A stretch of 35,000 bases of DNA, taken from positions 1-35,000 of the forward strand of contig CAJJBY010000007.1 in assembly GCA_905182545.1 (NCBI GenBank). The letters run 5' to 3'. Both the position numbers and the translations under genes were made by a program. The DNA is from an uncultured Candidatus Puniceispirillum sp. (GTDB lineage Bacteria > Pseudomonadota > Alphaproteobacteria > Puniceispirillales > Puniceispirillaceae). Positions 1 to 35,000 of the stretch are shown one piece after another (positions within the stretch are counted from its first letter, which is position 1; each line of letters starts with the position of its first letter). The notes beneath the pieces were generated by a model. The model searched no databases. It was not told the origin of the DNA and was given only the letters and a program-made list of their open reading frames with translations.

Positions 1-54
1 GGACATATCAGCAAGGGGCGGTTTATCCGTTTCTTTGTTGAAGTCACCATTTAG
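1..54 (+). CDS. C-terminal end of an unidentified protein (partial)
   Basis: Frame 1 is open from the window edge and ends with TAG at 52-54, giving 17 residues rich in basic and aromatic amino acids (ends FFVEVTI). The next gene starts 56 bases downstream on the same strand. Too little is present to identify a family, and the frame could be open by chance. Confidence 0.35.
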   Translation, partial: GHISKGRFIRFFVEVTI

Positions 55-110
55 TCGCTATATCTTGACTTGGCATAGCGCATCAACGTCTATCATCACC
101 AAGGAATTTT

Positions 111-578
111 ATGATGGAAATCGCTGACGAGATTACGATTCCTGCCCCTCGCGCCGTGGTCTATGAGGCGTTGAATGATATTGCGATCCTCAAAGCCTGT
201 ATCCCAGGATGCGAGTCACTTGAACGCGAATCAGATACCAAGCTTGTTGCCAAGGTCACTTTGAAAATCGGGCCGGTAAAGGCCAAATTCAACGGCACGG
301 TCATGCTTGATCAATCCAAGGCACCGGATGGTTTTAGCCTGTCAGGCGAAGGCGAAGGCGGTCTTGCCGGTTTTGCCAAGGGCGGCGCTGATGTCACTTT
401 GACCGAAGATGGCGAGACCACGATTCTGCATTATAGCGCAAAAGCGGAAACCGGCGGCAAAATCGCCCAGCTTGGCGGGCGCCTAATTACCAGCACCGCC
501 AAAAAACTGTCCAAGAGTTTCTTCCAGAAATTTGAAAAAGTTATGATTGGTGAAGTTGAAATCGAACACGGCGACTAG
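111..578 (+). CDS. CoxG-like SRPBCC family protein (carbon monoxide dehydrogenase subunit G family)
   Basis: This 155-residue protein has the full length and pattern of the CoxG family (SRPBCC/START-like fold): an N-terminal strand ending in a proline (EITIPAP), the family-typical segment LKACIPGCE at residues 27-35, then alternating hydrophobic strands and a long amphipathic C-terminal helix. CoxG proteins help recruit or mature molybdenum hydroxylases at the membrane, but many homologues sit beside unrelated oxidoreductases. No coxLMS genes are visible, though upstream sequence is missing, so the role here is open. Two adjacent ATGs (111 and 114) follow an AAGGA at 101-105, with spacers of 5 and 8 bases; either may be used. 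The gene is convergent with the MFS gene that follows. Confidence 0.8.
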   Translation: MMEIADEITIPAPRAVVYEALNDIAILKACIPGCESLERESDTKLVAKVTLKIGPVKAKFNGTVMLDQSKAPDGFSLSGEGEGGLAGFAKGGADVTLTEDGETTILHYSAKAETGGKIAQLGGRLITSTAKKLSKSFFQKFEKVMIGEVEIEHGD

Positions 579-640
579 CGTTTGCCATCATTCCCAAAGC
601 CAAAAATATGCCGCTTATGCGCAGTTGCTTTTCCGGAGGG

Positions 641-1843
641 TTAGGCCTTCCAGCGCGCCAATGGCAATTTGACAAGAACCAGAATGGCCAGCAAAAAGCC
701 AGGCACCATCACCATGAAAATGGCATCCTCAATCGGCGTTAAATCGCCAAAAAACCCGATCAGAATACCGCCAACGGTCAGGCTGCCAAATGAAACGCTG
801 GACCACCAAGTCATTACGCGGGCGCGGTAATCTTCTTCTACCTTTAGCTGGATCAAAGTTTGCGCGCCAATGCCCGCAACCGTGGCGGTAAAGCCGGTTA
901 GCACAAAAATCAAACCCATCGGAATGACCGTGCTTGTCAGATTAAGACAGGCCGTTCCAATAATGCCTATGGCAAGCATTGGCCAGAGACAACGCTGAAT
1001 GAAATTTGGCGACAATTTGCCAAGCCCAATCCAGCAAGACGCCAGCAACGCGCCAACACCAGCAGCGGCCGTAGCTATCGCCAAGGCTTGACTTTCGCCA
1101 CCAAGAATCTGGCCGATGATTGCAGGCTGAATTTCCAAAACACCGCGAACAAGAAAACTGTTCAACGCCACCACACACAAGGCGGTAAAAATAACTGGTG
1201 TTTGCAAAGCCACCTTGCCACCATCCCGCATCTTTTGAAAAAACCGATCGGCATTCGGCTTTGCCTTGGCGCGTGGTTCAAGTGGCAATAACGCCAAAGC
1301 CACGATCAGCGGCGCATAGAGAATAACCGCAATCCCAAATGTAGTTGCCAAGCCAAGAAGTACGATCGCAAAGCCGGACAGCGCCGGGCCAACAACGCGC
1401 GACATATTCCATGACACGGAATTCAACCCAATAGCACTGGCAAGATAGGGACGCGGCACTACAATCGAAATAAACACCAGTCGGATCGGGTGATGAACAG
1501 CGCTAAGTAGGCCTAGAGCAAGCGATGTTGCAATCAAACTATGCAGATTATGCATGTCAAAATATTGCAGGCCAAAGATCACGAAACTGACAAGCATCAT
1601 CAGAATTTTTGTAATCAGAAAGGCACGCCGCATATCCCAGCTTTCGGCATAAACAGCAATAAATGGCCCGATGATGCCAACCGGTGCCATCAAGGCAATC
1701 GACACAAAACTAGTCCAGAAAGTGGACTCAGTAATCTGCCACGTCAGCCAGCCAAGACCCACTTTTTGAATCCATGTGCCAAGCAGTGACAGTGTGTTTG
1801 TCAAAAAATAAATGACAAATGGCCGTAACGTAAAAGCGTTCAT
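641..1843 (-). CDS. MFS transporter, EntS-like (MFS_3 type) exporter
   Basis: The 400-residue product is strongly hydrophobic throughout, with about twelve predicted membrane spans. Its N-terminus (FLTNTLSLLGTWIQKVGLGW) is typical of MFS_3/EntS-like permeases, which export siderophores, drugs or metabolites by proton antiport at the inner membrane. The ATG lies 21 bases after the stop of the upstream alpha/beta hydrolase gene on the same strand, so the two probably form an operon and the exported compound may relate to that hydrolase. The substrate cannot be read from the sequence. No obvious terminator was seen in the short convergent gap to the CoxG-like gene. Confidence 0.8.
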   Translation of the reverse strand: MNAFTLRPFVIYFLTNTLSLLGTWIQKVGLGWLTWQITESTFWTSFVSIALMAPVGIIGPFIAVYAESWDMRRAFLITKILMMLVSFVIFGLQYFDMHNLHSLIATSLALGLLSAVHHPIRLVFISIVVPRPYLASAIGLNSVSWNMSRVVGPALSGFAIVLLGLATTFGIAVILYAPLIVALALLPLEPRAKAKPNADRFFQKMRDGGKVALQTPVIFTALCVVALNSFLVRGVLEIQPAIIGQILGGESQALAIATAAAGVGALLASCWIGLGKLSPNFIQRCLWPMLAIGIIGTACLNLTSTVIPMGLIFVLTGFTATVAGIGAQTLIQLKVEEDYRARVMTWWSSVSFGSLTVGGILIGFFGDLTPIEDAIFMVMVPGFLLAILVLVKLPLARWKA

Positions 1844-1864
1844 CTATCTTACCATACCAGCTTT

Positions 1865-2716
1865 TTATCCAGCCAAAACAGCATCAAGAAACGCTTCAAT
1901 GGCCGCATTGAAACTGGCGGCATCTTCACAATAGGGCGCATGACCGACCCCTGCTAGCAACCAATGATGCGCTTGCGGCAAACTAGCTTTTAATGCGGCG
2001 GCTGCATCCGGTTTTACGACCACATCATCAGCGCCGTTAAAAATGGCGACTGGTGCGGTAATTTTATCAAGGAATGCACTTGTATCGAGATATTGCATCG
2101 CGAGGCCGCCACAACGGATACCCTCAACGCGGATTTCACCAGCGACAGCCGTCAAAAACGCCATGATTTGCGGATCAATCTTCCCCGACAGCATCTTGCC
2201 AACCCGAAGCGCGCCATAAGACGCATCATCCATCACTTCGCGCTGCTGGATTCGCTCCTGCACCGCCTTACCAAGCGGAGAGCCAACGGGCTGTGCCCGT
2301 CCTTTGTGCGTGCATGACAGAATGATCGCTTGGCATATGTCTGGATGGGTTGCGCCCAAAACCTGCGCCAGCATCCCGCCCATGGAATGGCCAATGATAA
2401 CGGCCTTGCCGCGGACAAGGCTAGCAATCGCCGCGGCAACCTCATCAGCGATTGCAACCATACCGCCGTCAAAAACCTGCGACACGCCAAAACCGGGGGC
2501 ATCAATGGCAACTACCGTTTGAGTAGTAAAATGGGCAAATTGGCATGCCCAGCTCTTACTGCTACCATTAAATCCATGCAGGAACACCAAAGCAGGCTGT
2601 TCGGTGCTCTCGATCTCTGGCTGATTGATTCGGTATGACGTGATCGTGCCACTAATTTCATTCCGAAAGCTAGATAATGGCGGCAAGAAATCTATAAGCT
2701 GTTGATAACTTCTCAT
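1865..2716 (-). CDS. alpha/beta hydrolase
   Basis: From the ATG at 2714-2716 the protein has 283 residues. It shows the alpha/beta hydrolase order: HGFNGSS oxyanion region near residue 47, nucleophile elbow GHSMGG with Ser111, a late Asp in NGADDVVV and a C-terminal His in GVGHAP. This suits an esterase or a C-C/amide hydrolase; the substrate is unknown. The frame stays open to a TTG at 2804-2806 preceded by GGAG, which would add 30 residues. I prefer the ATG because the extension does not resemble the usual N-terminus of this fold and would leave only 38 bases to the divergent binding-protein gene. The first ~100 bases are AT-richer than the rest of the gene. Confidence 0.8.
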   Translation of the reverse strand: MRSYQQLIDFLPPLSSFRNEISGTITSYRINQPEIESTEQPALVFLHGFNGSSKSWACQFAHFTTQTVVAIDAPGFGVSQVFDGGMVAIADEVAAAIASLVRGKAVIIGHSMGGMLAQVLGATHPDICQAIILSCTHKGRAQPVGSPLGKAVQERIQQREVMDDASYGALRVGKMLSGKIDPQIMAFLTAVAGEIRVEGIRCGGLAMQYLDTSAFLDKITAPVAIFNGADDVVVKPDAAAALKASLPQAHHWLLAGVGHAPYCEDAASFNAAIEAFLDAVLAG

Positions 2717-2844
2717 GTAAAACTTAAGTCCAAATTTAAATGCATATTGCGATTCATGAGTAGACAAATTTGGAACCGTATAACACAGTATTTCCTCAGG
2801 GTGCAAAATTGTGCTCCAAAAAATAATGCAAATGGGAGAGTTAC

Positions 2845-4425
2845 ATGAAAGTTTCTAAATTCTTGATGACAAGCTTTGCGGCCATCGGCTTGTCAATCTC
2901 TGCGAACGCAGCAGATCTTCGAGTTGGCTTAAAATCAGAACCAAGTTCTATCGACCCACATTATCATAATCTTGGTCCCAACAATGGGTTTGCAACTCAT
3001 ATCTTTGGGACCTTGGTTGGAAGTGATGAAAACCAGCAGCACTACCCTGACCTTGCCGTTTCTTGGAAACCCGTCAATGACACAACCTGGGAGTTCAAAC
3101 TTCGTAAAGGCGTAAAATGGCATGATGGAAGTGCATTCAGCGCTGATGATGTGATGTTCACCGTTGAACGCGCTCAAAATGTACCAAATTCGCCTTCAAG
3201 CTTCGTAACTTACTTGAAGGGCAAAACCTTCAAAAAGATTGACAGCCACACAATCCACGTCGTCACTGAGAAACCATATCCGTTGATGCCAAATGACCTC
3301 AGCACTGTTAAAATAATCTCTGCGAAAGCCGGTAACGGTGCAAGCACTGAAGACTACAACAGTGGAAAAGTAACGGTCGGAACTGGCCCATACAAGTTCG
3401 TTGAATGGGTTCCAGGCGACCGAATAGTACTTGAGCGTAGTGCGTCGTATCACGGTGCGAAAGCGGCTTTTGATAAAGTGACTTTCAAGCCAATAAAGGC
3501 GGGCCCAGCTCGTATCTCCGCTCTTCTAGCAGGTGACGTTGACTTTATTGATAACGTTCCCCCACTTGATGTGGCCAGACTCAAAACTGAAAAAAACGTT
3601 CAGTTGAGTAGCGGACCATCAAACCGCGTAATTTATCTGCACATGGACCAGTTTCGCGAAAACTCTCCACATATCACCGCAAAAGACGGTAGCCCGATAA
3701 AAAACCCACTAATGGATGTAAGGGTTCGTAAGGCAATTTCTTTGTCAATTAACCGTGATGCAATCGTTTCGCGTGTTATGGAAGGAATAGCTGTAAAAGC
3801 TGGTCAGCTTTTGCCTGCAGGCTTTCATGGCGTATCGTCCAAAATGAAGCCTGATCCCTACGATACTAAAATGGCTAAAAAACTAATGGCTGATGCTGGC
3901 TACCCTGACGGCTTCAAGATGACCATCCATGGGCCAAATGACCGTTACATTAACGATGCAAAAATTGCTGAGGCTCTTGCGCAGATGTTAAACCGTGTCG
4001 GTATTGAAGCGAGCGTAGAAACAATGCCCAAGGCTGTTTATTTCAAGCGTGCTTCAAGAGGGGGTCCAGATAAATCACCTGAGTTTAGTTTTATGCTTCT
4101 CGGTTGGGGCGCTGGTTCTGGTGAGGCGTCATCACCTCTAAAAGCTCTTCTGCACACATACGATAAGTCAAAAGGTTTAGGTGCTGCTAACCGTGGCCGT
4201 CACTCCGATGCTGAAGTTGACAAACTTGTCAAACAGGCCCTTGCAACCGTCGATGCTGATGCACGTGGAGCACTTCTTGCTAAAGCCACTGAAAAGGCAG
4301 TTGGTGAGAACTACGGTGTCATCCCGATGCACTACCAAGTTAATACTTGGGCCGCAAAGGCCGGTTATAAGTACTTGCCGCGGACTGACGAGCGCACCAT
4401 CGTAACCGGTCTGTCAAAGAACTAG
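2845..4425 (+). CDS. peptide/solute ABC transporter substrate-binding protein (SBP family 5)
   Basis: The 526-residue protein begins with a clear Sec signal peptide (MKVSKF, hydrophobic core, cleavage near ANA-A at residues 20-23). It is followed by the long two-lobed SBP_bac_5 fold, with the typical RKGVKWHDG and TGPYKFVEW segments. There is no lipobox cysteine, so it should be soluble in the periplasm, where it hands a peptide, opine or other amide-rich solute to the permeases encoded next. GGGAG lies just upstream of the ATG. It heads a five-gene operon and is separated from the permeases by a hairpin. Family 5 also includes nickel and glutathione binders, so the ligand is not determined. 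Confidence 0.9.
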   Translation: MKVSKFLMTSFAAIGLSISANAADLRVGLKSEPSSIDPHYHNLGPNNGFATHIFGTLVGSDENQQHYPDLAVSWKPVNDTTWEFKLRKGVKWHDGSAFSADDVMFTVERAQNVPNSPSSFVTYLKGKTFKKIDSHTIHVVTEKPYPLMPNDLSTVKIISAKAGNGASTEDYNSGKVTVGTGPYKFVEWVPGDRIVLERSASYHGAKAAFDKVTFKPIKAGPARISALLAGDVDFIDNVPPLDVARLKTEKNVQLSSGPSNRVIYLHMDQFRENSPHITAKDGSPIKNPLMDVRVRKAISLSINRDAIVSRVMEGIAVKAGQLLPAGFHGVSSKMKPDPYDTKMAKKLMADAGYPDGFKMTIHGPNDRYINDAKIAEALAQMLNRVGIEASVETMPKAVYFKRASRGGPDKSPEFSFMLLGWGAGSGEASSPLKALLHTYDKSKGLGAANRGRHSDAEVDKLVKQALATVDADARGALLAKATEKAVGENYGVIPMHYQVNTWAAKAGYKYLPRTDERTIVTGLSKN

Positions 4426-4445
4426 TGTAGGCTTTGAAAATCTGA

Positions 4446-4499
4446 TGTACCTCACATTGCTCTGTAGATTTTTGCATTGTGGGGTACAACTTCATTTTT
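4446..4499 (+). terminator. attenuator-type hairpin after the binding-protein gene
   Basis: An inverted repeat pairs 4446-4460 with 4474-4488 (13 of 15 positions) around a 13-base loop, followed by CATTTTTG near 4493-4500. It lies between the binding-protein stop and the first permease start, with no other gene between. This is the usual place for a partial terminator or mRNA-stabilising stem that keeps binding-protein message in excess. Confidence 0.55.
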
Positions 4500-4510
4500 G
4501 GGATTAGACC

Positions 4511-5485
4511 ATGACAGCATTTATTCTTCGGCGATCACTCCAAAGCATTGTCGTTTTGTTTATAATGTCGTTGATAGTGTTTGTTGGGGTAAACCTGGTC
4601 GGTGACCCGGTGGATATGTTAATTAACCCAGAGGCTGATCAGGCTGAAATAGATCGTGTTATACGTGATCTCGGTCTGGACAGGCCTGTTTCCGAACAAT
4701 ATTGGTATTTCGTTTTAAACGCATTCCAGGGAGATCTTGGACGTTCATTTATATTTGGTGAGCCCGCGCTGAAATTAATTGTCCAACGGATGCCGGCAAC
4801 TATGGAACTGGCTTTAGTCTCACTACTAATGGCCGTTGTTTTTGGAATCCCGTTAGGAATTTATGCTGGACTCAAGCCAAACAGTAAAATTAGCAAAACA
4901 ATAATGGCTGCTTCCATATTAGGGTTCTCAATGCCTACCTTTTGGGTTGGTATTATTTTGATTATGTTCTTTTCAGTGCATCTTGGCTGGCTGCCATCGA
5001 CTGGCCGTGGTGATGTTGCCACCTATTTCGGTGTTACCAGTTCAGCCTTCACAGTTAATGGACTGTCTCACATATTTTTGCCTGCGTTCAATTTAGCTTT
5101 ATTCAAACTTTCATCTGTTATCCGTCTAGCCCGTGCTGGAACTCGTGAAGTTATCCTTCAAGACTACATTAAATTTGCGCGCGCAAAGGGTTTAGCCGAG
5201 TCCCGAGTGGTTCGAATTCATCTTTTGAAAAATATCATGATCCCCGTGATAACGATAATCGGTCTCGAGTTCGGGTCGCTAATAGCATTTTCAACTGTAA
5301 CGGAAACAGTTTTTGCATGGCCAGGAATGGGCAAGCTTATCATCGACTCAATCTACAACCTAGATCGACCAGTCGTTGTGGCCTATCTCATGATCATCGT
5401 GGTGATTTTTGTTATGCTGAATCTAATCGTTGATATTCTGTATTCAGTTCTTGATCCGCGCGTAAGAATAAAAGGGGTTAGCTAA
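4511..5485 (+). CDS. peptide ABC transporter permease, DppB/OppB type
   Basis: A 324-residue integral membrane protein with the DppB/OppB layout: an N-terminal span (residues ~9-30), a long periplasmic stretch, then about five spans. The BPD_transp_1 cytoplasmic loop contains DYIKFARAKGLAESRV, the EAA-type contact that docks on the ATPase. It forms the heterodimeric channel with the next gene product. Its stop TAA shares one base with the following ATG (TAATG), so translation is probably coupled. The coding sequence is clearly AT-rich compared with the flanking catabolic genes. Confidence 0.9.
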   Translation: MTAFILRRSLQSIVVLFIMSLIVFVGVNLVGDPVDMLINPEADQAEIDRVIRDLGLDRPVSEQYWYFVLNAFQGDLGRSFIFGEPALKLIVQRMPATMELALVSLLMAVVFGIPLGIYAGLKPNSKISKTIMAASILGFSMPTFWVGIILIMFFSVHLGWLPSTGRGDVATYFGVTSSAFTVNGLSHIFLPAFNLALFKLSSVIRLARAGTREVILQDYIKFARAKGLAESRVVRIHLLKNIMIPVITIIGLEFGSLIAFSTVTETVFAWPGMGKLIIDSIYNLDRPVVVAYLMIIVVIFVMLNLIVDILYSVLDPRVRIKGVS

Positions 5486-6393
5486 TGAGTGCGTCTACAA
5501 ACAAACAAAGCTACGACCTTCCCGCATCAGGTCTCAGAAAATTCTGGTTAGATTTCTCAGAAAGCCCAACCGCCGTAATTGCATTATTTGTTTTTCTAAT
5601 AATATTGTTTATCGCTATATTCGCCCCTTGGGTTTCACCGTCAAACCCCTATGATCTGACTAGCGTAGACATAATGAATAGCCGGCTGCCGCCGGGTTCA
5701 GAGGATTTTTCAGGGAACTTTTATATACTTGGAACAGATGGGGCAGGCAGAGATATGCTATCAGCTATCTTTTACGGCCTTCGAGTGAGTTTAGGAGTTG
5801 GTGCACTTTCAGGTCTAGTTGCTCTTATTCTTGGTGCCTCGGTAGGCTTATCTGCTGCATATTTTGGCGGCAGGTTTGAAACAATTATGATGCGCATAGT
5901 TGATATTCAGCTGAGCTTTCCATCAATTTTAATGGCGCTAATTATTCTAGCCGCTTTTGGAAAAGGTGTTGATAAAACAATCATCGCATTAATATTAGTG
6001 CAGTGGGCTTATTACGCCCGAGCTGCACGCGCCAGCGCCTTGGTCGAAAAGAACAAGGAATACGTTGAGGCTGCACAATGTCTAGCATTGGGTGATAAGC
6101 GGATAATATTAAGTCATATCGCGCCCAATTGTATGGCTCCACTGATTGTTGTTGGCACGCTGCAAACTGCACACGCTATTTCTCTCGAGGCCACTCTGAG
6201 TTTTCTCGGCCTTGGACTTCCGATTACAGAGCCGTCTCTGGGACTCCTGATTGGAAACGGTTTTGACTACATGTATTCAGGTGATTTTTGGATAAGTATT
6301 TTCCCCGGTGTTGCGTTGTTGATTACTATTGTTTCAATTAATTTAGTGGGGGACCAACTGCGCGACATGTTTAACCCTCGCCTGCAAAAGTGA
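5485..6393 (+). CDS. peptide ABC transporter permease, DppC/OppC type
   Basis: A 302-residue membrane protein of the DppC/OppC family. It has a hydrophilic N-terminal tail, a first span near residues 30-50, the OppC-type motif LGTDGAGRDMLS near residue 85, and an EAA loop with EYVEAAQCLALGDKR. It pairs with the preceding permease. Start and stop overlap both neighbours, consistent with a single transcript. Confidence 0.9.
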   Translation: MSASTNKQSYDLPASGLRKFWLDFSESPTAVIALFVFLIILFIAIFAPWVSPSNPYDLTSVDIMNSRLPPGSEDFSGNFYILGTDGAGRDMLSAIFYGLRVSLGVGALSGLVALILGASVGLSAAYFGGRFETIMMRIVDIQLSFPSILMALIILAAFGKGVDKTIIALILVQWAYYARAARASALVEKNKEYVEAAQCLALGDKRIILSHIAPNCMAPLIVVGTLQTAHAISLEATLSFLGLGLPITEPSLGLLIGNGFDYMYSGDFWISIFPGVALLITIVSINLVGDQLRDMFNPRLQK

Positions 6394-6401
6394 GGCAAGC
6401 A

Positions 6402-7382
6402 TTGGAACCAATTCTAAAGATTAATAATCTGCAAACACATTTTTTTACAAAGGCAGGAATTTTAAAAGCTGTAGACGGTGTAAGCTTTGAAATCGGCGCA
6501 GGCGAAATTGTTGGGCTTGTCGGCGAATCCGGTTCAGGAAAGTCAATAACTGGCTTTTCTGTGATGGGCTTAGTCGATCCACCTGGAAAAATTATTGATG
6601 GGAGCATTAATTTTAAAGGTAAAAATTTGAGCGCCCTCTCAAATGATCAGATGCAGAATTTTCGCGGCAATCGGATTGCCATGATCTTCCAAGATCCAAT
6701 GATGACGCTTAACCCTGTTCTACGAATTGAAACGCAGATGATAGAAGCAATTCAAGCTCACGATAGCGGCATTAGCCGCGAAGATGCACGAATTCGGTCG
6801 CGCGACACACTTGGGCTCGTCGGCATTTCTTCACCAGATGAAAGGCTTCGCGCCTACCCTCACCAATTTTCTGGAGGTATGCGACAACGCGTTTCGATTG
6901 CCATTGCCATGTTGAACCGACCCGATTTGATTATTGCTGATGAACCAACAACAGCCCTAGATGTCACTATCCAGGGTCAGGTCATCAGCGAAATGCAAAA
7001 ATTATGTCGCGAAACACAGACAGCTTTGCTATGGATTACTCATGACTTAGCTGTTATCGCGGGCATCGCAGATCGCGTATGCGTTATGTATGCGGGTCGG
7101 ATAGTTGAACAAGGTTTGGTTGCAAACATAATTGCAAATCCAATGCACCCTTATACTCAAGGGTTGATGGGAAGCGTACCAAGCCAAAATCAGCGCGGCA
7201 AACCATTGCAACAAATCAACGGTATGGTGCCTTCAATGCTCAACCTTCCAGCTGGGTGTGCTTTCCAAAATCGCTGTAATTATGCAAATGAAAAATGCTC
7301 CAAAATGCAGCCAGACATCACTCAGTTAGCAGATAGCAGACAAGTCCGCTGCTTTAATGTTCCAGCGGGGCAACAGCTATGA
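6402..7382 (+). CDS. peptide ABC transporter ATP-binding protein, DppD/OppD type
   Basis: An ABC ATPase of 326 residues with Walker A GESGSGKS near residues 41-48, a FSGGMRQR signature, and Walker B ending in [11 protein letters not shown]. The C-terminal oligo_HPY extension has four cysteines (GCAFQNRC, then NEKC, then VRCF). In characterised Dpp ATPases a similar cysteine set binds an iron-sulfur cluster; whether it does here is inference. Start choice: the frame opens with GTG at 6390, which overlaps the previous stop but lacks a ribosome-binding site. The TTG at 6402 has GAGG six bases upstream and gives the common N-terminus [10 protein letters not shown]. Both are possible. Confidence 0.88.
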
Positions 7383-8362
7383 AGCCCATTTTAAAGGTAC
7401 AAAATCTTTCAAAAGATTTTATTAAGTCGCTGGACCTTGTAGCCAAAGGTTTGAACCGTATTGGACAAAATTACAAAGAGGAAGTTGTCCACGCTGTTGA
7501 TGATGTGAACTTTTCAATTTTCAAAGGCGAAATCGTTGGCGTAGTGGGAGAGTCAGGCTGTGGAAAGTCAACACTTGGGCGTATGGTTGCTGGAATTTTA
7601 TCCCCTTCAACAGGTTCTGTAGAATTTGACTCAAGCCAAGCTAATAATAAAGAAACACCTAGCGCACTCAGAACACAGATGATTTTTCAAGATCCGTTCT
7701 CCTCATTGAATCCCCGAAAACGGGTAATCGATATTGTCACTGAAGCGCCGATTTATCACAAACTTATTACCCCGTCAGAAAAGCGCGCCTTTGCCACTGA
7801 AATGCTGCAACGGGTCGGGCTTGATCCAGATACGCTTGAACGATATCCACATCAATTTTCCGGTGGACAACGGCAACGTGTTGGCATTGCGCGGGCGCTT
7901 GCCGTTTCGCCTGAATTTCTAGTCTGTGATGAGTCAATTGCGGCGCTTGATGTATCGATCCAGGCGCAGATCATCAATCTTTTTGTTGATTTGAAAGATA
8001 GCTTTGATCTCACATATCTTTTCATCAGCCATGATATCGGCGTGATCGAGCATATCTCAGATCGGGTGATCGTCATGTATCTTGGCCGGATTGTCGAAAC
8101 GGCGCCGATTGAAGCCTTTGTTAAAAAACCAAACCACCCCTACACGCAAGCGCTTCTTGCAGGGGTGCCCCGGCTTGAGGTTGGCAAGCGTCAATATGAG
8201 CCGATTAGTGGGGAAATCCCGTCACCACTGTCACCGCCACCAGGTTGCCACTTCCATCCACGATGTAAATTTGCAGCGGCGCGCTGCAAAGCCGAAAAAC
8301 CAGCATTGCGCGAAATTGCGCCAGCGCATTTTTCCTCCTGTCATTTGAATGAAGAAGCCTAA
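7379..8362 (+). CDS. peptide ABC transporter ATP-binding protein, DppF/OppF type
   Basis: A 327-residue ABC ATPase with Walker A GESGCGKS at residues 57-64, signature FSGGQRQR, a Walker B region FLVCDESIAALD and a four-cysteine oligo_HPY tail (GCHFHPRC, ARC, SSC). In the Walker B segment the usual DEP is DES, a mild and tolerated change. It overlaps the previous gene by four bases (ATGA) and forms the ATPase heterodimer with it. Composition becomes more GC-rich in roughly its second half, resembling the genes downstream. The gene ends three bases before the convergent amidohydrolase. Confidence 0.88.
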   Translation: MKPILKVQNLSKDFIKSLDLVAKGLNRIGQNYKEEVVHAVDDVNFSIFKGEIVGVVGESGCGKSTLGRMVAGILSPSTGSVEFDSSQANNKETPSALRTQMIFQDPFSSLNPRKRVIDIVTEAPIYHKLITPSEKRAFATEMLQRVGLDPDTLERYPHQFSGGQRQRVGIARALAVSPEFLVCDESIAALDVSIQAQIINLFVDLKDSFDLTYLFISHDIGVIEHISDRVIVMYLGRIVETAPIEAFVKKPNHPYTQALLAGVPRLEVGKRQYEPISGEIPSPLSPPPGCHFHPRCKFAAARCKAEKPALREIAPAHFSSCHLNEEA

Positions 8363-8365
8363 TTT

Positions 8366-9682
8366 CTATCGCTGAACCACCGCTTGTAACGGCTTTCCGG
8401 CTAGCGCCAGAACACAGCTTGTCAGAACCCATGCGCCTTTGGCGATGGCTTCATTGCTGGTAAACTCCTCAGGGCAATGGCTTAACCCATCACTGCACGG
8501 AATAAAGATTATGGCCGCCGGTGCAAAGCGTGACAGATGCGCCGTATCATGACCGGCACCGCTTGCCAGTTTAATTGTAGATAACCCATTGACTGCCGCC
8601 GCATCGCTAAGATTTTGCATCAGGCCGCTATCCATTGGCGCAATATCAGCTGCGGCAAGTGGCCTCACATCAACGGCGCAATGGCGGCGTGCCGCGCTAT
8701 CACGGCAAATGGTTTCAAATGCCGCCAGAAAGGCACTTTTCGAATGGGTGCTTGCCGACCGCATATCAAGCGTCATTTCAACCTGGCCAGGAACAATCGC
8801 GGCACCATTTGGAAAAACCTCAATCTTGCCAATCGTTGCCACAAAATGCTGGTTTTCATCACGGGCAATATCGCTTGCTAAGCCATTTATCGCAAGAATG
8901 ATATCCGCCGCCGCGACAAGCGCATCCTGCCGGTCATCCATCGGCGTTGTGCCGCTGTGACCAGCCTGACCCTTCACCGAAATTCCATAGCGGTAAATAC
9001 CCGGAATCGCGGTTACGATCCCGATATCATGACTTTGTATTTCCAATAGTTTTGCCTGTTCAATATGAAGTTCAAGACAGGCCAAAATCTGATCAGCATC
9101 GGATCGCACTTCATCGCAGCCAAGATTGTTACCGCCAATACGGGTGATCTCACTTGCAAGCTGGCGGCCATCTACATCAACCCGACCCAAGATTTCAGGC
9201 GTTAAAAGACCAGCCATATGACGGCTGCCAAGACAAGATGTGCCCCAGACATTTAATTCCTCACCGAGATAATCGACAATTTCCAGATCAAATGGCAGTT
9301 CGATCTGATGCTCATTGAGATAATGCACCACCTCAAGCGCGGCAATGACACCGGCAATACCATCAAACCGGCCACCGGCAGGCACTGTATCAATGTGTGA
9401 TCCAATCAGAACCTTTGCCCGATCTGCCCTGCCCTCATCCGACATTTTCAAATTAGCCCGTTCCAAATTAACGGTGCGGGTGCCAATCAAATTACCACCT
9501 GAATCGATATGACAAACAAGCCCAGCTGCAGCGAAAGCATCGGCAAGCCAGTTTCGGGCCGCATCAAATTCAGGGCTGAAAACAAGCCGCGTATAGGGGC
9601 GATCTGCTTCGGTAAAGCTGGCAAGCTTGTCAATGGCGGCGGCAATACGCGCTGTTTGTGCTATAGCGGGACTGACTTTCAT
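8366..9682 (-). CDS. M20-family amidohydrolase, N-carbamoyl-L-amino-acid hydrolase / allantoate amidohydrolase type
   Basis: From the ATG at 9680-9682 the product has 438 residues. It carries the marks of this M20 branch: GSHIDTVPAGGRFDG with metal-ligand His ~96 and Asp ~107, GEELNVWGTSCLGSRHMAG with the catalytic/metal Glu pair ~141-142, the dimerisation-domain motif GQAGHSGTTPMDDR, and GAGHDTAHLS near the end. Such cytoplasmic enzymes hydrolyse N-carbamoyl amino acids, allantoate or ureidoglycine, releasing ammonia and CO2. The frame extends to a TTG at 9715 and an ATG at 9694, but GGTGG five bases upstream favours 9682. It converges on the peptide transporter operon and diverges from another M20 gene. 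Confidence 0.82.
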   Translation of the reverse strand: MKVSPAIAQTARIAAAIDKLASFTEADRPYTRLVFSPEFDAARNWLADAFAAAGLVCHIDSGGNLIGTRTVNLERANLKMSDEGRADRAKVLIGSHIDTVPAGGRFDGIAGVIAALEVVHYLNEHQIELPFDLEIVDYLGEELNVWGTSCLGSRHMAGLLTPEILGRVDVDGRQLASEITRIGGNNLGCDEVRSDADQILACLELHIEQAKLLEIQSHDIGIVTAIPGIYRYGISVKGQAGHSGTTPMDDRQDALVAAADIILAINGLASDIARDENQHFVATIGKIEVFPNGAAIVPGQVEMTLDMRSASTHSKSAFLAAFETICRDSAARRHCAVDVRPLAAADIAPMDSGLMQNLSDAAAVNGLSTIKLASGAGHDTAHLSRFAPAAIIFIPCSDGLSHCPEEFTSNEAIAKGAWVLTSCVLALAGKPLQAVVQR

Positions 9683-9849
9683 TGAAACCACCATCTGCTG
9701 TTTGACTGCGATCAAAATCAGCGTAGAGTTTAATTTAGAATTTTCAACCAGCCTATGATTATTGGGAGCTATGTTTGTTCTTGAGCATCCGATTTAGTTA
9801 ATGCTGACATAGTTTTCTGACCACGGACAGCGTATTTAGGAGCTTAGAA

Positions 9850-11031
9850 ATGCAACTGGTGAAAGCGTTGGTATCGGCGCATGAAGAACTGGCCTCTTGG
9901 CGACAACATCTTCATCAAAATCCGGAAATCGCCTATGAAGAAAAAGATACATCCGCCTTTGTTGCGGCCAAGCTTGAAAGCTTTGGTGTTGAGGTTCATC
10001 GTGGGTTTGGCGGCACCGGTCTGGTTGGGGTGATCAAAGGCAATCTAGGCGACCCTGAAAGCGGCAAAGCGATTGGCCTTCGCGCCGATATGGATGCCTT
10101 GCCAATGTCTGAAGAAACCAATCTTGCCTATGCGTCACAGCGCCCCGGCCGCATGCATGCTTGCGGTCATGATGGTCATACGACCATGCTTCTTGCCGCA
10201 GCGCGGCATCTTGCCGAAACGCGAGATTTTCATGGCACCATCTATTGTATTTTCCAACCCGCTGAAGAAGGCGGCAATGCTGGTGCCCGATCAATGATCA
10301 AAGATGGTCTCTTTGAAAAGTTCCATATGGATTCGGTCTGGGGCATGCATAACTGGCCCGGGCTCGAGGTTGGCCGTGCGGTTGCCCATTGCGGCGCGGC
10401 GATGGCTGCTGCTGATATTTTTGTTCTGACGATTGACGGCAAAGGCGGTCATGCCGCCATGCCACATTTGACAAAGGATCCGGTGGCGGCGGCCGGCATG
10501 TGTATTTTGGCACTTCAAACCCTGATTTCGCGCCAGCTTGACCCGTTTGATCAGGCAGTGATTTCGCTTACCAAGCTTGAAGCCGGAAGTGCCTTTAACG
10601 TGATTCCAGCCACGGCAACTATTGGCGGCACTTTGCGAACGATGAATGCCGAAACACGCTTGCGGATGATTGCCGAAATTGAAACCACCGCAAAAAACGC
10701 CGCGGCTACCTTGGGATGCAATGTTTCAATGGAATTGCGCCCGGGCTATCCACCAACCTTAAACCATGAGAGCGATGCGCTATTTGCGCGTGATATCATC
10801 ACTGAAATGCTTGGCGCGGATGGGCTGGAAACCAGCATGACACCGGTCATGGGTGCCGAGGATTTTTCCTTTATGCTGGAAAAAAAACCGGGAGCTTACA
10901 TCTGGCTTGGAGCGGGATTACAGTCCGAAAATCTGCACAGCCCGCATTTTGATTTCAATGATGATCTATTGCCAATTGGCGCTAGTTTTTGGGTTCAGCT
11001 TGCCCAATCAAAATTGACCCAATCATCATAA
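9850..11031 (+). CDS. M20 amidohydrolase, hippurate / IAA-amino-acid hydrolase type
   Basis: A 393-residue M20D enzyme. It shows RADMDALPMSEETN, the metal-binding MHACGHDGHT (Cys105, His107), FQPAEEGGNAGA (Glu139/Glu140), and a C-terminal GAEDFSFM plus LHSPHFDFND that supplies the last ligands. The family hydrolyses N-acylated amino acids such as N-acetyl or N-benzoyl conjugates in the cytoplasm. No signal peptide is present. AGGAG at 9838-9842 lies seven bases before the ATG. Transcribed alone, it diverges from the other M20 gene and is followed by a strong hairpin. Substrate specificity inside the family cannot be told from sequence alone. Confidence 0.87.
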   Translation: MQLVKALVSAHEELASWRQHLHQNPEIAYEEKDTSAFVAAKLESFGVEVHRGFGGTGLVGVIKGNLGDPESGKAIGLRADMDALPMSEETNLAYASQRPGRMHACGHDGHTTMLLAAARHLAETRDFHGTIYCIFQPAEEGGNAGARSMIKDGLFEKFHMDSVWGMHNWPGLEVGRAVAHCGAAMAAADIFVLTIDGKGGHAAMPHLTKDPVAAAGMCILALQTLISRQLDPFDQAVISLTKLEAGSAFNVIPATATIGGTLRTMNAETRLRMIAEIETTAKNAAATLGCNVSMELRPGYPPTLNHESDALFARDIITEMLGADGLETSMTPVMGAEDFSFMLEKKPGAYIWLGAGLQSENLHSPHFDFNDDLLPIGASFWVQLAQSKLTQSS

Positions 11032-11115
11032 AGCCAATCGGCCAATACACAGCCCAACTTCGCTTAACGACTTGGCCCAACGATTGGGTCTATCGTTTAG
11101 GCCTAAAAGCGAAGA

Positions 11116-11138
11116 CGCCAGCCCTTATGGGGCTGGCG
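11116..11138. terminator. hairpin between convergent M20 genes (bidirectional terminator)
   Basis: A perfect nine-base-pair GC-rich stem (CGCCAGCCC at 11116-11124 with GGGCTGGCG at 11130-11138) closes a five-base loop. It lies between the stop of the hippurate-hydrolase-type gene and the stop of the convergent AbgB-type gene. On the minus strand it is followed by a T-rich stretch (TCTTCGCTTTTAG). On the plus strand the tail is weaker. Confidence 0.65.
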
Positions 11139-11173
11139 CGGCATATTATTTAGTTGCCGATTACTTTTGCCGC

Positions 11174-12596
11174 CTATTTGGGCTTGGCAATGATTGGTGG
11201 GCTAACCTCCTTTGGAATGGGGCATTGATACGGCGTTTTCGTCTGCCGGCCATTATGAACAGCACGCGCCGCCTCAATCGTTTCTGGCGATTGAATCAAG
11301 GCGCTGGCTGTTGCCGCCATTACTTTTGCTGCATGAATCATGCCCTTATGCGCCGCCGGTGCTTTTCCTTGGGCAACGGTTTGCCATGTATGAAATGGCG
11401 TGCCAACCGCGCAGGTGGCAACACGCGCCTGAACCGTTGGCACCACCCAGCTCACATCGCCAACATCAGTTGACCCCTCACCGCCACTGCTTGTCCGGTC
11501 AAGTGGCGCAACAAAATCGCAAAGCGGCAGATCAGCCGGGGTTTCCCGACCAACACGTTGAAAGCTAGCAGCGATATCATCCTTGGTCAAAGTCTGGCGA
11601 ATTTCATTGGCAAGACCAGAGTCATCAGTCGTCAAACGGCACGGGCCCAAGCTTGTCAAATTCACGCTGCATTATTTCTTCAAGCGGCCGGTTGCCAACC
11701 AGATTGGAAACCCCTGAATAGACTTTTACCTCAACCTCGGTTCCGGTCATTAAGGCCGCGCCATCGGCAATGCTGCGCACGCGTGCAACAAGATCGCGCA
11801 AGGTTGGCAGATCAGCCGCCCGCACTAGCTGGCGAACAGTTGCCTTTGCCTGAACAACATTTGGCGCAACCCCGCCAGCATCAAGATAGGCATAATGCAC
11901 CCGCGCTGAGTCGGGCATATGCTCACGAAGATAATTCACCCCAATATTCATCAGCTCGCATGCATCAAGTGCGCTTCGGCCAAGATGCGGGGCCGCAGCA
12001 GCATGCGCTGCCTTGCCATGAAAGGTGAAATCAATGCGCGAATTGGCAAGCGAATGGCCATGCTGGACAGCGTTAAAGGTTGAAGGGTGCCAAGAAATCG
12101 CCGCATCAACATCATCAAACAATCCATCACGTGCCATATAGGCTTTGGCTGCGCCACCTTCTTCGGCAGGACAGCCATAATAGCGAACCCGTGCCGCAAT
12201 GCCATTTTTGGCAAGCCAGTCCTTGACCGAAGTTGCCGCCAAAAGCGACGCTGCCCCTAACAGATTATGGCCACATCCATGCCCATTGCCGCCCATCTCA
12301 ATCGGGCTATGTTTGGCAACACCGGGTGCCTGGCTAAGCTGGGGAAGCGCGTCAAATTCCCCAAGAATGGCAATTACCGGCCCTTCGGTTCCAGCTTCGC
12401 CCATAACTGCCGTTGGCATTCCACAAATGCCTTCAGTAACATCAAATCCCTCAGCTTTGAGTGCCGCTACATGTTCGGCAACCGATGCAAATTCATTGTA
12501 AAGCGTTTCAGGTGTTTCAAAAACCCGATCGGATAACGCAATAAATTCAGCTCTTTTTGCGTCCACCAATTTCCAGATCTGTTCTTCATTTAACAT
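11174..12596 (-). pseudogene. AbgB-type M20 amidohydrolase, interrupted by one frameshift
   Basis: The main frame begins at ATG 12594-12596 (MLNEEQIWKL) and runs to a TGA at 11625-11627. It has the AbgB features GHGCGHNLLG (residues 105-114) and PAEEGGAAKAYM. The rest of the family continues in another frame to 11174 (SGLANEIRQTL onward, with GKAPAAHKGMIHAAK and a GlyProSer-poor tail). Removing one base near 11628-11635 joins both into about 473 residues, close to the ~480 of E. coli AbgB, which cleaves p-aminobenzoyl-glutamate. The upstream frame extension to 12677 has no family similarity. The break is either a sequencing error or a recent mutation, since the downstream part has not decayed. 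Confidence 0.8.
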
Positions 12597-12715
12597 GTTC
12601 AACTCGTTTCTTCCCAAAAAGGACTCATCAATGAAATGGTGGAAAACTACAACTCTATAAATGAATGTTAAATCCAAAATGACGCTTTAGACAAATGCAA
12701 AAAAACATGAATTAT

Positions 12716-12764
12716 GGGAATTTTTGGCCGTGGCGCGTGATGCGAAGGGCGGGGAATTTTTGGC
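12716..12764. repeat. 13-bp direct repeat
   Basis: GGGAATTTTTGGC occurs at 12716-12728 and again at 12752-12764, start points 36 bases apart. It lies in non-coding sequence just after the remnant of a decayed gene. No transposase or target-site structure is attached, so it may be a chance or slippage repeat. Confidence 0.5.
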
Positions 12765-12779
12765 AAAGACGGGGATAAA

Positions 12780-13018
12780 TTAGCCACGCATAAGCGCGCC
12801 AGTCAGATCATAGACCGCTGCGCCCAGAATTTCGGCATCATAAAATAGTCCCAGGATTCCCACCTACAATTTTGTCCCCGCGCCAGCATAGGCGGTTTTC
12901 ACATAGCCCATTGCCAAGCCCGTCAATGACGCCAATCAGTCTTGTCAATCAATCTCGCCAGTCCTTGCGCCCAATCAATTGCCACCTGATCATCAGGCCA
13001 GTTGGTAAGATGATAATC
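12780..13018 (-). pseudogene. decayed C-terminal remnant of a GcvT-domain (dimethylglycine/sarcosine dehydrogenase-like) protein
   Basis: On the minus strand a frame ending with TAA at 12780-12782 reads LAMGYVKTAYAGAGTKL, then an in-frame TAG, then VGILGLFYDAEILG and AVYDLTGALMRG. This is the usual end of GcvT-like C-terminal domains in dimethylglycine and sarcosine dehydrogenases (LGYV..., PGT.L, EILG, YDP.G...R). Upstream, a second frame (12923-13018) reads DYHLTNWPDDQVAI and may be an earlier piece of the same gene; that part is weaker. With an internal stop, a frame change and no catalytic domain, this is a gene relic. The rest of the ~440-base gap (12678-12779 and 13019-13119) shows no gene. 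Confidence 0.6.
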
Positions 13019-13119
13019 AATGAGGAAGTGGCGCTAATCCGGTTCAATTGAACCGGCAGAATCTACGTTGGCTTTTTGAAACCGCTTTTGATCAGTGATC
13101 ACCCAGCTTGCGCATCACC

Positions 13120-14556
13120 CTAATTATAGATTTCACTTGAGTACTTGGTTGCCAGAAATGCGTCCAGACCTTCAATGCCACCTTCATAGCCATAGCCACT
13201 AAATTTCAATCCGCCAAAGGGCGTTTCAACCGAATGGACATGAAGCGAATTGATCGCCAGCATACCACTTTCGATTTCTGATTTTAAAATTCGCACCGTC
13301 TTTGGGCTGTTGGTAAAGGCATAGGCGGCAAGGCCGAATGGCAAGCTATTGGCACGCTCAATTACTTCATCAAGACTATGGAAACTTATCGTTGGTGCGA
13401 TCGGGCCAAAAGGCTCTTCGGTCATGATGCGGGCGGTTTCAGGAACATTGCCAAGAAGCGTTGCCTGATAGAATGACCCCGGGCTTTGAATGCGGCCACC
13501 GCCAACCAATAGCTCAGCCCCCTTTGCCACAGCATCGCTAACAAACCCGTCCATAATGTCGATCCGGCGCTCGGCAACAAGCGGCCCCATGCTAGTGCTA
13601 GCGTCAAGCCCATTGCCCGGATTGACCGCTTCGACATGTTTTTTGAACGCCGCCAGAAATTCATCATGCACGGCCGCTTCAACAAAAAAGCGGGTTGGTG
13701 AAATACATACCTGACCGGCATTGCGGAATTTACCCATCGCGCACAACTGCGCCGCTGCCTCGATATCGGCATCTTTAAACACCATCACCGGCGAATGCCC
13801 GCCAAGCTCCATCGTACAGCGAATCATATTCTTGGCAGCAAGCTGCTGAAGATGAATGCCAACTGGCACACTGCCGGTAAAGCTAAGCTTGCGCGGAATT
13901 GTCGAGCTAAGAAGATGCTCGGAGACATCTGACGGCACCCCAAAGACAATATTCAGCACACCCGCTGGCAAGCCTGCATCAACCAAAGCCACACCAATCG
14001 CAATCGCGGTTGCTGGCGTTTCCTCGCTTGGTTTAATCGTAATCGAACAGCCCGCAGCCAAGGCACCAGCAACTTTGCGCATCACATTTGTTGCCGGAAA
14101 ATTCCAGGCAACAAAGGCCAAGGCTGGCCCAACTGGAACTTTGCGCGCCTCATGCTGCATGCCCGGAAAGCGTGATGGAATAATCCGCCCATAGATGCGT
14201 TTGCCCTCTTCGCCATACCAGCGCAGAAGATCAATCGCGACCTGCATTTCAACTTTTGCTTCGGCAAGCGGTTTGCCCATTTCACGCGTCAGATTGGCGC
14301 TATTGACCTCGAACCGGTCTTCGAGAAGGCCAGCCGCCTTTTCCAGAATGGCCTGCCGGCTCAGCGGTGTCATTGCCCGCCAGTTATTGAAACCATCACG
14401 GCTGCTGTCGAGGGCGCGATCAAGATCTGCTGGGCTGGCATGCGGTACCTGCCCGATTTCGCTCCCGTCAGCCGGACAAATGACCGGCTCATTTTTGCCC
14501 GTACTGCCAAAAACCCATTCACCAGCGATTAGCATTTTCAATTCTGGGTAGGACAT
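13120..14556 (-). CDS. NAD(P)-dependent aldehyde dehydrogenase, succinate-semialdehyde dehydrogenase-like
   Basis: A full-length 478-residue ALDH superfamily enzyme. It has the AWNFP segment (oxyanion Asn), KPSEETP for cofactor binding, FTGSVPVG, general base Glu250 in MELGGHSP, and nucleophile Cys284 in NAGQVCISPTR. The overall pattern is closest to GabD/SSADH-like enzymes, which oxidise short-chain semialdehydes to acids. GGAG eight bases before the ATG lies inside the end of the LysR gene, whose stop is three bases away, so regulator and enzyme are co-transcribed. Its place beside a TauD-type dioxygenase and a TSUP exporter suggests it oxidises the aldehyde made by the dioxygenase, but this is inference. 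Confidence 0.9.
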   Translation of the reverse strand: MSYPELKMLIAGEWVFGSTGKNEPVICPADGSEIGQVPHASPADLDRALDSSRDGFNNWRAMTPLSRQAILEKAAGLLEDRFEVNSANLTREMGKPLAEAKVEMQVAIDLLRWYGEEGKRIYGRIIPSRFPGMQHEARKVPVGPALAFVAWNFPATNVMRKVAGALAAGCSITIKPSEETPATAIAIGVALVDAGLPAGVLNIVFGVPSDVSEHLLSSTIPRKLSFTGSVPVGIHLQQLAAKNMIRCTMELGGHSPVMVFKDADIEAAAQLCAMGKFRNAGQVCISPTRFFVEAAVHDEFLAAFKKHVEAVNPGNGLDASTSMGPLVAERRIDIMDGFVSDAVAKGAELLVGGGRIQSPGSFYQATLLGNVPETARIMTEEPFGPIAPTISFHSLDEVIERANSLPFGLAAYAFTNSPKTVRILKSEIESGMLAINSLHVHSVETPFGGLKFSGYGYEGGIEGLDAFLATKYSSEIYN

Positions 14557-14559
14557 CGG

Positions 14560-15576
14560 TTAGTCTCCATTTCGCATTTCAATGATAAACCTAATATGGA
14601 TGGCAATTCGCCTTGCTTCAATCACAAAGACGGCAGGGCTAGCAATATTTGGCAAATGAGGGTTTCCTAATGATGATGATCTTGATTTTGTTTGACGCAG
14701 TCCCTCTTCGGCTGCCTGAATAAACATCGATGCCAAGGTTGTTCGGGGCCGGTCAGCAGGAAACATAAAAGCAAACTCATAGTGAATTGTCGGCTCCAAT
14801 TGCCGCACAACAACATTGCCACCACTATTCGATTTTGCGGTGAATGGATCAGCAATCGCAATGCCTATTCCATCTTCGACAAACTCATTCACCGCAACAG
14901 CCGTTGTTTCAAATTGCGGTTTATAATCAATTCCCGCCGTCGCAAAAAGCTGGTCAATCCGCATCCGGCCAATCGTGCCTCGCGGCAAGCCAACCAAGGC
15001 CTCACCGGCGAGATCCGACAGGCTTATCTTTTGCTGCTTGGCCAATTCGTGCTGCTTATGCAGAACGCAGACCCCCGGAAAACGGCCAATGTGAACCATA
15101 TGTTCGCTTGGATAGGTAAAGGGCAATGCCACCGCGCATAGGTCAAATTGCTGACCCTCGATCCGCCGTTCTAGCTCGCCCCGGCTGACGACTTCGATAT
15201 TGACCGAAACACGAGCCGCCCTTTCTTTGAAAATACGCAATGCTTTTGGCATGAGGCCACGCGCAAGTGTCGCTGAGGTCAAGACTTGCAGATGACCGTC
15301 TGAAACCCGCCTAATTTCATTTGCCTTGCGCACAAATCTATTCAGGGCTTCGGCTGCCGAATCCGCCTCGGCCAATAGCAATTTTCCTTCAGCAGTTAAT
15401 CTTAACCGGCGCTTGCTTCGATCAAACAGGCTAATACCAAGCTGGCTTTCAAGCGATGCGATGTGACGGCTCATCGCTGATTGGTCAACGCCAAGAATTT
15501 TGGCCGCATCGGTCATGCTGCCAGCGCCAGCAATGACGCGGAATGTCTCGATCCAGCGAAAGGGAGGTTGTTTCAT
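14560..15576 (-). CDS. LysR-family transcriptional regulator
   Basis: The N-terminal winged helix-turn-helix is plain at residues ~18-64 (SMTDAAKILGVDQSAMSRHI, then LGISLFDRSKRRLRLTAEG). It is followed by a periplasmic-binding-like effector domain. At 338 residues it is about 40 longer than most LysR proteins, owing to a C-terminal tail (after ~300) that runs almost to the next ATG and may not be conserved. AGGTGA lies four bases before the ATG. The gene is divergent from the TauD-type dioxygenase across ~108 bases, the classic position for LysR control of the neighbour, and leads into the aldehyde dehydrogenase. Confidence 0.9.
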   Translation of the reverse strand: MKQPPFRWIETFRVIAGAGSMTDAAKILGVDQSAMSRHIASLESQLGISLFDRSKRRLRLTAEGKLLLAEADSAAEALNRFVRKANEIRRVSDGHLQVLTSATLARGLMPKALRIFKERAARVSVNIEVVSRGELERRIEGQQFDLCAVALPFTYPSEHMVHIGRFPGVCVLHKQHELAKQQKISLSDLAGEALVGLPRGTIGRMRIDQLFATAGIDYKPQFETTAVAVNEFVEDGIGIAIADPFTAKSNSGGNVVVRQLEPTIHYEFAFMFPADRPRTTLASMFIQAAEEGLRQTKSRSSSLGNPHLPNIASPAVFVIEARRIAIHIRFIIEMRNGD

Positions 15577-15684
15577 CTTTTCACCTATGTGGTTTAGGCA
15601 TAGTTATACGGTTATTTTTCATTTTTTATCATCATTTATTTCGCCTAGTCTGTTTTTTCTTTAGTGAATCAAAACGAGGTAAAT
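15577..15684. promoter_or_regulatory. divergent LysR / dioxygenase promoter region
   Basis: This 108-base AT-rich gap separates the LysR start (minus) from the dioxygenase start (plus) and must hold both promoters and, by family habit, the LysR operator. I could not pick out a convincing T-N11-A palindrome or a clean -35/-10 pair by eye. The only firm element is GAGG at 15676-15679, the ribosome-binding site of the dioxygenase. Confidence 0.45.
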
Positions 15685-16557
15685 ATGAACGCGAATGACA
15701 GTTTTGAGGTAATTCCATCAGGCGCCGCACTTGGCGCCGATATTGTTGGCTTGGATTTAACGAAAGAAATTGATAGTGCCATTTTTGATCGCGTGATTGA
15801 CGCATGGGATAAGCATTTGGTTCTGCGCTTTCGCAATCAAGACTTAACCGAAGATCAATTTGTGCGGTTTTCACGCTATTTTGGCAGCCTCGACAAGGCG
15901 CCTACACGGCCTGTTAACGGAAGCTATCATCCATCACGCGAAGAAATTGCCGTGATTTCGAATATTGTCCAAGGCGGTGTTCCGATTGGCGGGCTTGGCA
16001 ATTCAGAATTGGTCTGGCATCAGGACATGACCTACAAGGATTTACCACCCAAGGCCAGCATCCTTTATGGACTGACAACCCCAGCCAGTGGCGGCGATAC
16101 GCATTTTTACAATCTCAACCGCGCCTATAAAACATTGCCTGATGCCTTGCGTGAAAAAATCAAAGGCCGATCATGCAAACATGATGCAACGCGCAATTCG
16201 GCCGGACAGTTACGGGCAGGATTTGACGAAAATTATGACAACGAAAGCCGCCCGGGTGCGATTCACCCGTTAATAATCAAACATCATGCCACAGGCAAGG
16301 AATCGCTTTATGTCGGACGTCGTCCCAATGCATGGATTGTCGGGCTGTCGGATGAAGAAAGTGACCAGCTTTTGGATGACATTTGGCAGCATATCGAAAA
16401 TGGACCACATCATTGGGCGCAACAATGGCAGCCAAAGGATATCGTGATTTGGGATAATCGTTACACGCTTCACATGCGCGGCGATCTTGACCCGGCGCAT
16501 GACCGGCTTATGCATCGCACGCAAATCCAAGATGAAGCTGCCCCTGCCGCTGCCTGA
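15685..16557 (+). CDS. TauD/TfdA-family 2-oxoglutarate-dependent dioxygenase
   Basis: A 290-residue non-haem Fe(II) dioxygenase. The iron-binding His-X-Asp is His112-Gln-Asp114 in ELVWHQDMTY, the distal His is His263 in NRYTLHMRGD, and an Arg near 274-278 (DRLMHRTQ) should bind 2-oxoglutarate. Family members hydroxylate sulfonates, aryloxyacetates, betaines or sulfate esters, releasing sulfite or an aldehyde and consuming O2. The frame opens at a GTG (15664), but GAGG five bases before the ATG at 15685 sets the start. Neighbouring LysR, aldehyde dehydrogenase and TSUP exporter genes favour a sulfonate or similar substrate, without proving it. Confidence 0.88.
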   Translation: MNANDSFEVIPSGAALGADIVGLDLTKEIDSAIFDRVIDAWDKHLVLRFRNQDLTEDQFVRFSRYFGSLDKAPTRPVNGSYHPSREEIAVISNIVQGGVPIGGLGNSELVWHQDMTYKDLPPKASILYGLTTPASGGDTHFYNLNRAYKTLPDALREKIKGRSCKHDATRNSAGQLRAGFDENYDNESRPGAIHPLIIKHHATGKESLYVGRRPNAWIVGLSDEESDQLLDDIWQHIENGPHHWAQQWQPKDIVIWDNRYTLHMRGDLDPAHDRLMHRTQIQDEAAPAAA

Positions 16558-16569
16558 CCAAATGCCAAT

Positions 16570-16603
16570 GCCGCAATGATCAAAATTCATTGATGCTTGC
16601 GGC
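16570..16603 (+). terminator. stem-loop after the dioxygenase gene
   Basis: GCCGCAA (16570-16576) pairs with TTGCGGC (16597-16603), and inside it ATCAA pairs with TTGAT across a 2x2 internal mismatch, closing a six-base loop. It begins 12 bases after the stop codon. A T-run (CTTTTTATT) follows about 16 bases later rather than immediately, so termination may be weak, or the stem may stabilise mRNA. Confidence 0.45.
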
Positions 16604-16698
16604 GCTTGCCACAAACGCTTTTTATTATTTCTTGCTGGTGGACACGAACGGTCCTACCAGCATTCCCGCCGCTATCTTTAACCTAGGGCGTATTTGAT

Positions 16699-17430
16699 TT
16701 GGAGCTTATCGATATTCTTCTGATTTGCCTTATTGCCTTTGTTACCGCAGGCATCACGGGCATCACCGGTGTTGCGGGCGGGCTGTTACCAGCGGTTTTC
16801 CTGACGCCGATCATTGGCATCACCTCGGTCATGCCAGTCTTGGCGATCATGCTTTTATTTGGCAGCGTGTCACGCGCCTGGATCAACCGTGCAGATTTTC
16901 ATCGCGATGCATTTCGCCGTATTGCAATACCAGCAGTGCCAATGGTTGTGCTTGGCAGCATTTTTTATGCCCAGTTAGAGCCAAAGATGATTGCCTTGAT
17001 GCTGGGAAGCGTTGTTCTCGCATCCATTCCCATTCGCCGCATTGCCAAATCCTATGAAATCAAAACATCGCGCAGCATGTTAAGCTGTGTTGGCGGCGTT
17101 TTCGGATTTCTGGCCGGATCATCAACTGGCCCTGGCCTGCTGCTTGTTCCTTTTATGCTTGGCTATGGTTTATCGCGGACCAGCTTTGTTGCCACGCTTG
17201 CGGTCATTGCAGCGTTGACCCATGTTGCACGCGCCGCGACATTCGGCAGCATCGGCCTGATCGGGCAGGAGATTTTAATCCTCGGGCTGATTGGTGGCGC
17301 AGCGACAATACCCGGCAATATACTTGGCAAAATAATACTCAAGAAAATGACCAACCATAACCATGAAATTTTGGTTGATTTGATGGCGTTTGGTGGTGGG
17401 GTTAATTTCCTTTATCTGGCCTTGGCCTGA
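16699..17430 (+). CDS. TSUP-family transporter (TauE/SafE sulfite/sulfoacetate exporter family)
   Basis: A 243-residue, very hydrophobic protein with about eight membrane spans and the two-half TSUP layout. The first half has GITGITGVAGGLLPAVFL and the second GFLAGSSTGPGLLLVPFML, the glycine-rich loops typical of the family. TSUP proteins export sulfite, sulfoacetate or other organic anions, or import some of them. The start is TTG at 16699 with AGGG about ten bases upstream; no ATG lies near. It follows the TauD-type dioxygenase on the same strand, matching a role in exporting sulfite from desulfonation. Substrate is inferred from context only. Confidence 0.83.
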   Translation: MELIDILLICLIAFVTAGITGITGVAGGLLPAVFLTPIIGITSVMPVLAIMLLFGSVSRAWINRADFHRDAFRRIAIPAVPMVVLGSIFYAQLEPKMIALMLGSVVLASIPIRRIAKSYEIKTSRSMLSCVGGVFGFLAGSSTGPGLLLVPFMLGYGLSRTSFVATLAVIAALTHVARAATFGSIGLIGQEILILGLIGGAATIPGNILGKIILKKMTNHNHEILVDLMAFGGGVNFLYLALA

Positions 17431-17656
17431 TTTCTGGAAAGCCGAAGACTGGAAACAGGTTTCATGCAAAAAAAACCGGCGATTTGTTCAACAAGCAATG
17501 AAGCAGGGCGCTTTTCCATCGTGGGATTACACGCCGCCTTCTGACGCATCACGGGCTTATGTGCGCGGCGCTATTGACCCCAATGCGACCGCAACCAAAG
17601 CTCGTAAACGGTTCCCATTTGTACCCACAACCCCGCCACAAAACCCGCGACGTTGA
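17390..17656 (+). CDS. small hypothetical basic protein
   Basis: An 88-codon frame that overlaps the end of the TSUP gene in another frame, with TTG/GTG starts at 17390-17398. The part past the overlap (from about residue 19) looks protein-like: EDWKQVSCKKNRRFV, GAFPSWDYTPPSDASRAYVRG and a proline-rich end. It is basic, with conspicuous Trp/Tyr/Pro. I do not recognise a family. It fills the gap before the convergent yaaA gene, and translation could be coupled to the TSUP gene. The true start may be inside the overlap. Confidence 0.4.
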   Translation: MVVGLISFIWPWPDFWKAEDWKQVSCKKNRRFVQQAMKQGAFPSWDYTPPSDASRAYVRGAIDPNATATKARKRFPFVPTTPPQNPRR

Positions 17657-17676
17657 GGCGGGCATATCCAAGACAA

Positions 17677-18438
17677 TTAAACCGACGCCTCGCGTTCAAA
17701 AACAAGATGGTCAGCATCTGATTGATCTGGCTGATAGCAATAGCCACCAGCGCCAAATTCCTTTAGATCATCTTTGGCTTTCAATCTGTTTTGAACGACA
17801 AAACGCGCCATCGCACCACGCGCTTTTTTGGCATAAAAGCTGACGATTTTTGCTTTGCCATTTTTCTGTTCCAAAAATACTGGGGTCACAACAGGCAGGG
17901 CAAGACTGGCAAGATCAACCGCACCAAAATATTCTTTCGACGCGCAATTCAACAGTAGGTCAGAGCTAGTGGCGGCCGCTTGCGCGCTAAGCGCCTTGGC
18001 GATTTCTACCCCCCAATAGTGATAAAGCGATTTGCCGCGCTTTGTGGCAAGCTGGCTTCCCATTTCCAAACGATAAGGCTCAATCGCATCAAGTGGTCGC
18101 AACACACCATATAGACCCGACAACACCCGCAAATGATTTTGCGCCCATGCCATTTCATCTGGCTCAAGGCTTGCCGCCTCCAGCCCCAAATAAGTATCAC
18201 CAGCAAAAGCAAGCGCAGCCGGTTTTTTATCCTGTGATCCGAAATGGGCAAATCGATCAGCATTCAACTTTGCCAGATTTTTACTGATCCCCATCAGGGA
18301 TTGAAGCTTATCAAGGCTAAGATTTTGCATGACATTGGCCAGTTCATTGGCCTCGTCGCCAAAGATAGGCTGGGTTGGCACAATATCTTCAGATGGTTGC
18401 ATGTTCAATTTTTTGGCAGGCGAGATTACAACCAGCAT
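17677..18438 (-). CDS. yaaA: peroxide stress protein YaaA (DUF328/UPF0246)
   Basis: A 253-residue protein matching YaaA end to end: the signature N-terminus MLVVISPAKKLNM, the mid-protein LSGLYGVLRPLDAIEPYRLEMG, NCASKEYFGAV, and a C-terminal YAKKARGAMARFVVQNR. E. coli YaaA is induced by OxyR, lowers free intracellular iron and protects DNA and proteins during hydrogen peroxide stress. AAGGA lies upstream of the ATG. It converges on the small hypothetical gene and is a stand-alone gene downstream of an ABC exporter gene. Confidence 0.93.
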   Translation of the reverse strand: MLVVISPAKKLNMQPSEDIVPTQPIFGDEANELANVMQNLSLDKLQSLMGISKNLAKLNADRFAHFGSQDKKPAALAFAGDTYLGLEAASLEPDEMAWAQNHLRVLSGLYGVLRPLDAIEPYRLEMGSQLATKRGKSLYHYWGVEIAKALSAQAAATSSDLLLNCASKEYFGAVDLASLALPVVTPVFLEQKNGKAKIVSFYAKKARGAMARFVVQNRLKAKDDLKEFGAGGYCYQPDQSDADHLVFEREASV

Positions 18439-18637
18439 AAATATGTTCCTTCAATCTAAGGATAATTTACAAAACTTTAATGACCATTCAGCGCGGATAA
18501 GCTTTGTGCCCACGTTCATAATAGGAAATTAATACCACAAATTCCAGAACGATCTTTGATGCAATTTTCCACACCGCCAACCCAAGTAAGATGCCGCATC
18601 ACCTCTCATCACCTTGGGCAGCGCTTTTGGCAGAGCT

Positions 18638-20493
18638 TTAGGTAAGGCTTTTCAATTTCTGTTCAATCTCTTGGAAGGCTTGCTGGCGATTCCACATTTT
18701 CTGATAGACACCATTTTGTAACAGCAAATTCTGATGCGTACCACGCTCGGTAATCTGCCCCTTATCCAGAACAATGATTTCATCAGCCGTTACGATTGTT
18801 GACAGGCGATGCGCAATGATAATGGCGGTTCGGTCTTTTAGAACAAGGTCCAATGCCTGATTGATATCCTGTTCAGTTTTTGTATCAAGCGATGAAGTGG
18901 CCTCGTCCAAAATCAAAATAGGTGGGGCTTTTAAAATGGCTCTTGCAATGGCAACGCGCTGTTTTTCACCACCAGACAACTTTAGCCCGCGTTCGCCAAC
19001 TTCGGTTTCAAGCCCGCTTGGCAGCGACTGGATAAAGCCATCAATCTTGGCACCCACTGCCGCGTTCCAGACCGCTTCCTTGCCAGCATCCAAATGCCCA
19101 TAATGAATGTTATAGCCAATCGTGTCATTGAACAGAACCGTATCTTGCGGCACCACGCCAATGGCCGCGCGAAGGCTTATCGCCTTAACCGACCGGATAT
19201 CATGGCCATCAATAGAAATGCTGCCTGCGGTGACATCATAAAACCGACATAGCAATCGCGAAATGGTCGATTTGCCAGCCCCCGATTGCCCAACAATGGC
19301 AACGGTTTTTCCAGCTGGTACATCAAAGCTGATGCCGCGCAAAATTGGTCGGTCATCCGCATAATGAAAATGCACATCGTCAAAACAGATTGACCCTGAC
19401 GGCACAGTTAAATCACGCGCATTCGACGAGTCAATAATTTCGGCAGGCGTTTCCAGCAAACCAAACAGAACCTCAATATCGGTTAGTGATTGCCGAATTT
19501 CACGATAGACGCCGCCAATAAAGGCAAGAGGCTGCGATAGCTGGATCAAAAACAAATGAATCAGAACAAAATCACCAATCGTCTGTTCACCACGAACAAC
19601 CGCATTTGCCGACAAAAGCAGTGAGGCCATCATGCCAAGCGCAGAAAATTGCAGCTTGCCCAAAATTCAGCCAGCCAAGCGACGTCGATGATTTGATTCC
19701 GGCTTTTTCATATTGGGCAATTGCATGATCAAACCGCGCCAATTCGATTTTTTCATTGGTGAAATATTTGACCGTTTCATAATTCAGCAACGAATCAACC
19801 GCGCGCGTATTCGCCTCCGTATCGGATCGGTTCATTTCACGGCGAATAATGGTTCGCCAATTGCTGGTTTTCACCGTGAAGACGCTATAGCTAATGACCG
19901 TAATCGCAATCACCAATACATAGGCCGCGCCAAAATTATAAAAGAAAATCCCCGTATAAAGAGCAAATTCAAAAATCACCGGCAATGTTGATAAGACCGT
20001 GTAGCGAACAACACTTTCGATGCCCTTGGTGCCGCGTTCGATCACGCGCGACAGGCCCCCGGTTCGCCGCTGCAAATGAAACCGCAATGACAATTGATGC
20101 ATATGGCTAAAGGCACGAAGCGCAAGCTGGCGAACGGCATGCTGGCTGACACGGGCAAATAACGCATCGCGAAGCTGGTTAAAGGCAATGCTTAGAATGC
20201 GCGCCGCAACAAAACCCAGAATCAGCATCAGGGGGGTTAGTAAAAACAACGGCAAAAAGGGTAAATCTAAGCTCATTGCCAGCAAGGCTGTCAGTAACAT
20301 ATTTGAAAAAGAACGGCACCGTGGCTGTCACTAATTTGGCAGCAATCAGCAGCAGCACCGCAACAAACACCAGACGTTTGAGGCTTGGCTTGTCATGTGG
20401 CCAGATATAGGGCCATAGCTTTACAACAGTCCCAATGACCGATTTTTCCGCCATCTGACTTTGGGGTGTTGTTGTTTTGCGTTTGCTATTCAT
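18638..20493 (-). pseudogene. Atm1/HMT1-type ABC exporter (fused membrane and ATPase domains), two frameshifts
   Basis: Three overlapping frames together make one ~618-residue half-transporter of the Atm1/ABCB7 class. Part 1 (20493 to ~20232) has TVVKLWPYIWP and VPFFFKYVTDSL. Part 2 (to ~19645) carries the remaining spans with LRDALFARVSQ and LLNYETVKYFTNE, the latter diagnostic for Atm1. Part 3 (to 18638) has GQSGAGKS, LSGGEKQR, ILILDEATSSLD and the HRLST switch. The breaks fit a C-run (GGGGGG at 20231-20236, plus strand) with one base too many, and an AAAA run at 19645-19648 one base short. Intact relatives export glutathione-linked iron-sulfur precursors or heavy metals from the cytoplasm. 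Confidence 0.85.
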
Positions 20494-20649
20494 CAAAATA
20501 TTTCACATGTAAAATTCAAAAAAGAGGTGATATTCACCAAAGGGCAAAACCATGTCTAGAGCCTAGCACAGCAATGAATAGCGCAATAACGCCAAACGCC
20601 AAACAAATCAAAACAGCCAATGCCGAATAGCGTCTCTATTTTATTCCGG

Positions 20650-21843
20650 TTAACGGCGGATGATTGTCATCTGATGGCGTGCCGAGTAGAGCAACAGCAA
20701 ACCGATGAAAAGCGCCGGCAAGGCACAAATGAAAAAGCCAAGCTTATAGCTTTCAGTTACACCCAGCACTAATGAATAGAGTAATGGCAAGACAAGCCCA
20801 CCACATTGCCCAAAGGATAATACCCCGCCAGTCACCGCGCCCCGCATCGAAGCTGGCGCAAGCCGTGCCGCTTCGGCAAGCGTCACTCCATGCCATGAAA
20901 ACACCGAAGCACTGACCGCAATGGCCACAAGTGTCACTTGCCAATCCGCCCAGATCGGGCTGAATAAAGCGACGCCAGAAACAGCAAGAAACATCAAAAT
21001 CGCCAAAAAGCCAAGCATCGCCCGCGGCGAAATATAGCGGCTGCTTAACCACCCCCAGAAAATACGACCCGGTATGGCGACAGCGGTCGAAATCGAAAAT
21101 ATAGTTCCAGCCACAATCAGGCTAAACCCAATTTCGGTCAGGTAAATGACAAAATAAGCAATGAAGGTTGTTTGCAACCCGACAAAGGCAAAAGAGCCAA
21201 ATGCAAGCCCTCTTAGTTCGGGCTTGCCAATCACAAAACCGATCGTTTCGCGGAAATCTGACAAGTGGAATTGCCGCGTCACATCTTTATCACTGTCAAA
21301 TTCACGCCGCATGAACTCTAGGATCAATGGAAAAAGCAAACAGCCAATGCCAATCACCACCAACGCGTGACGCCAGCCATAAATCTCGGTCAATAGCGGG
21401 CCAATCAATCCAGCGATCAACAATGCAACCGGGACCGCTGTTTGCTTTGCCGAAAAAACCAGCGGCGCGTATTTACCGGGGGCGTACCGGCTAAGAAGAT
21501 GCGAGCTTGCTGGGGTCGAAGATGCCGAGGCGCCAATAGCGATGGCCGATAAAACCATCAAAGCGATGATTCCCGGCGCCGCTAAAATCAACCCAAAACC
21601 GGTTAGTAAAAGTGATATCTGGCTCACACGAAGCGCACCGTAGCGCACAATGACGCTTCCACAACCCGCCTGCACCAAAAGTGAAACCGCAGCGATCATG
21701 CCAACATACACACCAAGCCAAGACGCTTCGATGTGTAGCTCGGAAATGATTGCAGGGGCAAGCACCGAGGGCAAAACCTTGCCCAAAGTGACAAAGGTTT
21801 GCTGAACAAACATTGAGCCAAGTGCCAAAAAAAGCCATTTCAT
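20650..21843 (-). CDS. MFS transporter
   Basis: A 397-residue, twelve-span MFS protein. Features include an N-terminal long span with TLGKVLPSVLAPAI, a short cytoplasmic linker after span 6 (FMRREFDSDKDVTR), and the mid-loop WGWLSSRYISPR before span 8. It resembles metabolite:proton symporters of the CynX/NarK-like part of the superfamily; the cargo is unknown. AAGG about ten bases before the ATG is the likely ribosome-binding site. It stands in the same direction as the ABC exporter, 154 bases upstream of it. Confidence 0.82.
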   Translation of the reverse strand: MKWLFLALGSMFVQQTFVTLGKVLPSVLAPAIISELHIEASWLGVYVGMIAAVSLLVQAGCGSVIVRYGALRVSQISLLLTGFGLILAAPGIIALMVLSAIAIGASASSTPASSHLLSRYAPGKYAPLVFSAKQTAVPVALLIAGLIGPLLTEIYGWRHALVVIGIGCLLFPLILEFMRREFDSDKDVTRQFHLSDFRETIGFVIGKPELRGLAFGSFAFVGLQTTFIAYFVIYLTEIGFSLIVAGTIFSISTAVAIPGRIFWGWLSSRYISPRAMLGFLAILMFLAVSGVALFSPIWADWQVTLVAIAVSASVFSWHGVTLAEAARLAPASMRGAVTGGVLSFGQCGGLVLPLLYSLVLGVTESYKLGFFICALPALFIGLLLLYSARHQMTIIRR

Positions 21844-21876
21844 TGGGATCAGACCTTATTGGCTTGAGACGATAGG

Positions 21877-22173
21877 ATGCGTGAAAAACATAAATTTTAC
21901 CTTGACGAAATATGCCCATCTAACGGTCGAAAGCCATTTCAAGACATATCAAAGGCCGTGCAGGCCACGAAGATTATTTTATTGATCGAAAAGAAGCCAT
22001 CAAGAAGGAACATTGACCAGAATATAGTGAGCCTTTTGAAACAAGATTGCAAATGTGACAGGGCAAAAAAATTGGCAGAATTGTTGCCAAACGATATTGG
22101 AAATGGGCAATCGGCGCAATGCAATGCTGACCGACTTTGCCTGCCACTTGTTCGAGTCTTATCGTTGAAGTAA
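21877..22173 (+). CDS. uncertain small ORF in the gap before the second peptide operon
   Basis: A 98-codon ATG frame lies in the 436-base gap between the divergent MFS and binding-protein genes. The predicted product is basic, with a Cys-X-Cys (QDCKCDRAKK) and a Leu/Lys-rich helix. I recognise no family, the codon choice is unremarkable and the ribosome-binding site is poor. It could be a chance frame, a small protein or the relic of a gene. No other gene was seen in 21844-22279. Confidence 0.22.
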   Translation: MREKHKFYLDEICPSNGRKPFQDISKAVQATKIILLIEKKPSRRNIDQNIVSLLKQDCKCDRAKKLAELLPNDIGNGQSAQCNADRLCLPLVRVLSLK

Positions 22174-22182
22174 AGCCAATCC

Positions 22183-22211
22183 TTGACTCTTGGCTCTCTG
22201 AGACCTATCGT
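22183..22211 (+). promoter_or_regulatory. candidate sigma-70-type promoter for the second peptide operon
   Basis: TTGACT (22183-22188, five of six to the -35 consensus) is spaced exactly 17 bases from TATCGT (22206-22211, four of six to the -10). It lies about 70 bases before the binding-protein ATG, leaving a plausible 5' leader that ends in GGGAG. Confidence 0.4.
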
Positions 22212-22279
22212 GAGTTACTCAAAAAACCAAAAGGACGCTTTCGCTTTAATCAATAGTGTCCAGATAGGGAGACATCTAA

Positions 22280-23866
22280 ATGAAAAAAGTATTAGCATCT
22301 ATATTGATGGCAGGATCGCTCTTGCTTGGCGGTGCTGCGGCTAACGCCGACAAATCGGGCGGTACGCTCTCGTTCCTCGTTCAGCCTGAGCCCCCAACCT
22401 TGGCATCATATATATCAACATCGGGACCGATTGGCCTTGTGATGCCAAAAGTCTATGAAGGGCTTTTCGACTATAATAACGACGGCACAATGGTACCGAT
22501 TCTAGCTGAAAGCTATTCGGCCAGCGCTGATGGTAAAACCGTCACTTTCAATCTTCGCAAAGGTGTGAAATGGCATGATGGCAAGCCTTTCACCTCAGCT
22601 GATGTGCAGTTTACTGTCATGGACGTGCTGAAAAAAGTGCACCCCCGCGGGCCAAACTCGTTCCGCGAAGTAACAAGCATTGATACGCCTAATGATCACA
22701 CGGCTATTTTTAACTTAAAGAAGCCCGCGCCTTATATGATGCGCTCATTCGCCGCCTATGAGTCTCCAATGGTCCCCAAGCATCTTTTAGAAGGCAAAGA
22801 CATCAAATCTGCACCATTGGCAAACAACCCTGTAGGTACTGGCCCGTTTAAATTTGTTGAGTGGAAAAAAGGTCAATATATCCGCCTAGATAAGAACAAA
22901 GACTATTGGCAAAAGGGTTTACCGCATCTTGACCGGATTGTTGGTCGCTTCATTCCTGATGCGTCAACACGGACGGCTGCGATGGAAAATGGCGAAGTTC
23001 TGTATGCTGCATATAACGCCATTCCAAATATTGATGCTATTCGCCTGAAAGAGCGTGATGACATTGACGTAACCACTGAGGGTTATTCAATGATCAATCC
23101 GATGGCGCTGATCGAATTCAACACTAAAGAAGGCCCGTTTGTAGATCCGGCCATTCGTCGCGCCATTTCGGTTGCGATTGACCGCCGGTTTATGATCGAC
23201 ACAATTTTCTTTGGCTACGGAAAGCCCGCCACAAGCGCATTGAGCAGTAACTTCAAGGCAACAAACCTGCATGCTGAAATGCCAAATTACCCTGAAAAGG
23301 GCGATAAGGCTGCGGCAAACGCAATCCTTGATAAAGCTGGTTACAAGCGTGACGGCGACGGCGTTCGCTTGAAAGCTGTTCTAGACCTGATCCCTTATGG
23401 TGAAGACTGGCGCCGTGCTGGTGAATATCTAAAGCAGGCACTTGGTGATATCGGTATCCAGTTAGAGCTGCGTTATGAAGATGTACCAACATGGTTGAAG
23501 CGTGTTTATCACCGCTATGACTTCCAGATGAATGTGAACTATTTCTACCAGCTGCCAGATCCGGTTCTGGGTGTTCATCGTCATTATGGTACTGACCAGA
23601 TCCGTAAAGGCACTCATTTTGTGAACTCATCACGCTACAGCAATCCAAAATTAGATGCGCTGCTAGATTCGGGCGCTGGTGAACCAGATGCTGCAAAGCG
23701 GACAGCTGCCTATAAAGAGATCCAGCAGATTTTGGCAGATGACATGCCAGTTGTGAATTTGTTCGAGCTTGAATTCTTGGTCGTTTATAACACCAAGCTG
23801 AAAGGCGCTTACGGCTCTGCAATGGGTGCCTATGGCTCATTCAGAGAAGCCTATCTTGACGACTAA
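22280..23866 (+). CDS. peptide/solute ABC transporter substrate-binding protein (SBP family 5), second system
   Basis: A 528-residue periplasmic protein with a Sec signal peptide (MKKVLAS, Leu/Gly core, cleavage after ANA at residue 23). It has the SBP_bac_5 landmarks LRKGVKWHDGKPF, NPVGTGPFKFVEW and IRRAISVAIDRRF. It is clearly diverged from the other binding protein of this window, so the two systems probably carry different ligands. GGGAG stands upstream of the ATG. It heads an operon of two permeases, a fused double ATPase and an amidase, which hints at an amide-containing solute. Confidence 0.9.
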   Translation: MKKVLASILMAGSLLLGGAAANADKSGGTLSFLVQPEPPTLASYISTSGPIGLVMPKVYEGLFDYNNDGTMVPILAESYSASADGKTVTFNLRKGVKWHDGKPFTSADVQFTVMDVLKKVHPRGPNSFREVTSIDTPNDHTAIFNLKKPAPYMMRSFAAYESPMVPKHLLEGKDIKSAPLANNPVGTGPFKFVEWKKGQYIRLDKNKDYWQKGLPHLDRIVGRFIPDASTRTAAMENGEVLYAAYNAIPNIDAIRLKERDDIDVTTEGYSMINPMALIEFNTKEGPFVDPAIRRAISVAIDRRFMIDTIFFGYGKPATSALSSNFKATNLHAEMPNYPEKGDKAAANAILDKAGYKRDGDGVRLKAVLDLIPYGEDWRRAGEYLKQALGDIGIQLELRYEDVPTWLKRVYHRYDFQMNVNYFYQLPDPVLGVHRHYGTDQIRKGTHFVNSSRYSNPKLDALLDSGAGEPDAAKRTAAYKEIQQILADDMPVVNLFELEFLVVYNTKLKGAYGSAMGAYGSFREAYLDD

Positions 23867-23877
23867 AGCGTAATATT

Positions 23878-23914
23878 TATTGGGCCAGAATTTTATCTCT
23901 GGCCCAATATTTTT
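23878..23914 (+). terminator. strong hairpin with T-tract after the second binding-protein gene
   Basis: A perfect 12-base-pair stem (TATTGGGCCAGA at 23878-23889 with TCTGGCCCAATA at 23898-23909) encloses an eight-base loop and is followed by TTTTT at 23910-23914. It has the form of an intrinsic terminator but sits inside an operon, so it probably acts as a partial terminator that raises binding-protein expression relative to the membrane genes. Confidence 0.8.
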
Positions 23915-23967
23915 GATTTATTTATTTATCTACCCTTATATCCAGAGTTCCCGGATAGGCGTACCTA

Positions 23968-24954
23968 ATGACAAGATCCACGAAAATTTTCAAATATGTT
24001 GGCAAACGGTTATTGCAAGGAATACCAATCATTCTTGCCATCGTTATCATCAACTTCTTTCTTCTAAATCTGGCTGAAGGCGATGCGGTTGACGTCTTGG
24101 CTGGCGAGGCAGGCTCGGCTACCCCCGAATATATGGAGCAGTTGCGCAAGAAATTTGGTTTGGATCAGCCTTTACCTGTCCAGCTGATGGTTTATCTGAA
24201 AAATGTTCTGAGCCTTGATCTTGGATATTCTTTTAGACATGACATGCCCGTCAATGAATTGATCTATGACCGATTTGCTGCCACCGGTTTGCTGATGGCC
24301 AGCACGATTATTTTGGCTGTTGGCTTTGGCATTTTGCTGGGGCTTCTGGCTGCAGTGCGCCTGAACACATGGAAAGATGCCGTTATTACCGTATTTGCCC
24401 TGATCACATATGCAACGCCACTATTCTGGGTGGGGTTAATGATGATCGTTGTCTTTTCGCTAAATCTTGGATGGTTTCCCACAAGCGGCATGACCAATGT
24501 TGCCGCCTTTTATGAAGGCTGGGACTATGTTGTGGATGTGTCTCGCCATCTCGTTTTACCAACGATTACATTGTCGCTTTTCTATCTGGCGTTATATACG
24601 CGAATGATGCGGGCTTCGATGCTAGAGCAATATGGGCAGGATTACGTTGTGACGGCAAGGGCGAAGGGTCTGACCGAAAGGCGCATCACCTATGTCCATG
24701 TTTTGCGTAACGCGCTTTTACCTGTTGTAACGATGGCTGGCGTTCAGGTTGGCGCATTGATTGGTGGGTCGGTGATTGTCGAGTCCGTCTTTGCCTGGCC
24801 CGGACTGGGAATGCTGGCGTTTGAATCACTATTTGCGCGCGATCTAAACCTGCTTCTTGGCATTTTCCTTTTGTCGTCAATGCTCGTTGTCGTGGTGAAT
24901 TTGATTGTCGACATCATTTACTGCTTCCTCGATCCACGAATTGAGGTTAATTGA
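23968..24954 (+). CDS. peptide ABC transporter permease, DppB type, second system
   Basis: A 328-residue permease of the DppB/OppB family. The first span is near residues 13-35, followed by a periplasmic stretch with KKFGLDQPLPVQ, then five spans with the EAA loop QDYVVTARAKGLTERR and the late VESVFAWPGLG motif. Its TGA ends one base before the next ATG. The 101-base gap to the binding-protein gene contains the hairpin. Confidence 0.9.
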   Translation: MTRSTKIFKYVGKRLLQGIPIILAIVIINFFLLNLAEGDAVDVLAGEAGSATPEYMEQLRKKFGLDQPLPVQLMVYLKNVLSLDLGYSFRHDMPVNELIYDRFAATGLLMASTIILAVGFGILLGLLAAVRLNTWKDAVITVFALITYATPLFWVGLMMIVVFSLNLGWFPTSGMTNVAAFYEGWDYVVDVSRHLVLPTITLSLFYLALYTRMMRASMLEQYGQDYVVTARAKGLTERRITYVHVLRNALLPVVTMAGVQVGALIGGSVIVESVFAWPGLGMLAFESLFARDLNLLLGIFLLSSMLVVVVNLIVDIIYCFLDPRIEVN

Positions 24955-24955
24955 C

Positions 24956-25789
24956 ATGGGAAATTTTTGGTCACGCTACAAGCGAAATCATGCTGCTGTT
25001 TTTGGATTATTTGTTATTGTGTTGATTATTGTGATGGCGATAACAGCAAGTTTGCTTTACCCAGAAGACCCGTTCCGTTTGGTTGGCAAGCCACTATCAA
25101 AACCACTTACCAATGGCTTTCTACTTGGCAGTGATTCGCTTGGACGTGATGTAGCTTCAGGCATTGTCCATGGTGCTAAAACATCATTGCTGATCGGATT
25201 TGTTGCCACGCTTGTTTCGGTGTTTATTGGGATTTTCTTTGGTGCCTTTGCCGGTTATTTCGGTGGCCTTATTGATGATATTCTGATGCGTGTCACCGAA
25301 ATTTTCCAGACAATCCCATCCTTTATTTTTGCCATTTTGCTGGTGGCAATTATGAAGCCGTCAATAAGCAGTATTGTTATTGCGATTGCGGTTGTGTCAT
25401 GGCCAGGCGTTGCGAGGCTTGTGAGAGGCGAATTCTTGGCAGTCAAGAATCGTGAATTTGTTCAAGCATGCCACACGCTGGGGATGAGTGACCTTCGCAT
25501 CATGCTGTGGGAAATCCTGCCAAATTGCCTTAGCCCAATTATTGTTGTTGGCTCTTTGATGGTGGCAACCGCCATTCTGATTGAAAGTGGGCTGGCCTTT
25601 CTTGGCCTTGGTGATCCAAATATCATGAGCTGGGGTTTTCTGATTGGAGCGGGCCGCACCATGTTGAGATCGGCTTGGTGGGTTTGCACATTTCCCGGTG
25701 TTGCTATCTTGATAACGGTGCTGGCAATTAACCTGATTGGTGAGGGGCTGAATGACGCGCTGAACCCTCGTTTGAAAGAACGCCAATGA
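24956..25789 (+). CDS. peptide ABC transporter permease, DppC type, second system
   Basis: A 277-residue DppC/OppC-type permease with LGSDSLGRDVASGI and the EAA loop EFVQACHTLGMSDLR. The frame is open from 24905, but that start would lie deep inside the previous gene. The ATG at 24956 has GAGG at 24943-24946 with a nine-base spacer and gives the normal N-terminus MGNFWSRYKRNHAA. It overlaps the ATPase gene by four bases (ATGA). Confidence 0.9.
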   Translation: MGNFWSRYKRNHAAVFGLFVIVLIIVMAITASLLYPEDPFRLVGKPLSKPLTNGFLLGSDSLGRDVASGIVHGAKTSLLIGFVATLVSVFIGIFFGAFAGYFGGLIDDILMRVTEIFQTIPSFIFAILLVAIMKPSISSIVIAIAVVSWPGVARLVRGEFLAVKNREFVQACHTLGMSDLRIMLWEILPNCLSPIIVVGSLMVATAILIESGLAFLGLGDPNIMSWGFLIGAGRTMLRSAWWVCTFPGVAILITVLAINLIGEGLNDALNPRLKERQ

Positions 25790-27417
25790 CAAAAAAGCTT
25801 CTCTCGATAAGCGACCTTTCTATTTTGCTGCCAACTGGTGCTGACCGGCAGTATGCAGTTCAGGACATCGACCTTGAACTGAATACGGGTGAGACCGTTT
25901 GTGTTGTTGGTGAAAGTGGGTCAGGAAAATCACTGACGGCGCGTGCTGTTATGGGTTTGTTGCCAGCGCCACATGTGCGTGTTGGCAAGGGTGAAATTAT
26001 CTTTGGTGCTGAAGATCTAACCAAAGTCACCTATGAACGCCTTCGTGAATTGCGTGGCAGTGAAATTTCGATGATTTTCCAAGAACCCATGACTGCCTTA
26101 AATCCAGTCATGACAATTGGCGATCAAATTGATGAGATTTTTCGTTATCATGTATCAATGTCAGCCAAAGAACGGGCTGAAAAGGCCTTAAGCCTGTTGG
26201 TTGATGTTAATTTGCCTGACCCCGAAAAGATCATTGATGCCTATCCACATGAGCTTTCTGGTGGTCAAAGACAGCGCTCAATGATCGCTATGGCTCTTGC
26301 ACTTGGCCCTAAAATTCTGATTGCTGATGAGCCAACAACGGCGCTTGATGTGACAACACAAGCGCAGATTCTCAAATTAATCAGCGATATGCAAAAACGG
26401 CTTAATACCGGCGTATTATTCATAACCCACGATTTCGGTGTCGTCGCGGATATAGCCGATCGCGTTATTGTCATGCAGCATGGCAAAATTGTTGAAACCG
26501 GAACCACCAAGCAAGTTCTGCAAAAACCAAAACATCCCTATACTAAATCCCTGATTGCTGCCATCCCACGGCTAAAACCACGCAAAGCAAGATCAAGGGC
26601 GGCTGAAGTCGTGTTGAAAACCGAAGGGGTTTGCAAATCATTTGGTGGCGGCAAAAGCTTTTTTGGATTTGGAAAACCGAACCGCGAGGTCAAAGCCGTT
26701 CAAAATGTGCAAATCGAATTGCGCCGCGGCGAAACCCTTGGTGTGGTCGGCGAGAGTGGGTCAGGCAAATCCACATTGGCACGTTGTGTGATCCGACTCA
26801 TTGATAGTGATGAAGGCCAGATCAAACTTGGCGATGTTGATATCACCAAATTAAGTCGCAAGGACTTACGCCCATACAGAAAGCGCATACAGATGGTGTT
26901 TCAAGACCCGTTTGCGTCATTGAATCCACGCATCCGGGTTGGCGATATCATTTCGCAAGGCCCTATTCTACAGGGCGAAGATAAGGAAGATGCGTCCAAA
27001 CGCGCCTATGAACTTCTTGATATTGTTGGCCTTGATCGCCGATCATTTGATCGCTTCCCGCATGAATTTTCCGGTGGACAGCGCCAGCGCATCGGTATTG
27101 CAAGAGCACTATCCCTAAAGCCAGATATCTTGGTTGCCGATGAGCCAGTTTCAGCATTGGATGTTTCAATTCAAGCACAGATTCTTGAACTGCTGGATGA
27201 CATTCGTGAGCAAATGGATTTATCCATGCTGTTCATCACGCATGATTTACGTGTCGCAGCGCAGGTTTGTGATTATGTTGCCGTCATGCAATATGGAAAA
27301 ATAGTTGAAATGGGGCCAACAGCTAAATTATTCAAAGATCCAAAAGACGCTTATACAAAATCGCTTCTCGCTGCGGTTCCGGGAAAAGACTGGCATTTTG
27401 GAAAATTGAAGCCATAG
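25786..27417 (+). CDS. fused double ABC ATPase (DppD-DppF in one chain, YejF/GsiA-like)
   Basis: A 543-residue protein with two complete ABC cassettes. The first has GESGSGKS at residues ~42-49, signature LSGGQRQR, and Walker [13 protein letters not shown]. After a basic linker around 265-275 (RKARSRAAE), the second has GESGSGKS near 321-328, FSGGQRQR and ILVADEPVSALD. It powers the permease pair encoded just upstream. Unlike the ATPases of the first operon, neither half carries the cysteine-rich oligo_HPY tail, so it lacks the possible iron-sulfur site seen there. The amidase gene follows after 68 bases. Confidence 0.92.
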   Translation: MTKKLLSISDLSILLPTGADRQYAVQDIDLELNTGETVCVVGESGSGKSLTARAVMGLLPAPHVRVGKGEIIFGAEDLTKVTYERLRELRGSEISMIFQEPMTALNPVMTIGDQIDEIFRYHVSMSAKERAEKALSLLVDVNLPDPEKIIDAYPHELSGGQRQRSMIAMALALGPKILIADEPTTALDVTTQAQILKLISDMQKRLNTGVLFITHDFGVVADIADRVIVMQHGKIVETGTTKQVLQKPKHPYTKSLIAAIPRLKPRKARSRAAEVVLKTEGVCKSFGGGKSFFGFGKPNREVKAVQNVQIELRRGETLGVVGESGSGKSTLARCVIRLIDSDEGQIKLGDVDITKLSRKDLRPYRKRIQMVFQDPFASLNPRIRVGDIISQGPILQGEDKEDASKRAYELLDIVGLDRRSFDRFPHEFSGGQRQRIGIARALSLKPDILVADEPVSALDVSIQAQILELLDDIREQMDLSMLFITHDLRVAAQVCDYVAVMQYGKIVEMGPTAKLFKDPKDAYTKSLLAAVPGKDWHFGKLKP

Positions 27418-27485
27418 ACAAGTATGCACCAATAGCCTATTCTTCGCAGCCTGACCCTTACCATTATGCATTTGAGATATTTGTG

Positions 27486-28887
27486 ATGTCGAATCCCACA
27501 ATCCTTGATCCAGTGAACACAATTCATGGGCTTTATCGCAGCTACCAGAACAACAGCACCAAGCCAAGCGTTGTTGTTCAGGCCTATCTGGATGAAATAG
27601 AACGGCTAAACCCCCGTCTTGGCGCCTATCAAAACACATGGGCTGATACAGCACTGGAAATGGCGGCGGCCGCAGATAAGGCATTGGCTGCGGGATTTGC
27701 TGCAGGGCCCTTCTACGGGATGCCTTATGCCTTGAAAGATATTTTCCACGTCAGAGGGTAAGGTAACAACCTGCGGGTCGGCGGCAATGCTTGATAATAT
27801 TGCCAGCACCACCTCAACAATGGTTCAGCGGCTAAAAGCAGCTGGCGGAATTATTCTTGGTAAAACCAAAACGGTTGAATGCGCCTTTGGCGGTTGGGGA
27901 ACCAATCAGAAAATGGGAACCCCGATGAACCCGTGGGATTTGGAAACGCATCGGATTCCGGGCGGGTCATCATCGGGAACGGCGGTGGCGGTGGCGTCGG
28001 GCATGGCGCCATGCGGCATGGGTAGTGATACAGGTGGGTCAATTCGTTTGCCAGCTGCCTATTGTGGGCTTGTTGGCCTAAAGGTGACGGCGGGGCGCTT
28101 GCCCTTGCATGGGATCATGCCGCTATCACAATCGCTTGATACACCCGGGCCAATTGCCCAGACCGTGCTTGACTGCCTAATCATGTTTGATGTGCTAGAT
28201 GGCCGCGAGGGATGGAAAATCGCCCAGGATATGGATAATGGCGCTGGTTTATATGCGGTATTAAATAAGGGCGTCTCTGGATTGCGCCTTGGCAGCCTTG
28301 CCGATAGCGAGCGTAAGCAATGTTCAGAAGATATGCTTGAATCCTATGACATGGCTTTGGATCGTTTGCGAGCTATGGGGGCTGAAATTATACCATTTAA
28401 AAACCTTATATCCTACGGCGATATGGCTGATGATAACGGAATGATTACAGCGGTTGAGGCCTTTCATAATCATGGCCGTTTCTATAAAAACCCTGATTTG
28501 CCAATGGATGAAGATGTGCGCACCCGAATGCTGTCGGGAGAGCATTATCACGCCCATGATTATTTTCGTGTTTTGCAACAGCGCAAAGAAACCATGGCCG
28601 CCTTTGGTGATGCGATACGCGGTTTTGATGCGCTTGTGATGCCGAGTAGCACAAGCACTGCCCCGGCATTGACCAATGTCGATCAGGCGGTATCACCAGG
28701 CTATTTCACCCGACCTTTTAATTTTCTGGAAATGTGCGGCCTGTCGGTGCCAATTAACCTTGCAAGTGACGGCATGCCAACAAGCCTACAAATTGTTGGT
28801 AAAGCACATGATGAAGCGATGTGTCTCCGTGTTGGCGCTGCGCTTGAACAGGATTTACCGCCAATCGGCCGGCCAGATTTATCCTAA
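27486..28887 (+). pseudogene. amidase (amidase-signature family), interrupted by one frameshift
   Basis: The frame beginning ATGTCGAAT at 27486 runs through GMPYALKD, which has catalytic Lys84, and stops at TAA 27759-27761. The same protein continues one frame over (KVTTCGSAAML onward) to 28887, including GGSSSGTAVAVASG (cis-Ser), GSDTGGSIRLPAAYCG (nucleophile Ser) and the normal C-terminus. Deleting one base around 27754-27762 restores about 466 residues, the usual length for this GatA-like family. Such enzymes hydrolyse amides to an acid plus ammonia or an amine in the cytoplasm. It ends the second peptide operon and overlaps the end of the convergent DMFase-like gene by four bases. Confidence 0.85.
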
Positions 28888-31007
28888 TACCCAACAAATT
28901 TGCGAACGACATTTCTGAGTAACTTTGAAACATTATTATCGCAATTGTTCCAAGGCAAAGACCCGCAAAAGGTGATTGATCCAACTGCAAAGACCTGCCC
29001 ACCTGTATGTGTTTTAAAATAGACCATATCAGCGCGTTTCACATCAGCTTCAGGGCCGCCTGACAGATTTGTTAGATGCGTTAACATTTCTTCTGGAACA
29101 AGAATAAACCGGTTATCCTCGTCATAAGATTGCGCAAGAATGGTAATATCCTCACCGTCGTCCAGCTTTTCATCACGCCGATCAAGTTCAAATCCGGCCG
29201 CGCCATGTCCGCTAAAGCCAAAATCACCAAGTAAATCGTCATTTATGCCGTCAAACACCCAGTCCATATTTTTATCGTAGCAAACGCGTTTGTAGGGCAT
29301 GCCAACAAAATTTCCCTGTGCGGTAAAGCCAATACCAACAAGCTGCTGCGGGGGGCGTCCATTGCGCCGCCAAAGGCCACCATAACTGCCGTCAAAGGCA
29401 TTATAATATTCCCCCGGTTCAGATGCCCATGCGCGCAACCCATCTTCAGACCGCCTGATTTCAAGCAATGCCGAATCTTCAGGGTGGCGCACAATCCGCC
29501 AGTAAAATCCATTGCCGCCAAGATAAATAAGCCCACCGCCGTTTTCCCGATAATCTTTCAACGCATCAAGTGTTTCGCTGGTGTGATATTCAGGATGGCT
29601 TCCGGTTACAACAGCCTTATAGCCTGAAATTGCGGCCACCCCGTCACGGTCAAGCTCATCATCGGTAATAATGTCATAATCAATGTTCTGATTATGCAGC
29701 CATGCAATTAGATGACTATCAGCCTGAAAATGGCGAAGGCCGGAACAGGTTGCTTCACCAAAGGTCAGATAGCCAGGCCTAAGATTAAAAAGAACGCGTT
29801 TATGCGATGCGTGGCAAATGCCCGATCCGTCAGTGTGATTATTGTAGGTCGACAGCCCATAATGCCGATATTGAGACGGGTTATTTGGATAAGCCTTCCA
29901 TGCGCTGATCTTTTCAAGCCATGATGGCGCGAAATCAGGACGGGCATGATTGCCATAGATCGTATAGGTAAAAGTTGAAACCAGAACACATAAATCTGCG
30001 CGGCGCTTGCCAAGCTGTGGGCAAACAAAAAACGGCATAGCATCATAATGCCCTTCAGCCTCAATGCGCATAATATATATGCCCGAAGGCATATCGTCGG
30101 GAATCACCAATTCAAAATCACTGTCCCACTCGAAATCATAAATATCATCATCGTGAAACGATATTGCAGCATAATGATCTGGCTTATGTCGCCAGCAAAA
30201 TTCGGTTGCATCCCACCTGCGACCCGTAACCCCCCTTGTTGGGGCATTCCTCAACAAAAGATCAGGCCCGGCATTGGCCTTTACCGATAACGAAGATATG
30301 GCTTGGGCGAAATCCCACTTCGCAATCAAATCACCATCAGCCAGAATTTCGGGCGCCTCGATTTTTCCATTAAAGCAACAAGGGGCGTCACCAAAACCGG
30401 CCGCGATACGAACAGGGGCTTTCACTGAAAAGGGAAACATCTGCGCAATGTCAAATTCTTTATGACTGGCTTTGGCAATTTCAATACCGGCTTTTGACAT
30501 CGTCGTAGATTTTACATCAAACGCTACCACACCCGATGCCAACACCTTGAACTCAAGGCTGTGCCAGTGGTTGCACTTTATTGCTGCGGATGTTGAAACA
30601 GACATGCCATCAGCTAATTTCGCGGTGATTATACCCTGCGGATCAAGGGTGATTGAGACACTCCCCCACGCCAATAATGTTTGATCGACAGCCACAAGAG
30701 CCGTCGGCATGAACCATAATCTTATCTCAAGATCGGCATTGATATCGGCCTGCAGATCAATTGTGCTTTGCGCGAATGAACCGGGAGTAAACCCCTGATA
30801 ACGGGATACAAAAGACGATGGTTTAAAATAGATGCTGGCATCATTTTCAATAATACCAAGCCCGTCCGGATTCGGATCTGCCGAAACTGAACGATGCAAT
30901 GTTGCTTTAAACTCTTCGCGCGCATGGCTGGACACGAAAAATGTGACAGTCTCACCAGGCCTTGCTGACAATTTATCTGAATATCCGGCTATAAATACAT
31001 CTTGCAT
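28884..31007 (-). CDS. N,N-dimethylformamidase large (beta) subunit-like protein
   Basis: A 707-residue protein resembling the DMFase large subunit. The N-terminal third is beta-rich, with a LamG/concanavalin-like segment around residues 60-190. The C-terminal domain contains STFTYTIYGNHARPD, HYGLSTYNNHTDG, LFNLRPGYLTFGE and VTGSHPEYHT. In the characterised enzyme an unusual iron site uses two Tyr and one Glu; the best candidates here are Tyr348 or Tyr351, Tyr388 and Glu473. That enzyme splits dimethylformamide into formate and dimethylamine. No small-subunit gene is seen nearby, and the true substrate may be another amide. AGGA precedes both a GTG (31011-31013) and the ATG at 31005-31007. 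Confidence 0.85.
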   Translation of the reverse strand: MQDVFIAGYSDKLSARPGETVTFFVSSHAREEFKATLHRSVSADPNPDGLGIIENDASIYFKPSSFVSRYQGFTPGSFAQSTIDLQADINADLEIRLWFMPTALVAVDQTLLAWGSVSITLDPQGIITAKLADGMSVSTSAAIKCNHWHSLEFKVLASGVVAFDVKSTTMSKAGIEIAKASHKEFDIAQMFPFSVKAPVRIAAGFGDAPCCFNGKIEAPEILADGDLIAKWDFAQAISSLSVKANAGPDLLLRNAPTRGVTGRRWDATEFCWRHKPDHYAAISFHDDDIYDFEWDSDFELVIPDDMPSGIYIMRIEAEGHYDAMPFFVCPQLGKRRADLCVLVSTFTYTIYGNHARPDFAPSWLEKISAWKAYPNNPSQYRHYGLSTYNNHTDGSGICHASHKRVLFNLRPGYLTFGEATCSGLRHFQADSHLIAWLHNQNIDYDIITDDELDRDGVAAISGYKAVVTGSHPEYHTSETLDALKDYRENGGGLIYLGGNGFYWRIVRHPEDSALLEIRRSEDGLRAWASEPGEYYNAFDGSYGGLWRRNGRPPQQLVGIGFTAQGNFVGMPYKRVCYDKNMDWVFDGINDDLLGDFGFSGHGAAGFELDRRDEKLDDGEDITILAQSYDEDNRFILVPEEMLTHLTNLSGGPEADVKRADMVYFKTHTGGQVFAVGSITFCGSLPWNNCDNNVSKLLRNVVRKFVGY

Positions 31008-31013
31008 AAACAC

Positions 31014-31374
31014 TCAATCCTGTTTGATTGAAAAATACTAAATTTGGCTAAACGGCTGTCAGTGCCTGTCTATAATGAAACATGCACAGCGTAAATGATC
31101 AAGCCAAGCGACTAGTCAAAACAGATATGATGAATTGCTTGCTAGGTTTATCACAAGACCGAACGAGCTTAACCAACTAGGTCAAAGCAAGAGCGTCAAT
31201 TTTGGCTTGCACCAACGCTCATGAAGCGACCAAGCAGGACACTAAAGTTTTAAGACCCATCATTGCGGGAAATTGGAGTATCTGCTTTCATAGTATCAAT
31301 ATCCACACCGTCATGTTGCACCTGCTTGAATCATGTGCACACATTGACTGAAACACGTGAATAAGGAACTTAAA
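31014..31374. other. 361-base intergenic region between divergent DMFase-like and Nei-like genes
   Basis: No gene or RNA was recognised here. It should hold promoters in both directions. A short inverted repeat, TCAATC (31014-31019) and GATTGA (31026-31031), overlaps the leader of the DMFase-like gene. Near the right end lies the ribosome-binding site of the glycosylase. The sequence shows no strong -35/-10 pair that I would trust. Confidence 0.4.
31363..31367 (+). promoter_or_regulatory. ribosome-binding site that fixes a TTG start
   Basis: AAGGA lies seven bases before TTG 31375-31377, an ideal spacing. The upstream GTG at 31357 has no such site. This, with the need for proline directly after the initiator methionine, decides the start of the glycosylase. 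Confidence 0.8.
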
Positions 31375-32160
31375 TTGCCTGAAGGCCATACAATCCACAG
31401 AGCCGCCAGAGATCATCGCCGAATACTCGTTCGCCAGAAAATTATTGTTACCTCACCACAAGGTCGATTTTCTGACGGGGCATCGATTCTTAACGGAAAA
31501 ATTTGTCTGGCGGTTGAAGCATTTGGTAAGCATCTTCTCTATAAGTTCAGTAACGGGTATACACTTCATATACATTTGGGGTTATTTGGTCGAATCAGAA
31601 ACCAAAAATTGCCAATGCCAGAACCAAAGGGCTCTGTGCGTGTCCGCTTAATAGGCAAAACACACCTTATCGACATAAACGGCCCAACTATTTGCGAGAT
31701 CTTAGATCAAAAACAGGTGATGGCCTTAGTTGGCCGAATAGGACCCGATGTTCTGCGCGCTGATGCAAATCCTGACTTTGCTTACGATAAAATAGCACGA
31801 AGCCGAGCACCAATTGGTCGCCTGATCATGGATCAGTCTGTTATGGCAGGAATAGGTAACATCTATCGCTCAGAAATCCTATGGCGCCAAGCAGTCCACC
31901 CAGAAACGCCTGGCAAGGCAATTGGCCGGCAAACTTTCGACCAGATTTGGAGCGATGCCAGGACCCTACTTGCCATCGGTGTTGAACGAAATGCAATCGT
32001 TACGGTATTTGACGGGCAGTCAGCAAAAAGGGGATATCGCGAAAAATATAATATTTTTGAAAAAGCAAACTGCCCAAATTGTAAAGGTGAAATAAGACGC
32101 TTTGAGATCAGCGGCCGTCGAACATTTGTATGTGAGACCTGCCAGCCAATTGCAACATGA
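31375..32160 (+). CDS. Fpg/Nei-family DNA glycosylase (endonuclease VIII-like)
   Basis: From TTG 31375 the product has 261 residues and begins (M)PEGHTIHRAARD, so after methionine removal Pro1 (catalytic amine) and Glu2 are terminal, as this family requires. It has the helix-two-turn-helix segment MAGIGNIYRSEILW and a C-terminal four-cysteine zinc finger (Cys233-X2-Cys236 and Cys253-X2-Cys256). These enzymes remove oxidised bases from DNA and nick the strand by beta/delta elimination. PEGHTIHR is closer to Nei-type than Fpg-type proteins. A longer frame from GTG 31357 would bury the proline at position 8 and inactivate it. The gene is convergent with the gamma-glutamyltransferase gene. Confidence 0.92.
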   Translation: MPEGHTIHRAARDHRRILVRQKIIVTSPQGRFSDGASILNGKICLAVEAFGKHLLYKFSNGYTLHIHLGLFGRIRNQKLPMPEPKGSVRVRLIGKTHLIDINGPTICEILDQKQVMALVGRIGPDVLRADANPDFAYDKIARSRAPIGRLIMDQSVMAGIGNIYRSEILWRQAVHPETPGKAIGRQTFDQIWSDARTLLAIGVERNAIVTVFDGQSAKRGYREKYNIFEKANCPNCKGEIRRFEISGRRTFVCETCQPIAT

Positions 32161-32299
32161 TAAGACAAGCGATTGATGCAGAAGTTAGAATACAACCCAT
32201 TGAATTTAAGTGTAAGTGATAAATATTGCTGTAACAGCCTGACACTCGCCCCCGACACGCGGATTTTGCTGCAAAACAATAAGCTATGCCTGCTCATAG

Positions 32300-34012
32300 T
32301 CATTGGCCCAACGCTATACCTTCGCGTCGTGGATCAGCCCCCCCAGCAAGACCATCTTTTGCGATTGAAATCGCATGGAGACCAGAGTTTAAGGCACGCA
32401 ATTTGACCTTGTAACCAAGTGCTTCCATAGGCTCTACCATTTTTTCGAGCGAAGTATTCTTTTCAAGGTCAAAGGTTCCAAAACGGTTAACCGCATGAGG
32501 AATAGATACGGCAGCTTGTACATTCATACCCCAATCTACATGCGCAACGATCGCTTCTGCCACATAACCGATTATTCGCGACCCACCCGGCGAACCAATA
32601 ACCAAAGTTGGCAGTCCACCTTTAAGCACAATTGTTGGAGACATTGAAGATCGGGGACGCTTTCCTGGCTCAACTCGATTAGCAATAGGCACCCCGTCAC
32701 TGTGGGAACTAAAAGAGAAGTCAGTTAACTCATTGTTGAGCAAAAACCCATTGGTCATCAGACGGGACCCAAACCCATTTTCAATTGTAGTAGTCATCGA
32801 CAAAGCATTTCCATAGCTATCCACAATTGAAATGTGCGAAGTTGAGGGCAATTCTAAACTCACATCATCCGCCCACAGCGATGCATGCGAATATTCCGGA
32901 TTACCCGGCAAGACATCAGTCAAAGCTCTCGAGCCCGTAAGTAACTTGGCACGTTCAGATAAATAATCAGCTGAAACAAGACCTTTAGTGGGCATAGCCA
33001 CAAAATCGCTGTCAGCCATATAGCGTCCACGATCAGCAAAAGCTAGACGCGAAGCATCGCCGATAAGCCTCAAAGTTTGCGGGTCATTCTTAGAACCCAC
33101 TGGAAAGTGGTCTAATAAACCTAATATTTGGCCAACGGTCAAAGCTCCAGACGATGGTGGCCCCATTCCACAGACTTGATGCCCTCGAAATGGAGTACAA
33201 ACAGCAGGGCGTTCTTTCACCTTGTATGTATCCAGATCCGTGAGGCTAATCACACCCGGGTTACTTTTTGCACCTCTAACAGTATCTACAATCGCTTGGG
33301 CGATATCCCCTGAGTAGATAACCTGAGCGCCCTCAGTGGACATTTGGCGCATGACATCAGCATATTCTGCATTGGTCAGCCTACTTCCTTCCACCAGAGC
33401 TTCCCCGCCCCGAAAAAAATAAGCTGCTGTATCAGAGAACTGCCTCAATCGATCAGCGTCACCGGCCACCAAAGCAGCAAGCCGAGGAGAAACCGGGAAG
33501 CCGCTTTCCGCCAAATCAATAGCTTCAGCAAATAAACCGCTCCACGCCTTTTGCCCCCATCTTTTATGCGCAGCTTCCATCAAGGCGGGCGTGCCTGGCA
33601 CTCCAACTGATCGGCCACCAACGACCGCATCCCAAAATCTTAGTCGCTCGCCATTTGTATTTTGAAACAGTTGTGGTGTGGCAGCCATCGGAGCAGTTTC
33701 ACGTCCATCTAATGTTGTTAGTTTCCCGGTGGTAGCGTCAAACCATACGAGGAAAGCCCCACCACCAATACCAGAGCTCTGTGGCTCAACCAAACCGAGG
33801 ACTGCCTGCACAGCCACCATTGCGTCAGCTGCTGTACCCCCCTCTTTCAGAACGCGAGCACCTGCAGTTGCAGCGTGGGGATTGGCTACGGCAACCATCC
33901 AATTTTTTGCTAAAATCGGTTCGCCCCTAGCCTTCGCCGCAAGCGAGTCTGCCACATCTGGCGAGAGAGCTTCAAACTTTATTGCCAAGGCTGTTTCTGC
34001 TTCAGGTAACAC
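32300..34012 (-). CDS. ggt: gamma-glutamyltransferase / glutathione hydrolase
   Basis: A 570-residue frame matching GGT: EGGTAADAMVA and SSGIGGGAFLVW in the large-subunit part, the self-cleavage site with nucleophile Thr391 in LPSTSHISIVD, then NEMTDFS-like NNELTDFSF, GKRPRSSMSPTIV and SPGGSRI in the small subunit. GGT precursors cut themselves before the Thr and hydrolyse glutathione or other gamma-glutamyl amides, normally in the periplasm. The frame's start (GTG 34012) gives no signal peptide. Upstream, another frame from ATG 34093-34095 (MKNFFSTIMVSLN) looks like one and would join through a one-base shift near 34048-34052, so the real gene probably spans 32300-34095. Confidence 0.88.
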   Translation of the reverse strand: MLPEAETALAIKFEALSPDVADSLAAKARGEPILAKNWMVAVANPHAATAGARVLKEGGTAADAMVAVQAVLGLVEPQSSGIGGGAFLVWFDATTGKLTTLDGRETAPMAATPQLFQNTNGERLRFWDAVVGGRSVGVPGTPALMEAAHKRWGQKAWSGLFAEAIDLAESGFPVSPRLAALVAGDADRLRQFSDTAAYFFRGGEALVEGSRLTNAEYADVMRQMSTEGAQVIYSGDIAQAIVDTVRGAKSNPGVISLTDLDTYKVKERPAVCTPFRGHQVCGMGPPSSGALTVGQILGLLDHFPVGSKNDPQTLRLIGDASRLAFADRGRYMADSDFVAMPTKGLVSADYLSERAKLLTGSRALTDVLPGNPEYSHASLWADDVSLELPSTSHISIVDSYGNALSMTTTIENGFGSRLMTNGFLLNNELTDFSFSSHSDGVPIANRVEPGKRPRSSMSPTIVLKGGLPTLVIGSPGGSRIIGYVAEAIVAHVDWGMNVQAAVSIPHAVNRFGTFDLEKNTSLEKMVEPMEALGYKVKLRALNSGLHAISIAKDGLAGGADPRREGIALGQ

Positions 34013-34183
34013 TTCATCTGAGATCTGCTGCGCGTGCTCAGAGATCTAAAAGAAGCGTTAAGGCTAACCATAATTGTGGAAAAAAAGTTTTTCATCAATT
34101 GCTACCCACTCCAAGATTTGCAATTCAGGTCTCAAATAAGCACAACTCGAACATCAAAGAAATAGTGGGTAAAAAAATATTCC

Positions 34184-34300
34184 ATGCTTATGGCAATTGC
34201 CAACTGGTCTCTAAAAGACACCACTGGCGGTTTTCTGGGACTTTTTTCTGTTGGCGCTATGGTGGCGCTATGGGCCGTTTACTTTGAAAGTGGACTATGA
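34184..34300 (+). CDS. possible 38-residue single-span membrane peptide
   Basis: An ATG frame, antisense to neighbouring genes, lies wholly in the gap between the GGT and DUF1501 genes. It encodes a short polar start (MLMAIANWSLKDTT) and one hydrophobic stretch (GFLGLFSVGAMVALWAVYF), then ends at TGA. The ribosome-binding site is poor (GTGGG about 15 bases upstream). It may be a real small membrane protein, the tail of a lost gene, or chance. It contains an 11-base tandem repeat. Confidence 0.22.
   Translation: MLMAIANWSLKDTTGGFLGLFSVGAMVALWAVYFESGL
34252..34273. repeat. 11-bp tandem duplication
   Basis: TGGCGCTATGG is present twice in direct succession (34252-34262 and 34263-34273). Eleven is not a multiple of three, so a loss or gain of one copy would shift any frame through it. 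It lies in the GGT-DUF1501 gap. Confidence 0.7.
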
Positions 34301-34317
34301 ATTGGAGCGCAATAAAA

Positions 34318-35000
34318 TTACCCAAAGATTGCTTTTGTTAGGTTGGGCAAGTTAGCGCCATAAAAAGCATCACGGCACATAGATTGATGATCTCGATCAA
34401 AGACGTGGCCCATAACGGAGGCATATGCAGCTCTTACATCAATGGTTGCTGCCAAATCGCGGCCCTCATAAAGCGCTTCTTTCTTCAAACCTGGCCAATC
34501 GCCAAGTATGCGTGATGATGGCAAAAGCCCACCCGCTAGCAATAAAGCTGTCCCATATCCATGCTCTGTGCCCGAGCCACCATTTTGGGCAACTGTGCGC
34601 CCAAACTCTGTCAAAGTGACAATGATAGTGTCGCCGTAGGCTGGCCCTAAATACCGCTTGAGGGCGCCAATTGCGCTATCATACTTTTTCAATTCATCCG
34701 CATGCTGGCCATTATCACCACCTTGAAAGGAGTGGGTGTCAAAACCACCCAAGTCAAAGACCGCAACAGAAGGCCCGCCATCTTGCCTTATCTGCTTCGC
34801 TGCTGTTTTGGCGAGCGACTCAATATCTGTGTGATCACCTCCACCTGTTGTCATTGAAACAGGTCTTGCACGCACTTTTGCCATTGCACCCATGAGGCCA
34901 TCTTCACCATGATAGCTTTGGGCTAATAAAGCCATCACATCAGCCGATGGCATTGGACGTTTTGACGGGTAGAAATTATCGTTATCTACATTGCCGCGAA
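34318..35000 (-). CDS. DUF1501 protein, C-terminal part (5' end outside window)
   Basis: The frame is open from the right edge to TAA at 34318-34320, giving 227 residues. DUF1501 marks are clear: AVFDLGGFDTHSFQGG with a metal-like Asp/His pair, VTLTEFGRTVAQNGG, GTEHGYGTALLLAGG and a C-terminal PNLTKAIFG. These proteins share features with the alkaline phosphatase/sulfatase superfamily, are usually exported by the Tat pathway and are often paired with DUF1800 proteins; their activity is not established. An internal Met at 34953 is not the real start, because family-like sequence (DNFYPSKRP) precedes it. Downstream on the same strand is the GGT gene, after a ~220-base gap. Confidence 0.88.
   Translation of the reverse strand, partial: RGNVDNDNFYPSKRPMPSADVMALLAQSYHGEDGLMGAMAKVRARPVSMTTGGGDHTDIESLAKTAAKQIRQDGGPSVAVFDLGGFDTHSFQGGDNGQHADELKKYDSAIGALKRYLGPAYGDTIIVTLTEFGRTVAQNGGSGTEHGYGTALLLAGGLLPSSRILGDWPGLKKEALYEGRDLAATIDVRAAYASVMGHVFDRDHQSMCRDAFYGANLPNLTKAIFG

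Follow-up and report, generated by a model that had tools for sequence, protein, structure and literature searches.

A DMFA2-type amidohydrolase gene of a SAR116 bacterium, its one-subunit branch and its possible substrates

The DMFA2-type gene and its surroundings

The window, that is, the whole 35,000-nucleotide stretch of DNA analysed here, comes from a host genome of 2.0 Mb in 13 contigs (98.4% complete, 4.5% contamination). It contains a gene for a 707-aa protein (Table 1), which is the only DMFA2-type copy in that genome. The protein matched the Pfam family PF20254 (DMFA2_C, E 4.5e-92), and no NCBIfam family at E 0.001. Its best match among the sequences of solved structures was an N-acetyl-(R)-beta-phenylalanine acylase (523 bits), followed by the large subunit of dimethylformamidase (DMFase, 6lvb; 336 bits). 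The PF20254 match and the 6lvb match indicate that the frame is not a chance one. Among the 80 top-scoring of 570 confirmed relatives, the nearest named records belong to SAR116/Puniceispirillum.

Table 1. Positions in the window of the DMFA2-type gene, its conserved neighbours and selected codons
Feature	Coordinates	Strand	Remarks
Single-subunit DMFA2-type amidohydrolase gene	28884..31007	-	707 aa + stop; ATG 31005-31007, TAG 28884-28886
Catalytic domain, Pfam PF20254 DMFA2_C	28935..30239	-	Residues 257-691
Y351 codon	29955..29957	-	Equivalent of DMFase iron ligand Y399; Y in 183/183 rows
Y388 codon	29844..29846	-	Equivalent of DMFase iron ligand Y440; 183/183 rows
H471 codon	29595..29597	-	Equivalent of DMFase essential H519; 183/183 rows
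E473 codon	29589..29591	-	Equivalent of DMFase iron ligand E521; 183/183 rows
R356 codon	29940..29942	-	Fixed in one-subunit branch: 118/118 vs 3/63
N389 codon	29841..29843	-	Adjoins ligand Y388; 115/118 vs 0/63
R425-H426 codons	29730..29735	-	113/118 each vs 3/63 and 0/63
Convergent amidase (PF01425)	27483..28887	+	Conserved neighbour; split by frameshift between 27761 and 27787 in present assembly
Fused two-domain ABC transporter ATPase	25786..27417	+	Conserved neighbour
Two ABC transporter permeases	23968..25789	+	Conserved neighbours
ABC substrate-binding protein, family 5 (peptide/opine/nickel type)	22280..23866	+	Conserved neighbour

The sequence-only reading had described a large-type protein that stands alone, with a convergent gene downstream and a non-coding gap upstream, and this arrangement was borne out. 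No small subunit was detected at the locus, the convergent amidase overlaps the DMFA2-type stop codon by four bases, and the upstream gap (31014-31356) has no frame of at least 80 aa. The gene beyond the gap, starting at 31357 on the + strand, encodes a formamidopyrimidine-DNA glycosylase. Farther away, an aldehyde dehydrogenase, a LysR regulator, a TauD-family dioxygenase and a TauE/SafE-type exporter lie in a row (13120-17430), which is possibly a sulfonate-related set.

The two frames of the split amidase align at about 95% with residues 1-92 and 102-467 of an unbroken relative (locus L015); in the 17 other subclade loci that have it, the amidase is 460-491 aa long. An MsbA-type ABC exporter (18638-20300, - strand) is also split, into two overlapping frames. 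Because both genes are split within the same 35 kb, assembly indels are suggested in this region. Since the amidase is frameshifted in the host genome, there may be an error in the assembly, or the pathway may be in decay. The two split genes could be taken as signs that the DMFA2-type gene is itself a non-functional remnant, which is very improbable: its 707 codons are intact, the ligands are kept, and the catalytic domain is 98% identical to that of the nearest relative among the tree rows. Uninterrupted frames of 706-737 aa are also carried by 10 of the 11 genus genomes with a match (in the remaining one, the frame is a fragment at the end of a contig), and the several breaks within 35 kb look like assembly errors.

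Metal ligands and predicted fold

Residue equivalences were taken from an alignment to the DMFase of Paracoccus aminophilus, in which the published positions carry the expected residues. Tyr348/351, Tyr388 and Glu473 had been put forward as candidate iron ligands from the sequence. Y351, Y388 and E473 indeed match the DMFase ligands Y399, Y440 and E521, so that two Tyr and one Glu are conserved; Y348 fell away, as it pairs with a non-ligand tyrosine (Y396). In the published account of DMFase, both iron and activity are lost in the Y440A and E521A variants, and H519A has no activity (PMC7686228). Equivalents of the 2-Tyr-1-Glu set of iron ligands and of the essential His of DMFase are thus present in the 707-aa protein. 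In addition, N499 aligns with DMFase N547, and T643 is the counterpart of the DMFase pocket residue F693.

An AlphaFold2 model of the protein (pLDDT 88.7; below 50 at residues 172-178 and 536-544) was compared with solved structures by Foldseek and VIA-align. The closest structure was the acylase 8huy (Z 54.0, 2.5 Å, 687 residues), and DMFase 6lvb was also similar (Z 46.2, 2.6 Å, 672 residues). VIA-align matches below Z 20 (laminin-G, pentraxin and glycosidase domains) were set aside as single-domain likeness only. The single chain is predicted to hold three domains: Ig-like, pentraxin/laminin-G-like and alpha/beta catalytic. A mononuclear metal, iron by analogy, would be held by Y351, Y388 and E473, and H471 would aid catalysis.

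A shorter PF20254 subfamily (loci L185-L191 and L193; 8 rows, used for rooting) keeps the equivalents of Y351, H471 and E473, with no Tyr at the Y388 position in that alignment. Because the Y388 equivalent is not kept, its metal site may differ.

The one-subunit branch and the search for a small subunit

A total of 218 frames matched the large-subunit profile. After removal of 24 duplicates and of frames scoring below 250 bits or shorter than 430 aa, 182 remained, and a segment of the acylase was added to give 183 rows; two of these were too short for the tree, which was reconstructed from 181 catalytic domains. The unrooted tree splits into 118 and 63 rows with support of 100. A tree of 70 rows under a mixture model gave the same split, again with support of 100 and with 32 thinned rows on the one-subunit side. 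The supposed one-subunit branch is therefore one side of a fully supported split in two trees. In both, the 707-aa protein groups with the N-acetyl-(R)-beta-phenylalanine acylase, apart from the two-subunit enzymes; in the larger tree, the two proteins fall in different subclades of their branch. This side also includes records titled SAR202 (Chloroflexota), Candidatus Poribacteria, Gemmatimonadetes and the cyanobacterium Mastigocoleus.

The two branches differ in the presence of a small-subunit gene. In the 118-row branch, none of the 110 rows with the upstream side in view has a small subunit, a biased count because its loci include the 80 top-scoring of 570 relatives, which were chosen by nearness to the query; the other rows are seven cut by contig ends and the acylase. 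The 63-row branch holds the true DMFase. It has 47 rows with a small subunit, 13 without a detected one and 3 that are cut; three of the 13 exceptions are arranged in tandem with a second large gene, for which a small subunit is present. The one-subunit branch thus exists, with this gene among its members, but it was already known through the solved acylase. What is new is the breadth of the branch, its four marker residues (below), the transporter setting and the repeated adjacency to CuyA genes.

The lack of a small subunit was examined with the DmfA1 sequence of P. aminophilus and with a profile built from eight small-subunit sequences encoded upstream of large-subunit genes. Each of the eight members was recovered in a leave-one-out test (E 4.7e-16 or better), and 6/6 positive-control records were matched. 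Among the solved structures, its only matches were the small subunit of DMFase and, at E 0.87, a designed protein. In the host genome (98% complete), neither the single sequence nor the profile found a small subunit. The sequence-only reading would have been contradicted by a small-subunit gene elsewhere in the genome or by ligands that are not conserved, and neither was seen. With the profile, no small subunit was detected in 60 of the 61 genomes of the host's family. The sole match was in genome G054, which carries a two-subunit homologue (locus L210) instead.

A sample of 289 genomes of the class gives a fair count of how often the small subunit is lacking. The large family was found in 55 genomes (E 0.001) and the small subunit in 27 (E 1e-4), and comparison of the two lists showed that all 27 are among the 55. 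Thus, in 28 of the 55 no small subunit was detected; in about eight of the 28 the large gene is present only in a short or diverged form, and in the rest it is mostly full-length. By a hand count, 18 of the 106 places in the class sample were left out of the fetched loci, and these are mostly fragments or the short form.

Insertions that might replace the small subunit were also sought, and only one branch-specific segment of three residues was found (thresholds of 70% vs 30% filled). From the sequences, nothing obvious appears to replace the small subunit. The protein may still have a partner from a different family, or one whose sequence has diverged beyond the reach of the profile. Such a hidden partner has to be considered because the DMFase large subunit expressed alone has no activity (PMC7686228).

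Fourteen positions mark the one-subunit branch, including R356, N389, R425 and H426; these four were defined as branch marks in this analysis and are not a published definition. R356 lies five residues past the ligand Y351. At position 389, the other branch has D in 54/63 rows. In the alignment, the acylase sequence has the equivalents of all four residues. They point to an acidic group on the substrate, suggesting a role in which R356, N389, R425 and H426 would recognise this group, as the acylase must do with the carboxylate of N-acetyl-beta-phenylalanine.

The acylase (PDB 8HUY, 8I59 and 8I5A) therefore resembles the 707-aa protein in tree branch, three-domain fold, ligands and the four branch residues, and its entries are also without a DMFase-type small subunit. 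The two proteins differ in that they share only about 40% identity and belong to different subclades. A literature search found no paper on the N-acetyl-(R)-beta-phenylalanine acylase. The Paracoccus DMFase (DmfA1/DmfA2, PDB 6LVB and others) shares the large-subunit fold, the Y/Y/E ligands, the essential His and the equivalent of N547; however, it sits in the other branch and needs a 15 kDa small subunit (PMC7686228), which was not found here. With fold and ligands identical in kind, the protein might still be a DMFase acting on DMF or formamides, its small subunit lost or undetected. The different branch, the empty profile searches in the host and in 60/61 family genomes, and T643 in place of the pocket residue F693 make this highly unlikely. 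The 707-aa protein is not to be filed as a DMFase. More generally, proteins annotated as "N,N-dimethylformamidase beta subunit" form two well-separated branches. Since no small subunit was detected in 28 of the 55 genomes that carry the family in the class sample, this name is often misleading, and the solvent is an unlikely substrate.

Transporters, CuyA and the possible substrate

In the nearest (inner) subclade of the tree, all 31 loci, a non-independent set with many close relatives from SAR116, have either an ABC transporter and/or the amidase (20 loci) or a TRAP transporter (11 loci), never both. In one of the 20, which lies on a short contig, the amidase is visible but neither a permease nor a binding protein is. 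Where the ABC/amidase set occurs in SAR116 loci, the amidase-transporter run lies tail to tail with the DMFA2-type gene, as in the window. The ABC type was also found near 11 of the 30 acylase-subclade loci, vs 3 of the 58 loci of the other branch, many of which have shorter flanks. Nine further loci of Rhodobacteraceae were inspected outside the tree, and six of them fit the ABC/amidase or the TRAP setting. The three that fit poorly have only an amidase farther away (L230), a convergent part of a TRAP transporter (L231), or both kinds at a distance (L232). None of the solved structures related to the binding proteins and to the amidase names a substrate.

Taken together, these analyses suggest, with a probability of roughly 0.7, that the protein works as a single chain, a metal amidohydrolase which removes the acyl group from an anionic N-acyl compound, perhaps a sulfonate, after its import. 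The substrate would be taken up by the neighbouring ABC transporter, or by the TRAP transporter in some relatives, and its amide bond would be hydrolysed without a small subunit. A small amino acid or amino sulfonate in N-acylated form is the probable substrate; a natural amide, which had already been proposed, fits the gene neighbourhood and the name of the acylase. The metal identity, the catalysis and the recognition of the acidic group are what we infer. A similar system might be that of Ruegeria pomeroyi for N-acetyltaurine (transporter naaA-C, amidohydrolase naaS), in which, by its annotation, an amide hydrolase adjoins genes for a binding protein, two permeases and ATPases (PMC4334477).

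Two specific forms of the amidohydrolase reading were considered. In the first, the enzyme would be an N-acyl-beta-amino-acid acylase that acts on carboxylates only. The acylase is the closest solved relative and has R356, N389, R425 and H426 in common with the 707-aa protein. Class III aminotransferases, a type that handles beta-amino acids, lie near 6/30 acylase-subclade loci; however, such a gene was found near only 1 of the 31 loci of the protein's own, distinct subclade. This form is possible but rather doubtful.

The second form concerns the sulfo-lyase CuyA. CuyA genes (473-529 bits, curated cut-off 450) lie no more than 710 bases from a DMFA2-type gene in five lineages: SAR116 genus g1 (L016), SAR116 genus g4 (L207-L209), Planktomarina (L048), Rhodobacteraceae (L224) and a deltaproteobacterial MAG (L037). 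The gap is 312 bases in L224 and 50-707 bases in the others. By a rough estimate, the number of such adjacencies expected by chance is 0.03 in SAR116 and about 0.005 in Rhodobacteraceae (6 gene copies). CuyA was found near none of the 58 loci of the other branch. Among the genomes of the host's family, a CuyA match (E 1e-100) was found in 18 of the 19 with PF20254 (one truncated and under the cut-off) vs 13 of the 42 without it. The Fisher value for this co-occurrence (3e-6) ignores kinship and genome completeness, both of which confound it, and G054, which is among the 19, has the two-subunit form. The enzyme might act on N-acyl cysteate, or on the N-acyl form of a closely related amino sulfonate, and CuyA would split the product that is released. 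The R. pomeroyi genes, an ABC transporter and an amidohydrolase annotated for N-acetyltaurine (PMC4334477), also speak for this form.

Several observations argue against it. The host's own CuyA gene is on another contig (C6) and is not adjacent. Only 5 of the 31 inner-subclade loci have CuyA nearby, as do 0/30 acylase-subclade loci. In 248 genomes of Rhodobacteraceae, the branch profile matched in 19 and CuyA in 76; four of the eight best-scoring genomes have CuyA, adjacent in one, and four lack it. The link was noticed post hoc, and a literature search on N-acyl cysteate and N-acyl cysteinolate gave a single paper, on fish bile salts. The CuyA link is repeated but not general, and release of cysteate by this enzyme is unlikely on present evidence. 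An unrecognised marine route, with import of N-acyl cysteate, N-acyl cysteinolate or a similar compound, deacylation by a single-chain, metal-dependent N-acyl-sulfonate amidohydrolase of the DMFase fold, and cleavage of cysteate by CuyA with release of sulfite, is put forward as an equally tentative idea. Both the conserved transporter pairing and the CuyA link can be tested, and they may lead to an organic nitrogen (perhaps sulfur) compound of the sea on which SAR116 and Roseobacter bacteria draw.

The window also contains a second operon of a peptide-type ABC transporter (2845-8362, by eye). It is followed on the opposite strand by an ErtE-like N-carbamyl-amino-acid hydrolase (8366-9715; 478.5 bits, under the cut-off of 520). 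An M20 amidohydrolase (11174-12677, - strand) ends early, covering profile positions 4-297 of 366, and an overlapping frame without a family match may, by eye, hold its end.
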